Source: Cladocopium goreaui (lineage: Eukaryota > Sar > Dinophyceae > Suessiales > Symbiodiniaceae). From it: a stretch of DNA of 64,000 bases. Where the stretch lies: positions 62,001 to 126,000 of the forward strand of contig CAMXCT020001733.1 of the NCBI GenBank assembly GCA_947184155.2. Reading direction: 5' to 3'. Under the pieces are notes generated by a model. It was not told the origin of the DNA. It searched no databases and worked only from the letters and a program-made list of their open reading frames with translations. Below, piece by piece: positions 1-64,000 of this stretch (position 1 is its first letter; each line of letters begins with the position of its first letter). The position numbers and the translations under genes are program-made.

Positions 1-2530
1 ACTGAGGAACGGAATGGTGCCTTGCAGTGATAATCCACGAGGCCTAACGTCCCTTCTGAAACCCTAGCTACAAAACACAAATCTCCAGCTCTTCGCAGCT
101 CTTGGCAGCTTATCCACATGGCCTTCCTGCTACCCTGCTCCTGCTGTAAGCTGCTCGGCTGCTACTTTGGTTGTTGCTGTTGCGCTGCTTCTGCTGCGGC
201 TGCTGCAACTGCTTACCACATCTTTTAACCAATAAATTGCCTTATTAAAAAGACGCACCTCCCGGACAGGAAAGCACCATGGCACTGAGGAACGGAATGG
301 TGCTTTGCAATGATAATCCACGAGGCCTAACGTCCCTTCTGAAACCCTAGTTAAAAAGCATAAATTTCCAGCTCTTGGCAGCTCTTGGCAACTTGTCCAC
401 ATGGCCTTCCTGCTGCCCTGCTCCTGCTGTAAGCTGCTCGGCTTCTACTTTGGTTGTTGCTGCTGCGCTGCTTCTGCTGCGGCTGCTGCAACTGTTTGCT
501 ACATCTTTTAGCCAACAAATTGCCTTAAAAAGACGCACCTCCCGGACAGGAAAACACCATGGCACTGAGGGACGGAATGGTGCCCTGCAATGAGAATCCA
601 CGAGGCCTAACGTCCCTTGTGAAACCCTAGTTTAAAAAAATATTTAATAACAAACATAAATTTCCAGCGCTTGACAGCTCTTGGCAACTTATCCACATGG
701 CCTTCCTGCTGCCCTGCTCCTGCTGTAAGCTGCTTGGCTGCTACTTTGGTTGTTGCTGCTGCGCTGCTTCTGCTGCGGCTGCTGCAACTGTTTGCCACAT
801 CTTTTAGCCAACAAATTTAGCCAACAAATTGCCTTAAAAAGACGCACCTCCCGGACAGGAAAACACCATGGCACTGAGGGACGGAATGGTGCCCTGCAAT
901 GAGAATCCACGAGGCCTAACGTCCCTTCTGAAACCCTAGTTAAAAAACTTAAATTTCCAGCTCTTCGCAGCTCTTGGCAACTTGTCCACATGACCTTCCT
1001 GCTACCCTGCTCCTGCTGTAAGCTGCTCGGCTGCTACTTTGGTTGTTACTGCTGCGCTGCTTCTGCTGCGGCTGCTGCAACTGCTTGCCACATCTTTTAG
1101 CCAACAAATTGCCTTAAAAAGACGCACCTCCCGGACAGGAAAACACCATGGCACTGAGGGACGGAATGGTGCCCTGCAATGAGAATCCACGAGGCCTAAC
1201 GTCCCTTCTGAAACCCTAGTTAAAAAACTTAAATCTCCAGCTCTTCGCAGCTCTTGGCAACTTGTCCACATGGCCTTCCTGCTACCCTGCTCCTGCTGTA
1301 AGCTGCTCGGCTGCTACTTTGGTTGTTCCTGCTGCGCTGCTTCTGCTGCGGCTGCTGCATGGCACTGAGGAACGGAATGGTGCTTTTCAATGATAATCCA
1401 CGAGGCCTAACGTCCCTTCTGAAACCCTAGTTAAAAAGCATAAATTTCCAGCTCTTGGCAGCTCTTGGCAACTTGTCCACATGGCCTTCCTGCTGCCCTG
1501 CTCCTGCTGTAAGCTGCTCGGCTTCTACTTTGGTTGTTGCTGCTGCGCTGCTTCTGCTGCGGCTGCTGCAACTGTTTGCTACATCTTTTAGCCAACAAAT
1601 TTAGCCAACGAATTGCCTTAAAAAGACGCACCTCCCGGACAGGAAAACACCATGGCACTGAGGGACGGAATGGTGCCCTGCAATGAGAATCCACGAGGCC
1701 TAACGTCCCTTCTGAAACCCTAGTTTAAAAAAAATATTTAATAAAAAACACAAATTTCCAGCGCTTGGCAGCTCTTGGCAACTTGTCCACATGGCCTTCC
1801 TGCTACCCTGCTCCTGCTGTAAGCTGCTCGGCTGCTACTTTGGTTGTTGCTGCTGCGCTGCTTCTGCTGCGGCTGCTGCAACTGTTTGCCACATCTTTTA
1901 GCCAACAAATTTAGCCAACGAATTGCCTTAAAAAGACGCACCTCCCGGACAGGAAAAGACCATGGCACTGAGGGACGGAATGGTGCCCTGCAATGAGAAT
2001 CCACGAGGCCTAACGTCCCTTCTGAAACCCTAGTTAAAAAACTTAAATCTCCAGCTCTTCGCAGCTCTTGGCAACTTGTCCACATGGCCTTCCTGCTACC
2101 CTGCTCCTGCTGTAAGCTGCTCGGCTGCTACTTTGGTTGTTACTGCTGCGCTGCTTCTGCTGCGGCTGCTGCAACTGCTTGCCACATCTTTTAGCCAACA
2201 AATTGCCTTAAAAAGACGCACCTCCCGGACATGAAAACACCATGGCACTGAGGGACGGAATGGTGCCCTGCAATGAGAATCCACGAGGCCTAACGTCCCT
2301 TCTGAAACCCTAGTTACAAAACACAAATCTCCAGCTCTTCGCAGCTCTTGGCAGCTTATCCACATGGCCTTCCTGCTACCCTGCTCCTGCTGTAAGCTGC
2401 TCGGCTGCTACTTTGGTTGTTACTGCTGCGCTGCTTCTGCTGCGGCTGCTGCAACTGCTTGCCACATCTTTTAGCCAACAAATTGCCTTAAAAAGACGCA
2501 CCTCCCGGACAGGAAAACACCATGGCACTG
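1..2530. repeat. Satellite array, about 280/310-bp units in a higher-order repeat of about 1.09 kb
   Basis: The block CACCTCCCGGACAGGAAA followed by CACCATGGCACTGAGG recurs near 256, 537, 847, 1127, 1629, 1939, 2219 and 2499. Spacings are about 280 or 310 bp, plus one interval of about 502 bp that contains a shortened unit joined at about 1360. Each unit holds a GCTGCT-rich stretch, an AAACCCTAGTT stretch and GAGAATCCACGAGGCC. The 310-bp form has an extra ATTTAGCCAAC duplication or an A-rich insert. Variant order repeats with a shift of about 1090 bp (537 pairs with 1629, 847 with 1939). The array runs off the left edge and stops abruptly at 2530. Short minus-strand open frames of 60-115 codons repeat with the units and are judged non-coding. 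Confidence 0.9.
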
Positions 2531-4998
2531 AGGGTTGGAATGGGTAGTAGTAGTTGTATCAGAAAATAGTAGTAGTAGTTGTTGTTGTGTCAGAAAATCC
2601 TTTTCCTTTTCGCGCTCCCCCTTGCGCAGCCGGGGTCGGCGGATATATGTATATATATATAATAAAGTAGGATCTGATTACTTTTCCATCCTTTATTTGA
2701 TTTCTATTTTGAAGACGGTGACAATAGCTGGGATTTCACCAAGTGAAACGGGATGGTCACTACAAGAAGTGACCAGCTGATTGGCGGATTACGCAACTGT
2801 TTCCTGCCAAGGCAAGTACGCTGAATCGCCCTCCAGCAATGACAGGATTCGACAGGTGGAGATAGATTTCACGACTAGTCGTCTGGATATCCCATTTCTG
2901 GTTTTGTATGGTTTTGTGTGGTTGACCTTGATTGTACACAATTCAGCGCAGCCATTCCTCACCATCGATGCTTCAAATCTATGCACCAACCATAGCTAAC
3001 CACTATCGACGAGGTTTCCAGTTTGAAATCCCCGTTCGTATTCACTTGGATTGGCTATATTTGTCCATGTCGTGTCGGCTCACACCCATTTTTGAATCCA
3101 CTTGCCACAAAGAAATGCCATGTCCGCCATGTCCAGGCCGCCTTGTACTTCTCAATGGCCGAGAACCAGGTGGAGGACGGGGATCTGGAAGAAGCCACTG
3201 AAAAGTCTGAAGGCGCGGGCAACGCGGGCAACGCGGCTAGCGACTCCACTAGGGATGGTTGAAATCCATTGTGAAATCCCAAGAATTTATGGTGATTTAT
3301 AGTGATTGCCATGGCTTAGCACCACATGGATTCATGATTGGTCCGCGAACTGATGCGTGAATTGCTACCCAAATTCACCATCATTGATGAGAATGACATG
3401 AGGATTCGCCATGATCAAGCATGTGGCATCATTACTATCACATTGATGATTAACAGTTATGAACTCATCGAATAGTCTTTTAACAATGATATGGTCAGTC
3501 CACATTGATGAAAATAATTGTTTGGAATTACTACCATAATTGATGACTAATCATTATTTACCATCAATAAGCATCATGTGATAGGACCAACCATGTTTAA
3601 TCATATTTGACCATAGTTAACCATTAATGGAAGCATTAGGAAAAGTATTTTACTATCAGGATTGCTCCAGCCGTGGTATCTGGGGTGTTTTTCGAGCCCC
3701 TTGAGATCATGGGAGGATTTGATCATCGATGGATTTAACGAACGGAAAAAGGGGGATTTGATCATCAAATATGGGTATGGATCAATACCTATTAATATCA
3801 TTTTTAGTGGGATGAACATCCATTTACCAGCTATTTTGATGTTCACCAGGGGTACAAGGTTTTGACACACTGCCATATGGCGAAAATTCAATCATCGAAC
3901 ATCATGATTTTTCGAGTTGTCCTATTTCACTTGATTTCACTTGGGACCCCAAATTATCCTCCAATTTATAACACTTTGTTCATGGAGAAACCGGGGTATC
4001 TGCATCCCAATTTCCGGAAAAATCACCATTTTTCAGGGGTCCCGGAATTGGTGTAAAACGGAACATTTATTGTTGAACAAATCTTCATAGGTAAGTGGAT
4101 TCTCCTTTGAAACAGCCCAGACCCATGGTTGAGTGGGTTACTGACTCATTTGTTTATTGTTGGCGCACTCACCAGACATGAGCTTGTTACCGGGTGTGAA
4201 AGAACATTTTGAGGTCTAAAAAACAGATCCACTTTTTGGTTGTGGCAAGTCGTGACATGTCACGACATGTCCGTTGTGTGGCTGGTCTGGCCCCGGTCAC
4301 CATTTTTTTGCTTCGCTGCGAGGCTGTCTGGAGATCTTCAGAGAAGAGAATGACCAGAAAGGCTGGGCGAAATTTTCGTCCTAACGGAGGATTTTGGTCA
4401 CCTCATGATGAATTGACATGGTCAACGGCGTCAACGGTTGCATGGTGACACAAATGAAGATGGGCCAAAACCCATGAAATATCCAATGAAATACGATATT
4501 TTTGGAGGGATGAGCATCCGTAGAAATCCCAGCTATGAACAGGTGACCAGGGGGGATGAAGCCAGGTTTTTTTTGACCGTCTTCGCCAAGGCATCCGAGA
4601 CTCCTTGCGATTAGCTGTCCATGTCCTCCGGGCGAAGGCAGACGAGGCCCAGCATGGCGAGGATTTTTCTGGAGATTGAGATACAATGGGGATATCACCG
4701 GTATTTTTCAGTCTGATATCACCAAGAAATGATAGGATTCTGATGGTTTCTGGCAACAAGGAAGAAACCTCTTGAAACCTCTAGCAGCATGATATGATTG
4801 GCACGCCCAGTGTGCAGGCCCGAAACCAGGGCGAGCGAGCTGCTGTCAACGCCCAAGTGTTTTTAAGGGTCTGCTGGCCGATAGAGATGAAAATGGCTAA
4901 GGGACATGGCCGGAGAGATCGGAATCATCTTGAAAAACATATACATATCGTTGTATATATATGTATAATTAAGATTACGTATATATATATATATATAT
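2531..4998. other. Intergenic stretch with no recognisable gene
   Basis: It begins with imperfect GTAGTAGTTGTTGTT repeats and a TATATATG run near 2640-2662. The rest is unique AT-moderate sequence, with many ATGAT/CATCATTGATGA-like words between 3340 and 3600. The longest open frames are under 120 codons and show no family I know. A TA-rich microsatellite at about 4950-4998 leads directly into the target site of the copia element. No RNA gene was recognised. Confidence 0.6.
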
Positions 4999-5004
4999 AC
5001 ATAT
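4999..5004. repeat. Left target-site duplication ACATAT
   Basis: ACATAT touches the TGTGAA start of the LTR and is matched by 13705-13710. Six is the only short length at which the left and right flanks agree; five, the usual copia length, does not match. The surrounding TA repeat reduces the weight of this. Confidence 0.7.
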
Positions 5005-5348
5005 TGTGAAATATCCACATTTGATCAGATAACCTTAAGCCCCATGACCTTCATCCTTTACACCACCTTGTCAAGCCAGGGTCCAAAACCACACGTGCTT
5101 GTGCATGTCTCTAGACATATGGCTCGGTGAGCCCTGGTGTTGCGGAGGGAGGGAACGTGGTGTCTTGAAGCCATAACCGAAGGTCTGGTCAAGCCGTGGA
5201 TCGGCTTTTGGTGTTCGCTGTGTACAGCTGCTTTTGGTCCGGTGAGACTTTGGAGCTTGGGTGCATAAAACAGTGAGGACGCTGCAGGTTGGTTGAAGCT
5301 GACGGGGTCAGCCAGTGTTTCAGTTGAAGGAGCCGCTAGCCATTCACA
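5005..5348 (+). repeat. 5' LTR of the copia element, 344 bp
   Basis: It is bounded by TGTGAA and TTCACA, a 6-bp inverted repeat. It is identical, as read by eye, to 13361-13704. GCATAAAACA at about 5262-5271 is a possible TATA-like promoter element; the U3/R/U5 borders cannot be set from sequence alone. Confidence 0.95.
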
Positions 5349-5349
5349 T

Positions 5350-5361
5350 TGGTAGCGGAGC
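5350..5361 (+). promoter_or_regulatory. Primer-binding site candidate
   Basis: TGGTAGCGGAGC starts two bases inside the 5' LTR. It would pair with a tRNA whose 3' end reads GCTCCGCTACCA. Copia elements commonly use initiator-methionine tRNA, whose 3' end in many eukaryotes is CTCTGCTACCA, so this is a close but unproven match. Confidence 0.55.
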
Positions 5362-5460
5362 TCCCTGCCTCCGACAAAGCAGGGAGCATCCAGGGCTACC
5401 AAGATCTGGTGTTGGAAGACGGTGCATTGAGACTGTGATCATCAAGACCGTCCCATAGCC

Positions 5461-8400
5461 ATGTCTGAAAGTTCTGGAGGTGAAGCCCAGGGGGGCATCT
5501 CGAACCAGCTGGCAACGTTGGTTCCCAGTTTTGACCCTAGCAAAGATGAGTTACAAATGTACCAGCAGAAGGTGCAGCTTGTTTTGTCAGTTTGGCCGTC
5601 AAACCGAATCTCTGAACTGGTGACAAGACTAATCCTCAATACCACAGGATCTGCCTTTGCAAAGCTCCAAATCCACCATGCGGAGCTCTGCAACAATGAG
5701 GCCAAATCCGTCCAGAAGCTCATTGAGTATCTAGGTGGGCAGTGGGGAAAGACTGGATTAGAGAAACGTTACTATGACGCTGAACGAGCCCTTTTCCATT
5801 GCAATCAGCAGTCCGATGAAAGCCACGATTCGTATCTAGCCAGAGCTGATGTTTTGTGGTCGAAATTGAAGTCTCAGAAATTGCAACTGGAAGACTTGCA
5901 AGCTTACATCACCTTAAGAGGTGCACAGCTGTCGGGAGAAGACAAAAAACGGATCATCCTTGACTCAGATTCGTCTCTGGAAGGATCACTCACAGTAGGC
6001 CGTGTCCAAGAAGCAGTTCGCATGCTTGGTACCGCTTTCTTTCATGAAATGACAGGTCAGGGAAAGAAAACCAGCAAGTCCAAAGTGTATGATGCCTCCA
6101 CCTTCATTGCTGATGACATGGAAGGAAATACTGAAACCGAGGACCATATCCATACGTCACAGCATGATGAATGGACCGAAGATGACATGCTCGAGGCATT
6201 ACTTGCTGAGGGAGACGATGATGCCGTGTTCATAGCCGATTTTGAAACGGCTGCCAGTGAAGTCACCCAAAGCGATGATGACTTAGCAGCAGCATACTCG
6301 ACGTACGTTGAGGCCAGAAGGAAATTGAGTGAGAAGTTCAGGTCACGAGGTTTCTGGCCAATTGGCAAAGGAAAGAGCCGACATGGAAAAGGAAAAGCCA
6401 AAGGGAAGTCCGGTTGGAGTGGCAGAAAATCACTTCAGCAAAGGATCTTAGAATCAAATTGCCGACTGTGCGGGAAAAAGGGTCATTGGCGCAATGAGTG
6501 TCCTAACAAGCCTCAAGGGACAGCTTCCGCAACTGCCTCTGCCGCCATGACGGTGTCGTTTGGCGACACCCCTGCATCGAGTGATCAAGCCATGCCAGCC
6601 GAGTTCCTGCTTTTGCCTGAGATCCCTTCCACCAGTGCCAAGGACATTTTGTCCACAGAGCCACCGTGTGTACAGTCAGTTTTTTTCATGACAGGTTCAG
6701 AAAACACACCCAAGCCACATGTTCCTGAGAATAACATGAGGGAAATCCGGGAGAAGATTAGAAACCATATTAAGGGTAATAAGGGGACTAATCTAGGAGT
6801 GAAAGCCCTCGTGCACAGGATTGAACAGAAGCTGCGACACCAACAACCACGATCGCAGTTGGCCAGTTCCAATGAGTCAGCCCGCCAGCGCATTTTGCGT
6901 TTTTGCCGCGGACATGAACCAAGCCGAGATCAACCAAATGTGACAACCTGCTCAAAAGCAGCAGGCTTACCAGTGTTTCCAACACCAGTAGAGAGCCTCA
7001 ATGCGCCAGAGATCCCTGACAGTGCCGAAGCCCTTTTTGCCACACATGAGACTTGGGGAATTGTTGACACAGGAGCTACCAAGACGGTAATGGGAAGTAA
7101 CTATATCCAAAGTTTTCTCAACCACTTGAACCCCGAAATTCGTCAACATGTCAAGCGTTGTTCATGTGAAGTGTTGTTTCGATTTGGCAATCAGGGCACT
7201 CTCAAAGCAACCCATGCTATTGTAGTTCCTGTATGCGGAATGTGGTTGAAAATAGCAATTGTCAGTGGAGCCACGCCGTTTTTGGTGTCCAATACCCTAC
7301 TCCGGGCCATAGGTGCAATGATCGACACAGACAATCACCAACTCATCATACCAAAGTTTCAAGCACAAGTTCCACTTGAATTGACCAACAAAGGATTGTA
7401 TCTCATCAACATGAATCAATTGTTTGCCCTTGCACCCGTGCCTGGAAGCACAGAGACCGCTGCCGAGACCTATGCACAGGAAACTCTTGACAGAGACCAA
7501 AAAGGCGGGAGTGAGAATCAAACCAGATGTCAGAGCCAGCCACCGTTCGAAGAGCCCACAGGTTCAAAGGTGACAGGTCAGACAGATCAGCCGAGTCACG
7601 TGAAACCACCGTCAGTGTCACTGTCGTACAAGTTGCAACCTGTTACACATACGAGTCTCCCAGCAGAATCCGAATTACCAAAGTTTTTCACTCAAAGCAC
7701 CCGTAGTTCCATTTCCGAGAAAGTTGAATTCGATCATCATGAGCAGCTGGAGCCATCGCCTGTCCAAAGTCCAAGCAAGCTATGCCCAGGCATCCGAAGT
7801 GGAGCCACTCGGGCAACTGAGCCTGACCGAACTCAAAGCCACGCCCAGGAGCTTTGGAAAGGCCCACATGGGCAAAACGTTCCAGGAGATTTGGGACAGC
7901 GATCCACAATGGATCAAATGGTTCCTGAGCCATTATGCAGCCAGCACAAAGACCAAACACCGAAAGATGATCCTGTTCATCCAGCTCATGATCGAGGAGT
8001 CAGAGAAAGAGACTCCACAGCCCTCAGCCAAGGCATTGCCCAAAGCCTTAGCAGCTCGTCCAAAGAGCCATGCAGCCCCAGCAATGCAGCTGCCTGTGCC
8101 GACGGAGTCCGAGGTGGAGTCTTTCGAAATGATGAGCGAAGCACCATGGATCGAAGCATCAGAGACTCGAGAGGACATACATGCCCTTCAGACTCGCTTG
8201 CTCAGCCTGGAAGATGCGATGCAGCGCATGATCGCGCTGATGTCGCGCGGACCCATGACGAGTCATGCACCGATCCCAGAAGATCATCTGGAAACTGCAA
8301 CCACAGCATGGGACGATCCCTGGAACAACTAAGCGATGATGATGATGTGCGTTGCCACTGGGCATTGAAAGCTGGGGAGATAGATACCTTCTGTGAATCG

Positions 8401-11400
8401 AATCCCAACAAAGAGAGGCAGCATTTTTGGGGTTTAGTTCGAAAAATGGAGAAAGAACTCAGTCAGACCGCTGCCATCATCAAGCCAGAGCATGCCGCCC
8501 CCATCGATCTCCTGGAAGTGTTTTGTAGTGATCACAGCAAGCTCACATCCCAGGTATTGCAATTGGGGGGCCTAGCCAAACGGTTTGGTTTGAACCAAGG
8601 TGACCTGATGAAATCTGAGGGTCGTCGCGAGTTGTTTGCACTTGTGATCCGGCATCGTCCCCGTCACATATGGGTCAGTCCGGTCTGTGGTCCATGGAGT
8701 TCATGGTCAAACTTCAATAGTCAAAGGTCGTTGGAAGCATGGGATCATGTCAATGATGAAAGGTGGATGATGCTTACACAAGTCGCGCTGTGCCTCGTCC
8801 TTTGCCGATATCAACACAGATGCCAGAGACATGCACACTGGGAACAGCCCAAAAGATCCCACATGATGAAACTGCCGTATGTCCAAGAAATCCAGCGCTA
8901 TATGGTTGTAGCCAAACCAGACTTGTGCCAAGCAGGGGAATTAAGGGATCCTATGACGAGTCAATTCATTCAGAAGGGATTGGAAATTCACACGTCCTCC
9001 CAAAAATTGTTTGAAGCATTGGACCCCCTGAAATGTCCCAAAGATCATGACCACCAGACAATAGAGGGATCAACACAGGTGCAGGGTCAAAAGATGTTGA
9101 GATCCAAGTTCACCGAAATATATCCAAGGAAGTTTGCGAGGTTGGTTGCCAAAGAAATGTTGAGACGCCGATTTCCCCTAGAAAGACCTGTTGGGTCACT
9201 GGCTGATCCGATGCTGTGTGTGTTGGACAGCTTGCCGGCAGAAGTGTTGGCAGCCACCGTCCAGGAGCGGCCTTCCAAGCGTCCCCGCAAAGCTTCCGCA
9301 AAGGGAGTTAAACATGATGCTGAAACTGGCGCACTCGAGCAACCGCAGGAAATGAAGAGAGTGAAACTCTCAACATCATCACCTGAAGATGTAAATGAAC
9401 ATGCAGAACAACAGCCACAGTCTAGGTCCGAAATCCAGGAAATCACCAATCGCATTGAAGCAATCCTTCCAAGAGTGGGTAAGAAACAGATGGACAGCCC
9501 CGGCATTCTCCAGGACCTCCAAAAGGAATTCCCTGAGGTAATCATCAAAAAGGTAATGGCTTGCAAGGGGACCGATCGCCGTTGGGGACCTCCACAAGGT
9601 TTCAATCCCGCAGAAGCACCTTTGAGAAGATCCATAATGAAACTGAGAGAGAATTTGAGCATCATTGTGGATACATCATGGGAGAGATATGCAGAGTTAT
9701 CCAATCGTCAAATCATCCGAAAATCACCTGCCTGCCGAGTGAATATAACGATGTTTTCAGCGCCCAGACCTGCAGAAAGCTCCGACCATGACCTTGCCAG
9801 GAAACCTGCCTCATCCGAAAGCCATGAAGATCCCGAAAAGCTGGAGATCCAATCTGAGAAGCCCCATAACATTGAGAACACTCAAGGGGATCACCATGGA
9901 CCAGAAGATGATAAAGTTTCCGAACCTCAAAGTGAGCAGATAAACCCAAAGGAACTCCAAGAATCAACATCTTCCCAAGAAATCATAAGAGATGGAGAAA
10001 CATGCGAATCCAATCCTTCTTCACAAGGAAACACCAATGGAAAAGAAACCCAAATCAGTTCTGAGCATGGGATCAGATTCCTGGCACTTCCCAAAGAGGA
10101 GCAAGCAATGCTGCGCAGGGCACACCAAAACTTGTGCCATCCGAGTGCAGAGCGGCTCAGCGCAGTACTGAGAACCCAGGGTTGTCGTCCAGAGTTAACC
10201 CAAGCTGTTTTCGACATGAAGTGTCCCACATGCATGTCATGCCAACAACCAACCAGTGCAAGACCAAGCTCATTTAAAGATGCATTGGACTTCAATGACA
10301 AGGTTTTCATTGATGGAATTACATGGACGTCCAAACAAGGTAGAATGTTCCACTTCTACCACCTTATTGATCAAGCCACTAACTTTCATGTTGCAATTCC
10401 AGCGCCAAGCCGAGCCGCCGACCAAGCAGTGTTGCGAGCCTCAGAAGCCTGGTTCCAATGGGCTGGTCCTCCAAACACCATGATTATGGATTCAGCCACC
10501 GAGTTTACCAGCATGGAGTTTGAAACATTTTTGCAACGTCATGATGTGAGGGGGGTAGTCACAGCTCCACATGCCCATTGGCAAAACGGCCGATGTGAAC
10601 GACATGGGAAAATCTTGCAAAGCATGCTAGAAAAGCTAGATACCGACAGTCCCATCACCACATATGCAGAGCTCCAACAAGCACTTATACAATGCACCCA
10701 TGCAAAAAATTGTTTGAGCATTCGCCGAGGGTACTCGCCAGAAGCGTTAGTCTTTGGGAAAAGTTCCAAAGTGCCTGGGTCCATTGCCAGCTCAGAGGAA
10801 ATGCCTGCACATGCCAGTGCAAATCGCGAGGATGCCTATGGAATCCAATTCAGGCAAAGCCTGGCCCTGAGGGAAAAGGCTCGGATAGCCTTCCATCAGG
10901 CAGACAATGACATGGCTTTACGCCGAGCATGCCTTCGTCGGTCACGACCCGATCGCACTGGATATGCCACAGGAGAGTGGATCATGATGTGGCAGCCCCA
11001 AACCAATAAACCTGGTTATTGGTTCGGTCCCCTAAAGGTAATTCAACAAGAACCTAATCTATCAGTTTGGGCCACCATGGGGGGTAAGCTACATCGAAGA
11101 GCTCCAGAGCACATCCGACCTGTCAGCTCAGCCGAAGCGAGACAACTGCCCGAAGAAGGTGAGGAGCACAGACAAACCAATGTCACTGCCAAAGTCCTAG
11201 AACCATTACCAACCGAAGACCTGTCCACAAGCCATCCAGTAAACCCAGAAGATAATATTTCCCCAAATAATCCTCCAAGTGAAGATAACTACAGTCAATC
11301 TCAAGAACAACCCGACAATGAACCAGAAGAAAACAGTACTCACAGTGAAAACAATGACCATGTGAATACACCAATTCCCGAAAATGATGAGGATGATGAT

Positions 11401-13341
11401 TCATTGGTGACTTCTCACCTCTTGTGCTGTGAAGATGAAATCATGACCGTCTCTCCGGAGGAGACACCATGTGCCTGGCGCTTTGACGTAGAAGTTCCAA
11501 CATACATGTCAAAGGAACAAATGGAAACAATGACCTCAGATTCCATCCTTTTGGCTTCAACCCACAAGAAACAGAGGACAGAAGTGAAACTATCAATGCT
11601 ATCCCAGGAAGAACAGCAAGCCTTCAAACAAGCCAAGCAGACAGAAGTGAACAACTGGATCTCCACAGGGACAGTGTCAAAAATACTGCGCGATAAACTT
11701 GCACCGGAACAAATCCTGAGATGCAGATGGTTATTAGTCTGGAAAGACCGGGAAGAAAAACCAACCAATGGGAAACTTGAAGACAAACCAGAATCCAAAC
11801 TGCACACACATAAGCCCAAAGCAAGATTAGTTGTTCTCGGATATCTAGATCCCAACATCACCGAAGTTCCCAGAGACAGCCCAACGTTAGGTCGAATTTC
11901 CAAGATGTTGGTGTTGCAGCTGATTTCATCAATGGGATGGAGTCTGGGATCATTCGATATCAAAGCAGCATTTTTGCAAGGACGGCCTCAACAGGACAGA
12001 ATCATGGGATTGGAACCAGTTCCAGAGCTTGCCAAGGCACTGGATCTCAAAGCCAATGAAGTGTGCAAATTGGACAAGTCAGCGTATGGTCTCATCAATG
12101 CCCCGTTTTTGTGGTTCAAGACACTTTGTGATGAACTGATGCAGCTTGGAATGGAGCCGAGCCCATTTGATCCATGCGTGTACATCTTGCGCCACCCAAC
12201 GACGGGCAAACTGTCCGGCATTCTAGGAGTGCATGTGGACGATGGAATCCATGGAGGAGATGAATTTTTTATGAAACAAATTTCCAAGCTGGAGACCAAG
12301 TACCCATTTGGATCAAAGAAGTCAAAATCATTTACTTTCACTGGAATTGACATGCAACAACAACCAGATAACAGCATTCACTTATCTCAAACGAAGTACG
12401 TCAACAGCATTCCTCCAATTTCCATTAAACCTGACCGCAGAGCCCAAGAAGAACAACCGGTCACCGAAGTGGAACGCCATCAATTGAGAGGGATCATCGG
12501 ATCCTTGCAGTATGCTGCTGTTCACACCCGTCCAGATCTTTCAAGTGCCTTGAGCCATCTTCAATCAGAAATCAACAAGGCCACGGTTGGAACATTGGTG
12601 ACAGCCAACAAAGTTCTCCATACTGCCAAGAAGCATAGCGATGTAACCATTAAGATTAAACCAATCAGACCCCAAGATCTTAGGTTTATTGCTTTCTCAG
12701 ATGCTTCGTTTGCGTCAAAAAGTAAACCCGAATCTCATGCCGGTATGATCATCCTTGCAACTCACAAAGAGATTTCCCAAAACCAATCTTGTGATGTAAG
12801 TCCGATATCATGGGGTACCAAAAAGATTCAACGGATTGTAACGAGCACATTATCAGCAGAAACATCCGCATTATCAACTACCCTTGATCAACTTACCTGG
12901 GTAAGAATCTATTGGGCATGGATTTTAGATCCCAAAGTTGAATGGCAAAAGCCCGAAAAAGCCACAAATCTCCCTCCTGCAATTTCCATTCCCACGTACA
13001 AAGCTGATCACCATGATCTTGCCATTACAGATTGCAAAAGCCTTTACGATTTGACCACTAGAACCGCCATACCCAATTGTCAAGAATACAGAACTCAATT
13101 ATTAGCCCGATCAATCAAGGACATTCTGACAGAGGGGATACATCTCCATTGGGTTCATTCAGGGGCCCAACTTGCAGACTCCCTCACCAAAATTATGGAG
13201 GCCAATTTTTTAAGGGAAACACTCAAACAAGGAAAATATTGCCTGCATGACTCAGCAGAGGTACTCAAAAATCGGGCTTCCGCAAGAAACCGATTGAAAT
13301 GGCTGAAGACGTCCACTGATCAAATGTGTTCCTCAGTTTAA
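5461..13341 (+). CDS. Copia Gag-Pol polyprotein, 2626 aa, intact, with an embedded methyltransferase-like module
   Basis: Translation from ATG at 5461, 112 nt after the LTR, runs without a stop to TAA, 19 nt before the 3' LTR. Domains in order: Gag region (about 1-300); Lys/Gly-rich linker and CCHC zinc knuckle at 334-347 (CRLCGKKGHWRNEC); aspartic protease DTGATKT at 536; low-complexity region (about 680-990) lying over another open frame; methyltransferase-like module (about 1013-1230); integrase with HHCC zinc motif near 1555-1597 and catalytic D1618, D1677, E1713 (35 residues between the last two); reverse transcriptase with SFDIKAAFLQG and VDD at 2259-2261; RNase H starting near FSDASFAS at about 2414 and ending near 2590. 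The catalytic residues of every enzyme of the copia cycle are present. It would be cleaved by its own protease and direct reverse transcription and integration. Confidence 0.95.
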   Translation: MSESSGGEAQGGISNQLATLVPSFDPSKDELQMYQQKVQLVLSVWPSNRISELVTRLILNTTGSAFAKLQIHHAELCNNEAKSVQKLIEYLGGQWGKTGLEKRYYDAERALFHCNQQSDESHDSYLARADVLWSKLKSQKLQLEDLQAYITLRGAQLSGEDKKRIILDSDSSLEGSLTVGRVQEAVRMLGTAFFHEMTGQGKKTSKSKVYDASTFIADDMEGNTETEDHIHTSQHDEWTEDDMLEALLAEGDDDAVFIADFETAASEVTQSDDDLAAAYSTYVEARRKLSEKFRSRGFWPIGKGKSRHGKGKAKGKSGWSGRKSLQQRILESNCRLCGKKGHWRNECPNKPQGTASATASAAMTVSFGDTPASSDQAMPAEFLLLPEIPSTSAKDILSTEPPCVQSVFFMTGSENTPKPHVPENNMREIREKIRNHIKGNKGTNLGVKALVHRIEQKLRHQQPRSQLASSNESARQRILRFCRGHEPSRDQPNVTTCSKAAGLPVFPTPVESLNAPEIPDSAEALFATHETWGIVDTGATKTVMGSNYIQSFLNHLNPEIRQHVKRCSCEVLFRFGNQGTLKATHAIVVPVCGMWLKIAIVSGATPFLVSNTLLRAIGAMIDTDNHQLIIPKFQAQVPLELTNKGLYLINMNQLFALAPVPGSTETAAETYAQETLDRDQKGGSENQTRCQSQPPFEEPTGSKVTGQTDQPSHVKPPSVSLSYKLQPVTHTSLPAESELPKFFTQSTRSSISEKVEFDHHEQLEPSPVQSPSKLCPGIRSGATRATEPDRTQSHAQELWKGPHGQNVPGDLGQRSTMDQMVPEPLCSQHKDQTPKDDPVHPAHDRGVRERDSTALSQGIAQSLSSSSKEPCSPSNAAACADGVRGGVFRNDERSTMDRSIRDSRGHTCPSDSLAQPGRCDAAHDRADVARTHDESCTDPRRSSGNCNHSMGRSLEQLSDDDDVRCHWALKAGEIDTFCESNPNKERQHFWGLVRKMEKELSQTAAIIKPEHAAPIDLLEVFCSDHSKLTSQVLQLGGLAKRFGLNQGDLMKSEGRRELFALVIRHRPRHIWVSPVCGPWSSWSNFNSQRSLEAWDHVNDERWMMLTQVALCLVLCRYQHRCQRHAHWEQPKRSHMMKLPYVQEIQRYMVVAKPDLCQAGELRDPMTSQFIQKGLEIHTSSQKLFEALDPLKCPKDHDHQTIEGSTQVQGQKMLRSKFTEIYPRKFARLVAKEMLRRRFPLERPVGSLADPMLCVLDSLPAEVLAATVQERPSKRPRKASAKGVKHDAETGALEQPQEMKRVKLSTSSPEDVNEHAEQQPQSRSEIQEITNRIEAILPRVGKKQMDSPGILQDLQKEFPEVIIKKVMACKGTDRRWGPPQGFNPAEAPLRRSIMKLRENLSIIVDTSWERYAELSNRQIIRKSPACRVNITMFSAPRPAESSDHDLARKPASSESHEDPEKLEIQSEKPHNIENTQGDHHGPEDDKVSEPQSEQINPKELQESTSSQEIIRDGETCESNPSSQGNTNGKETQISSEHGIRFLALPKEEQAMLRRAHQNLCHPSAERLSAVLRTQGCRPELTQAVFDMKCPTCMSCQQPTSARPSSFKDALDFNDKVFIDGITWTSKQGRMFHFYHLIDQATNFHVAIPAPSRAADQAVLRASEAWFQWAGPPNTMIMDSATEFTSMEFETFLQRHDVRGVVTAPHAHWQNGRCERHGKILQSMLEKLDTDSPITTYAELQQALIQCTHAKNCLSIRRGYSPEALVFGKSSKVPGSIASSEEMPAHASANREDAYGIQFRQSLALREKARIAFHQADNDMALRRACLRRSRPDRTGYATGEWIMMWQPQTNKPGYWFGPLKVIQQEPNLSVWATMGGKLHRRAPEHIRPVSSAEARQLPEEGEEHRQTNVTAKVLEPLPTEDLSTSHPVNPEDNISPNNPPSEDNYSQSQEQPDNEPEENSTHSENNDHVNTPIPENDEDDDSLVTSHLLCCEDEIMTVSPEETPCAWRFDVEVPTYMSKEQMETMTSDSILLASTHKKQRTEVKLSMLSQEEQQAFKQAKQTEVNNWISTGTVSKILRDKLAPEQILRCRWLLVWKDREEKPTNGKLEDKPESKLHTHKPKARLVVLGYLDPNITEVPRDSPTLGRISKMLVLQLISSMGWSLGSFDIKAAFLQGRPQQDRIMGLEPVPELAKALDLKANEVCKLDKSAYGLINAPFLWFKTLCDELMQLGMEPSPFDPCVYILRHPTTGKLSGILGVHVDDGIHGGDEFFMKQISKLETKYPFGSKKSKSFTFTGIDMQQQPDNSIHLSQTKYVNSIPPISIKPDRRAQEEQPVTEVERHQLRGIIGSLQYAAVHTRPDLSSALSHLQSEINKATVGTLVTANKVLHTAKKHSDVTIKIKPIRPQDLRFIAFSDASFASKSKPESHAGMIILATHKEISQNQSCDVSPISWGTKKIQRIVTSTLSAETSALSTTLDQLTWVRIYWAWILDPKVEWQKPEKATNLPPAISIPTYKADHHDLAITDCKSLYDLTTRTAIPNCQEYRTQLLARSIKDILTEGIHLHWVHSGAQLADSLTKIMEANFLRETLKQGKYCLHDSAEVLKNRASARNRLKWLKTSTDQMCSSV
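7724..8332 (+). CDS. Overlapping frame encoding an ExoX C-terminal-like domain inside gag-pol
   Basis: In the frame one base ahead of gag-pol, about 200 codons stay open (first ATG at 7739; upstream start codons are only TTG) and end at TAA 8330-8332. At about 7849-7900 it reads FGKAHMGKTFQEIWD followed by DPQWIKWFLSHY. That is the pattern of the small domain found at the C terminus of exonuclease X-like proteins and, from memory, in related dinoflagellate elements. Over the same bases the polyprotein frame gives repetitive, non-conserved-looking sequence rich in Ser, Arg, Asp and His. Either two compensating indels moved a once in-frame domain, or both frames are used. No internal promoter is visible. 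The domain call is moderate; expression is unknown. Confidence 0.55.
   Translation: MNSIIMSSWSHRLSKVQASYAQASEVEPLGQLSLTELKATPRSFGKAHMGKTFQEIWDSDPQWIKWFLSHYAASTKTKHRKMILFIQLMIEESEKETPQPSAKALPKALAARPKSHAAPAMQLPVPTESEVESFEMMSEAPWIEASETREDIHALQTRLLSLEDAMQRMIALMSRGPMTSHAPIPEDHLETATTAWDDPWNN
8497..9160 (+). other. DNA methyltransferase-like module within the copia polyprotein
   Basis: Residues about 1013-1230 of the polyprotein. LLEVFCSD at 1017-1024 resembles motif I of C5 DNA methyltransferases. SPVCGPWSSWS with Cys1076 resembles motif IV, whose cysteine is the nucleophile. HWEQPKRS resembles the E-containing motif VI. DLCQAGELRDP and the cysteine/histidine patch KCPKDHDH follow. Motifs IX and X and a target-recognition region are not recognisable, so enzyme activity is uncertain. 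The module is not part of standard copia. C5 methyltransferases carried by dinoflagellate retrotransposons have been reported, so this may be a divergent relative. Its EVF, PC, ExP, DxC and HDH order matches the module at 26.5-28.8 kb. Confidence 0.5.
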
Positions 13342-13360
13342 AATTTTTAAGTTTTGCGAG

Positions 13361-13704
13361 TGTGAAATATCCACATTTGATCAGATAACCTTAAGCCCCA
13401 TGACCTTCATCCTTTACACCACCTTGTCAAGCCAGGGTCCAAAACCACACGTGCTTGTGCATGTCTCTAGACATATGGCTCGGTGAGCCCTGGTGTTGCG
13501 GAGGGAGGGAACGTGGTGTCTTGAAGCCATAACCGAAGGTCTGGTCAAGCCGTGGATCGGCTTTTGGTGTTCGCTGTGTACAGCTGCTTTTGGTCCGGTG
13601 AGACTTTGGAGCTTGGGTGCATAAAACAGTGAGGACGCTGCAGGTTGGTTGAAGCTGACGGGGTCAGCCAGTGTTTCAGTTGAAGGAGCCGCTAGCCATT
13701 CACA
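13361..13704 (+). repeat. 3' LTR of the copia element, 344 bp
   Basis: A copy of 5005-5348 with no difference found by eye. The 19 bases between the polyprotein stop and this LTR contain no clear polypurine tract, only GCGAG at the junction, which is unusual for a working element. Confidence 0.95.
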
Positions 13705-13710
13705 ACATAT
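13705..13710. repeat. Right target-site duplication ACATAT
   Basis: It directly follows the TTCACA end of the LTR and matches 4999-5004. It is followed by more TA repeat. Confidence 0.7.
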
Positions 13711-13753
13711 ATATATAAAACACCATGTTTCCAATGATCTATCCAGCCATTTC

Positions 13754-13860
13754 TGTGCGTTTCTGAAGCAGCTGAAGAATTTTCCAAGGCTCGGGAGCTG
13801 CTGGAGAAGGCTGAAGCCTTGGCAGAAGAGGAGCAAAGATGGGAATTTCTTAAAGTTTAG
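13754..13860 (+). other. Possible last exon of an unknown coiled-coil protein
   Basis: After TCTATCCAG, a possible splice acceptor, one frame reads a charged helical peptide: EEFSKARELLEKAEALAEEE, then QRWEFLKV and a TAG stop. The heptad-like spacing of Ala/Leu looks more protein-like than the surrounding AT-rich DNA. No partner exon was found and no family is recognised. It lies 50 bp outside the copia element, which may have inserted into a host intron. Confidence 0.25.
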
Positions 13861-14288
13861 CTATGGAAAATAATATACCAATTAAAGCTTCCCTAATGAT
13901 ATCTTAAAGTTTTAGAATTATGGAATTAAAATCAGCATTTTTATAGGACAATATAGGAAAATATGCTATGAAAATGATTGAACATGCCCCTATAACTGGA
14001 AAAACATGTGGAGAATCACCATCTTTACCCTTATATAATAGGAAAATATGCTATGAACATGCCCTATAAATCTGGAAATGTTTATGGACAATCAGCATCT
14101 TTAAAATAGGAAAATGTGGCCTATAACTGGAACAAAATGACCCCCGGGTAATTTAAGTGGCATAGCTGTGGACTTTTAAAATAGATGAATCCTCGAACTA
14201 AATGGGCCATGGCTTCCATAGCTATGTTAAATTACCAAAGGGTAACGCAGTGTTCAAACATGGTGATGGATCAAGTCACCTATGAAAT
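13861..14288. other. AT-rich spacer
   Basis: It contains repeated words such as ATAGGAAAATATGCTATGAA (near 13950-13970 and again near 14038-14057) and CCTATAACTGGAA, suggesting degenerate short tandem duplication. No gene is recognised. Confidence 0.6.
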
Positions 14289-15301
14289 TCATATGACTGG
14301 ATGGACATCCATCCATCCATCCATCCAGACAGACAGACAGACAGACATACATACATTCATGCATGCCTGCATACATGCATACATGCATACATGCATACAT
14401 ACATACATACATGCATGCATGCATGCATGCATACATGCATACATGCATACATGCATACATGCATACATGCATACATGCATACATGCATACCTGCATACGT
14501 GCATACGTGCATACGTGCATACGTGCATACGTGCATACGTGCATACGTGCATACGTGCATACGTGCATACATGCATACATGCATACATGCATACATGCAT
14601 ACATGCATGTAACATACATACATACATACATACATACATACATACATACATACATACATACATACATACATACATACATACATACATACATACATACATA
14701 CATACATACATGCATCCATGCATACATGCATACATGCATACATGCATACATGCATACATGCATACATACATGCATACATGCATACATGCATACATGCATA
14801 CATACATGCATACATGCATACATGCATGCATGCATGCATGCATACATGCATACATATACATGCATACATGCATACATGCATACATGCATACATACATGCA
14901 TACATGCATACATGCATACATACATGCATACATGCATACATGCATACATACATACATACATACATACATACATGCATACATGCATACATACATACATGCA
15001 TACATGCATACATACATACATGCATACATACATACATACATGCATACATACATGCATACATACATACATGCATACATACATACATGCATACATACATGCA
15101 TACATACATACATGCATACATACATGCATACATACATACATACATGCATGCATACATACATGCATACATACATGCATGCATGCATACATACATGCATGCA
15201 TGCATGCATGCATGCATGCATACATACATACATACATACATACATACATACATACATACATACATACATACATACATACACACACACATATATATATATA
15301 T
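14289..15301. repeat. Long composite tetranucleotide microsatellite (CATA/CATG/CGTG)
   Basis: About 1 kb of tetranucleotide repeats in blocks: ATCC, then GACA, CATA/CATG mixtures, a CATACGTG block (about 14495-14565), a pure CATA block (about 14612-14708), long mixed CATA/CATG, and final CATA, CA and TA runs. The 12-base super-period contains no stop codon in most frames, so long open frames appear on both strands. They translate to Thr-Tyr-Ile-His or Met-Tyr-Val-Cys repeats and are not genes. Confidence 0.97.
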
Positions 15302-16555
15302 AACCCAGGGTATTAGGGTGAACCGACCCAGACCCGCACGATTCTCCTGTTCAAAAAGTTGGGACTTGTCCAGTAATCCATGTCGGTCTATTGGTACAAC
15401 CAGGAAGAACCATGGATTTCCTTGCTTTTTACATGGTTAGAAATTGCACCAGTTGTCCCCGAATGGGTCGTAGGATTTGTTGCACACGTGATACAAGGAG
15501 ACATTTTTAGGATTGAATCGTTCAATGCTTTCGATGTTTTGGGCACGTTCTTTTTTTATCCGCCCCCCGAAACGTTATATTTATCTTTGGTTATCACTTT
15601 TCAATTCCCATCTTGTGGTTGCTGCAGGGCCACTTTAGAGAAGAAACATATTCTTCAAACAAAAGAGATGCTGCCATGGATGCCATGGGTATATATACTG
15701 GTACAGCATCTGGGTGCTCAAGTCGTCAGACAAGTCCATCAATGAGTTTCATGACCCATGTGAAGTTTGTGAAGGTGCCAAACTGGGCAATCGAAACGAA
15801 TTCGGAACCGAAAAACGTGGACGTGTCACCCCAAGAAACAGTGCGTGTCCCAACATCGTTCCACAACTCTCTGGTGGGGTTGTCTTCCAACTTGGGATGA
15901 AATTTCAGTTGACTCAGGGGTTCCACTGGATATTCACCCTTCTCCCGGTGGAAAAACTAATTTCCGGCTTCTTTCACCGCGATTTTTCCCGCCCATGTTT
16001 CAAGGAGCTCTCCAACTACCGTGATGCAGGTGATGAGCTGGGTCAGGCTGGGATTTTTTTTCCAGCCATGGTCGATGGGAAGGTCGATGGGAATATCACT
16101 ATAACATTTTTTTGGGGTTTCCAAAGTCATGGGGGTCCCCCAAAAAAGTCATCCAAAAGTAGTTATGAATAGTTATAGGAAAACCAATGGTTTGGGGTAC
16201 GTAAAAAATTGGGACACCTCCATATGGGGACATTGATTGGTTTGATTTGGTTTGTGGGAAGTGTCTGTAAACTTGGGGATAAATGCCAGAAGTGAGAAGT
16301 CCTCCTCTTGGCGCTTGGTCCTAGAATCTTGTGATGTTTCACCAACTGAGTTTTCGTGGACTTTTGTCCTTCACAAGCCTTTAACATTTGACGTTTCACC
16401 ACAGTTTTTTTTGTTTTCGAACTAACAAAGCGGCTCACCAAGAGTCCATGTATCAATGGTGCCCCAAACATGTTGGTACATTTGGCGGCATCGTATTTTG
16501 CTTATGTGTATATATAGGCTCGTCCCCTGCTCCTGGAACCACATACGATGGGGTT
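15302..16555. other. Unique spacer, no gene recognised
   Basis: Mixed-composition unique sequence. Open frames up to 152 codons (15714-16172, plus) show no recognisable motif, and poly-T runs break up other frames. No RNA gene or repeat family is recognised. Confidence 0.5.
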
Positions 16556-16840
16556 GGGGGGGTGGGGTGGGATGTTAACGTTCATGTGAACTTGCACAAG
16601 CAGTTGATGCTACGCACACGCGGGGTGGGGGGGGATGGGGTGGGATGTTGACGTTCATGTGAACTTGCAGAAGCAGTTGATGCTACGCACACGCGGGGTG
16701 GGGAGGGGAGGGGATGGGGTGGGATGTTAAAATGTGAACTTGCAGAAGCAGTTGATGCTACGCACACGCGGGGTGGGTGGGGGGGATGGCCGGTGGGGGG
16801 GATGGGGTGGTATATTAACGTTTATGTGAACTTGCAGATG
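16556..16840 (+). repeat. G-rich minisatellite array A, 3-4 units of about 75-90 bp
   Basis: Units consist of a GGGGTGGG-rich tract, GATGTTAACGTT, CATGTGAACTTGCA, and CAGTTGATGCTACGCACACGC. They start near 16573, 16645, 16723 and 16812; the last unit degenerates into GATGATGAT. The G runs could form quadruplexes. The core resembles array B at 18955-19285. Confidence 0.85.
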
Positions 16841-16870
16841 ATGATGATGATGATGATGATGACCCTAATG

Positions 16871-16918
16871 AAACTTGTCAATTCCGGGACGAAATTTCGT
16901 CTCGGAATTGACAAGTTT
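16871..16918. repeat. 48-bp near-perfect palindrome
   Basis: Two 24-bp arms beginning AAACTTGTCAATTCCG meet with no loop at GAAATTTC; one mismatch (G versus A) interrupts the symmetry. It could form a cruciform or hairpin. It directly follows array A and could be a short foldback element. Confidence 0.9.
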
Positions 16919-16964
16919 TACCAACCTAATTCGTGGTGTGCGCAGTTCCAGAAGCGCGGACGAG

Positions 16965-18020
16965 GCTATATATACATATATACATATATGCATAGATGTA
17001 TATATGTATATATGTATGCATGTATGCATGCATGCGTGTATGTATGTATATAATCAAATGCTGATATATGCTAATATATGTTAATATATGTTAGTCCATG
17101 CTAGGATATGTAAATATGTCTTAACATACGTATGTTAATATTGGATACGACTTGGCAGCAAAAACTTCAAAGCATTAATTTGAAATAGGAATCGTTCCAT
17201 GGTTACTTGTATTAGATATCCATATTACCATCTATTAAATAACTATCAAACCCAACATTAATCGTAACATTTCCTAATCTTAACAAATGATGGGATGAAC
17301 AACAATCCCAACAATAACGATCAATCGATCATTATTGAGTTTGTCATCATCATCTGGTCATTTGGCCATTGAGCATAACAATGACCATCTTTCATCCCTG
17401 GTAACTCATCCAGCACCCGACCACAACACCCCCAATCCCACTGCAAATGATATTTACCTCACATAATTCAAATATAAAGACATAATTCAACTGCCCAAAG
17501 AATGGAAATCATATCTCTCTTAAGGTTGAAAACGAGAGAGACTGTAACTCCAAGCTGATGCTTAAATCCCCATTTCATCAACCAACAGTGAAATCCTGAG
17601 GAACATTACCATTCGAAAAACATTTCTCCAACAATGTCCTTTTGGGAAAAATTAAGGGCCCCCTTCTTGGTATACCATTGTAATCATGTAGCGATTGGTT
17701 AGTTTGTAGGGGTGACCCTCTACTAAATCAAACAACAGGAAAAGTGGTTTAATGGTTAGTTGCTTTAATGAATAAAATTATATAGCTGGAATCAAGTAGA
17801 ATTCATTAGAACCTATTAAATCATTTCGTTCTCTTGTCCCATCTCATTATACTAGCTGGTTAATAGGTTTCCTACTACGGAACTATCATCCTCCCCAATA
17901 AATTTCGTAGTACAAGTCCCAAAAGATTAAACCATCAACCTCCACCAATGAATTATATAATATGAATTAATGCATTCTAATGGGTTCTAATGGATTCCAA
18001 TTGATTCTAATGGATTCCAT
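16965..18020. other. AT-rich spacer with TATA/CATG microsatellite
   Basis: The start (about 16965-17130) is ATATATACATATATGCATG-type repeat with ATATGTTAATATATG words. The rest is AT-rich unique DNA with stops in all frames. No gene is recognised. Confidence 0.6.
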
Positions 18021-18057
18021 GAATGGATTCTACGTTTAAATCATGCCTTTCTCTTCC

Positions 18058-18195
18058 CTCATGCGTAGATCTCGCCTCTCGGGTCTGCTGCAGCGCTCCG
18101 CTTCGGTGCTGGCCGATGCAATCAGCAATGGCCTTCAGAACCAACAACTGCCAGTGGGCCAGTGCTTGGAACTCTCTAAAAACATCAAAAACCAA
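18058..18195 (+). other. Exon-like segment, unknown protein
   Basis: In the plus frame, SRLSGLLQRSASVLADAISN, then GLQNQQLPVGQCLELSKNI, lies in a GC-richer island between AT-rich flanks and breaks into a TATATG microsatellite at about 18200. The amphipathic, non-repetitive composition suggests a small exon or a gene fragment. Splice sites are not clear and no family is recognised. Confidence 0.2.
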
Positions 18196-18209
18196 TTGGA
18201 TATGTGTAT

Positions 18210-18954
18210 GTATATATATATATGTACCCATATATGTATATACATATATCTGTGTGTATATATCCCACATGTCGGTCACGTTTCAACCTCCTCCAGTTGC
18301 CGGCACTTCGAAGTCTCTTTGTCCAAGTCCTGGCGTGACGCCCTAGTTCTTGCAGGACCGCTCATCCACTTTTCATTTAAGATGGTTTAAAAACTAACCC
18401 CATGAAGTATATGTAGATGTATCCAATACATGTGTATATATATATATGTATGTATATCTGTACATATGTAAAAATATCCCGTATATATCCCATATTAGTT
18501 TTCTTGAGGGGCACCACCATGCGGAGCCGATTAAAATGTTTGGCCATGCCTCTGCTGCTGACTGGATTCCTTCTGCCTCAAGGGAAATCAAAAGAAAACG
18601 AGAAGATCAAATCCATTGCCTTAAGGTTTTTTCTTTACAGCAAAGCAATGCATCTCTACCATCCAAGAGTATAGTATCTATAAAGATATGTAAAGTATGT
18701 GTGCATACTATTTAAATATAAATATACACACACACATATACATCCCGCCGGGTGCGGAATCGCGCGTGTAGGCGCATCACCATGGTCAAAAATAACAACC
18801 CTTTCAGTGTTTCGTAGCCGTCTCAAAGTAAAAATCCTTTAAAAAAAAAGGTCATTTTTCTTGCGTTTGGCAACCCTTCCACACGAAATCCGGACCTTTT
18901 TTTGCCTTGCCAGTTTCAGTGATCATTGTGCATGTAGACCTGTGCATCAGTAAC
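18210..18954. other. Microsatellite-rich spacer
   Basis: TATATG/TACATA runs at about 18210-18260, 18415-18480 and 18700-18740 alternate with unique DNA. Open frames are below 116 codons with no recognised motif. Confidence 0.5.
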
Positions 18955-19285
18955 GTGTTCAACTTCAAGCGAACGTTAACATCCCCACCCCGGGGTGGGG
19001 ATGTTAACGTTGGGTTGAAGTTGAACACGCCATTGATGCTACGCTGAGCATGGGGTGGGGTGGGGATGTTAACGTTCGTTTGAAGTTGAACACGCCATTG
19101 ATGCTACGCTGAGCATGGGGTGGGGTGGGGATGTGAACGTTGGGTTGAAGTTGAACACGCCACTGATGCTACGCTGAGCATGGGGTGGGGTGGGGATGTG
19201 AACGTTCGTTTGAAGTTGAACACGCCACTGATGCTACGCTGAGCATGGGGTGGGGTGGGGATGTGAACGTTCGGTTGAAGTTGAA
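18955..19285 (+). repeat. G-rich minisatellite array B with a palindromic start
   Basis: At 18957-19029 the segment GTGTTCAACTTCAAGCGAAC..CCCCACCCC meets its near reverse complement GGGGTGGGG..GTTGAAGTTGAACAC. About four direct units of about 82 bp follow: GGGGTGGGGATGTTAACGTT, then TTGAAGTTGAACACGCC, then TTGATGCTACGCTGAGCAT. The TTAACGTT and TTGATGCTACGC cores are shared with array A, so both belong to one minisatellite family. Confidence 0.85.
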
Positions 19286-19321
19286 AATGTGTGTCACTAC
19301 ACGTACGGTTTTGCACCCGTT

Positions 19322-19415
19322 AGCATATACATATACGTATACATGTACATATATATATATACATATGTACATATATGTATACATATACATATACATATAC
19401 ATATGTACATATATG

Positions 19416-19458
<43 letters not shown>

Positions 19459-19548
19459 GTACATATACATATACATATACATATACAAATAAATACAAAT
19501 ACATATACTGTACATAAACATACACATAATCAAATGCATATACATATA
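19322..19548. repeat. TACATA microsatellite at the inner edge of the giant element
   Basis: ATACAT hexanucleotide repeats with TATG interruptions. They end five bases before the TGTGAAT terminus of the giant LTR element. Confidence 0.9.
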
Positions 19549-19553
19549 TCACT

Positions 19554-19783
19554 TGTGAATCGGAGGTTATCTCCCCGATATATGCTTTAATTTGTTTGAG
19601 AAGGTTGTTGATCTCTCACCAGCGATGACGAACGAATGGCAATTTCGGCATTGCTTCCTTTTCACGCGGAGCTAGCAGTATCTTGAGCCAAAAGGGGCAC
19701 ATCATGCGACCCTTTGGCCATGGACGATTACAGGACATTCATATGGGAATATGTACCATGCCGTAGCCTACATCCCATTCGCA
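19554..19783 (-). repeat. 3' LTR of the giant element, 230 bp
   Basis: Ends TGTGAAT/ATTCGCA. On the minus strand it holds TTTTGGCTCAAG (19682-19693), matching the 3' end of the dinoflagellate spliced leader. It aligns with 38737-38966 with roughly 25 differences. Confidence 0.9.
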
Positions 19784-19791
19784 CCCCCCAC
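19784..19791 (-). promoter_or_regulatory. Polypurine tract candidate
   Basis: On the minus strand GTGGGGGG abuts the TGCGAATGGG start of the 3' LTR, the expected place for the plus-strand primer. A hairpin TGGCCAAC-ttt-GTTGGCCA (19795-19813) sits just beside it. Confidence 0.6.
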
Positions 19792-19813
19792 GCATGGCCA
19801 ACTTTGTTGGCCA

Positions 19814-20316
19814 CGCGCAAAGGAGTGTCCCTTAAATCGTTCCAACACATCTGCAGCTGTTCATTTATTGAATTATGGAGAGCTAAAGTCCGTTCAGAAC
19901 TTCAAATCTACATGGCGGCTTGCTACGATCTCTACCAAAAGAAAAAAGGTTCTGTTCACGTGCATGCTGACAAGACGTAGTCTGTGTACAGCATTGAGGT
20001 TCATCCGATGTGGCGTATCCAGCATGGAATCCCACTCAAGCATGCGAATAAAAAAATCGAAACACAAAGATGACTATGGAACTAGAAGTTTACCTTCCCG
20101 TTCCTTCGTCGGTTGAGATGTAGACTCTAATGTAGACCGCTGTAGAAACTCAGCATCTCGTGCAATGACATTCAAAAAAAAATGTGGTGGTAAATTAGCC
20201 GGCTCAGAGTCCTCTCAGAAATCATTCGAAATGAAGTAGAGGTAAATCTCGAGCAATGATTGCTGCCTCGCTTCGCCAGGTTCAATCAGGACCTATGCAG
20301 AGGTCATATCGATTTA
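19814..20316 (-). other. 3' untranslated segment of the giant element
   Basis: About 500 bases between the 2037-codon frame and the 3' LTR. No protein family is recognised; short open frames are present on the plus strand only. It probably holds the 3' end of the element transcript. Confidence 0.5.
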
Positions 20317-23300
20317 TCATCTGTATCCCCATCCATAGTATCCTTGATGGTTCCAGTCGCCACCACGGTGTGAATAAGATCTTCCACCTTTCCCTTGGTC
20401 TTTTCCACCTTTCTGTGGCGGAGGTACTGGAGCTTGCTTCGGCGGAGGAGCAGCTTCGACGGTTCTCCATGTTGCTGATGATGATGCTTTCGCTTTTGAC
20501 ACTCTGCCCAGTGCTGGTGCTGCCTTCGGGGCTGCTTTCGATTTGCCAGCGGCCGGGTTAGCACGTTCACGATCGGCAGGAACCGGGGTATCAGCAATCG
20601 CAAGTATGTGGGCTTCTGACATGTGGATGCCCCATCTTGGCCGTTGATCATCCCGTTGCTTGATGTGGTTGTAGTCGTTGATTGCATCATACAGCTTCTG
20701 GAGTAGAGGTCGTGGTAATTGTCGGCCATTTTGAAGGATCAGATGCAAAACTGAGATTCTTCGAAGTGGAGGTCGAAGAGCACACACAATGTCAACTGGG
20801 TTCAGTGTGATCGTGTCTTGAAAGTCGACGTTCCTGAAGAAATAAACAGCATTCACTCTGTATGCACCTGCAATGATTCTTCTGACCAGGACATCTTGTC
20901 GGTCAAGGGCTTCGCGGGCGGCTGTGGTCTTTCTCATCTCATCCCTTGTTGAGTCACGTTTCGACAGTTTCTCCATCTCTTCATCGAAGAAGATATTTTG
21001 CAAGTCTTCATAGGTGTAACCGCATTCAAGGGTATATACGAGAAGTCGTTTAAGTACCACTGCCCCATAGTACGCATTGACGAATCCCTCTTCCCCGATG
21101 TCGTCCTTTTGTTGTGGTCGGCCGATTTCTTGGTAGAGCTCTTTCATCTGTTGTGCAGTTGGTTCGATGAGTTCACCATTTTCATCCTCACCTAGGTATG
21201 GTACTCTTGAATCCAAGTCCATCCTGAATTTTCGGTTCTGTTGAAAGTGTTTCCATGCCGTCTCGATGTCTCCACAGAAGTTCCGTTGGAATAGTCTGTA
21301 GATCCTGACGATATGCAACCCAATCTGTAACAGGAGGATTTTGATGAGCTCCGGCTGAGCATCTCCAATTGTACAAGGCTCGATTGGTAGGACCTTTGAT
21401 CCAAACTCAATCCTCTTCATCCACTTGGGGTACTCAATCACTGCATCATGAGCTTCTCCAGCCTCGTACTCCTCAATGTTGATTTCGCCGACCTCTATCT
21501 CTTCATCGTCATTCTCATCGGTTTGTTTTCCTTCCTCATTGAGAAATTTATCGACCTCATCTTGCTCTCTGAAGTCTCTTCTCTCATCGTTGATGTCGCC
21601 CTTCTTCGAGGCTTGATCATCATGTTCTTCTTCTGGTTGAGGTTCTTGTTCTGGACTCTTCATGGTGACGTCATCATCATCTTGCGTCAGCTCGTCGTCA
21701 TCATCTTCACCTGTCAAATCGATCTTCACTTCTTCCCATGCTTTCTTGACATGGTCTTTGAGATCTTCTTCTCGAGGACGTGATTCGGCACTTGGTACAG
21801 TAGCCACGGTGATCTTGATTCGCTTCCTCCATCCATGACTTACCAAAAATCCTTTGCACATCACACAAATCGATAGTGGTGCAGGGGTCTCCATCAGACA
21901 TGCGGGGCATAGTCGATGGTCCTCCTTGCTAGGATGATGAGTGACTGCTAGCAATGATATTGCATCATTCCAATCCGGATGTCCAGGGAACAATCTGTGA
22001 GTATGACTGAAGTGACCGGTCTTGATATCGACAAGCTTTCGAAGTTCGTTCAGATCGGGTGATGATTCATCAGGCACAATGTTCCCAATGAGTTTGTCAA
22101 ATCGTTCAATGGTGGCCACCCTCCTTGCTCCTTGCACAGAAAGTACAAGTTGATCTTTTCCCTTTGTGATCATGAGACGGTAGTAGTCCTTTTCCTTCCA
22201 ATCGTAGTACCAAACTGCATCGAATGATTCGAATGGAATTGTTTCTTGGACCAAAATGTGTCCGTCTGCTGATAATCGAGGGGAGAACTTGGCGATGGAA
22301 TCGTACGTGATGTAGATGTAGACAAGATCAGTTTGTTCGATCTTCCTGAATCTCAGCACCGTCTGACTTCGTACGTCCCACGGTGCGAATGGCACGAAGA
22401 ACGTGTTGATTCGGTCGCCTCCTCCTCCGGGACGTAGTCCTTCTCTGAAGATTTGAGCGATGTTGTCAAAAGTGGTGCAATGAAATCCTCCTCCAAGAGT
22501 ATATCCGACTCCAGGGTTCATCTGATAGGAAGTCTTCTTGTCTTCAATGTGCACACCTCCTTGAACTCTTGAATGAGCCATAGGGGCACGGATTGCCACC
22601 GGCCATAGCCAAATCTCTCGATCTGCTGTTCCGATTTCCAATCTCAGCGTTTGTCGTTCAAGTCTCGAGGTCAATTCGTCATTGAAGTTGTTCATGATGT
22701 GTTCCAACTCACCTTTCGTGACTTTGAGTCCTAGCACTTGAGCTCGGATCCTCTTCGTCTGCTTGTACTCAGTGAAGATCACTCTCTGGAAATTGTTCCA
22801 CCTCTCAACAAGTATCGGGTAATTGACGTGGGTCGTTCCAGCCAATGTATGTTGGTCTCTCCAAATGTTGTCGTACTTCAAGATCGACTCGACATTGACC
22901 CAACCTGCTTCATCGCATGGTAGCCCACGGTGATTTCGATTGTCCTTGACGCAACCCACGGAGTGGCGTAGCGCTGCATTGAATCTTTTCGACAATTCGA
23001 CTATCCATTGCGGATTTTCCCACTTGTTGCCCATCCACTCGTTCTCGCCATATCGATGCACATTACTCCATCCATATCCAAGATATTCTTCTCCATTGAT
23101 GCGAGCAAGTTGAAGTGTACCGATGTTGTGGCCATGTGTGAATGGTTGGATGTACCTGAAATTCCAGTTGTCTCCATACTGTTTTCTTTCTTCAGTAAGC
23201 CATTCCATATATGCATCATGACCTTTGGGGTTCCAGGCGTTCAGCTCCTCAATGGTCGGCAAAACAGGCGGGGATTCCTCAGCCGCACGTTCAATCAGCA

Positions 23301-26300
23301 TATCAAGCTCATGACGATTCTTCACACCTCGGCTAATTGGGTTGACTTCGACGCCATTCACTAAGTACTGTCCTCCTTCTTCACGATCACCAATGTCGTA
23401 CATAAAGGCTGACTGACTGTAGAAGCATTTGGTCACTTCTTCTTTCTCAGTGAATCTGGTTCTTCCCCAACGTTTTCCTCGTGGCATGACGTTCTTCGGG
23501 AGCTTGTCTTTTCTGCCTCTTGTCGCAGCTTTGGATCTTTCCGAAGACGATGGGGATTTGGACTTCTGGTCCATGATCAATCTCATGCGCCATAGGGTGT
23601 CCTTCATGTTCTCGTCATCTGGTGTGGTACATTCATCAATGTCATGCATTCCACCACAAATGAAACAATATTGAACACTCGATGCGTCGGCAATCAGCTT
23701 CTCAAATTGATCACGGATGTTCCGCACCTCAGTTCGGCGCTTCTTCGCTTCCGAAGGTTGGCCCCCCATGTCCTCTTCTTCCTCCTCGATTTCGATGTCA
23801 CCAGCTCCGGCTTCAGTTTCTCCTGAAGTCTGTTCTGCTCGAGGGCCCCGCACCGTAGGCGTCGTGGTCTCCTCTTCAGGCTCACCAACTTCATCCTCCT
23901 CCTCATCGCTTGATGAGACTTCAATCATTTCAGGATGGTCATCGTAGTTGGCTTCCGGGAGCACCGGCATTCTGGTGATCTTCTTCTGCAGGAGTAGGTC
24001 GAAGATTCCCGCTTCTTTCAAGACTGTTGTCACCATATCGTTCTCGACCGGTGGGATGTATGCTTTTCTGGATCGGTTTCGTTTCGTGTTGATGGTGTCG
24101 GTAGGTCGACATGAACTGCTGAAGAGCCAGAATGATTCTTCCAGTCCTGCGAGGCAACTGTCAAGGTTTGCCCCCCATCCACCAAACATAGTAGGGAATT
24201 GAATACCCAGATCAAGCATCCCAAGCCAGAATTCGAAAATGTCGCCGACATACTCAGCTGTCGCGGTTGGATTGAGCATGGATGCGATCTCCTCCTTGGT
24301 CAATACGGTCTTCATGTAGTCATGATAAGCGACGTTTCCACCATCCCAAAGCAGTCTGTAAAACCATCGAATTCGGTGAGATCCACCTCCGCAATCCTCT
24401 GTACGAGTTTCACGTTGCACATTGAATTGGGGCAACAGGTCTCGTCTGCATTTTCCCTTCACCATGTATGCAGGCATGCGGATGGCACCTCGATGTGATA
24501 CCTGTTTGAGTACATCGCTTGTCGTCCTGTATCCTGATAGCATTGCAAGTGTCGCAGTGACCAAGAATCCACGGAGGTCCTTTTCGGCTTCCATTTCTCT
24601 CCAGTCAACGCACTCATTGTAGATGTTGAGCAATTTTGCAGCTACTCTTGCATCCTGTGAGAATTCATCCATCCCAATGTCTTCAGTTCCGTAGATTGCC
24701 GCTTTTGTCCAGTTGCTTGCGCAATTCAGACATCTTGTGCGGTTCTCAGTGCAGGTATTCAATCTCGAATCATTTTGATGAAATCCTTTGCGCACATCGC
24801 ACATCAATTCGGAATCTTCGGTTACCTCAACCCAATGCTCATCCACATCTGTCAGGGGCTCCGGGGTGAATACTCCTCGTCGGATGTCTGACCATGCTTT
24901 TCTCTGGACCGAATCTTTCATGTGCTTCATCCCTCCGATGATGTTTGCCGATCCAGCTTGAGCATCTGTTATTTCTCCAGCACGAATGCTGGGAACAATT
25001 CGTGGATGTTCTGTGCATCGTTTGATGGTTTCAATGTCAAATCCGGTGTTCTTCACATGGACGCATTCTTCATTCAGGTCATGGACTGTATCATGATCCA
25101 TAGCACAATGTAAGAAGACTTTCTGTCGCATCAGTGACTTTTCAAGCATAGCCCAAATGACTTCCTTGCCTTCACCTTCTTTCCAATAAAAAGGCTCACG
25201 TCCACAAGCATATATCTGTTTCCAGAATCTTTCATTGGTGGAGTGAATGATGCCCTTTTCCTTCAAGATTCTTGCAAGCTCCTCGGCCATGGATACAATC
25301 GAAGATTGGGACCCAAGAAACTGGGCGTCTTTCAGAATGTTGACGAAAATCGGAAGAGGTGCTGCTTGGCTGATATCTGTGATAATCTCCGCCAATTTGA
25401 TGATGAAGTCTGCATTTGGCATCAGCATGCGATTTTGTCCTCTGAATAATGCTGCGAAAGAGATCCAAATATGAACAGTGGCACTTGAGAACGTGTTGGC
25501 GTTGGTTCGTAGGAAAGTCAATGCTTTCGTTGCCAGTTCCAAGAAATCCTCGGGCTTCTCCAGGGATTCATAGGGAAGTTGGTACACCTTGATGGATGAA
25601 AGACCCATGTTGTTGAGCCCAGCCTCAATGTCATTGATGATTCTCGAGCTAGATCTCGTTTGGTAGGTCAAATCCGTCAAGATGAGAGCTTTGTTGTTTC
25701 TCACTTGTCCTCCCAATTCATCCCATTGGTCCATCCAAGGCTTCCCGATGATGAACTGTCCAATCTTGTTTCCCAACTTCTTGAGCTTGATTCGAATCTC
25801 GCCCTCCACCGTATCTTCAATACCCAATGTCAACATAGCTAGGACCTCCGTCACTGGATATCCTTTGCACCTGACAAACTCGGTGGTCGTGATGATGTAG
25901 TGGTAGAGCTTCAACCATTCGTAGTCGCTCTCATTGATCATGTGGGAATCAAGTTGTCCTTCTGTCAGCATGTTGAAAGACAGAGCAGCATGAAATGTCA
26001 ATCTTCTCAAATACTGTTTCCAGACCAAATTGGTTCCATACTTGTGAGTAGTGTGAGGACCCTCTACGATGGAAAGCACAAAGTCTTTGCCGGATCTCAA
26101 GAATGCAATTCTCTGTTCTTCACGTGCATAATCTTCGGCAGCATGGAGACGCACTTCCACGGTTGAAGGTTTCCTCCTCTTCATCCAGTCTTCAGTTGGA
26201 ATCCAATTTTCATCTCTTTCTGGTTCGGTACGACCCTGAGATGTCGCTCCAGGTCCAGATCGGAAAGCTGCATGGGTCGACGAAGATGCACCTCCGCCAG

Positions 26301-26451
26301 TCGATGATCTTGGCATCTTCTTCGGTTGAATGTTCGAACTTTGTGATTGCTGCGATGCCTTTGGTTGTGGTCCCTCCGGAGGAGTGGACGCACTCTGGGC
26401 ACTCGGTCCAGTTGATGTATCATCATTCACCCATGAAGGCTCCTCATTGTT
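20317..26451 (-). CDS. Giant-element accessory protein with Tpt1/KptA-like domain, about 2040 codons
   Basis: Open from just after an in-frame TGA at 26452-26454. The first in-frame start-like codon is GTG at 26430, used for numbering, so it may not be an independent gene. Residues 1-80 are Ser/Pro-rich. Region about 130-420 (ALILTDLTYQT, AALFRGQNRM) faintly recalls an SGNH hydrolase fold, low confidence. About 840-920 is acidic. A zinc knuckle-like motif CFICGGMHDIDEC lies at 922-934. The Tpt1/KptA-like region (about 1140-1370) has LSKRFNAALRHS (R1155, H1156), AIRAPMAHS (R1281), FHCTTFDNIAQIF (H1317) and GGGDRINTFF (R1340), matching the Arg-His-Arg-Arg set that handles NAD and the RNA 2'-phosphate. 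A CPAC..CVMC zinc ribbon lies at 1508-1525, then acidic repeats and an RG/Tyr-rich tail suited to RNA binding. Function in the element is inferred only. Confidence 0.75.
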   Translation of the reverse strand, partial: NNEEPSWVNDDTSTGPSAQSASTPPEGPQPKASQQSQSSNIQPKKMPRSSTGGGASSSTHAAFRSGPGATSQGRTEPERDENWIPTEDWMKRRKPSTVEVRLHAAEDYAREEQRIAFLRSGKDFVLSIVEGPHTTHKYGTNLVWKQYLRRLTFHAALSFNMLTEGQLDSHMINESDYEWLKLYHYIITTTEFVRCKGYPVTEVLAMLTLGIEDTVEGEIRIKLKKLGNKIGQFIIGKPWMDQWDELGGQVRNNKALILTDLTYQTRSSSRIINDIEAGLNNMGLSSIKVYQLPYESLEKPEDFLELATKALTFLRTNANTFSSATVHIWISFAALFRGQNRMLMPNADFIIKLAEIITDISQAAPLPIFVNILKDAQFLGSQSSIVSMAEELARILKEKGIIHSTNERFWKQIYACGREPFYWKEGEGKEVIWAMLEKSLMRQKVFLHCAMDHDTVHDLNEECVHVKNTGFDIETIKRCTEHPRIVPSIRAGEITDAQAGSANIIGGMKHMKDSVQRKAWSDIRRGVFTPEPLTDVDEHWVEVTEDSELMCDVRKGFHQNDSRLNTCTENRTRCLNCASNWTKAAIYGTEDIGMDEFSQDARVAAKLLNIYNECVDWREMEAEKDLRGFLVTATLAMLSGYRTTSDVLKQVSHRGAIRMPAYMVKGKCRRDLLPQFNVQRETRTEDCGGGSHRIRWFYRLLWDGGNVAYHDYMKTVLTKEEIASMLNPTATAEYVGDIFEFWLGMLDLGIQFPTMFGGWGANLDSCLAGLEESFWLFSSSCRPTDTINTKRNRSRKAYIPPVENDMVTTVLKEAGIFDLLLQKKITRMPVLPEANYDDHPEMIEVSSSDEEEDEVGEPEEETTTPTVRGPRAEQTSGETEAGAGDIEIEEEEEDMGGQPSEAKKRRTEVRNIRDQFEKLIADASSVQYCFICGGMHDIDECTTPDDENMKDTLWRMRLIMDQKSKSPSSSERSKAATRGRKDKLPKNVMPRGKRWGRTRFTEKEEVTKCFYSQSAFMYDIGDREEGGQYLVNGVEVNPISRGVKNRHELDMLIERAAEESPPVLPTIEELNAWNPKGHDAYMEWLTEERKQYGDNWNFRYIQPFTHGHNIGTLQLARINGEEYLGYGWSNVHRYGENEWMGNKWENPQWIVELSKRFNAALRHSVGCVKDNRNHRGLPCDEAGWVNVESILKYDNIWRDQHTLAGTTHVNYPILVERWNNFQRVIFTEYKQTKRIRAQVLGLKVTKGELEHIMNNFNDELTSRLERQTLRLEIGTADREIWLWPVAIRAPMAHSRVQGGVHIEDKKTSYQMNPGVGYTLGGGFHCTTFDNIAQIFREGLRPGGGGDRINTFFVPFAPWDVRSQTVLRFRKIEQTDLVYIYITYDSIAKFSPRLSADGHILVQETIPFESFDAVWYYDWKEKDYYRLMITKGKDQLVLSVQGARRVATIERFDKLIGNIVPDESSPDLNELRKLVDIKTGHFSHTHRLFPGHPDWNDAISLLAVTHHPSKEDHRLCPACLMETPAPLSICVMCKGFLVSHGWRKRIKITVATVPSAESRPREEDLKDHVKKAWEEVKIDLTGEDDDDELTQDDDDVTMKSPEQEPQPEEEHDDQASKKGDINDERRDFREQDEVDKFLNEEGKQTDENDDEEIEVGEINIEEYEAGEAHDAVIEYPKWMKRIEFGSKVLPIEPCTIGDAQPELIKILLLQIGLHIVRIYRLFQRNFCGDIETAWKHFQQNRKFRMDLDSRVPYLGEDENGELIEPTAQQMKELYQEIGRPQQKDDIGEEGFVNAYYGAVVLKRLLVYTLECGYTYEDLQNIFFDEEMEKLSKRDSTRDEMRKTTAAREALDRQDVLVRRIIAGAYRVNAVYFFRNVDFQDTITLNPVDIVCALRPPLRRISVLHLILQNGRQLPRPLLQKLYDAINDYNHIKQRDDQRPRWGIHMSEAHILAIADTPVPADRERANPAAGKSKAAPKAAPALGRVSKAKASSSATWRTVEAAPPPKQAPVPPPQKGGKDQGKGGRSYSHRGGDWNHQGYYGWGYR
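22360..23010 (-). other. Tpt1/KptA-like ADP-ribosyl-transfer domain
   Basis: Tpt1/KptA enzymes remove the 2'-phosphate from spliced tRNA using NAD, forming an ADP-ribosylated RNA intermediate, and some family members ADP-ribosylate 5'-phosphorylated RNA or DNA ends. Here all four signature residues are in order (R1155-H1156, R1281, R1340). Family-typical neighbours are also present: LSKxxxxxLRH followed by CDEAGWVNVESILK; IRAxxxHS; and HxTTxxxIxxIxxEGLxPGG. The insert between the N-terminal part and IRA is longer than in stand-alone enzymes. Presence inside an LTR retrotransposon is not something I know to be described. Confidence 0.7.
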
Positions 26452-28770
26452 TCAGAAGTCGACTTCGTCGGGTTTTCGTCCATCATTGAAGATCAAGGGG
26501 ACATCCCAGTTGTCGAAATTGTGCATGCCTCCGGCTGTTCCAGCTTGAGTCTCGGTCATCAGCACGGTGGTGAAATCTTTGAGGGAGCTGTGGCAGGCAT
26601 GACGTCTTTCTTTCTCAGTGTATCTGGCTCCTTCATCGGCAATCGAGACATTGTAACCATGTCCAATCAGGATTCCCTGAGGGATGTCAAAGACTTTGAG
26701 GATCGAGAACTGGATCTCGGATAATTCTGCTATCTTCGACAAATTCCCATCTCCTCGAGCGCTGGTCTTGTGTCTTTCGAGTGTCGTGCCGAGGGCCAAC
26801 AAACATAAGAAATGATTCTGGGCTGCACTCCTTCCTTTCGGTTGGTTGGTTTCAAAAGCAATCACATCTTTCATCACATCCTGCAAGATGATCTGATTCG
26901 ATGGGTTCTGCTCGTTGTGATATCTCAATGCATGTCCTAGGTGCCTCATCTGGATCTCAACCATGTGCTTCATTGCCGTCAAATAGCTATCATTGTCAGA
27001 TGGAGACTTCGGATTCACCTTGGTCAACTCGTCCATGACTTTGAAGTATTCGGCGGTCCTTGTCACAGCTAGCCATGATGTTGCACTTGGATCTGTGTTG
27101 AATGATGGTGTTCCTCGATAAATTTGTTTCATGCTTCGGATCTTCGCCTCAGTTTCTGCAGCAGTGGCTTGATCATCAAAAGGTTCGGGAAAGTGTCCTT
27201 TGGACAATACGATCCAGAGCTCATCAAGTCTGTCGTAGATCTCTTTGTCCATGAAGCGTCCCATAGTTGCATCTTCATATGGGCATCTGCTGGCAAAGAC
27301 CTTCACGAATCTCGACCCTTTTGACAAAAACTCCCATCCGGAACACTTCTTCTCGATGTCCTGCGCTCTCTGCAACAACTTGTAGGCTACTTCCAGGGCT
27401 TGTGCAGTTGCTTCACTGGTGTGCCTGGAGTTCGCGAAGTAAGCTGAGTAGACAACTGCAGGCGGCATGCCAAACCTAATCCATTGATTGGCTGTGTCCT
27501 CATCTGAGATCAGGCGAAAATTCGAGCCTCGGGTGTCTCGGAATGGTGATGGAGTCTTGGCTGCAATGGTTCCTTCAGACAATCCCTTCAGCACTCGTAA
27601 TGCAACGGTGATTCGGCTTCCTGAGAATTGCCCTACTGAGTTCAGATCATGGGTTTCGGCCATCCCGCTTTGTACAGAAGAAAGTTGTACGGACCGTAGG
27701 TCTCGTAACAACAGCTCGAGCAGCGGAAATAGTTGTACGAACCGTAGGTCTCGTAACAACCAATCGGAGTCGAATTCAGAAAGCGGTCGACGCGAAAATG
27801 AAAAGTGCCACGAAGAAAGAACCGAAGTTGATGTCAATCTCGAAAAGCACCAGTGCAGTAGCGATCGCTCGAACGAATGGTCAATGGCGTCGAGCTCTCG
27901 AGTAGCACAAACGGATGTTGCCACCGACTTGATTGGGTGACTGCGGATATTCTCGGAATCACGAGACATTTCAGCTTTCAGTTGTTCATCACAAGCAAGC
28001 GGCTTCCAACGTTTCATCACTTTGACGTTCACAAATGGACTATTCCTGGTTACATGATCATTGATTCCATTCATGATGATCTTGGCTATCCACTTGGTGT
28101 AAACTTGAGTAATGCGAGTTTCCCTACCGGCACACTCAGCATGGTCATGACGGCGATCACATCTTCTATGAAGCTTTGGAAAAGACACCCCCCATGTAAC
28201 AATCTTCCATGGTTTCTTGATTGGTTTGGGAGTCTCTTGGAATTGTGATTTCAAGCCATACATGCATCCATCAAATTTGTGCTCATGAGATACGGTTCCT
28301 TCCACAAGGTCAGTCATTCTACGGTCCTTCCAGTAGTCACAACCTCTAGGCAACTCAAGCAAGGCTGGTGATCCCATGTTGATAAGTTCACTTAGCACTG
28401 ATGTAAACACTTCCCACATCGCCCAGAAGATCTGCTTCTTTGCTTCGATGAGTTGTGTCGTTGCTTCGCTTACCCATCGGTTGATTCGGTTCCATGGTGA
28501 ACCTCCTGTACATGGACCTGCAAAGAACACTGAATCAAGTTTGGTCCGAAGGCATCGCCTTGCTTTACTGATTCCGTACGGAGAGAGCATGTCGTCATCT
28601 TCGTGATTGGTACGACATGAAACTTCATTTCGTCCTTCATTTTGTTCTGCAAGAACGTAAACCAGTTTCTCTCTTCCGAACATAACAAGACGAAGCATGG
28701 GACTGCTTGAGGAACTTCGATCAAATTGATTGCAAGGGAAAACTTCGCATACTTTGATGTCATCAAGTCA
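26452..28770 (-). CDS. Giant-element downstream protein with methyltransferase-like module, 748 codons from ATG 28698
   Basis: Frame open from about 28770 (after a TGA), first ATG at 28698, stop TGA at 26452-26454. Before the ATG it reads DDIKVCEVFPCNQFDR, like motif I of the copia-borne module, so the true start lies upstream in another frame. Numbered from Met28698: PCTGGSPWNRIN with P62-C63 (motif IV-like), LLELPRGCDYW at 113-122 (motif VI-like), FDGCMYGL at 142-149, and RRCDRRHDHAEC at 178-189. Residues about 200-345 look unconserved and include an in-frame 16-codon duplication (LRDLRxVQL twice, 27684-27760). From M346 a new, conserved-looking unknown region runs to the end. It is in the same frame as the 2037-codon frame, separated by one TGA. 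Confidence 0.7.
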
Positions 28771-29273
28771 CAAGGTGATTTGGAAAATTGAAATTCCAAA
28801 GTTCTGTTTTTCTTTTCTCTCCAAAGGATTACCGACACTTTGGGATGGTCAACCTCATGTTTGCCTACTTCAATGTGATATTGATAGGGGACAAAAACAT
28901 CAGTGATGGGAATAGTATTCACGTCATTGCAATTGGTGCAGAGCGTGATTACTCCCTGACTCACTTTACAGTTCTTACCTCCATCGATCACTTCAGCATT
29001 GGCGAGCACCTTGAATGTCGATTTTCCAGTCCAAAATTCATTCAACTTGTTTGTTGATTCATGATTGTCGCCCTTGAATCTCCATATGTCTTTGATCACT
29101 CGAGTGTTGGTTTTGAACTTTTGTTCAGTTTCCCTCTCATCACATATGATCCTAGGGTCACAAGGACAGTCTTCGCAATCCTGTGGCACAAAGTTTTGCC
29201 TTCTTGGCGTTTTGTGAATTCGGATCAATGTCTCTTTCCCATCCCACTGCCAATGGTCTTCATTTTTCTTATC
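28470..29273 (-). CDS. Giant-element downstream frame starting with a WxWDG/LIRxH/PRR region
   Basis: Open from 29273, right at the TAA that ends the RNase H frame, one base shifted. The first start-like codon is TTG at 29228. It begins EDHWQWDGKETLIRIHKTP, then RRQNFVP and a Cys-rich CEDCPCDP, a pattern I associate with a recurrent dinoflagellate protein region. After about 28770 the coding signal moves to the neighbouring frame (EVFPC..PCTGG), so the last about 80 codons of this frame are probably not native. It therefore looks like the middle piece of one long ancestral polyprotein broken by +1 shifts, or by recoding, at both ends. Function unknown. Confidence 0.5.
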   Translation of the reverse strand, partial: DKKNEDHWQWDGKETLIRIHKTPRRQNFVPQDCEDCPCDPRIICDERETEQKFKTNTRVIKDIWRFKGDNHESTNKLNEFWTGKSTFKVLANAEVIDGGKNCKVSQGVITLCTNCNDVNTIPITDVFVPYQYHIEVGKHEVDHPKVSVILWREKKNRTLEFQFSKSPCDLMTSKYAKFSLAINLIEVPQAVPCFVLLCSEERNWFTFLQNKMKDEMKFHVVPITKMTTCSLRTESVKQGDAFGPNLIQCSLQVHVQEVHHGTESTDG

Positions 29274-30810
29274 CTAACACTTGGGATTTTCGGGTGGATT
29301 TTACAAACGGAATATTATCATTGATGTCCAATTCCGGATGCTTATGACATAGGCCAGGTGTTGAAGTGGACTGTGGGTGCCCCTTGTCACTGTGCGAATG
29401 CCATCCTTCACCCTCACTCCCCCCATGAACAAGGCGCATAAGCGTATTGATCACACGTGTGGCTGGCTGAAGGCACTGGTGAATGGATTTCGGGTGTTGA
29501 GACGGTGATGTCTGTGCATCTAAAAACAAGGCATCAACCGAGAACATCAGCATTGGTGAATCGGTCGGATGCTGTACACGGTCATGTGGTGTTGACGCAC
29601 ACGAGTCACGTAGTGAGCTCGAGTGGGCAGGCGGGGCATGCACGTGCTTTGACGACATCACCCGGTGGGTTGAGGTCGTTGAAACGGATTGTGAAACAGT
29701 GTCCGGGATCAACGGCTGCTTGTTGGGCGAATGATACTGAAAACACGCTCGTTCAACCCACTTATCAAATCTGATAGCCTGCTCTGGTGGAGATGCACGG
29801 TGTTCGACCTTTGTCCACGCACCATTGAGAAGAACCCATGTGGATCTCAATACATCTGGCGGCACGATCAAGCCGGGTGGCTTAGGACGATAAAACACCG
29901 GTTGCTTGACGACAAAAATGGGATCCATACCTGGCAAGTATTGTAGCTTCTCTTTACTAGTCAAACCCTTCCTATACACTTCTTTCGGCAAAATAGGGGT
30001 TTCCGTGTATGGGAAGTTTGGGATGTCCTCAGTTTTGGATTGGAAAACTTGGCGAGTAGTCATATCGACATCGGTGCTTGGCTGCAACATGTCTAATACT
30101 TCTTTGCTCTGCAAGTCCTGAGGTTCCAACAAGTTGATTAGCATACAAGCTTTCTTCCATGCCATGGGATTCTTGAACCCTTTAGTATGGATATCTGCTG
30201 CCATTTTGGCTGTAATTTCATAGATCAATACAAAATGATCCTTTTGGAAATGTTCATGCATGGAGGCAATGGAAATACCATGTGTGCGCTCCAAATGACG
30301 CATGGTTGGATTCCGTCCTGATCTGACAACACCAATCATACCTTGATTATCGTCATGAAACAGGAGTTGAGGAAAAACTTTGGCTAAGACTTTCCACAGA
30401 CTTAGTGCGGGGATTCCTAGAGTCCTAAGTGCAGTATCTGCAGCCACAATTTCAGCTTCGGGGGTAGAATGACTAACACACCCTTGTCGCTTACTTCCAC
30501 CAGCAAGTGGGAATCTTGTGAACTTACCCTTACCTTGGACTTGTAAGTGCGATCCTGAAGTTGATCTCAAGGATTGGGCACATCCAGCGAAATCCGCATC
30601 TGCAAATAGTCCTAATGATAAATCTTCAATTTTGTCTCCGACCCATCCTATCATTTTGAGGGACAATGTGGAATTAACATAACACATTAAGTGATGAAGA
30701 CGGGCGTCATCATCCTTTGTCCATTTGGTCACATTACGTGCCAATGCATTGATGGATCTCAACAGGTCAAACCGCGCAATGCGGGCTGCATACAGCAGCT
30801 TCATGAGCAC
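29269..30810 (-). CDS. RNase H end of the giant-element Pol, frameshifted from gag-pol
   Basis: Codons from 30810 (MLMKLLYAARIARFDLL) continue the copia reverse transcriptase-RNase H junction. GLFADADFAGC, the STPEAEIVAAD segment and the ADIHTKGF end mark copia RNase H (about residues 60-230). A further about 280 residues of Pro/Ser/His-rich sequence without known domains follow. The frame is shifted by one base relative to gag-pol, with a 10-base overlap at 30801-30810; reading back one base at GTG (ALV to VLM) would join them. Either a one-base deletion in this copy or programmed -1 frameshifting. Confidence 0.85.
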   Translation of the reverse strand: MLMKLLYAARIARFDLLRSINALARNVTKWTKDDDARLHHLMCYVNSTLSLKMIGWVGDKIEDLSLGLFADADFAGCAQSLRSTSGSHLQVQGKGKFTRFPLAGGSKRQGCVSHSTPEAEIVAADTALRTLGIPALSLWKVLAKVFPQLLFHDDNQGMIGVVRSGRNPTMRHLERTHGISIASMHEHFQKDHFVLIYEITAKMAADIHTKGFKNPMAWKKACMLINLLEPQDLQSKEVLDMLQPSTDVDMTTRQVFQSKTEDIPNFPYTETPILPKEVYRKGLTSKEKLQYLPGMDPIFVVKQPVFYRPKPPGLIVPPDVLRSTWVLLNGAWTKVEHRASPPEQAIRFDKWVERACFQYHSPNKQPLIPDTVSQSVSTTSTHRVMSSKHVHAPPAHSSSLRDSCASTPHDRVQHPTDSPMLMFSVDALFLDAQTSPSQHPKSIHQCLQPATRVINTLMRLVHGGSEGEGWHSHSDKGHPQSTSTPGLCHKHPELDINDNIPFVKSTRKSQVLG

Positions 30811-33800
30811 ACTAGTGCATTCGGAGCTAGATTCCCTCGGCTCAGTGTCTCACTGTCTTGGCCAGGACGTGAGTTGCCAGTCTCGGAGAGAGCAGGCATA
30901 TCTGGATCGAAGGAGTGTGCGCACCAAGGACACTCAACTTTGCGTTTCCCATCGGAAGGAGCTCGATACGGGCTGCTTTTCGTTTCCTCTGGAAGGCTTG
31001 GAGTTGATACCTTTTTCAATTTCGTGTCCTTACCAATGATGTCAAGATACTTTTCCACCGATAACTTTAACAATCCTTCCATGTTATAAGTTATGGTCTT
31101 GACTTTCTTACCATTATGCAACTGGGTCTCACCTTGGGATAAAACACATCCTAAGTAAAGTCCCAGGTCGGTTTCGGGTTCAATGCGCAGAACTGTGCGC
31201 AGCATTTCCCAACCTTTGGCCAGATTTTCGGAGGGCCCAGCAAGCTTAAGATCATCCACATAGATTACCAACAGCAATTTGAGCTCATCATGAAAATACA
31301 TAGAAGGCCATTCCTCTCCAATGGGTTTAAAACCAATTTCTTGAACTTTCTTGTCACAATGTTGTTCCCACATCGTGCCTGAATCGGGATGTCCATACAG
31401 GGCTTTGTCGAGTCTTACGACAGGGCGACGAAACTTCCAGTACTGTATCTCAGGAGGCCATGCATCAGTGGGTAACTCCACCCAACACAAAGGTCCCTTC
31501 AACTTGGCCTGGATGTATGCCTGAATCGCATCTGCCAGCTTGACGGAGTGTCCAGGAAGACATCCGTAGAAATCGGCCCATCGTGAGGCTTCGAAGGAAG
31601 CAGGGGAATTTCCCAAGTCTTGGAAGAATGCTGCCTCCCAATGCTGATTCTTCACTTGATTGCCTAGTAGAACGCCTCTTCCCTTGAACTTTCGACCAGG
31701 ATTGTCCTCGGACAACTGGTAATTCTTTTCCACACATATGCCATGGACCCTGGCCATATGTACTTCCTTTTTATTCTTCTTGGCCTCTGCAACGACATCG
31801 TCATATTCACGAACCATTGTAAAGTCGAATACCTCTTGATCACGAAGGCCTTTCCACTCCTTGAGCATTGCCTCTTTGGCTTTTGGGTTGGACTCAATTT
31901 CAGCTCTGCCCACAGGTCGTGAGACCATTGCGTTGAAGAGCTTGCTTCCAAGGCCCCCTGATGGTATCTTGGTTCGGTGACTTTGATTGGATGCAGAAGT
32001 ACACGGCATAGTTGGGAATGGAATGTATTCATCATCATCAGTGGCTATGTTCTTCACGTTCTTGACATTAACACATTTGCCATTCTTGATCATTGTCGAC
32101 TCACCTGGCGTAGCCACGGAGAATCTTGAAATCTCACCTGACAATGTGCTCCAAACTTCACCACTCCACGATGCTTTTGGGCCACGTCCTTTCTCGACCT
32201 CCGACCACTCATCCCATTCAGTGAGATATTCCTCGTCGTCCGGGACGTCAGTAGAAGCATCGGAACATGGACTAGCATCAGCATTCCTCTTCACTTTTCG
32301 ACAATCAATATATCGTTTTCCATGGACGTCGTCATCATCGACTATGTCGTACAGATCAAGATATGTACTTGTACATGTGATAGGTAAGGTAACTTTGTTC
32401 TTCACAATTTCACCAACACCTGCATCAGATTTCTTTGACTTTGAATGAGAGTCATCCTTCTTACTTTCATCACCTCCTTCATCGTCCTTGGACTTCGGCT
32501 CGTCCTTGTCTTTCTTTGAATCTTTCTTCTCCTTCTTCAATGCTTTCTTCTTTTCTTCGACCAATCTTTTGGCTTTGTCATCGGCCTCTTTCTTCTCCAA
32601 CTTCTTCTTCTCGGCTTTGAGGATGGTGTTCCGGTCAGACTGAGAGAGTTTGCGCCATTCTTCAGGAGAATAGGTCCCTTTGGGGCGCAATGACGTTTTG
32701 AACATTCGTCTACCGTCATCTCCAATCTTGTATGGGTAACCCTTGACGTTCAACTTGACCTTCTCACCATCGTCATTGAGGTATATCTTCCCATCTCCAG
32801 CTTTGCCCGACTTCCAATGGTCTGGTTGGGCGTCGATAAGTTCCTGGAGAGTCATCTCTTCCGGATCTTTATCTTTGTCGAAGATATCCTCGGAGTCATC
32901 AAGAGGCTTCTTTGAAACTTTTCCACCACTTGGTCCAGGTCCACCGTCATCTCCGTCATCAAGCTCGTCATCGTCTTCGTCATGGTCATGTTCTTCATCA
33001 TCTCCATGAGGCACTTTGGAAGGATCGCCATCGAGGATTTCTCTTTCTTTCATTCCTTCCAATGTGGTGTTCACCCTCTCATACTCTTGCTTGCATGGAA
33101 ATGTCAATGGAGTGACCATCTCGACCTTCTCGGTTAAATGAGGTTTGAGAAGACGGTGTTCAGGTTTGCTAGCATCGTCACCAAGATTCTGATGTACGAA
33201 TTCACTCAGAGGCCATACTTTGTACTGTCTTGACCAATGCATCCCTGGACCAATGTGATACCCTGCAAACACTCCTGGAATAGAGTCAGGTCCGAACTTA
33301 TGAAGTTGTCCCGCTTCTCTGGTCTTCGGAGGCTTGTAGTTCACACGAGCACCATAGGGAATGAGTTTGCCAGCAAATTCAGATCCGTGGAGTTTGCACC
33401 AAGCGCTCAATTCATCATCGTTGGGTTCTACGTTGAGTAGATGACATACACAAAGGATTGCTGTTCTCCAGAAACAAGGTGGTAATCCAGCTTCCAACAG
33501 ACATGTAGAAGTAGCTGTGAGAATAAATTGGTTCGTCCTTTCGGCAATTGAATTGGTTTGAGGTCTCCCAGGCAACGAATGATCAATTGGTATCTTCATC
33601 TCGTTCATAGCTTCAATGAACTGAGGAGCATGATCAGAGTAGGCCTGTCTGACCTTCTTGGCGCCGATGAACTGTTTCACTGCTCTGACTACATCGTCTT
33701 TGGTCATTCGATCAGATGGATAGGCACCAATGATTCCTGTAAAACAGTCTCTGACAACCAACACTTCCTTCTCGAGGACCAATACGTCATCATGGACTTT

Positions 33801-36800
33801 GGATGTATCCACCGCATCAAAGGTAATGAGGTCGCCAAACTTCTTGAGTTCCCTCTTGTATGCTCCACGACGAGTCTTGAAGTGCTTCATCTTTGCTCGA
33901 ATGCATGAGTCGCAATATGGATTCTTGTATCTGTGGGTCAATTTGTGATTCAAGCTATTAGCTTCTCTCTTGAGTGTTCCCCTTTTGGCTACCCTGGATT
34001 CACCTTCGACAACATCGATCTCAATGTCATCTTCATCACCTTCGGCGGCGTCTTCAGGAGCACCATGACCATCATCTTCAAAGTCAGTCTCGTCACCAGG
34101 AGGCCCGTCAAACGGAGTTCCAGGTTCATATTCGCCGTCTTCAGGTGGTTCTTCCTCTTCTCCAGGAGTTGCCGAATGTTTTTGCTGGTTCATTGCTCTT
34201 CTCTTCTTCTTCTTGAGCTTCTTGACGTATCGGGAACATTTGTGGTCCTCAGCCGATGTTTCAAGACCACTTTCTCCATCGAGATGTGCTCTTCGTGAGG
34301 GTTGACCAACGTCATCAATGTCGTTGAAATCGTTGAGTCCAACATGAGAATGTGTCAATAGGTCATGGATCTTCGATGCATGATGGCATTCATGAGGAGT
34401 GCATTCGTATGTTCCGAGATCAACATAGGGGATGTTGTCATGGATTGTCAGATCGATGCGTTCTCCATTCTTCGTAATCATGAAAGGCATCTGAGCAGAT
34501 GGCCATACGAAGGAGTATCCTTCTTCCATGCATCGTTTCCCAAGAGACATCACAGACGGAGTGTCGTCCAGTACATAAGCATGAGATGTCACATCAAAGG
34601 TTCCCAGGTCAATCTCCGCTTCCGTTTGAGTAGCAGTTGAACCATTGGCGGTGTGGAACATGATAGGATCACAAGTTCGCTGCTTCAAGTTCATCCTTTC
34701 AGCTTTCCTTGCAGAAATCAGGTCGTGTCCGCTGCCAGAATCCAGGATGAATCTGCGATCTTTGGCTTGCACTGGTAGTGAAATGCACATCATATTCTTG
34801 GACTTCACGAGGGATTTTCCAACTTCGTGCTCAACAAGCTCTTCAATAAAAGTCAAGTCATCACGATCATCGTCTAGCTTGATCAACATGTCGAACTTGG
34901 GGCCGATGATGATTCTAACTTCATCAACAAGACGATGAGGTCCGCATCTATCCATGACGATAGCTTTGGCCCGTGCTCGGACTGAACCGAGGGTGTTGTC
35001 GGACTTGGACTGATCGTCGGTCAAATCATCGACCTTCCAGAAGACATACTGCTTGTTGGGGTCGCGATACATACGCTTGGGTAATCCCTCCTGGTAATTC
35101 TCAATGGCAATCTCGTGCACTTCAGGTTCCAGCTCAAAAGAGATCCTGCGATCATCAGAAGACTTCTTTGCGCTGGCTATCCTCGGTGAGGTATAATCCA
35201 AAGAATCTTCATTGTCGCTATCAAAGAAGGAATCAATGGTAATGGGAGTTGCTTTCTTCTTTGGTGTCTTCTTGCTGGTCTTCTCTGATGATGCTGAAGG
35301 CGACTGGTCTGCATGTAGGAATTTACATTTGTTCCCAAACGTGCAGGTACCCTTCTGCCAATTCCAACATACCTTCTTTCTGGGTCCAGCTGAAGATGAA
35401 CTTCCTTTACTTTTCCCCCTTGATGAATCTCGACTTCCACTTCTGCCTTTCTTACCTTTCATCTTGGCATCATAGACCTTCTGAGAATGACTGTAAAGAC
35501 ATTTGTCACCTTTATTGCATCCTCCTTTATTGAAGAAGTAATTGCAGAAAATCTTCTTCTTGTCAACGGGTGAAGATGATCTTCCCTTCCCCCCTTTGCC
35601 TTTCTTGTTGTTCTTGTCGGCATGAGATTTCGGAGAAGGTGTTGGAAGTACTGATGCAGCTTCACTCTTCGCCTTCGCTTTAGGTCGTTTGGGAGGATCA
35701 CCTGTAGACGATGCAGCTGCTTCATTCTCCTTCTTGGTCTTAATGGGAGCAGCAGGTTTGTCAGCATCTTCCAGGGCAGGTGTCGTCTTGTTAGAGGACA
35801 ATGACAGTTTCACTGCACGTTCTCTATCTTTCAACAGTCGTTCTTGCTTTCCTCTTGCTATGTATCCTTTGATCATGCCAGTTAGGGAAGCATAGGTCTT
35901 CTCAGGATGCCCTTCATCATAGGTACGGTATCGGTTGATATCGAAAGCCATAAGCTTTGAATGCTCAATCTTCCGGAACAATGTGTCACGCAGGGAATTT
36001 GCAGAAGGCAGATCATCATGTTTCATGTTGTATATGATGTCAAGCCACTTGTTGTAGAAGGCCTCAAGTTGGTCATCTCCATAGTAGTTGAACATGTACA
36101 AATGATGGGCGTTGTAGAGAACCTCAGTGTGGTCAGGCGACTTGAAACTAATCAAGACCATTGCGAATAGTTCTCGTCCCTTGATGAAGTCCCCACTCCT
36201 CCCATACATTTGGTTCTTCATGGACATGTCATATTTCACTTGCATGGACTTGTCCCCAGCATTGTCAATGACTTTCCTCAAGGCATTGGAGAGCTTGGCA
36301 TCAATGGATTGGAATCTCACATCGGGTGCTTTGGCCAGAGCTTCTAAGTCAGGTTGATCTGCAAGACACGGAGCTAGCCACGCTTTCCAATCTTCATAGT
36401 TTCGATCTCCACTTGCAACACAAACTTCATGAACGACACTTCCCTTCCAGGATGAAAGTTCAGTGGTCTTAGGCCAAGGTTGGGGACTGATCTTTTCGGC
36501 TTCCCTTAGAGATACGGATGATTTAGATCTATCCTTCTCAAGGTTCTCCAACTCCTTGACATTGGTGTTGTACTCGTTCCTGAGCTTCTCGAAGGCTTCA
36601 GCTTCAGCTCGGTATTCCTGCTCTTCATCATTGGCACGATCTTCAGCTTGAGAGAAATTGTTCTTGTAGTAATCTTTCCGATCTTCCATCTTCTTTAATT
36701 CATCTTGAAGATTTCGAACTTCAGCGTTCCTCTCTTGCTTCATCTCGTCCAATTCTGCTTTCAGTTTGGCACACTTCTCTTCACATTCAATTCGAGGCAT

Positions 36801-38678
36801 AGCACTACTGGGGTACCCAAGTAATGTAGCCGGTCTATTCAATGATGAAGAAGAATAAGCCTGGTTTTCCAATTTCAGGGCAGCAATGGTGCTCGACATC
36901 TCTTCTACTTCGGCGAAACGTTCACTAGCCAATTGATGCATCTCAGTCAAGTGGCTCTCAGGAATGGAATAGTCAGTCGCACCTTTGATCACGAGTCTTC
37001 TGTCGTTCAACATCTTGATGGACTTACCTGCATCCCTGTGAGCACGCTCAAGAGAATCTTTTTGGGCTTCAAGTTCAGTATGAAGGCGAGCAATGGCTGT
37101 ATCCCTGTCATTGATTTCATTGTGTAGATCATCGAACAAGTTACTCGTCACATTCGGATTGTTGCTCATGTGATCGATCCTGTTCAGAGCATCTTGATAC
37201 TTCTTACCAGTTTCATCGAAATGTTGTTGAAACGTTTTGAGCAGGTTCTCCGTGTCAATGAGTTCAGTTCTGTTCTGCAAGTACAACTTGTCAACTTCAG
37301 CCTTGGATTCCTTCAGGTTGTCACGTTCACGTACGGCTTGCATGTACATCTCATGCAGTAACCCTCCATGTGGTGACCTGTTTGGCGAGGATCTTCTGGC
37401 TTGTTGACAGGAAAGTTCATGATATTGATTCTTCGATTCAGTCAGTTGTTGTTGCATTCGATCTAAAAGACTTTGTTTCATGTGTAGTTCCGAACGTAGT
37501 CCCATTATCCTCATGTCCCGCATGCCACTTGATTCAGCTAGAGATTCCTCAGAAGCCTTGCTCTCAGAAGTCGCTAGTCGAGATTGTAAGTTCTCATTGT
37601 GAATCACCTGCAATCGAAGTTGCGATTCTTCCAAAGCTAAGTGATGTTCACATTCTGCATAACGGTCATGTTCGGATCTTATGTTACTACGGAACTCCTT
37701 CATGATCTCGTCCCTCTTCGTGTCAGCAGCATCGAGCTCAGTTTCCAGTCGTCTTACATTCATGGCCATGGTGTGCTTCATTGTCTGGTTCTGGTTGGCG
37801 ACTTCGAGCATCTCGATCTGTAAAGCACACGTCTGGTCGTTAGCATAGCCGACCGCCAGAGCTTCTTGCTTTGCGTTCATCTCTGCGTTTTCTAATTCCA
37901 GTCTGAGTTGATTGATGTGAGCATTCGCGTCCGCGCCCACATGTACCATAATTGCGTTCGCTTGTCCCATTTGTTCATCGAATTCCGAACGTAGTCGTGA
38001 ATATCTAAATTCCAAATGAGATGCAGCTTCATTCGACATAGTCTGATACCTCTCCAACTCTTCGATCCTGTAGGTTGCACCTTCATCTTCTTGTTGTGCA
38101 GCCTGCAACTCAAAGTTCAGCATCTGGAGTTGTTCGTTCATCGACATCATTTCTTGATGAGCGGTGCTTTCCAGGAAATTAAATTGTTGATAGGCATATG
38201 CTGTCGTCTCAGTCAATCTTGCCTGAAGTACGGATTCTTCTTCAGTTGCCTTTTCCAGTGATGTCTTGTATTCAGCTAATTCGCTCTGATAGGCAGTGAA
38301 GATGTCGCTACCACTTGATGGGGCGTTCACTTGTTGATAAGATCCTGTCCCTGATGGAGTAGCGTCCTGAATCGGCGAAGGCGGATTCGACGACGTAGTC
38401 TTTGCCTTAGTCCTTGGAGTCATCGGAGGCGACAATTGTCGTGCAGATGATCTTCTCTTTCCAGGTGTGCTGTCCCTATCTTCAATTGCTTGCATTGTCG
38501 AAATTTGTCTCCCTCTAGGAGCAACCAGAGGTCGCCTGGGTAGGCTCGTTCTCAGTTCTGAGGCATCGCTTCCACCAGTGTCGATACTCTGTGAAGAATT
38601 TGACTGCGTGCCGGCAGCTGGTGCAACGGCATGTCCAGAGAAAGAAAATGCGTTATCACTGCTATCCTGTTCAGTCAT
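30801..38678 (-). CDS. Giant-element Gag-Pol, 2625 codons, with coiled coil and CCCH fingers
   Basis: ATG at 38678, 58 nt inside the 5' LTR. Domains: disordered N terminus; coiled coil (about 130-740) with many Glu/Leu/Gln heptads, far longer than usual copia Gag; Gag core (about 750-960); two CCCH zinc fingers, CNYFFNKGGC..CLYSH from C1045 and CWNWQKGTC..CKFLH from C1104, in place of the usual CCHC knuckle; protease DSGSG at 1313-1317; integrase with HHCC region then D1621, D1682, E1713, only 30 residues between the last two; Lys/Glu-rich linker (about 2030-2100); reverse transcriptase with LADAIQAYIQA and YVDD (first D at 2475); a CPWC motif near the end. The last 10-20 codons are out of frame with RNase H. 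Active-site residues are otherwise intact. Confidence 0.92.
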   Translation of the reverse strand: MTEQDSSDNAFSFSGHAVAPAAGTQSNSSQSIDTGGSDASELRTSLPRRPLVAPRGRQISTMQAIEDRDSTPGKRRSSARQLSPPMTPRTKAKTTSSNPPSPIQDATPSGTGSYQQVNAPSSGSDIFTAYQSELAEYKTSLEKATEEESVLQARLTETTAYAYQQFNFLESTAHQEMMSMNEQLQMLNFELQAAQQEDEGATYRIEELERYQTMSNEAASHLEFRYSRLRSEFDEQMGQANAIMVHVGADANAHINQLRLELENAEMNAKQEALAVGYANDQTCALQIEMLEVANQNQTMKHTMAMNVRRLETELDAADTKRDEIMKEFRSNIRSEHDRYAECEHHLALEESQLRLQVIHNENLQSRLATSESKASEESLAESSGMRDMRIMGLRSELHMKQSLLDRMQQQLTESKNQYHELSCQQARRSSPNRSPHGGLLHEMYMQAVRERDNLKESKAEVDKLYLQNRTELIDTENLLKTFQQHFDETGKKYQDALNRIDHMSNNPNVTSNLFDDLHNEINDRDTAIARLHTELEAQKDSLERAHRDAGKSIKMLNDRRLVIKGATDYSIPESHLTEMHQLASERFAEVEEMSSTIAALKLENQAYSSSSLNRPATLLGYPSSAMPRIECEEKCAKLKAELDEMKQERNAEVRNLQDELKKMEDRKDYYKNNFSQAEDRANDEEQEYRAEAEAFEKLRNEYNTNVKELENLEKDRSKSSVSLREAEKISPQPWPKTTELSSWKGSVVHEVCVASGDRNYEDWKAWLAPCLADQPDLEALAKAPDVRFQSIDAKLSNALRKVIDNAGDKSMQVKYDMSMKNQMYGRSGDFIKGRELFAMVLISFKSPDHTEVLYNAHHLYMFNYYGDDQLEAFYNKWLDIIYNMKHDDLPSANSLRDTLFRKIEHSKLMAFDINRYRTYDEGHPEKTYASLTGMIKGYIARGKQERLLKDRERAVKLSLSSNKTTPALEDADKPAAPIKTKKENEAAASSTGDPPKRPKAKAKSEAASVLPTPSPKSHADKNNKKGKGGKGRSSSPVDKKKIFCNYFFNKGGCNKGDKCLYSHSQKVYDAKMKGKKGRSGSRDSSRGKSKGSSSSAGPRKKVCWNWQKGTCTFGNKCKFLHADQSPSASSEKTSKKTPKKKATPITIDSFFDSDNEDSLDYTSPRIASAKKSSDDRRISFELEPEVHEIAIENYQEGLPKRMYRDPNKQYVFWKVDDLTDDQSKSDNTLGSVRARAKAIVMDRCGPHRLVDEVRIIIGPKFDMLIKLDDDRDDLTFIEELVEHEVGKSLVKSKNMMCISLPVQAKDRRFILDSGSGHDLISARKAERMNLKQRTCDPIMFHTANGSTATQTEAEIDLGTFDVTSHAYVLDDTPSVMSLGKRCMEEGYSFVWPSAQMPFMITKNGERIDLTIHDNIPYVDLGTYECTPHECHHASKIHDLLTHSHVGLNDFNDIDDVGQPSRRAHLDGESGLETSAEDHKCSRYVKKLKKKKRRAMNQQKHSATPGEEEEPPEDGEYEPGTPFDGPPGDETDFEDDGHGAPEDAAEGDEDDIEIDVVEGESRVAKRGTLKREANSLNHKLTHRYKNPYCDSCIRAKMKHFKTRRGAYKRELKKFGDLITFDAVDTSKVHDDVLVLEKEVLVVRDCFTGIIGAYPSDRMTKDDVVRAVKQFIGAKKVRQAYSDHAPQFIEAMNEMKIPIDHSLPGRPQTNSIAERTNQFILTATSTCLLEAGLPPCFWRTAILCVCHLLNVEPNDDELSAWCKLHGSEFAGKLIPYGARVNYKPPKTREAGQLHKFGPDSIPGVFAGYHIGPGMHWSRQYKVWPLSEFVHQNLGDDASKPEHRLLKPHLTEKVEMVTPLTFPCKQEYERVNTTLEGMKEREILDGDPSKVPHGDDEEHDHDEDDDELDDGDDGGPGPSGGKVSKKPLDDSEDIFDKDKDPEEMTLQELIDAQPDHWKSGKAGDGKIYLNDDGEKVKLNVKGYPYKIGDDGRRMFKTSLRPKGTYSPEEWRKLSQSDRNTILKAEKKKLEKKEADDKAKRLVEEKKKALKKEKKDSKKDKDEPKSKDDEGGDESKKDDSHSKSKKSDAGVGEIVKNKVTLPITCTSTYLDLYDIVDDDDVHGKRYIDCRKVKRNADASPCSDASTDVPDDEEYLTEWDEWSEVEKGRGPKASWSGEVWSTLSGEISRFSVATPGESTMIKNGKCVNVKNVKNIATDDDEYIPFPTMPCTSASNQSHRTKIPSGGLGSKLFNAMVSRPVGRAEIESNPKAKEAMLKEWKGLRDQEVFDFTMVREYDDVVAEAKKNKKEVHMARVHGICVEKNYQLSEDNPGRKFKGRGVLLGNQVKNQHWEAAFFQDLGNSPASFEASRWADFYGCLPGHSVKLADAIQAYIQAKLKGPLCWVELPTDAWPPEIQYWKFRRPVVRLDKALYGHPDSGTMWEQHCDKKVQEIGFKPIGEEWPSMYFHDELKLLLVIYVDDLKLAGPSENLAKGWEMLRTVLRIEPETDLGLYLGCVLSQGETQLHNGKKVKTITYNMEGLLKLSVEKYLDIIGKDTKLKKVSTPSLPEETKSSPYRAPSDGKRKVECPWCAHSFDPDMPALSETGNSRPGQDSETLSRGNLAPNALVCS

Positions 38679-38736
38679 CTGTAAGGCCCGCGGCTACCCG
38701 CTCGTAGGCTCCGTAGGAGTCCTACGGCTGATAACC
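38679..38736 (-). promoter_or_regulatory. Leader with primer-binding candidate and perfect hairpin
   Basis: On the minus strand the LTR is followed at once by GGTTATCAGCCGTAGG. This would pair with a tRNA anticodon arm reading CGGCTGATAACC, like the half-tRNA primer used by Drosophila copia (GGTTATGGGC there). CCGTAGGA-G-TCCTACGG (38711-38727) is a perfect 8-bp stem with a one-base loop, a possible dimerisation or packaging signal. The start codon ends the leader. Confidence 0.4.
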
Positions 38737-38966
38737 TGTGAATCGGAGGTTACCTCCCCGATATATGCTCTTGGTTGTTTGAGAAGGTTATTGATCTCTC
38801 ACCAGCGATGACGAACGAGTGGCAGTTTCGGCATTGCTTCCTTTTCACGCGGAGCTAGCAGTATCTTGAGCCAAAGGACCACATACATGCAGCCCTTGGC
38901 CGTGGATGATTAAGGGCTATTTTACATGGGAGTGTGTTGCATGCCGTAGCCTACATCCCATTCGCA
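38737..38966 (-). repeat. 5' LTR of the giant element, 230 bp
   Basis: Same ends as 19554-19783. On the minus strand it carries TTTGGCTCAAG (38865-38875), one base shorter than the spliced-leader-like match in the other LTR. Confidence 0.9.
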
Positions 38967-39188
38967 TGTATGTATGTATGTATGTATGTATGTATGCAAG
39001 TATGTATGTATGTTTGTATCTATCTGTCTATCTATCTATCTATCTGTATGTATCTGTATGTATGTATGTATCTGTATGTATGTATCTGTATGTATGTATC
39101 TGTATGTATGTATGTATGTATGTAAGTATGTATGTATGTATGTATGTTTGTATCTATCTGTCTATCTATCTATCTATCTATCTATGTA

Positions 39189-39221
<33 letters not shown>

Positions 39222-39450
39222 ATCTATCTGTATCTATCTGTATGTATCTGTATGTATCTGTATGTATCTGTATGTATCTGTATGTATCTGTATGTATCTG
39301 TATGTATCTGTATATATCTGTATGTATCTGTATGTATCTGTATGTATCTGTATGTATCTGTATGTATCTGTATGTATCTGTATATATCTGTATGTATCTG
39401 TATGTATCTGTATGTATGTATATATGTACACATTACATGTGTATACATAC
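38967..39450. repeat. TATG/TATC/TCTG microsatellite
   Basis: It begins immediately after the LTR end as TGTATGTATG, then TATC, TCTG (39189-39222) and a long TATGTATCTG decanucleotide block (about 39236-39420). Open frames through it (Met-Tyr-Val-Cys, Tyr-Ile-Gln-Ile-His-Thr repeats) are not genes. Confidence 0.95.
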
Positions 39451-40395
39451 TGTAAATGTCCTATATATATATTGACATGTGTATATATATATACATATTT
39501 ATTTATCTACAATATGCATTCCAAATCTCTTCTGAAACACGCTGGCTCCGGCTGAGGTACGCTGAAGGAGAAGCCGCGAAATAGCCCTGCATTTCCAATG
39601 GAAACCGGCTTCATGGAATAAGCCGTCGATGTGGAAGTCAAGAGCAACGAATAGAAAGCCTGATTCTGGCGATCTCTACACGTCAGTGTATTCAATAGAA
39701 ACTTCACGAAAATGACGTGCATGATTTGCCCAGCAGCTAATTGCATGTTCTGAACCCACATTGAAGTTCTCGCTGTCTTCCCCCTCTGTTTCACCAGCAT
39801 TTCCAGGTAGATTGCCTCAGAGATGCACAGATTGAAATGTGGAGTGGATTCACGAAACTATAAGTTCCCAAACTTCCACAAGACCTGTAACGACATGTCA
39901 CAAACCTTAAAACTGCTTGTGCAATGAACTTGTGCAAGGCACTGCAAAGCCCGAACAAAGGCACCCGCCAAGGACCAAGAGAAGGCCTGGTCGATCGGAT
40001 CGTCAGCGTCTAGGTCCGACTGGTCCAAGAAATGTCCAAGAAATTTCCGACAACCCAGGTCCAACCGTCCAACCGTCCAACCGTCCAACCGTCCAACCGT
40101 CCAACCCAGGTAGTTGCATCATGTTGCATCATGTTGCATCATGTTGCATCACTTGCGCTTCAATCCAGCCCTCTGTCGGACATCTGCTTCTATGCCGGTT
40201 GCCTCCGGTTACCGTATCTGTTAAGAACTGTTAAGACAGCTATTCCAATATGCCTAGATTGTTGAATATGCAGCTGCCTAGAGCAGGTTGCTGCTCTGAT
40301 GCATTCACCATTGAAGCTTGCTTGCCTTCCTTGCAAAGGCCACAAAGGTCACAAAGGTCACAAGGGCACAAGCCAGCACCAGCACCATGAGCAAG
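39451..40395. other. Spacer with short minisatellites
   Basis: Mostly unique DNA without a recognisable gene. A CCAACCGTC tandem lies at about 40060-40108 and a GTTGCATCAT tandem at about 40113-40150. AGGTCACAAAGGTCACAA repeats occur near 40335-40360. Confidence 0.6.
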
Positions 40396-40449
40396 AAAAA
40401 GAAACTACAACATCCATAGTTTCTTTGAACAATCTGCCTCTCCTTGCTT

Positions 40450-40482
40450 TGTGACAGCTGGACCACAGCAATTCCAACCTGA
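40450..40482 (-). other. Exon-like segment 4 of SLC35-type transporter
   Basis: The minus strand reads VGIAVVQLSQ after a CAG, resembling the GVALVQL segment of nucleotide-sugar transporters. Very short; supported only by the other three segments upstream in the right order. Confidence 0.25.
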
Positions 40483-41084
40483 GATTGTGATCTTGTGGTT
40501 CCTGACGTGTCTAGCTGCCGGAACAGCACCACTGGATGGATTGCTAGAACTTGCGCCTGATGTCCGCTTCGAATGCCCTTCTAATCAAGCTCCCTTGAAG
40601 GCACTTTGCAGTTCAAGTCTGCGCTGGTTCATCTGAGAAGCTGCCATGAAGGATATCGCAAGCCATGAAGATCTCATTAGTCGCTTGTCCAAAAGGAGCA
40701 CTGAGAGGGCAGCCATCACTAGCCTCCGATTTCTGCAGCGCACCGTATGGATCAGTGTACATCAGTCTACATGAGTGTGTACTTTTATGCAATCTTATGT
40801 GTATATATAGATATTATATATATATATATAAGTATGTTCGTGCATATTACACAATATCCATGATAATACAGAAGAACTCCAAACCCCAAATGGAGTGATC
40901 TGCGGCAGCTACAACTGGCAACGACTGTCATGTGCAGGCCAATCACAACAACACTATCATGCTGCAACATTTATAAGACTCCAATGCCTCCTAGTAATAT
41001 GCATGTGATGCCTCCTAGAAATGTGAATGGTGCATGTGATTTGCATGTGGTTTGCCACTGCCACAGAATTCTGATGTGTTCAAT

Positions 41085-41175
41085 CGAGCAACGTCTTGCC
41101 CTGCCACAGTACTTGGAAAAGCGCAGCTGGCAAATGCACGGTAGCAAGCTGCATAGCCTGAAGTGCAACGGTACA
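41085..41175 (-). other. Exon-like segment 3 of SLC35-type transporter
   Basis: The minus strand reads ALQAMQLATVHLPAALFQVL followed by WQGKTLL, closely following the conserved SLC35A pattern ALSNLxAAxxQVLYQxKxLTTA. The frame closes at TGA just after, consistent with an intron boundary inside or with decay. Exact splice sites are uncertain; dinoflagellate introns may start GC or GA. Confidence 0.45.
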
Positions 41176-41689
41176 ATCTTGGCCACAATTTCTTCGCAGG
41201 CTTCTGGCATTTGGGATATTTGAACGATGTTATGCACAAGTTCACCATGTTATACATACATATATGTACAAGATGTATATAATATATATATATATCTATC
41301 TGGTCCCGGCCAGCGGCCAACGGTGGCCTAGCCATCTACGACCATCCGTCAAGATCTCATATGGTATACTGCCTAACAGGATACTTCCATGCAGTGTGCA
41401 CTACTGCCTATATGCCCATACAATCTATTTACAACGTACTCCTGCCCATACAGTACCTTTAAAGTAGCCAGGTTCTAGCTACTATCAAGATCTCATGTGC
41501 TATACATACGTGCTAGCCACATGCTACCTATACACTATCTACATCGTACCTCTATAACACCCCACCCTTCCCACAGGAGGTGGAGTGTGTAAACTATATC
41601 TTACATAGAGCCTCCTACATACAGCGTACATACAGGATCATGACCATGACGTGGGGGGTGGGGGGGTTGCTGGCCTGGGTCATATATGT

Positions 41690-41812
41690 CTTTGTATAGT
41701 GTACATAATAGATATATATATATGTAATATACATGTATGTATATATATACATATACATATATATATATATACATATACATATATATATATGTATGTATAT
41801 GTCTATGATGCA
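41690..41812. repeat. TATA/TATG microsatellite in a presumed intron
   Basis: Alternating ATATAT, ACATAT and TATGTA runs between transporter-like segments 2 and 3. Confidence 0.9.
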
Positions 41813-41964
41813 TGTAGTAGAGTGATGTAGTAGATTGATCTAGATTGTGACATAAAAGGCTAGTGTCAAATGCTGAGACTTTGTGCAGCTTGCAGAATTT
41901 CGATTCAAGCTCAGCTGCTGTGACTTGAGACGCTTCACAACTAAAAGCATTTTGAAGCGCTAAG

Positions 41965-42125
41965 AGGTCCGCAGCATTTTGAAGAACGAAAAGAAGCGCA
42001 GGAACTGCGAGTCTCAAGGAGTCGCCAGGCTTCACCGCACAAACAGCTGCCACTGCAGCGGTACAGCTGCCAAACTCCAACATTGCAAGTCCAAATGACA
42101 TGAACAGCTTCAGGGCCTCCTGAGA
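41965..42125 (-). other. Exon-like segment 2 of SLC35-type nucleotide-sugar transporter
   Basis: The minus strand after a CAG reads SRSQEALKLFMSFGLAMLEF, then about 18 residues, then DSLRLAVPALLFVLQN. Golgi nucleotide-sugar transporters of the SLC35A group have QExxKL at a transmembrane helix and the signature LKLAVPALLYxxQNN. These proteins exchange nucleotide sugars for nucleoside monophosphates across Golgi or ER membranes. The reading frame stays open beyond QN but loses similarity, suggesting a splice site there. Same strand and order as segments at 42587, 41175 and 40482. Confidence 0.5.
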
Positions 42126-42439
42126 CCGAGAAACTCTGCAGAAAATCTACAAATGTTCAGATATGTTCAGATCATTTTTTAAATGAAGACATGTCACTTA
42201 AAATGAAACCAAGACAGGATCGAAGGACTTTCACACACATCAGAAGTTCATCTTGGCTTGATATTGCTTGTCTGGTTCTCGTCCTGGCAGCCGATAGAAA
42301 CCGTGGTGCTAAACCGATCCTCTGCCTTTGCAGCCGTAGTGGCCTAGAGTTGCTTAGCTTGTGACACAGGTAGGAACAAAATCTAAGACAGTCAAAGACA
42401 TTCAAAGCACAAGACTCCCTTGATGAGACCTTGCAAAGC

Positions 42440-42587
42440 CTAAGGCTCCGAACGTAGCGAAAAACGATCGGTGTAATTGCATTCTGCCTCGACTGGTCAA
42501 GCATTGATCCCGTCTCGGCCGAGACAGTCTGTTCAGTCCAAGTGGCGCCAGCATGAGCGCAAGGCTGACCCATTTCCAACTTGCCAT
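42440..42587 (-). other. Exon-like segment 1 of SLC35-type transporter (first transmembrane helix)
   Basis: ATG at 42587 gives MASWKWVSLALMLA. In another frame, about 65 bases on, the minus strand reads QNAITPIVFRYVRS. Together these match the family N terminus KxxSLxxLxxQNxxxxxxxRYxR, so a tiny intron starting GC (after CTCATGCTG) and ending in CAG would connect them. Such short non-canonical introns are plausible in dinoflagellates but unproven here. Confidence 0.4.
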
Positions 42588-42944
42588 GGCATCTTCGTCT
42601 GAGTGCCAGGATCTATGTATGTCAGAAATTCAGTACCGCTCAGCAGGAGAGAATAGAGGGATGTGAAAACTGATGCTCCATAAATATAGCTCAGCTTAGT
42701 AAGTCTAATGTCCCCAAAGAAAGCTCCACTACTGGCCTTAAGAGGATCCAATGCAACCGTTTGTGCATGGGCACAGCTCGAATCTGTCTCTTGTCTTTGC
42801 TGTCTTTTACATGTTTCACTCCTCTCATGTACTGGTTGCACAGCTAAAATGTACAGAAAGTAGTAGTGCGTTTCTTGTTCGGTCTGCCAAGCATCTGTTT
42901 CACGAGTCGGGACACCAGGCACCAATGGCTGCATGAATGTCTTA

Positions 42945-44459
42945 TCAAGTTTTGGACTTTCTGCAGTTACAGCTCAACGTGCGTTGATTTACATTGTGCA
43001 TATCTAATGTGCTAGTTGCCGCAAGAATTCTGTTAGCTGAGTGCTCAACCGCTTGCAAGATCGCCGTACGACCATCAATCCGAGCTGCAAAATCCAGCGA
43101 GGCTGCAGCTGTGATGAGTCTGCACACAAGACCGAAGTTCTGTATAGAGCATGCCAACATCAACACGGTACGCCCGCTTAGGACGGCTCGAGCATCTATA
43201 TCAGCATCAGCCTCCAAAAGCCGTGCGACGATTGTGTTTTTCTGTGCCATCACTGCAAACATCAAAGAATTCCATCCCCGATCTGTCATTGAGTCTGGAT
43301 CTGCTCTCTTGCAAAGAAGCCTATCTACAATTTCATCAATGTCTCCTTCCAACTCACAATCGTTCGACAGCGCGCTAGCAACGGTCCAAAGCAGTAGTGC
43401 CCCGCAAGCTTCTGGATGACATGTATTTGGCAATAGAGATGGCCATCCAAAGCAAGGTTGCATGCCGAAGATTGACGAGTTGCACAAACTATCCAAATCT
43501 GTGGATCCCTCAGCACTGAAAACTGAAATCAAGTCCTCCTGAACCTCTTGCAGCAAGCTGGTTCCTGCTTCAAATTCAGGCAAAGGAAGGACATTGCGAA
43601 CAGGAAAAAGATCTTCCTCTTTGGCCATGTGTTGATACATGCTCCCCCATTCTTCGCGAACTGGTTCGTCACTGTGCTCAGAGATTTGGCACCAACGTCG
43701 AGCATGTAGGTCCCATTCTCCCATAGCAAGGAGTCTCTTGGGCGAGCGAAGAACAATCAATGCACATCTCTTCTGGCGGACATTTCGAATGTAATCTGCT
43801 GCGCAATTGTTCAACTCTCGAGCAGCCCGCAGGACACTGTGCGAGTCTTCCAAGACTGCCAGCTCAAAACTCCAGGGCTCCGCTTGCTCACCGTGTTCAC
43901 TTGGCAATAGCATCCGGGCTTCGTCGAATAAGCTGTTTTGGCGCCCAAGCAAATGATCAAATTGAATTAAAGGGTGCTGAGCAACGGATCTATCCCGAGC
44001 CAAGCGATTGAGTAACTTCTTGGGATCTTCTTTCAAGGCTCTTGCAGGGTTTGCTCTTTGAAAGCCCAGCCAGTACTCTTCAATTTCATCAAGTCTGTTT
44101 GCATTTCGGGCATCAGCCCAAAAGGCACGGTGCTGGACTACATAACGAGCAAGTAGGCTTCCAGGTGTTCGTAGCAGTCCTTGGATCCTGTCTCGGATTA
44201 TGGCATCTTTGATTTCAGAAAAGTACTTTATGACGTATCCTGAGCTGCGCAGCTCATCAACACTCGGGACTCTTGGAACCTCTGCTGACGAGTTGCACAT
44301 TTGCAACGCTGCTGCTATGTCAAAGCCACCCCACCCTGGCACAAAGACATCTCGTCCGCGCTGCACCCCAGCCCAGTCTATCGGTGCAGTCTCCAGAAGT
44401 GTTGTGCATCCCGCTTCTCCTAAAATGCGCTTGGCATTTTCAAGCGCCTCTGGCTCCAT
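42945..44459 (-). CDS. PcfJ-like protein with C-terminal ankyrin repeats
   Basis: ATG at 44459, stop TGA at 42945; 505 codons in one frame. TTG-started extension upstream is possible but the first Met (MEPEALENAKRIL) is preferred. The middle region has LNNCAADYIRNV (Cys219), then ALIVLRS, LLAMGEWD, RRWCQISEHSDEPV. This order, a Cys-x-x-x-Tyr segment and beta strands ending in an Asn/Asp-x-Pro-Val-like turn, is that of PcfJ-like proteins, first known from a bacterial conjugative plasmid and common in protist and phage genomes; its activity is unknown. Residues about 370-490 form three to four ankyrin-like repeats (GWNSLMFAVMAQKN, GRTVLMLACSIQN, GRTAILQAVEHSA). The lack of introns and an SL-like TGGCTCAAG ten bases before the ATG suggest retroposition. 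Confidence 0.6.
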   Translation of the reverse strand: MEPEALENAKRILGEAGCTTLLETAPIDWAGVQRGRDVFVPGWGGFDIAAALQMCNSSAEVPRVPSVDELRSSGYVIKYFSEIKDAIIRDRIQGLLRTPGSLLARYVVQHRAFWADARNANRLDEIEEYWLGFQRANPARALKEDPKKLLNRLARDRSVAQHPLIQFDHLLGRQNSLFDEARMLLPSEHGEQAEPWSFELAVLEDSHSVLRAARELNNCAADYIRNVRQKRCALIVLRSPKRLLAMGEWDLHARRWCQISEHSDEPVREEWGSMYQHMAKEEDLFPVRNVLPLPEFEAGTSLLQEVQEDLISVFSAEGSTDLDSLCNSSIFGMQPCFGWPSLLPNTCHPEACGALLLWTVASALSNDCELEGDIDEIVDRLLCKRADPDSMTDRGWNSLMFAVMAQKNTIVARLLEADADIDARAVLSGRTVLMLACSIQNFGLVCRLITAAASLDFAARIDGRTAILQAVEHSANRILAATSTLDMHNVNQRTLSCNCRKSKT

Positions 44460-44479
44460 ATTGCACAAACTTGAGCCAC

Positions 44480-46480
44480 ACAAGTCTTGCAATCTCTCAA
44501 AAGGCAAAGATCTGCAAGAATACAGAACATCAGCGGATCATCGGCAACACATGCAAAAGGTGCAACACGTGCAACAGTTTCAACAGTCGCAGCAAATCCA
44601 ACAGGCGCCACTCAATGCTCACCAGCTAACGCAGTGGTTTCACCGCAACAAAATGCTTTGCTTGAAAACGGCGAAAAAATGCAATGCAAAAAGCCAAAAG
44701 GTCCAAAAGCATGCCTCAAACTCAAACTAGACTCTGGCAGCACTGCCCCTGGGCGGAGAGGAGAGTGCAACGTGAGGACCTGAAGCCCTTGAAGCACAAA
44801 ATCGGTCATGGATTCATGTGTGATTGAGATCATGTTGAGCTTTGATTCCGAATGCAACTACCTGGCAGCCACTTTTCCATTCAAGCAATTCTCCTGAGGT
44901 AGACTAGGCAGACTAGGCAGACTAAGCTGGGCAAACACCACGAGCTGTCGTTGCACTAGCTCCTTCACTACTCTGGTCTCGGTGATCTGGATGTTTATCT
45001 CCAACCTCCAGTTTCAGACTCGAGTCGACTCGAGTTTTTTTGGATTCAACTGAAATACATCAGACGAGGTCCAATTGTTTGTCGCTTTTCAGCCGGTTCC
45101 AACTGTAAAACGATCAAGCGCAGCCTGACCAGAACTGAGACTGAACTTGGAAAGGTTCTTGACGTTCGGTGCTATCTTGGCCTGGTCCAGACTCAACGTA
45201 GGTATGTTGGCAACGATGATGTGAAGTCATTGCTGTGTTGCCAAAGAGCTGAAGACTACAATAAAAGCTGAGAGAAAAAAAACAAAAAGGCCTTCACACT
45301 TCAAGATTTCTTCAAACACAGCTGCAAAACGCCAAGTTGCCCAGCAACTGGCCTTCAAGTGGTTCTTCCTCAAAAGAGGACACCTGTTCTTTTGCACAAT
45401 TTCTGAGGAAAAAAAAGTAGTAGCACAATCTGTTGAGATTGGCAATGAATCATTGCAGGACCATGCCGCGTGTTTTCAAACACATCGCGCCTTCAGAAAT
45501 TTCTAGTAGAGGCCTTGCCACTTCCTGGTAGTTCGCAAACAGTCAGTGGTGGTGGAATGATTTGTTTCAGTTTATAATACGGGCCGCATGAATCGCGAGG
45601 CACGACATACTGTAGCATAGTTTTAGACAAAAGGACACATCATTTTGGGTGTCTGCGAGCGAGATGTTTCCACGGAGACAGCGTCCAAACCACGACAAGA
45701 AAATGGTGTCCAATCCCCTGAAAATCCACCGATGTACGAAAATGGTCCGAAGGTGGCATATGTATCGTTTCAATGAGCCTTAACCGGGATTCACTCTGAT
45801 GTTTCCATGATATATAACTATATATATATAATATAATATATATATATATATTGTAATATATATATATATATAATAATAATATATATATTATAATATATAT
45901 ATATATATATATATAGTATTACTGTTGCTATTGTCTTGGTTCGATGAAGATGGGATCAGAAAGTCCACCAAACCCATGGATGTGAAAACTAGATTCAACT
46001 ACAACACACCTCCAACATAGGTCGATTGTGTCATCATGTTTTGTTGACCTGACATTGTCTTAGAGTGGTGTGCCTTGGGCCCGGCTTTGGGTTTAAATTT
46101 AACACGACGGATCATGCAACATAGCGGGGGGAAACATGTGTAAAGCTGGTCAAATCTCTTGGCTGTTTTTCATCTTGCATTCAAGCACACAATTCCAGTC
46201 GAGAGGCCGGAGATACTCCAGCAAATGCTGAATGACTGGTCTATGGATATTCAATTTGTTGAGTATTGGCTGGAAAAGTTTGCATACCGTTGCCCAAGTC
46301 AGGGTCTGAAGGGATTATATATAGTGTTCCCGTAACAATCGAAAATGGCATTATGTTAATGCTCACACAAAAGGCAAAGAGTAAACAGCACCATCCTTTT
46401 CTTCACACGCTAGGATGGTGCCTGTGCGGCTGCCACCTCAGGTATGTGACCTATGTCACCAGTGGTCTGTTAGACCCCTG
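44480..46480. other. About 2 kb spacer, no gene recognised
   Basis: Unique DNA with small tandem words (AGACTAGGC three times near 44902-44925) and a pure TA/TAA microsatellite at about 45820-45915. Open frames under 180 codons (44200-44730, plus) are Gln/His/Lys-rich shadows with no family. No RNA gene recognised. Confidence 0.5.
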
Positions 46481-46493
46481 CCATACACTTGGG

Positions 46494-46670
46494 AAGGAGT
46501 CACATGGAAGCTCAAGATCAATGACAAGGGGGTCACGTGGAAGATCCAGCCGAAGGAAGGGGAGACCTTTGATGAAGAACAGACCAGTCATCAAAGGTCT
46601 CCACTTCCTTCGGCTGGATCTTCCACGTGACCCCCTTGTCATTGATCTTGAGCTTCCATGTGACTCCTCC
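46494..46670. repeat. Foldback: inverted duplication with arms of about 80 bp
   Basis: The arm at 46494-46574 (AGGAGTCACATGGAAGCTC...GAGACCTTTGATGA) is nearly the perfect reverse complement of 46588-46670. The 13-base centre is AGAACAGACCAG. The arms copy the 3' end of the adjacent retrogene, so the duplication arose from that gene's sequence. Confidence 0.95.
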
Positions 46671-47443
46671 TGAGTCAAACCCATGTCCTTCAGCTTGTGC
46701 ATGCGGTAGCCAGTCTTGCCGCACGCGAAACACTTGCCCTCCTCTTCCTGCTTGAGCCATGGGGACTTACAGTGCTCGCAGATGTACTCTGAGATCTCCG
46801 GGCCTGCATCAAGCTTGTGGATTGTCGTGGTATCCCTCTTCTTGACGTGCTCCACCGCCAGGATCTTTTCATGCTGCAGCTTCTTGATCGCCAGTGCATA
46901 GCTCTCCAGGATCCGGTGGAAAGCGGATGAAGTGAGGGCCTCAAGGTTGCCAAAAATGGACAGCAAGTCCCGAAGGTCGCCCAAAGTGAGGTCTCGGAGA
47001 TGTTCCTGATGCTCGGGACCAGAGGAAGCTCCTTGCCGCCATTGGTGATGCGGTAGGTGTCCACAGCAACCTTCTCGAACTCCACCAAGACCTTAGTATC
47101 GCTCCCCTTCCCCTGCGGGTTGGGTACTGACACCTTGGTCCACAGGCTTGTCCTTAGTGGCCAGCTGTTGCATGGCCTCAGTCAACTCAGCAAGAGACTT
47201 CTGGAGGTCCACCTTAGTGGCATTCTGGAGAATTGCGTAGCCATCCGGGTTCGCCCCCGAGAGAGTCAGGCTGGCAGCATCCTCCTCGTTCTTGCGGGTC
47301 TCCGCAACTTGCTCCGCCATCTGGTAATCTTCGGCGGTGATCTCAGTGAGGTGGTCCACCAACTGGAAGCTTCCTTCGGACATCATCTCAGAGTCCAAAG
47401 CGCTTGCACCAGACGCAGCTGCATCAAAGGACTTTGGAGCCAT
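46590..47443 (-). pseudogene. Relict-SL retrogene, frameshifted, zinc-ribbon protein of unknown function
   Basis: ATG at 47443 begins MAPKSFDAAASGASALDSEM. The protein-like signal moves between frames at least three times: near 47133 (to SVPNPQGKGSDTKVLVEFEK), near 46990 (to GDLRDLLSIFGNLEAL) and near 46680 (to GVTWKLKINDKGVTWKIQ). The middle has a CEHC..CFAC zinc ribbon (C-x2-C, 12 residues, C-x2-C) near 46720-46780. No introns are apparent across about 850 bases. Upstream, 73 bases before the ATG, lies a relict spliced leader. Reading: an mRNA was reverse-transcribed, inserted and is decaying. Sequencing indels are the alternative. No family is recognised. Confidence 0.65.
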
Positions 47444-47515
47444 AGCTGAAAAGCGAAAGGCAAAAGCGAATGCGAGAAAGCGAGTTTCAAATTTTTCAAG
47501 GTCTGTTGACCCAAG

Positions 47516-47536
47516 CTTGAGCCAAAATGGCTAGGC
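47516..47536 (-). other. Relict dinoflagellate spliced leader (DinoSL)
   Basis: The minus strand reads TAGCCATTTTGGCTCAAG preceded by GCC. It matches the 3' 21 bases of the dinoflagellate leader at 19 positions (the leader has CCG before TAGCC). Adjacent bases make a perfect inverted repeat GCCAAAATGGC-TAG-GCCATTTTGGC (47521-47545). This is the strongest single marker of the organism group in the window. Confidence 0.85.
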
Positions 47537-47549
47537 CATTTTGGCAATA

Positions 47550-47900
47550 TATGATTCCGACAACACATTGCTTGCTTTCCGCAAGCTCCACGCAAGTACA
47601 AATTATATAGGGGTCATACAGGTGTTCACAGAATCACAAGTCAGTATCCACGGAAATCCGCGGCTTGATACAGTACAACATGTATCGCCAGGCCAAAAAC
47701 TTCAAGCAAAATACAAATATACCAGTAGTGCCGCACAAGGGGGCGGCGGAAGTTTCAGAATAGGAACCTATAGGAGAGCTTGGTTGTTGTGAATCACGGA
47801 TGGCAGAGCAACTCCACTGATGGACTGGAAGGTGGTTGGAGTTGTGTTTTTTGGAGTGGTTACAGTGGTTGCAGTGGTCACCTGGTCGGTCACCTCACCC
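47550..47900. other. Unique spacer upstream of the retrogene
   Basis: No family is recognised. It passes into GTAGTG-type repeats after about 47900. Confidence 0.5.
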
Positions 47901-47904
47901 ACAA

Positions 47905-48715
47905 CTGCTGGATGTAGTGTGGTGTAGCGCAGCTGTACGTAGTTATAGTTGTAGTGTAGTGGAGTTGTAGTTGTGGTGTAATGCAATTAGTGTAGTGCAG
48001 TTGCAGTTGCTGGTGTGGTGGTGTAATGAGTATAGTGTAATGTACTGTAGGGCAGTGTAGTTGCGTGTAGTCTAGTGTAGTGTAGCGTAAAGTAGCGTAG
48101 TTGTAGCTGTTGTTGTGGTTAGTGTAGTGTAGTGTGGTGTGGTGTAGTGCGGTGTAGTGTAGTGTGAAGTAGTGTAATGTAATTAGTGTAGTGTCGTGTA
48201 GTGTCGTGTAGTGTCGTGTAGTGTCGTGTAGTGTCGTGTAGTGTCGCGTGGTGTGGTGTGGTGTAGTGTGGTGTAGTGTAGTGCAGTGTAATGTAATTAG
48301 TGTAGTGTCGTGCAGTGTGGCGTGGTGTGGCGTGGTGTAGTGTAGTGAAATGTAGTGTAGTGTAGTGTAGTGTCGTGTAGTGTAATGCAGTGTAGCGTAG
48401 CGTAGCGTAGTGTAGTGTGGTGTACTGTACTGTACTGTACTTGTAGTTGTAGCAGTAGCTGTAGCTGTAGCTGTAGCTAGTGTAGTCTAGTCTAGTCTAG
48501 TCTAGTCTGGTCTAGTCTACTCTAGTCTAGTGTAGTGTAGCGTAGTGTAGTCTAATGTAGTGTAGTGTAGGGTAGTGTAGTGTAATGTAGTGTAATGTAA
48601 TTAGCGTAGTGTAGCGTAATGTAGCGTAATGTAGCGTAATGTAGCGTAATGTAGCGTAATGTAGCGTAATGTAGCCTAATGTAGCGTAGTTGTAGTTGTT
48701 GTGTAGTGAAGGGTA
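47905..48715. repeat. Degenerate GTGTA/GTAGC pentanucleotide microsatellite
   Basis: About 800 bases dominated by TAGTG, TCGTG, TAGCG and TCTAG five-base words, in blocks: GTGTCGTGTA (about 48190-48245), TCTAG (about 48484-48530) and GTAGCGTAAT (about 48603-48690). Confidence 0.95.
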
Positions 48716-48779
48716 GTGTATTCCCTTGCGCCTGTCACGCACAACGACATCTGAACGTCCAAAAATGCTCCGTACCCCG

Positions 48780-49130
48780 CAGTCGTGTCCACTTTTGACT
48801 TCGAACCGTGCTTCGTGCCACAATGGCGTGCACTTTTTCGACATCTCAATTTCAAAAAGTGCTCCGAACCTTGTGTTTTGTGCATTTTGACTTGGAAGCG
48901 TGCTTCCCGCCACAACGGCGTGCACTTTTTCGACATCTCAACTTCCAAAAGTGCTCCAAGGCTGCGGTGTTTTGTACATTTTGACTTGGAAATGTGCTTC
49001 GCGCCACAGCGGCGTGCACTTTTTCGACATCTCAACTTCTAAAAGCGCTCCGAAGCTGAGGTGCTTTGTACATTTTGACTCGGACATGTGCTTCGCGCCT
49101 CAACGGCATGCGCTTTTTCATCTCTCATCT
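48780..49130. repeat. Tandem repeat, about 92-94-bp unit, about 4 copies
   Basis: GGCGTGCACTTTTTCGACAT, then CTCAACTTC, AAAAGTGCTCC and TTTTGTACATTTTGACT recur with spacing of about 92-94 bases (CACTTTTTCG at 48831, 48923 and 49017, with a diverged fourth copy near 49110). Confidence 0.9.
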
Positions 49131-49266
49131 TTTCAGCCATATGAGGTTCCGCACGGGATCAATCCAGCCAGAGTGCCAGAATGATGCATCCAACATCTGG
49201 AGACGTTATCATCGATACGTTGAATTAGGACAGGTCAACATGCAGGAGATTGTGAACTTTGAGCAG

Positions 49267-50112
49267 TCACAACAAAACGTCGAAGGAAGATTTCCAATAC
49301 AAAGCGACATGTTTCTTCTGAGTAGGATCTAACCACTCGCCAGGATTAGACCGGGAACACTGGAGCAGAAAGGCCAATACTTTATCAGGGAACACGAACT
49401 TCTTATGTAGATAGATGCTAGCCACGCGATTGAAACCAAATTCGGACAAATGCAGCGATGATATTGCACGGATTGGGATACGATTTGCTTTCAAGAGTCT
49501 CACAACGAAAACTTGAAAACGTCTAGCTAGCTTACCAAGGGTTAGTTCACTGTGAATCCACCCGGGCTGCCAACCATGGGTCGCAACAAGATCTAGACTT
49601 AGTTCTATCCAGGAGACTCTTTCTTCAGCCGTGGCCCCCCTCACTGGGACAAACCAGTGAGGAGCAGAAAGGTAGCTAGCCAGAGTTCTTGCGGCAAGTT
49701 GGGAGATCCTGTTACGACCAGATGTGACAGACGAAAAGTCATGCAATCTTCCAACTGGCCCCAAGACCCTGGGAAGACTGCGAAACCTATGAAATTTGAT
49801 GTAATGAACTGCGAGTGTTTGCCTAAGATTTTCAGGGATCGGGTTGCAACTGCTTAAAATGTCAAGGAAAGAAGTTTCCACTGAGCCAGGCTTGATCACC
49901 TCCGAAAAAACGCGGCACGCGCCTGTGCACGCTGAAATTTTTGACCGCACGCGACGTAGGGGTACACAAGAGCACGGCGTCGCAGTCCGTATACGGGGGG
50001 AATTGAAACGCTCCAGATCATCGTGCGCGAAATGTTCAGTTCGTGACATCAGAGTAGTGACCAAATGAACTTGTAGCCCAACTGCCTGGGAAATGAACTT
50101 TTCATCTCTCAT
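49267..50112 (-). CDS. Hypothetical protein, 281 codons
   Basis: ATG at 50112 (MRDEKFISQAVGLQVHLV) to a stop at 49267. Composition is protein-like, with basic and hydrophobic helices and no repeats. Segments such as TAEERVSWIELSLDLVATHG and EFGFNRVASIYLHKKFV show no certain family; a loose resemblance to tails of dinoflagellate LINE-type polyproteins is only an impression. It lies just after the 92-bp repeat array. It could be a transposon fragment or a host gene. Confidence 0.35.
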   Translation of the reverse strand: MRDEKFISQAVGLQVHLVTTLMSRTEHFAHDDLERFNSPRIRTATPCSCVPLRRVRSKISACTGACRVFSEVIKPGSVETSFLDILSSCNPIPENLRQTLAVHYIKFHRFRSLPRVLGPVGRLHDFSSVTSGRNRISQLAARTLASYLSAPHWFVPVRGATAEERVSWIELSLDLVATHGWQPGWIHSELTLGKLARRFQVFVVRLLKANRIPIRAISSLHLSEFGFNRVASIYLHKKFVFPDKVLAFLLQCSRSNPGEWLDPTQKKHVALYWKSSFDVLL

Positions 50113-50194
50113 CTGGCCAGATGTCTCTGCACCCGCCGCTTTACGACCTTCCGGAGCCACAAATCATTGGAAAAACACAGTGCTTCGCGACTTT

Positions 50195-50520
50195 TCTATT
50201 TTTTCGCGCACCTGCATCTTCTTTCTTCTCGCTCTTTCTCTTCTCTTATCTTCTCTCTTCTGCTCTTCTCCTCTCTGCCTCTTCCCACCTCTGCTTTTCC
50301 ATCTGTCCATATTGTCGGAAGTTTGACTTCTAAACCTCCTTCGATCATAACATAAATATACAGAAATAATGTATAAAACATATAGATAGATAGATAGATA
50401 GATAGATAGAAAGATAGAAAGATAGAAAGATAGAAAGATAGAAAGATAGAAAGAACCAAGACATGTTGCGGACTGCCCTTCCAATCCAACTTAATCCATG
50501 ATGCCGACTCTCTGCAATGA
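50195..50520. repeat. CT-rich tract and GATA/GAAA microsatellite
   Basis: A pyrimidine-rich stretch (TCTTCTC words, about 50215-50290) is followed by AGATAGATAG/AGAAAGATAG repeats at about 50382-50453. Confidence 0.85.
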
Positions 50521-53080
50521 GGTGGCCGTTTGGTCAAGCTTGGAGCTGATCTTTTTCAAACATATGTAATGAATCAAGCTTGGCAACTCCATCATGAAGC
50601 ACCCATCCATTTCATTCTGTTCCATTCCATTCCATTCCCAGTACATGTTCGAAACCATGACTGTCCTGCGATGTCGTTCTCCAGAATCCTTGTCCTTGTC
50701 AATCCAGGACATCCTGCACCCAGCTCGATTGCAGGACCGCGTCTGACTGCAATCCAGATGGTTTTTACAGCCGCCAGGATAGTGGAGGATCGTCCTGATG
50801 GAAGGTCAGCTTCGCGGCGCTTTCAACTTTCCAGGCATTCATTGACCTTATTCGGAGAAAAGGGGGAGAGAACAAGAGAGAGAGAGAGAGGGACAGAGGG
50901 ACAGAGGGACAGAGACAGAGCGAGCGGAGGCTGCAGGGAGACCGACAAAATGAACTGGGGTAGAATGCAATTCCTTCGACTGACTCGAACTCGTCTCCAC
51001 AACGTGTATTTCAGCATCCTTTCGTATGATATTGGTGTTTGCCTTTTGCATCATCTGTGTGAGAGACATCTTGGTAAGATCCATGCCCTTCTTTGCCGCC
51101 AAGTTGGTGAGCCGCCCCTGGATAGAACAGCACACAGTGGGAAAGCCGTGCACTGGCAACGGGACATAAGCAACACAGCGTCACACTACTGTAATACACT
51201 GATACTTTTAATCATTTTTTGAATATCTCAGTCCATAACTATTTACGCTGTCTCATGCTTTGGCTATCTATGAGTCACTATGGCAATTTCAGCAGAACAA
51301 TAGATATTCCGATTTCGGAAGGAAGAGCGCACTGGCTGTTCACCTGCTTGGCCTCAAAGTGGTTAATCATTCTCCTCCAATAATCCTCATCCGTGACATT
51401 TGAAAGCAGTGACACTACAGTAGGCTAGCTGGTTGCTGAAACATTGATGTCTTGCTTTCAATCCTGTTAAATTGGAACAGGAGAACCCATCTCAACCCCG
51501 CGGGAGTGCAAAGTGGTGAACCGACATGGTGAGAAGTGGCGGAACAAGTTGGGTAAACAGGTCCATCTCAGAAACAGGGTCTAAAAATCAAGCTTTTGGC
51601 AGTTGGTGAAAGTTCAACCACAGGCCCAGAAATTACATGGCAAACAAGCCACTATCTGCCCGTACAAACGTCTGATGCAGCAAAAAAAACGGTTTACTGA
51701 AAATAAAGGACAATGTTGGAATATGTAAGATGGAAATCAGGAAAAATTGTTGTTTGAGGTGTTGCCGTTCCACAAATGGCGACTGAACTTGCTTGTCTTT
51801 GCCACGCCTCGGCCTTCGCGAGACGCTGCTCCAAGGCAGTGAGCCTGGGCGAAGATGAGAGCAGGATCGCCAGCAAAAACGTCTATCCAGGGATAAGAAA
51901 CACCGATTATATCGCACAAGGCTGTAAATTGAAAGGTTTCATTTGGAAGTTTGCAAAACATCGTGGGTGAGTGAAGCTCCGAGCCATCACAGCTTCTACA
52001 GTATGATTCCGTCTGCCTCTTCTGCGCGAAAGTTCAGTGACCTTGCCAGGGTCCCTCCAACAAATTGCAACTAATCTGGGAGCAAAAGCCATGAAACTTT
52101 CTGAAGCACTCATGCTAGCTGCCGATATACTTTGATAACATCGGTTTGAACTGGCCCCTGCTTATCACAACACGTTGCCACCATACTGGGTAGCTGCAGG
52201 TGCATGTCTGTGTGTGCGCGCAGGTGTGCTTGTGTGTGTGTGTCTGTCTGTCTGTCTTTGTATGCGAGTCTGAAGGTGTGAAGTGTGAAGGCGTGAAGTG
52301 TGAGTGACTGTGCAAGTGCTTTCCCCATGTAACCTTGTCTCCGCAAGTCTGGGAAGAAATGCAAGCCTGCTAGCACATGCATGCAGTGGAAGAGGGTCGG
52401 CGCAAGAAGTTGCATTCTTCAACTCCTGCTCAACTCAGATCGGCTGTCTGTTGCACACATGCATGTTCCGCAGGTTGACTCCAGAGACCCTTGGCGCTCT
52501 TCCAAATCAAGAATTACGTGTAGCACGTTCAAGAGAGTCAGGCTGGGTTAACATGTTCTGTTGTGTTTGGTACACATCCCTTAGGCTTTAATCTTCACCA
52601 CCTATCTTTCAGGTGCTGGAATCATACTTGAAAATAGTTTCTTCATTCAAGTTGTTCTACTTTGTAAGACAAACTGCTGATTCTAATGGTTTGCATGATT
52701 CCTCCAAAGAATGACCTCTTGAATTTCTTGCATTAAATTGCTCCTCTATCAATTTTTTTGCAGGAATCAACTTGCGACCAACTTTTGCCAACAATGATGG
52801 ATTGGTTCCTCCTTTTTGTCATTTGTCTGGAGAACACGTGTTTTCCGCGTGCTCGTGCGTGCCACTGTGAAATGTATGTACTTTGCAAGCGCGAATGCTG
52901 CAAAGCGGTTTTGTGTCTTTGTTTCTGTGCAAGCTCGTGTTCGTCTTCACGGTCGTGTGTGTTTGCATCGAAACCGTTTGCCTCCATTTCCCAACTTAGC
53001 GTAAGACTGAACGTTCACCACCATGATGGCAATGAGATCCTGAATTAATTGTCAAGGTTGATAGTTTGTATCTGGTCTGC
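50521..53080. other. About 2.5 kb with only exon-like scraps
   Basis: A CATTC repeat at about 50609-50640 and GAGACAGAGGGACAGAG repeats at 50875-50925 are visible. On the minus strand about 51130-51015, the frame RLTNLAAKKGMDLTKMSLTQ followed by MMQKANTN looks protein-like. Near 51850-51770 LTALEQRLAKAEAWQRQA looks like a coiled coil. Neither has clear splice sites or a family. TGTG/TCTG runs lie at 52225-52260. Nothing else was recognised. Confidence 0.35.
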
Positions 53081-53139
53081 ACTCACTCTGCACAAACAAT
53101 AAAATTAACCCAGCATACAACCCCAATAGCAAAGTGTCG

Positions 53140-53460
53140 ATGGACACACCACCAAAGTGCCACCAAGACACCAACGACCACCGAAACACAATCGAGAGAC
53201 CACCAAGACACCAGCAGGACAGACACCAAAAAAATGTTGCCAACAAACATACTACGTCATAATCATTTTTTACCATCACCATCACCGTCGCAACAGCAAC
53301 AACAACAACAACATCATCACAACAACAACATCATCACCACAACTCCATCATCATTATTTTCTTTTTATTTTTCTTCTTTTTCATCAACCATGCCCGCATC
53401 ATCATAAGCAGCAGCAACATCATCATCATCATCATCATCACCACCAAAAATACTAGTCCT
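53140..53460. repeat. ACCACC/GAGACCACC words, then CAA and CAT trinucleotide runs
   Basis: ACCACCAAAGTGCCACCAAG-type words (53143-53225) are followed by CAACAACAA (about 53288-53330) and CATCATCAT (about 53405-53445). The CGAGAGACCACCAAGACACC words recur at 56760-57000. Confidence 0.85.
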
Positions 53461-53995
53461 CCACATCCTCACTTTTCATTTTCGACACATTCCAACTCGT
53501 GTGCAGGTGCAGGCGGACATGTTCTTCTTTAACACATCTACAAAATGTCATGGTTCTACACAAGTGCAGATGCAAGTGTGTATAAATAAATATACACTTA
53601 TTGACGCTTTGGTGCAGTTACATAGATGCAGGTATTTTCTTTAACACAACTACCACATGAACATATGCTGTTGTATTGCGGCAGATACATAGGCGCTGGC
53701 GGAGATCAACTTCCTAGAAAACACCAGAGAGTTGATATATTAAAGTGGCAGATGTGAAATTTCTTACTGTAAAGACACCTACTAGTTCAAAAGTTTTCCA
53801 AATTTTCTCTTAGGGCGGCAGGGCGGCGTGGATTCATATCCACGAAACACAACCTTCTCGCACGAAATGCTGATCGCAAAGAATTGAAATTAAATTGCAA
53901 TGTGGGTTTGCGCTGGGCAACCCTTTCCCACGAAATGCGTCTTGGTCGCCTGTGGTGAAATTGCGGTTTTACATCTGCTTACTGAACTCTTGTAG
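53461..53995. other. Spacer, nothing recognised
   Basis: Unique DNA; repeated GCACGAAATGC/CACGAAATGC words near 53856 and 53926 hint at an old duplication. No gene. Confidence 0.4.
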
Positions 53996-54004
53996 CGCGA
54001 AATG

Positions 54005-55200
54005 CGTGCCCGCCGTCGGAAATCATGCAAAAGTATGCCTGTGTAAAAACATCAGTACATAAAAGCCCCTCGTGTAAATCCATTCCTTTGTCAAAGCACC
54101 TCTGTTTGTAATGGTACCTGTGTGTAAAGCTGCTCAGTGTAAAATCATCTCTGTGTAAAAGTGTGTCTGTCTTTGTGTGTGTAAAAGTGTTTCTGTGTGT
54201 GAAGCCATGCATCTCTGTGTGAACGCATCTCTGTGTAAAAGTATTTCTGTGTACAACTATCTCTGTGTAAACGCGTGCGCGTTTAAAAACATCCCTGTTA
54301 AACCGCGCGCGTGTGTCTATGTCTGCGTGAAAAAATGCCTCTGTAAGAAAAATATTATCGTGTAGCGCTCAAGATCTCTGTGTAAAAGTATTTGCGGGTA
54401 GAAGAACCTCTGCGTCAAAGAACTGGCATGTAAAAGCACTGTGTAAAAGCATTGTGTATAAAAACACTTGTGTGAGAAAGCACCTCTGTGTAAAGGCACC
54501 TGTGCCTGTGTGTAAACGCGGCTGCGTCTAAAAGCTCCTCTTTGCAACATCATCTCTGTGAAAAAGTATTTATGTCTTAAAGCGCTTGTGTGTAAAAGCA
54601 TCCCTTTGCGCGCATTTTTTGTGCGTAAACGTAAAAGTGAGAATGGATGGAAGCCTAATTCCAGAATGGTTTGAGCCCTCCCTAAACTGTGTTTCCAGCC
54701 TCGCTCATGTAACAGTTTCTCTGCCTAAAAGTGTCCTAGTCTAAAAACACCCGTGTGTAAAAGCATCTCTCTGTTTAAAGAAACTGTGGAAAAAACGCCT
54801 CTTTGTAAAATTATCTGTGTACAAAAACCTCAATATAAATGTATTCCTGTGTAGGAACCATCTCCGCATAAGAGTATTTGTGTAAAAGCTTCTGTGTGTA
54901 AAGGCTACTCTGTGTCAAAAGAATCCCCGTGTAAAAGCACATGTACTAGTGTGTGACAGCATTCCGGTGTAAAAGCATCGCTGTGTAAAGGCATCTGTGT
55001 GTAGAAATACCGGCGCGTCTGTGTGTAAAAGCTCCTGCTGTACAAGCATCCCTGTGTAAAAGCACCTGTGCATGAAGGCAGGTGTGTGTAAAAGCACTAA
55101 GTTTGCGTGTAAAAACATGTCTTTGCGAAAAGCATCTCTGGGTTAAAGCACTCATGTGTGAAGGCATCCCTGTGTGTAAGCATCCCTCTGTGCAAAAGCC
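54005..55200. repeat. Highly degenerate short-period repeat, consensus near CATCTCTGTGTAAAAG
   Basis: TGTGTAAAAG and close variants recur dozens of times at irregular spacings (roughly 18-30 bases) across about 1.2 kb, with CATCCCT, CACCTG or CATCTCT between them. No ORF or family. Confidence 0.85.
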
Positions 55201-55329
55201 ACAAATCTAAAGGGTGAAGATGGTTCCTTCTCTTGAATGGAAGGGCCAAAACCAAAAGGCTAAGCAAATCAGCGTGCAATATTTTGGTCGCTTGGTCTTA
55301 GAATCTCTAGGCTGCGTAGTATTTGCGCG

Positions 55330-55925
55330 AAATTGCTCGGTATTTGCAGCATTTTGATGCACTTTGCAGCTAGCACCTGTGTACTGCATGGTTTTGTGCA
55401 ACATCAGTTCATTGCTTGGAACTTTGCCATCGCACAATATTTGCATGTGCGCGAAGGTAACATCTGCAAATTGCATGGTGCTTGCAAGATTTGGAATGAT
55501 ATCTGAAAAGCGCGTTATGATTTTACAGCGCTCTGAAGCAAAAATCTTTACACAGTCAAATGCTTGCAGCATGTCGAAACCAAAAAAAATCACTTGCACA
55601 GCAGCATGCCGGGGCAAAAATTAGCGCATCACATGGTTTTTGCCGTATTTTGTAACTATCACTTGTAAACCGCATGGCACTTGCAGCATTTTGAGTAAAT
55701 TGGATGCTATTTTGAGGGTTTCTGAAGATCAAAGCTGCAAGCGGAAGTGCACATATATTGCACATAGTTGCATGGTGTTTGCAGCATGCTGCGGCTAAAA
55801 TCTGTACAGTAAACTGCACGGTGTTCGCCACATTTTGAAATGAGCCCTTGTAAATTGCGTGGGACTTGCAGCTCTTTGAAAGTAACATATGTAAATTGGA
55901 AGGTGCACGCAGCATTTTGGAGCTA
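55330..55925. repeat. Degenerate repeat, about 60-75-bp unit, about 8 copies
   Basis: The core GTAAATTGCATGGTG, then CTTGCAGCATTTTGA, recurs with heavy divergence at about 55375, 55450, 55475, 55660, 55770, 55815, 55850 and 55895. It directly follows the TGTGTAAAAG array. Confidence 0.8.
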
Positions 55926-56269
55926 GGCCTTTGTTTCCCTCTTCCTACCGTCCTTCCTTCCTTCCCTCCCTCCTCTCTCCTTCTTTCCCTTCCTGCTGTC
56001 GAACTTATGTCCTTCTTTCCCGTTTGTTTTTGATGCTAATACTTTTTCTTGTGATATATGTGCGCGAGAGTCTCGCTGCCAGCGTAGCATGCAGTAAGTA
56101 CATCAACTCCTCCAGTGAGGTGAGCAGCCCACGGCCGTGGTTGCTGCATGGCATCAACTAACGTTTGCAATGTAGCTGTTTTCCTAGAAGCATCATAGTA
56201 AGTACGTTGTTCCTAACAGGCGTTAACAAACATCCCACCGCCTCAACCCAAACCTCCGAACGCAATGTC

Positions 56270-56678
56270 GTCGTCATCGTCACCGTTACCATCACCATCA
56301 CCGTCACGTCACCGTCATCATCGTCATCATCGTCATCAACACCATCACCGGCATCACCGTCATCATCGTCATCCTCGTCATCGTCATCATCATCATCATC
56401 ATCTTCATCTTCATCATCATCACCCTCATTGAACACTCATCATCGTCATCATCGTCATCATCCCCATCATCATCACTGTCATCATCGTCATCATCGCCAC
56501 CATCGCCATCATCATCATCATCACCACCATGATCATCATCATCGTCGTCATCATCACCATCACCATCGTCATCATCATCATCATCACCATCACCATCATC
56601 ATCACCATCATCATCATCATCACCATCATCATGGTCATCATCATCATCACCACCATCATCATCATCATCGTTGCCATC

Positions 56679-56709
<31 letters not shown>

Positions 56710-56752
56710 CCATCATCATTGTCATCATCGTCATCATCCTCATCATCAGCAA
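56270..56752. repeat. CAT/CGT/CAC trinucleotide microsatellite
   Basis: About 480 bases of CATCAT with CGTCAT and CACCAT variants. It is open in several frames on both strands (Ser, His, Ile, Asp, Met or Val homopolymer-like products), hence false ORFs. Confidence 0.97.
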
Positions 56753-56754
56753 TC

Positions 56755-57000
56755 GAGACACCACCGAGACATTCTCGAGACAGCAACAAAACACCACCGA
56801 GACAGTATCGAGAGACCAGCGAGAGACCAGCAAGAATCCAGCAAGAGACCAGCAAGCAACCAGGAAGAAACCAGCAAGAGACTGGCAAGAATCCAGCAAG
56901 AGACTAGCAAGAGACCACCAAGAGACGAGCGAGAGACCAGCGAGAGACTAGCGAGAGACCAGCGAGACACTACCCAGAGACCAGCGAGACACTACCCAGG
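56755..57000. repeat. Minisatellite of GAGACCAGCAAGA-type words
   Basis: GAGAGACCAGC, CAAGAGACCAG and AAGAATCCAGC units of about 11-14 bases repeat about 18 times; related words are at 53160-53230. Confidence 0.9.
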
Positions 57001-59540
57001 CTACACAGTGATCTTCTCGCTTTTCAGGAATCTGCGATTCAAATGCATTTAAATAGTATTTAAAGTTCAATTTAAATGCAGAATTAAGGCCCTGACCTGC
57101 ATGAAAGTCAGGCGCCAAACCCTGAGCATTCGCTGTGTTACTTGAAGATGTGTGTGAAAAATTGCAATATTCCTCACTGATCCAGGTGAGGATCAAAGAG
57201 GAGGTGATGTCGAGTTTGACTAAAAAAAACGATACAAAAAAGTGACAAAATGCTCTCTCACAATGTCGGCCGTAACTTTGACAGCAAAACCAAGCTAAGG
57301 CGCGTGCACATGCAGGCTTCAGGGAAAGCTGTTAATAAAAGCCCTTTTCTACGTTCGTTTATCTTGAGCCACTTGCAGTAGACCATGACTAGACTACAAA
57401 TATTTACATTTACAATTTACAAATAATTAAATATAAGAATTATGTTACATATATATATATATAAATTGTACATTTCATACTCTTGCACCTTCCACCCTGA
57501 GCTTGTTGGATTCCCAGACCACACAATCTGTATGCCCAAAGAACAAAGAACTGACGTGCGTCTCTGCGGGTGCTTGTGTGTGGGCAAACATGCACTGACC
57601 CCGGTAGCGGCAAACCCTGAAAAGAGTTCACTTAACTTCTTCGAACACATCACCACTCAAGCAGGTCCTTGTCGGCTGCAAAAACAAACGAATCACACAG
57701 ATATGGACCCTAAGGCACGGCCTTGGACGAAGCGTGGCAGCAAGTGCCACAGGGTGACTGAGAGTCATGGATGATTTTCTCCCATATCCTGAAGGATGGA
57801 AAAGCAAACAGCTGCTGGCAGCAAATGGCAAAGCTTGTCAAAAATTGGCACACATAGTCGGAACTGGCATGTGAAGAGGACACGAAGATAAGCATAGAGG
57901 TCAGTCTAAGATCTGTCAGAAGCAAACATATACAGATACCTTGAGATACATATAGACACACCGTATGCCCAAGCAGAATTGACCCCATGGTGGTCGATGG
58001 CTTCTAGGAAAATCAGCTTCCGAAGCAAGATCCAACAATTGCCGTTTGAATCTCTTTTGACAAAAAATATCAGCGTAGTTCGTAGTTGAGTTCCCCAGGA
58101 TGAGCTCCTGTTTCTGTCGTTTAGGTTCGTGCTGTGGTTAACCATCCAGCAATTCCACGCCATTCATAGCGGCATCTAGCGATATCTAGAGTATCTCTTC
58201 CGAAATGGTTGGCATAGTTATGCGGCACTAAAACACAGTAAAACTACAGTTTGTTCTCTCACTGAAGCATTCAGTCACCCTGACAAAGGCACTCTACATG
58301 CCCACATGTTCCAGGCTGGAATGGCCAAATGCCAAGCACACAATCCCACAGCTTCCAAGACAACTCATGCCGCTCTAGGCCTGGGCTGCCTTCTGACCTT
58401 AGCTCCGAAACCAGCTCCCAAAGAAACATCTAATGCCCCTTGTTGCCAACAGCTTCTTCAGCATATGCAGCTTGACATACATTTTGGTGCCATGCCCCAC
58501 ACTGGCACTGACTGGCAATTCGCCAGAAAGTCACCCACTGTCCAGTAAAACTGCTCTGGACGTGGAGTTTTGGTGCTCCAAACTGTTAAACCTCCAGGAA
58601 GCTGAGGCGAAGGGTCTGGATCCCAGAGGTCCTGAGTCTCGACGGTATCTTTCCATTTTGGACTACCTTCGGCCCGGACAGTCTACACAGTGCCACGAGG
58701 CAAAACCACCACATCTGAATCGCAAAATTTGTTTGAACATCGCCGAGAAGCAAAAGCCCACAAGACAGCACCTCTTGTGTTTTCTCAGTTCTGCTTCAAT
58801 GGCACGCAATAGCCTACATGTAGATTGGCTGTGTATTCCTGTGCTTCGCACAGGAATTAAAAGCCAAAACCATCTTCCGCTTTTTCAACTCTGCAGCAAA
58901 CTGCAGGTACGGAGGCACAAAGGAAACCAGGTACCCTTTCGAACCAAATACTATCATCTCTGTCATTCAGAAGTTCCAATGATTCTAGTGGACATGAAAT
59001 AAGGCTAAGGTATACTAAGGTAATACATTTTTGGTTTCCTGAAGTTGTGCTGACAGATGACAGATTGTCTCTAACCCGGCAAACTCAATGTTGTCACAAA
59101 AGTGGTTCCAATGGTATGTCCGCCTGGCACCTTGTAGAGTCGCTTGTGGAAATGAATGCCACATAGAACTTCAGGTGCTGTCACAAATCACACAAAGAAA
59201 AGAAAACAACAAACAGAAAAAACAGAAATGAGGCCAAGGTGCATCAACATGGTACAAGTGTCCTGCATAGGTGACCTGACGATGGCAAAAGCAATGGCAA
59301 AAACATCCAAGAACTGAACACCGCCTCAGCATGGCATGTCAGCTGCTGCCATGCAGCTGGCAATTGCATCCCGCAGCGCCAACCCGCCGGCACTGTGACC
59401 GACACATCTACAGTTGAAGGCTGCGGTTCCTGCGACATGCAAGGATTGTAGGATTTTTGTTTCCTCCGAGGGGTTGGTTTTCTCATTGTGAGACCTTGGT
59501 TTGTGGTTCAGTAACAGAATTTGGGTGTGATTTTTTCCAT
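57001..59540. other. About 2.5 kb spacer, no gene recognised
   Basis: The longest frame (58433-59002, plus, 189 codons) has no recognisable motif or splice structure. A short TATA run is at about 57450-57465. No RNA gene recognised. Confidence 0.4.
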
Positions 59541-59815
59541 TTTTGTGTGTATTAAATATATCAAATATTAATGAAAAATTGTATATATATATCATATATA
59601 TTATGTATATTATATATATTATATGTTATTTCTATTATATATTATATACATCTTTTGTATCATATATACTATATATTATATATATTATAAAAAGAAATAT
59701 TATACATTTTATATTTAATAAATATTGTATATTCGATACTTTTGTAAATATTATATTGAAAATAATACATATTTTAACACATATTCATATATATATATAC
59801 TATGTATCAACTATC
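59540..59815. repeat. AT-rich TATATTA low-complexity tract
   Basis: ATATATTATATATTATATG-type sequence; a second similar tract is at 60180-60385. Together they bracket the GTGGGAGACAAG array. Confidence 0.9.
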
Positions 59816-59827
59816 AAAGTTAAAATC

Positions 59828-60172
59828 AAATGGCCCAGAGCACCCAGAGTGGGAAGCAAGTGGGAGACAAGTTGAAATCACATGGCCCAGAGAACCGAGG
59901 AGCAAGTAGGGGACAAGTGGGAAACAAGTCGCAATTACATGGCCCAGGGCGCCCAGACAGAGTGGCAACCCAAAGCGTAGCAGGAGACAAGTGGGGACAA
60001 AAGTGGGGCAACAAATGGGGGGATAAGTGGCAACAAGTGGGAGACAAGTTAACACCACATGGCCCAAAGCACCCAGAGTGGGAAGACAAGTTAAAGTCGA
60101 AGTCACATGGCCCAGGGCACCGAAGCAAGTGGGAGACAAGTGGGAGACAAGTTTAGTGTCGCATGGCCCAAG
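59828..60172. repeat. Degenerate repeat with ATGGCCCAGAGCACC and GTGGGAGACAAG
   Basis: ATGGCCCA(A/G)(A/G)G recurs at about 59830, 59882, 59939, 60058, 60106 and 60162, with AAGTGGGAGACAAGT between. Units are irregular, about 50-110 bases. It sits as an island between two AT-rich tracts. Confidence 0.85.
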
Positions 60173-60439
60173 AAAATCGAATATATATATATTATTTCTA
60201 CAGATTGTAAAAATTATATATTGTATTTACAATTAAGATTATAAATCTCATATATTATAAACATATTTTTTATATATCATAAATCATATTTCATATATCA
60301 TATATATATATATATTATAAATTATCTTGTATAAAATATGTTATATATTATGTATTGTATATTTTATATCAAATGTTATATAGGAAGCCGCCTTCATTTT
60401 TGCTGAATTGCTTGGAAGTCTCAGCATCTCCTTGCCGGT

Positions 60440-61226
60440 CATTGTTCGCGAAAGAGGTCGACAATCCTCCACCAGCTCCAACCTTTCTCCAACCTCTCCA
60501 ATGCTCTGCTCAAGACCACTTGCACCTTTGAGGAGAAAGTACCAAGCTTTTGGCGCGAGCCTCCGTGGAGAAAAGCCACACAGCGCTGCAAAGCAGAGGC
60601 AAAACCGCCTGCGCACAAACTAACTAAGTCCCGTGTCTTTTGGCTGACATGTCTCTCATATGTTGTCACCTGCACCTCCTGCAAAGAAGCTTCCATAAGT
60701 CGATTGGATATCCATCTGCCTCGGCGTCGGACCAGCTCAGGGATTCAGCTGTGTGAAGGAGCCAAATCGCACCGCCACCACGCAATGAAGCAAGATCATA
60801 TGGCCTGTACTTCTCTGTCTTCTTTCTGGTAACTCCAAAGCCGCAAGGAGCATGGAAAAACGTTTTCGAAGAGTTGAAGCAGAGAAAGGCCACAGCTTGT
60901 CAGACGGGTCAGATCTCCCATACATCGCCGTCAGGAACTCGTGATGCTTTGCCGATCGGCCCCGTGTCTTCGGCTGCTTCACAATGAGCAGCGCGAAGGA
61001 GGTTCCAGGCACAGCATCTGTTGGAAGTATCAGCTCAGCGCGCGTGGCAGCTAGCACCTCTCCAATCCTCATGATGCCAGTCCATCCAGATGGCTGCCTC
61101 GTGAGGCCATCTCCAAGTCAATGCAATGACAACGAGCGCAGCCGACACTTTCAGTGGCATAGCAGGGTGATGATGATGGGGCTCATCTTGCAACCAGCAA
61201 AACGCTGTGTCCCAGGCTGAGGTCAA
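60440..61226 (-). pseudogene. Tyrosine-recombinase (phage-integrase-like) gene, frameshifted
   Basis: Minus-strand pieces in successive frames: PLKVSAALVVIALTWRWPHE (about 61170), RIGEVLAATRAELI and PKTRGRSAKHH, then LWPFSASTLRKRF (61072-60850), RPYDLASLRGGGAIWLL (about 60800) and ELVRRRGRWISNRLMEASLQ (about 60690). This order is that of tyrosine recombinases abundant in dinoflagellates: Arg in RIGE, Lys in PKTRGR, Arg in SLRGGG, Trp in RGRW. At least three frame changes are needed. The nucleophile position, usually a Tyr in an IYLQEV-like motif, reads ASLQEV here. Inactive remnant; it would have mediated DNA integration of its element. Confidence 0.65.
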
Positions 61227-62039
61227 TTGCCTTTACCGCATTGATGGTCTCCGCATAGATGCCATAGGATCGCCCTGGCGAGTACAGCGCCTGCCCATAC
61301 TCAACCAGCAGACGACAAATCTCTTCTGGGTCAGGGGGCTTTACCTGCGCTTGAAGGAAACCTGGTGTTCAGTCCACAGCCAAGCTTTGAAACGATCAAG
61401 GTAAACCTTTCGTTTCTCCCTCGTTTGGTCTTTCACAGCGCGAGTTGCATGCAGCACATTTCCAGTCCTCAGAATTGCCTGTCACGATCAGCCTTGGTTA
61501 TAGGCTCCAGCGGCATCCCATCGGCAACTCCAGAGCAGCACACCATGGTAACGACAGCGCAGAGGAGGAAGCTACTGTTTAAGGCACTCCACCATACCTC
61601 ATGAGGAAAGGGTGACCAGTGGGGGAAGAAGGATCTCGGACAGGTGGACGGTGGCAGAAGGAGGCACATGAACCCACACAGCGACAAGTCCACAGATTCC
61701 AGGCAGTCAGACAGAGGATCAAGAGCAGGGCTACGAGTCCAAAGCCATCAAAACTTCAAGAACCGAAAGTGAACGCGTCACGTTTGAAAGTCCAAGTCCG
61801 ACCCGTTGCAAACCCAGCAGAAAAACGTACATCGACGTCACGGCAATGAGAAAGCCAAACAGCACTGCAACCAGCCGAGGCAGCGAGCCCCTTGGGCAAT
61901 CCATCAACGGGCTGAAGAGAGGGGACTGGTTGCAGGAAAGCCGCAAGTAAAACAAGACGCACCCGATTTGCGGCAAGCTTGCGAAGACCCTGTGAGGAAG
62001 TACTGCGGAGCAAATCCAAAGGCACACCAGCACACAGAA

Positions 62040-62420
62040 ATGATGTCTCCTGAGGAGGACGCAGAGGTTGTTCTCTGGTCGGGTCATCGGCACATTCAAG
62101 CGTGTCGGAGTGTAAATCCATCCAGGGTACGGGTACAAGTCACTGCAGACACAAACGGCACCAGTCTTCAGGGCACGGGAAGGAGATCGACCTTTGGACA
62201 GGGCACCTGCAGAGTCAACAAGGTGACAAAAACGGACAGAAACATGCTGCCGGGAAAGCGGGACCAAATTCGAAACAGCTGAAGACATCTCAAGGATGCC
62301 GATATGGCCACTTTGCTTGCAAAACCAATCCCTCACAACCGACCACCTTGATGTCAGCATGACCTCGTTTGACATGACAGACTCATGACCCTGGACAACA
62401 GGCTCCAGGATCTCTTCAGC
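62040..62420 (-). pseudogene. RNase H-like segment, frameshifted
   Basis: The minus strand reads HIGILEMSSAVSNLVPLSRQ, then about ten residues, then LVDSAGALSKGRSPSRAL, then DLYPYPGWIYTPTRLN. The frame then changes and reads ECADDPTREQPLRPP. Together these match the pattern LxDSxVxxxAxxKGRSSS..LYP..xYxPSRxNxADDPTR found in RNase H-like regions of dinoflagellate and DIRS-like elements. One frame change separates the last two motifs, so it is a pseudogene. Confidence 0.6.
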
Positions 62421-62439
62421 TGACAAAAGACGCAAGGCA

Positions 62440-63040
62440 TCACGGAAGGCATGCGCAATGTGCAAGGCAACACCATCAGTGTAGGTATCAGAGGGCTTGG
62501 CGTAGCTACCTTGGATGCTCACATGGGTATGACCACCACAACACCGGACATCAAGGAAAAACGCTGAAAGTCGATAGACCACGAGACGAAACTCCTTCCT
62601 GTGAATGGACCCAACAATGCGTGAGGCAGTCACGGCTTCAGAAAAACCACGGTCAAGGAGGGAGCGCCAAGAGCTAAGCCAGCACATTTTGCTCAATCTG
62701 CCTTGCTCACGACCGCATGGCCTACTGCAACGCCGCCCAACACGCAGGAGCACCAATGTCCGAAAAGCCGGCTCTTTGGATGACAGCGATCAAATCCAAG
62801 GGGCTGCTTGTATGAACGCACAGCAGGACGAACGGGACTGAAAGTGGCGCAGGGCGGCTCAATGAAAAAGGAACGGAAGCGGTTCTCCTCGATCATGTGG
62901 ATGACCTGGAGGCTACCAGGCAAGGACAAGGTTAACTCAATGTTTCCTGCCTCGGATGAAGGTGCTCTGCTCATGCAAGTACCCAGCATGGATCTGGGAA
63001 CGAGTGGGGCCAGAAGATGGCCGATGGACAGACGAGGTGG
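62440..63040 (-). pseudogene. Methyltransferase-like segment, frameshifted
   Basis: The minus strand at about 62990-62830 reads VIHMIEENRFRSFFIEPPCA, then TFSPVRPAVRSYKQPLGF; EPPCATFS is a motif IV-like Pro-Cys. After a frame change (about 62690) it reads RLSKMCWLSSWRSLLDRGF, then SIHRKEFRLVVY and CCGGHTHVSIQG. The Glu-x-Pro motif is partly lost at the frame break. The layout (PPC, SKMxWLxxW, HRKEF, GGHxH) is a recurrent dinoflagellate element region and, by the Pro-Cys-x-x-Phe-Ser motif, a C5-methyltransferase-like fold is suspected. Confidence 0.45.
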
Positions 63041-63239
63041 CTGAAAGGTAGGAGAACAGTCCAAGGCCAACCAACCACCAAAGTCCAACCACAGCAAGAG
63101 CCACACCAGTCAGAAGTCCAAGCACAAAGAGGAGTCCAAGGAGGCCAAGTGAGTGAGGGAGGTGTGCAGTAGAGACACAGGGGGGACATAGAGGCTTGAG
63201 CCCCAGCACCATTCATGTTGTTTTCCTGCATTCATTGTT

Positions 63240-63670
63240 TATATTGTATATATATTTATATTTATATATTTATTTACAGATTATACATATTGTACATATT
63301 ATACATATTATACATATTATACATATCATACATATCATACATATTATACATATTATACATATTATACATATTATACATATTATACATATCATACATATTA
63401 TACATATTATACATATTATACATACAGTATAATAAATATTATACATATCATACATATTATACATGTTATACATATCATACATATTATACATATCATACAT
63501 ATTATACATATTATACATATTATACATATTATACATATTGTACATATTATACATGTCATACATATTATACATATTATACATATTATACATATTATACATA
63601 TTATACATATTATACATATTACATATTATACATATTATACATATTGTACATATTATACATATTATACATA
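63240..63670. repeat. ACATATTAT 9-bp microsatellite
   Basis: TATACATAT with TT, CA or TG variants repeats about 45 times; broken at about 63430 by AATAAATAT. Ile-His and Tyr-Ile-Leu repeat frames through it are not genes. Confidence 0.97.
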
Positions 63671-64000
63671 TTATGTAAGATGAAAGAGTATAGGCCACAC
63701 AGAGACTGATCCCCATTGATGGCAGTAGAGGTGCCCCAACTTGGGGCCGCAGACGCCCATGCAATTTACCTGTGTGCAGTGGATGGATTGAAAGAAGAGT
63801 GCATGGAGGCGTAAAAACATGAGAGCTCCTATGTGTGGAATCCGAGCGAGAGAAAGGTTTGGATGGAGGACTTGACATGTTTCACTAATATGTTCAATTC
63901 AATCCATGTCAGGAACCTTCTACCAACATCAAAAATGATTGCTTTGTTTCTCATTTGTTTGACAACGTTTGGAAATGGTAAACAGAATGGCAGGTGAGAT
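63671..64000. other. Right-edge spacer
   Basis: Unique sequence, no recognisable gene or repeat before the window ends. Confidence 0.5.

Follow-up and report, generated by a model that had tools for sequence, protein, structure and literature searches.

A domain related to the RNA 2'-phosphotransferase Tpt1/KptA was found in a giant copia-type LTR retrotransposon of the dinoflagellate Cladocopium goreaui, within the window analysed here (the whole stretch of 64,000 nucleotides from contig CAMXCT020001733.1). We propose, at a probability of roughly 40%, that in such elements this relative is an integral domain at the C-terminus of the polyprotein, maintained by selection, and that it would act catalytically, using NAD on a phosphate of the element's own nucleic acid and most likely removing 2'-phosphates. 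An earlier sequence-only reading of this DNA had placed a Tpt1/KptA-like domain with a complete catalytic tetrad on a giant LTR retrotransposon, and the evidence below supports that placement.

Organization of the retrotransposon

A single element runs on the minus strand from position 38966 to 19554 (about 19.4 kb), with long frames between its two direct repeats; all features of the element given below lie on this strand. Sequence comparison of the repeats defined a 5' LTR (38737..38966) and a 3' LTR (19554..19783), each of 230 bp with TG...CA ends, which both read TGCGAATG...ATTCACA and are 87% identical in a 238-column BLAST alignment. A putative primer binding site, assigned by position, adjoins the 5' LTR (38716..38736), and a purine tract recognized by eye lies before the 3' LTR (19784..19791). 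A simple repeat borders the 5' LTR, and no target site duplication was seen.

The gag-pol frame P0002 (30801..38693) had Pfam matches over cut-off to zf-CCCH (two fingers), Asp_protease_2 (28.3 bits) and the copia-type reverse transcriptase (RT) family RVT_2 (36.3 bits, E 6e-9; 31131..31427). The CCCH-type zinc fingers, at P0002 residues about 1090-1128, are within the gag part of this copia-type element. No integrase family was matched by Pfam at E up to 1, and integrase-like motifs before the RT were recognized by eye only. The RNase H-like part of pol was assigned by eye and position to P0003 (29269..30849), which had no Pfam match. In the ORF list, P0006 (28470..29273) holds the start of the P0004 region in another frame, and P0004 itself (26452..28767) carries a GPCTGGSPW domain that blastp and hhalign showed to be common to a second lineage, described below as lineage C. 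The carrier of the Tpt1-like domain is P0001 (20317..26451), a stop-to-stop frame of 2044 aa located 3' of gag-pol. Beyond the Tpt1-like domain, P0001 also contains a zinc-ribbon-like cysteine motif, CxxC...CxxC, seen by eye (21856..21909), a stretch to which Pfam had no match. Judged by eye, P0115 fuses the equivalents of P0006, P0004 and P0001 into one frame of 2996 aa. Because its coding sequence is divided among several frames, the window copy is broken; other copies in the genome have a single uninterrupted frame.

Relationship of the domain to Tpt1/KptA

Pfam, alignment, hhalign and fold matching placed the domain at P0001 residues about 1150-1415 (22207..23004). The five peptides on which the sequence-only reading had relied are present in P0001 in the order it gave, inside 22360-23010. 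It had also proposed a Pfam search, which did recover PTS_2-RNA (PF01885), and no other family, when P0001 was searched at E up to 1; the match covered residues 1151-1342 and profile positions 4-123 of 177 with an E of 1.1e-5; the score of 25.9 bits was, however, 0.1 bit under the curated cut-off of 26, so that the Pfam match alone would be borderline. In profile comparison, hhalign matched the family profile (121 rows) to 120 cellular Tpt1s with a probability of 92.4% (E 5e-7), and 20 column shuffles of the same comparison reached 1.3% at most. In a mixed alignment, the remainder of the domain, to about residue 1415, aligned with the C-terminal part of Tpt1, and identity to cellular members was about 25%. 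Searches of PDB sequences, by phmmer with P0001 and with a profile built on the full-length alignment A1, returned no Tpt1 chain at E up to 1. When P0124, a distant relative, was searched alone, it had no Pfam match at E up to 1.

The predicted structure showed a two-lobe fold, with a winged-helix RNA lobe and an NAD lobe, that matched solved Tpt1s; the sequence-only reading had proposed such a comparison as a check. A good model required cellular Tpt1s in its input alignment, the model from the family's own 22-row alignment being poor (mean pLDDT 42.8). Solved KptA complexes with DNA and ADP-ribose were among the fold matches. A chance match of motifs was ruled out by the shuffles and by the conserved copies described below. 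Together, profile comparison, modelled fold and a nearly invariant tetrad support the domain as a genuine Tpt1/KptA relative. It shares with Tpt1/KptA/TRPT1 (PF01885) the order of motifs, the R-H-R-R tetrad, the HxT motif (in the window's lineage) and the two-lobe fold, and differs from them in being embedded in a retrotransposon polyprotein and in an insertion of about 60 residues ahead of the IRA motif.

Intact copies and purifying selection

The 1.17-Gb Cladocopium goreaui assembly was searched with the window's domain, which gave 889 candidates; the 124 that were scored establish at least 124 close copies of 96-100% identity. All 321 residues were covered in 123 of the 124, and 121 were free of stops. 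Seven of the scored copies sit in frames of at least 6,000 aa, six of them 6,124-6,145 aa long. In the uninterrupted relatives, gag-pol and the Tpt1-like domain are in one frame of about 6,125 aa; in two of the seven (L067 and L068), the domain and the RT, which lie about 8 kb apart, were seen to share a reading frame. The EukProt protein P0124 (46% identical) has, by eye, a P0002-like gag stretch near its start. Misassembly or a lone insertion was ruled out by the frame shared with RT in two further copies and by lineages C and E.

The pooled pN/pS of the domain was 0.10 (210 pairs among 21 copies), against 2.6 and 1.5 for the same DNA read in the other two frames; the 21 copies were the window copy and 20 of the 124, taken from a list of those nearest by protein, a choice that biases the ratio downward. 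The domain is therefore under purifying selection. In three copies compared at both places, pN/pS was 0.14-0.17 in the domain versus 0-0.11 in the RT, which is the more constrained of the two in those copies. The many intact copies suggest that the element needs the domain. The sequence-only reading had described the domain as cargo, too weak a word for what is part of a polyprotein in uninterrupted copies and is selected.

Tpt1-like domains in other retroelement lineages

We use lineage A for the window's element and C, E, B and F for further groups named in this analysis. A genome search with PF01885 gave 1496 candidates; each of the 150 that were scored, among them members of the other lineages, exceeded the curated cut-off, and 5 contained a stop. 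Three loci (L001, L002 and L003) were strong matches of cellular type: L001 branched with human and yeast Tpt1 (support 77), and L002 and L003 branched with bacterial Tpt1s. The latter two, on contigs C5523 and C1 (C1 being 7.4 Mb), are bacterial-type Tpt1 genes, either on bacterial contigs or transferred.

Lineage C (L027, L029 and L031) has an RT 42-45% identical to that of the window's element (E 3e-66 to 1e-63), with the Tpt1-like domain in the RT's frame and frames of 3,924-4,028 aa. Its member P0128 carries fingers, RT and Tpt1-like domain in that order in one protein of 3732 aa, with RVT_2 under the cut-off. Lineages A and C both carry the GPCxGGSPW domain (blastp of P0004 against L034, E 3e-15; hhalign of the P0115 equivalent of P0004 against P0128, 97.1%). 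When the whole extensions of A and C were compared, only this domain was significant, and the stretch with the Tpt1-like domain gave E 0.39. The PCxGGSPW domain (window 26452-28767; L034:2-2713; P0128) directly follows RNase H in both lineages, and recalls C5-methyltransferase motifs by eye, but Pfam gave no match of any kind in P0004 or L034.

Lineage E (L035) gave 817 candidates; of the 150 that were scored, 3 contained a stop, and frames roughly 1,885-1,901 aa long recur. One such frame has a copia RT in frame with the Tpt1-like domain, and this RT is 34% identical to that of a second copia element in the window (E 2e-15). The domain is thus not unique to the window's element, being in frame with RT in two further copia lineages. 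The sequence-only reading held that its claim would fall if HMM and structural matches were lacking or if the domain never appeared again beside LTR element genes; both kinds of match were obtained, and the domain stands in frame with a copia RT both in these two lineages and in two further copies of the window's element.

Lineage B (L004-L020 and L021-L026) resembles DIRS/Ngaro-like tyrosine-recombinase elements in its split direct repeats, present in all three copies looked at, and has a recombinase-like C-terminus. One copy matched Phage_integrase at 19.9 bits (cut-off 27.1), HxxR...Y was seen by eye in three, and Pfam found no RT family in this lineage. In the loci L021-L026, the split direct repeats and a C-terminus like that of tyrosine recombinases occur together with a Tpt1-like domain whose third tetrad residue is Ala. 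In lineage F (L037 and L061), a Ty3-like RT frame, possibly of the same element, lies just upstream of the Tpt1-like domain, in another frame. At L037:6951-9347, L037:9224-10000 and L038:1-3204, the Ty3-like RT frame is followed by a Tpt1-like frame with an intact tetrad, and this by a frame with matches to PLDc_2 and to a RanBP-type zinc finger.

Profiles of all five lineages matched cellular Tpt1s (A 94.7%, C 99.4%, E 97.8%, F 98.9% and B 99.8%), but some matches between lineages were weak (1.8% for A versus E, 7.0% for A versus F and 65.3% for A versus B), and descent of all the Tpt1 domains from a single origin was not established. An unrooted tree of 36 sequences and 170 columns, with ultrafast bootstrap, joined A with C (support 97) and set A, C and E apart from the rest (82), with B and F placed weakly (50 and 69). 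We suggest tentatively, at somewhat under even odds, that Tpt1-like domains may be a standing module of dinoflagellate retroelements, present in at least three copia lineages and a tyrosine-recombinase lineage and amounting to hundreds, perhaps over a thousand, copies in one genome. One group would have the full NAD/RNA active site and others would be remodelling it, and the coupling of RT to an NAD-dependent enzyme of RNA healing or end-capping would then be a strategy that mobile elements have adopted repeatedly.

Conservation of active-site residues

Conservation was scored in a 121-row alignment, consisting of the query and the best 120 of 124 proteins (query residues 1100-1420, E up to 1e-3). 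The tetrad begins with R1162 and H1163 in the motif LRH (22963..22968), both present in 121 of 121 rows. R1288, in the motif IRAPMAHS (22588..22590), is Arg in 119 rows, Trp in one and a gap in one, and R1347 (22411..22413) is Arg in 117, with one Cys, one His and two gaps. The HxT motif of the NAD lobe, H1324 and T1326 (22474..22482), has its His in 118 and its Thr in 119 of the 121 rows. The sequence-only reading was right that the tetrad R, H, R, R is kept, although the residue numbers it assigned were seven too low. In a 77-row alignment with cellular Tpt1s, R1162, H1293, H1324 and R1347 were among six invariant columns.

The R-H-R-R tetrad is complete in lineages A, E and F. Lineage C has R-G-R-R where readable (L027, L029, L064, L066, P0128 and P0129), with CRG in L065. 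In lineage B the third residue is Ala at 15 of 17 loci, and the other two were not matched by the pattern. Lineages A, C, E and F all retain HxT, which reads HG(T/S) in B. According to available passages of a study of RslTpt1, the tetrad contacts the 3'- and 2'-phosphates of the junction, and step 2 was 710- and 210-fold slower upon loss of two tetrad arginines and threefold slower upon loss of the His (PMC6333775). For human TRPT1, the text at hand reports that every single tetrad change abolishes ADP-ribosylation of 5' ends (PMC6582358). Taking the state of the tetrad with these published mutant effects, we predict that the A, E and F domains are catalytically active and that those of C and B are possibly altered or inactive.

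Proposed role of the domain

In the reading that we prefer, the domain would be produced along with RT and protease and would accompany them, and a phosphate of RNA or DNA would attack in an NAD-dependent reaction. Catalysis and the NAD-dependent clearing or modification of phosphates on the element's nucleic acid are inferred. The favoured version is that 2'-phosphates would be removed from element RNA that had been cut and then re-ligated, because a 2'-phosphate in the template should hinder RT, as such phosphates would here if left in place. Template healing is favoured also because KptA in viruses is interpreted as RNA repair in the portion available of a viral NAD survey (PMC9503650). Against the main reading we count the Pfam score below cut-off, the misses among PDB sequences, the model's need of cellular Tpt1s, the lack of the tetrad His in lineage C and of one Arg in lineage B, the stronger constraint on RT in the three copies compared, and the downward bias of pN/pS from the choice of copies.

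The main rival to template healing, possible although we think it unlikely, is that the domain ADP-ribosylates 5'-phosphate ends of element RNA or cDNA and that this cap shields the ends from exonucleases or from host factors that sense them. The same tetrad serves human TRPT1 and a Streptomyces KptA in modifying RNA with 5'-phosphorylated ends, as far as the available text describes (PMC6582358), and the DNA and ADP-ribose complexes among the fold matches also agree with capping; however, a capped cDNA end would presumably need processing before integration, and Pfam recognized no reversing hydrolase domain in the element. The replacements in lineages C and B raise another explanation, also unlikely and slightly more so, in which the element retains the domain for RNA binding or as a structural component of its particle, and some or all lineages have lost catalysis or have no need of it. 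The abolition of human TRPT1 5'-end activity by single tetrad changes, in the part of that report cited above (PMC6582358), agrees with this, but the tetrad is complete in A, E and F, the NAD-lobe motif persists as HxT or HG(T/S) throughout, and step 2 of RslTpt1 was slowed no more than threefold by the His change (PMC6333775, as excerpted).

Copia elements elsewhere use half-tRNA primers, and bases after the 5' LTR could, by eye, pair with an anticodon arm, so that the domain might process the end of a tRNA-fragment primer for extension by RT. We consider this improbable: Tpt1 is known for acting on internal 2'-phosphates, and the single perfect anticodon-arm pattern that was derived and tried had 0 matches in the genome, leaving the half-tRNA primer idea of the sequence-only reading unsupported. 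Retroelements do pick up foreign sequence, and the domain could be a captured fragment of a host gene that hitchhikes without use to the element; purifying selection, presence in divergent lineages and open frames in 121 of 124 (A) and 147 of 150 (E) scored copies make this the most improbable of the explanations.

Relation to known systems

With Ty1/copia the element shares LTRs, a protease and an RVT_2-type RT, and it differs in the CCCH fingers of its gag, in its length of about 19.4 kb and in a C-terminal extension of some 3,000 aa that includes the Tpt1-like domain. DNMT-bearing dinoflagellate retrotransposons likewise represent capture of a nucleic-acid-modifying enzyme by retroelements, the enzyme being a different one, and that work reports the DNMT domain to be absent from the Symbiodinium Copia superfamily (PMC5890265). 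In the portion at hand, the viral survey reports KptA in phages, a few DNA viruses and RNA virus polyproteins, with embedded domains in a Beihai picorna-like virus and a Botrylloides leachii nidovirus as in our element; unlike it, these are positive-strand RNA viruses with no reverse transcription (PMC9503650). That portion does not mention the words retrotransposon, retroelement or transposon, and the available part of a paper on retrotransposon accessory domains does not mention Tpt1, KptA or phosphotransferase. Viral contigs scanned with six peptide patterns gave no matches. The sequence-only reading knew of no LTR retrotransposon with such a domain, and in keeping with this we found no description of a Tpt1 domain with a retrotransposon among the open-licence papers that our searches listed.

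Tpt1/KptA is widespread in organisms that lack a known substrate, an open question raised in the available passages of both enzyme studies (PMC6333775, PMC6582358). Here an enzyme kept under selection and fused to the RT of a mobile element seems to work outside tRNA splicing, a possibility open to experiment. The set of activities known from retrotransposon polyproteins would thereby gain an NAD-dependent enzyme, and damage to RNA or the chemistry of its ends would emerge as something that limits these elements.

Other repeats in the window

The second copia-type element of the window lies on the plus strand at 5005-13660 and has one ORF of 2636 aa (P0005), in which no Tpt1 motifs were seen by eye and whose RT resembles that of lineage E. 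Its repeats (5005-5304 and 13361-13660) are 100% identical over the 300 bases compared. Long tandem arrays of short units (8 to 9 bases) are located at window positions 14201-15300, 38931-39500, 56274-56950 and 63212-63880, one such array adjoining the 5' LTR of the giant element.
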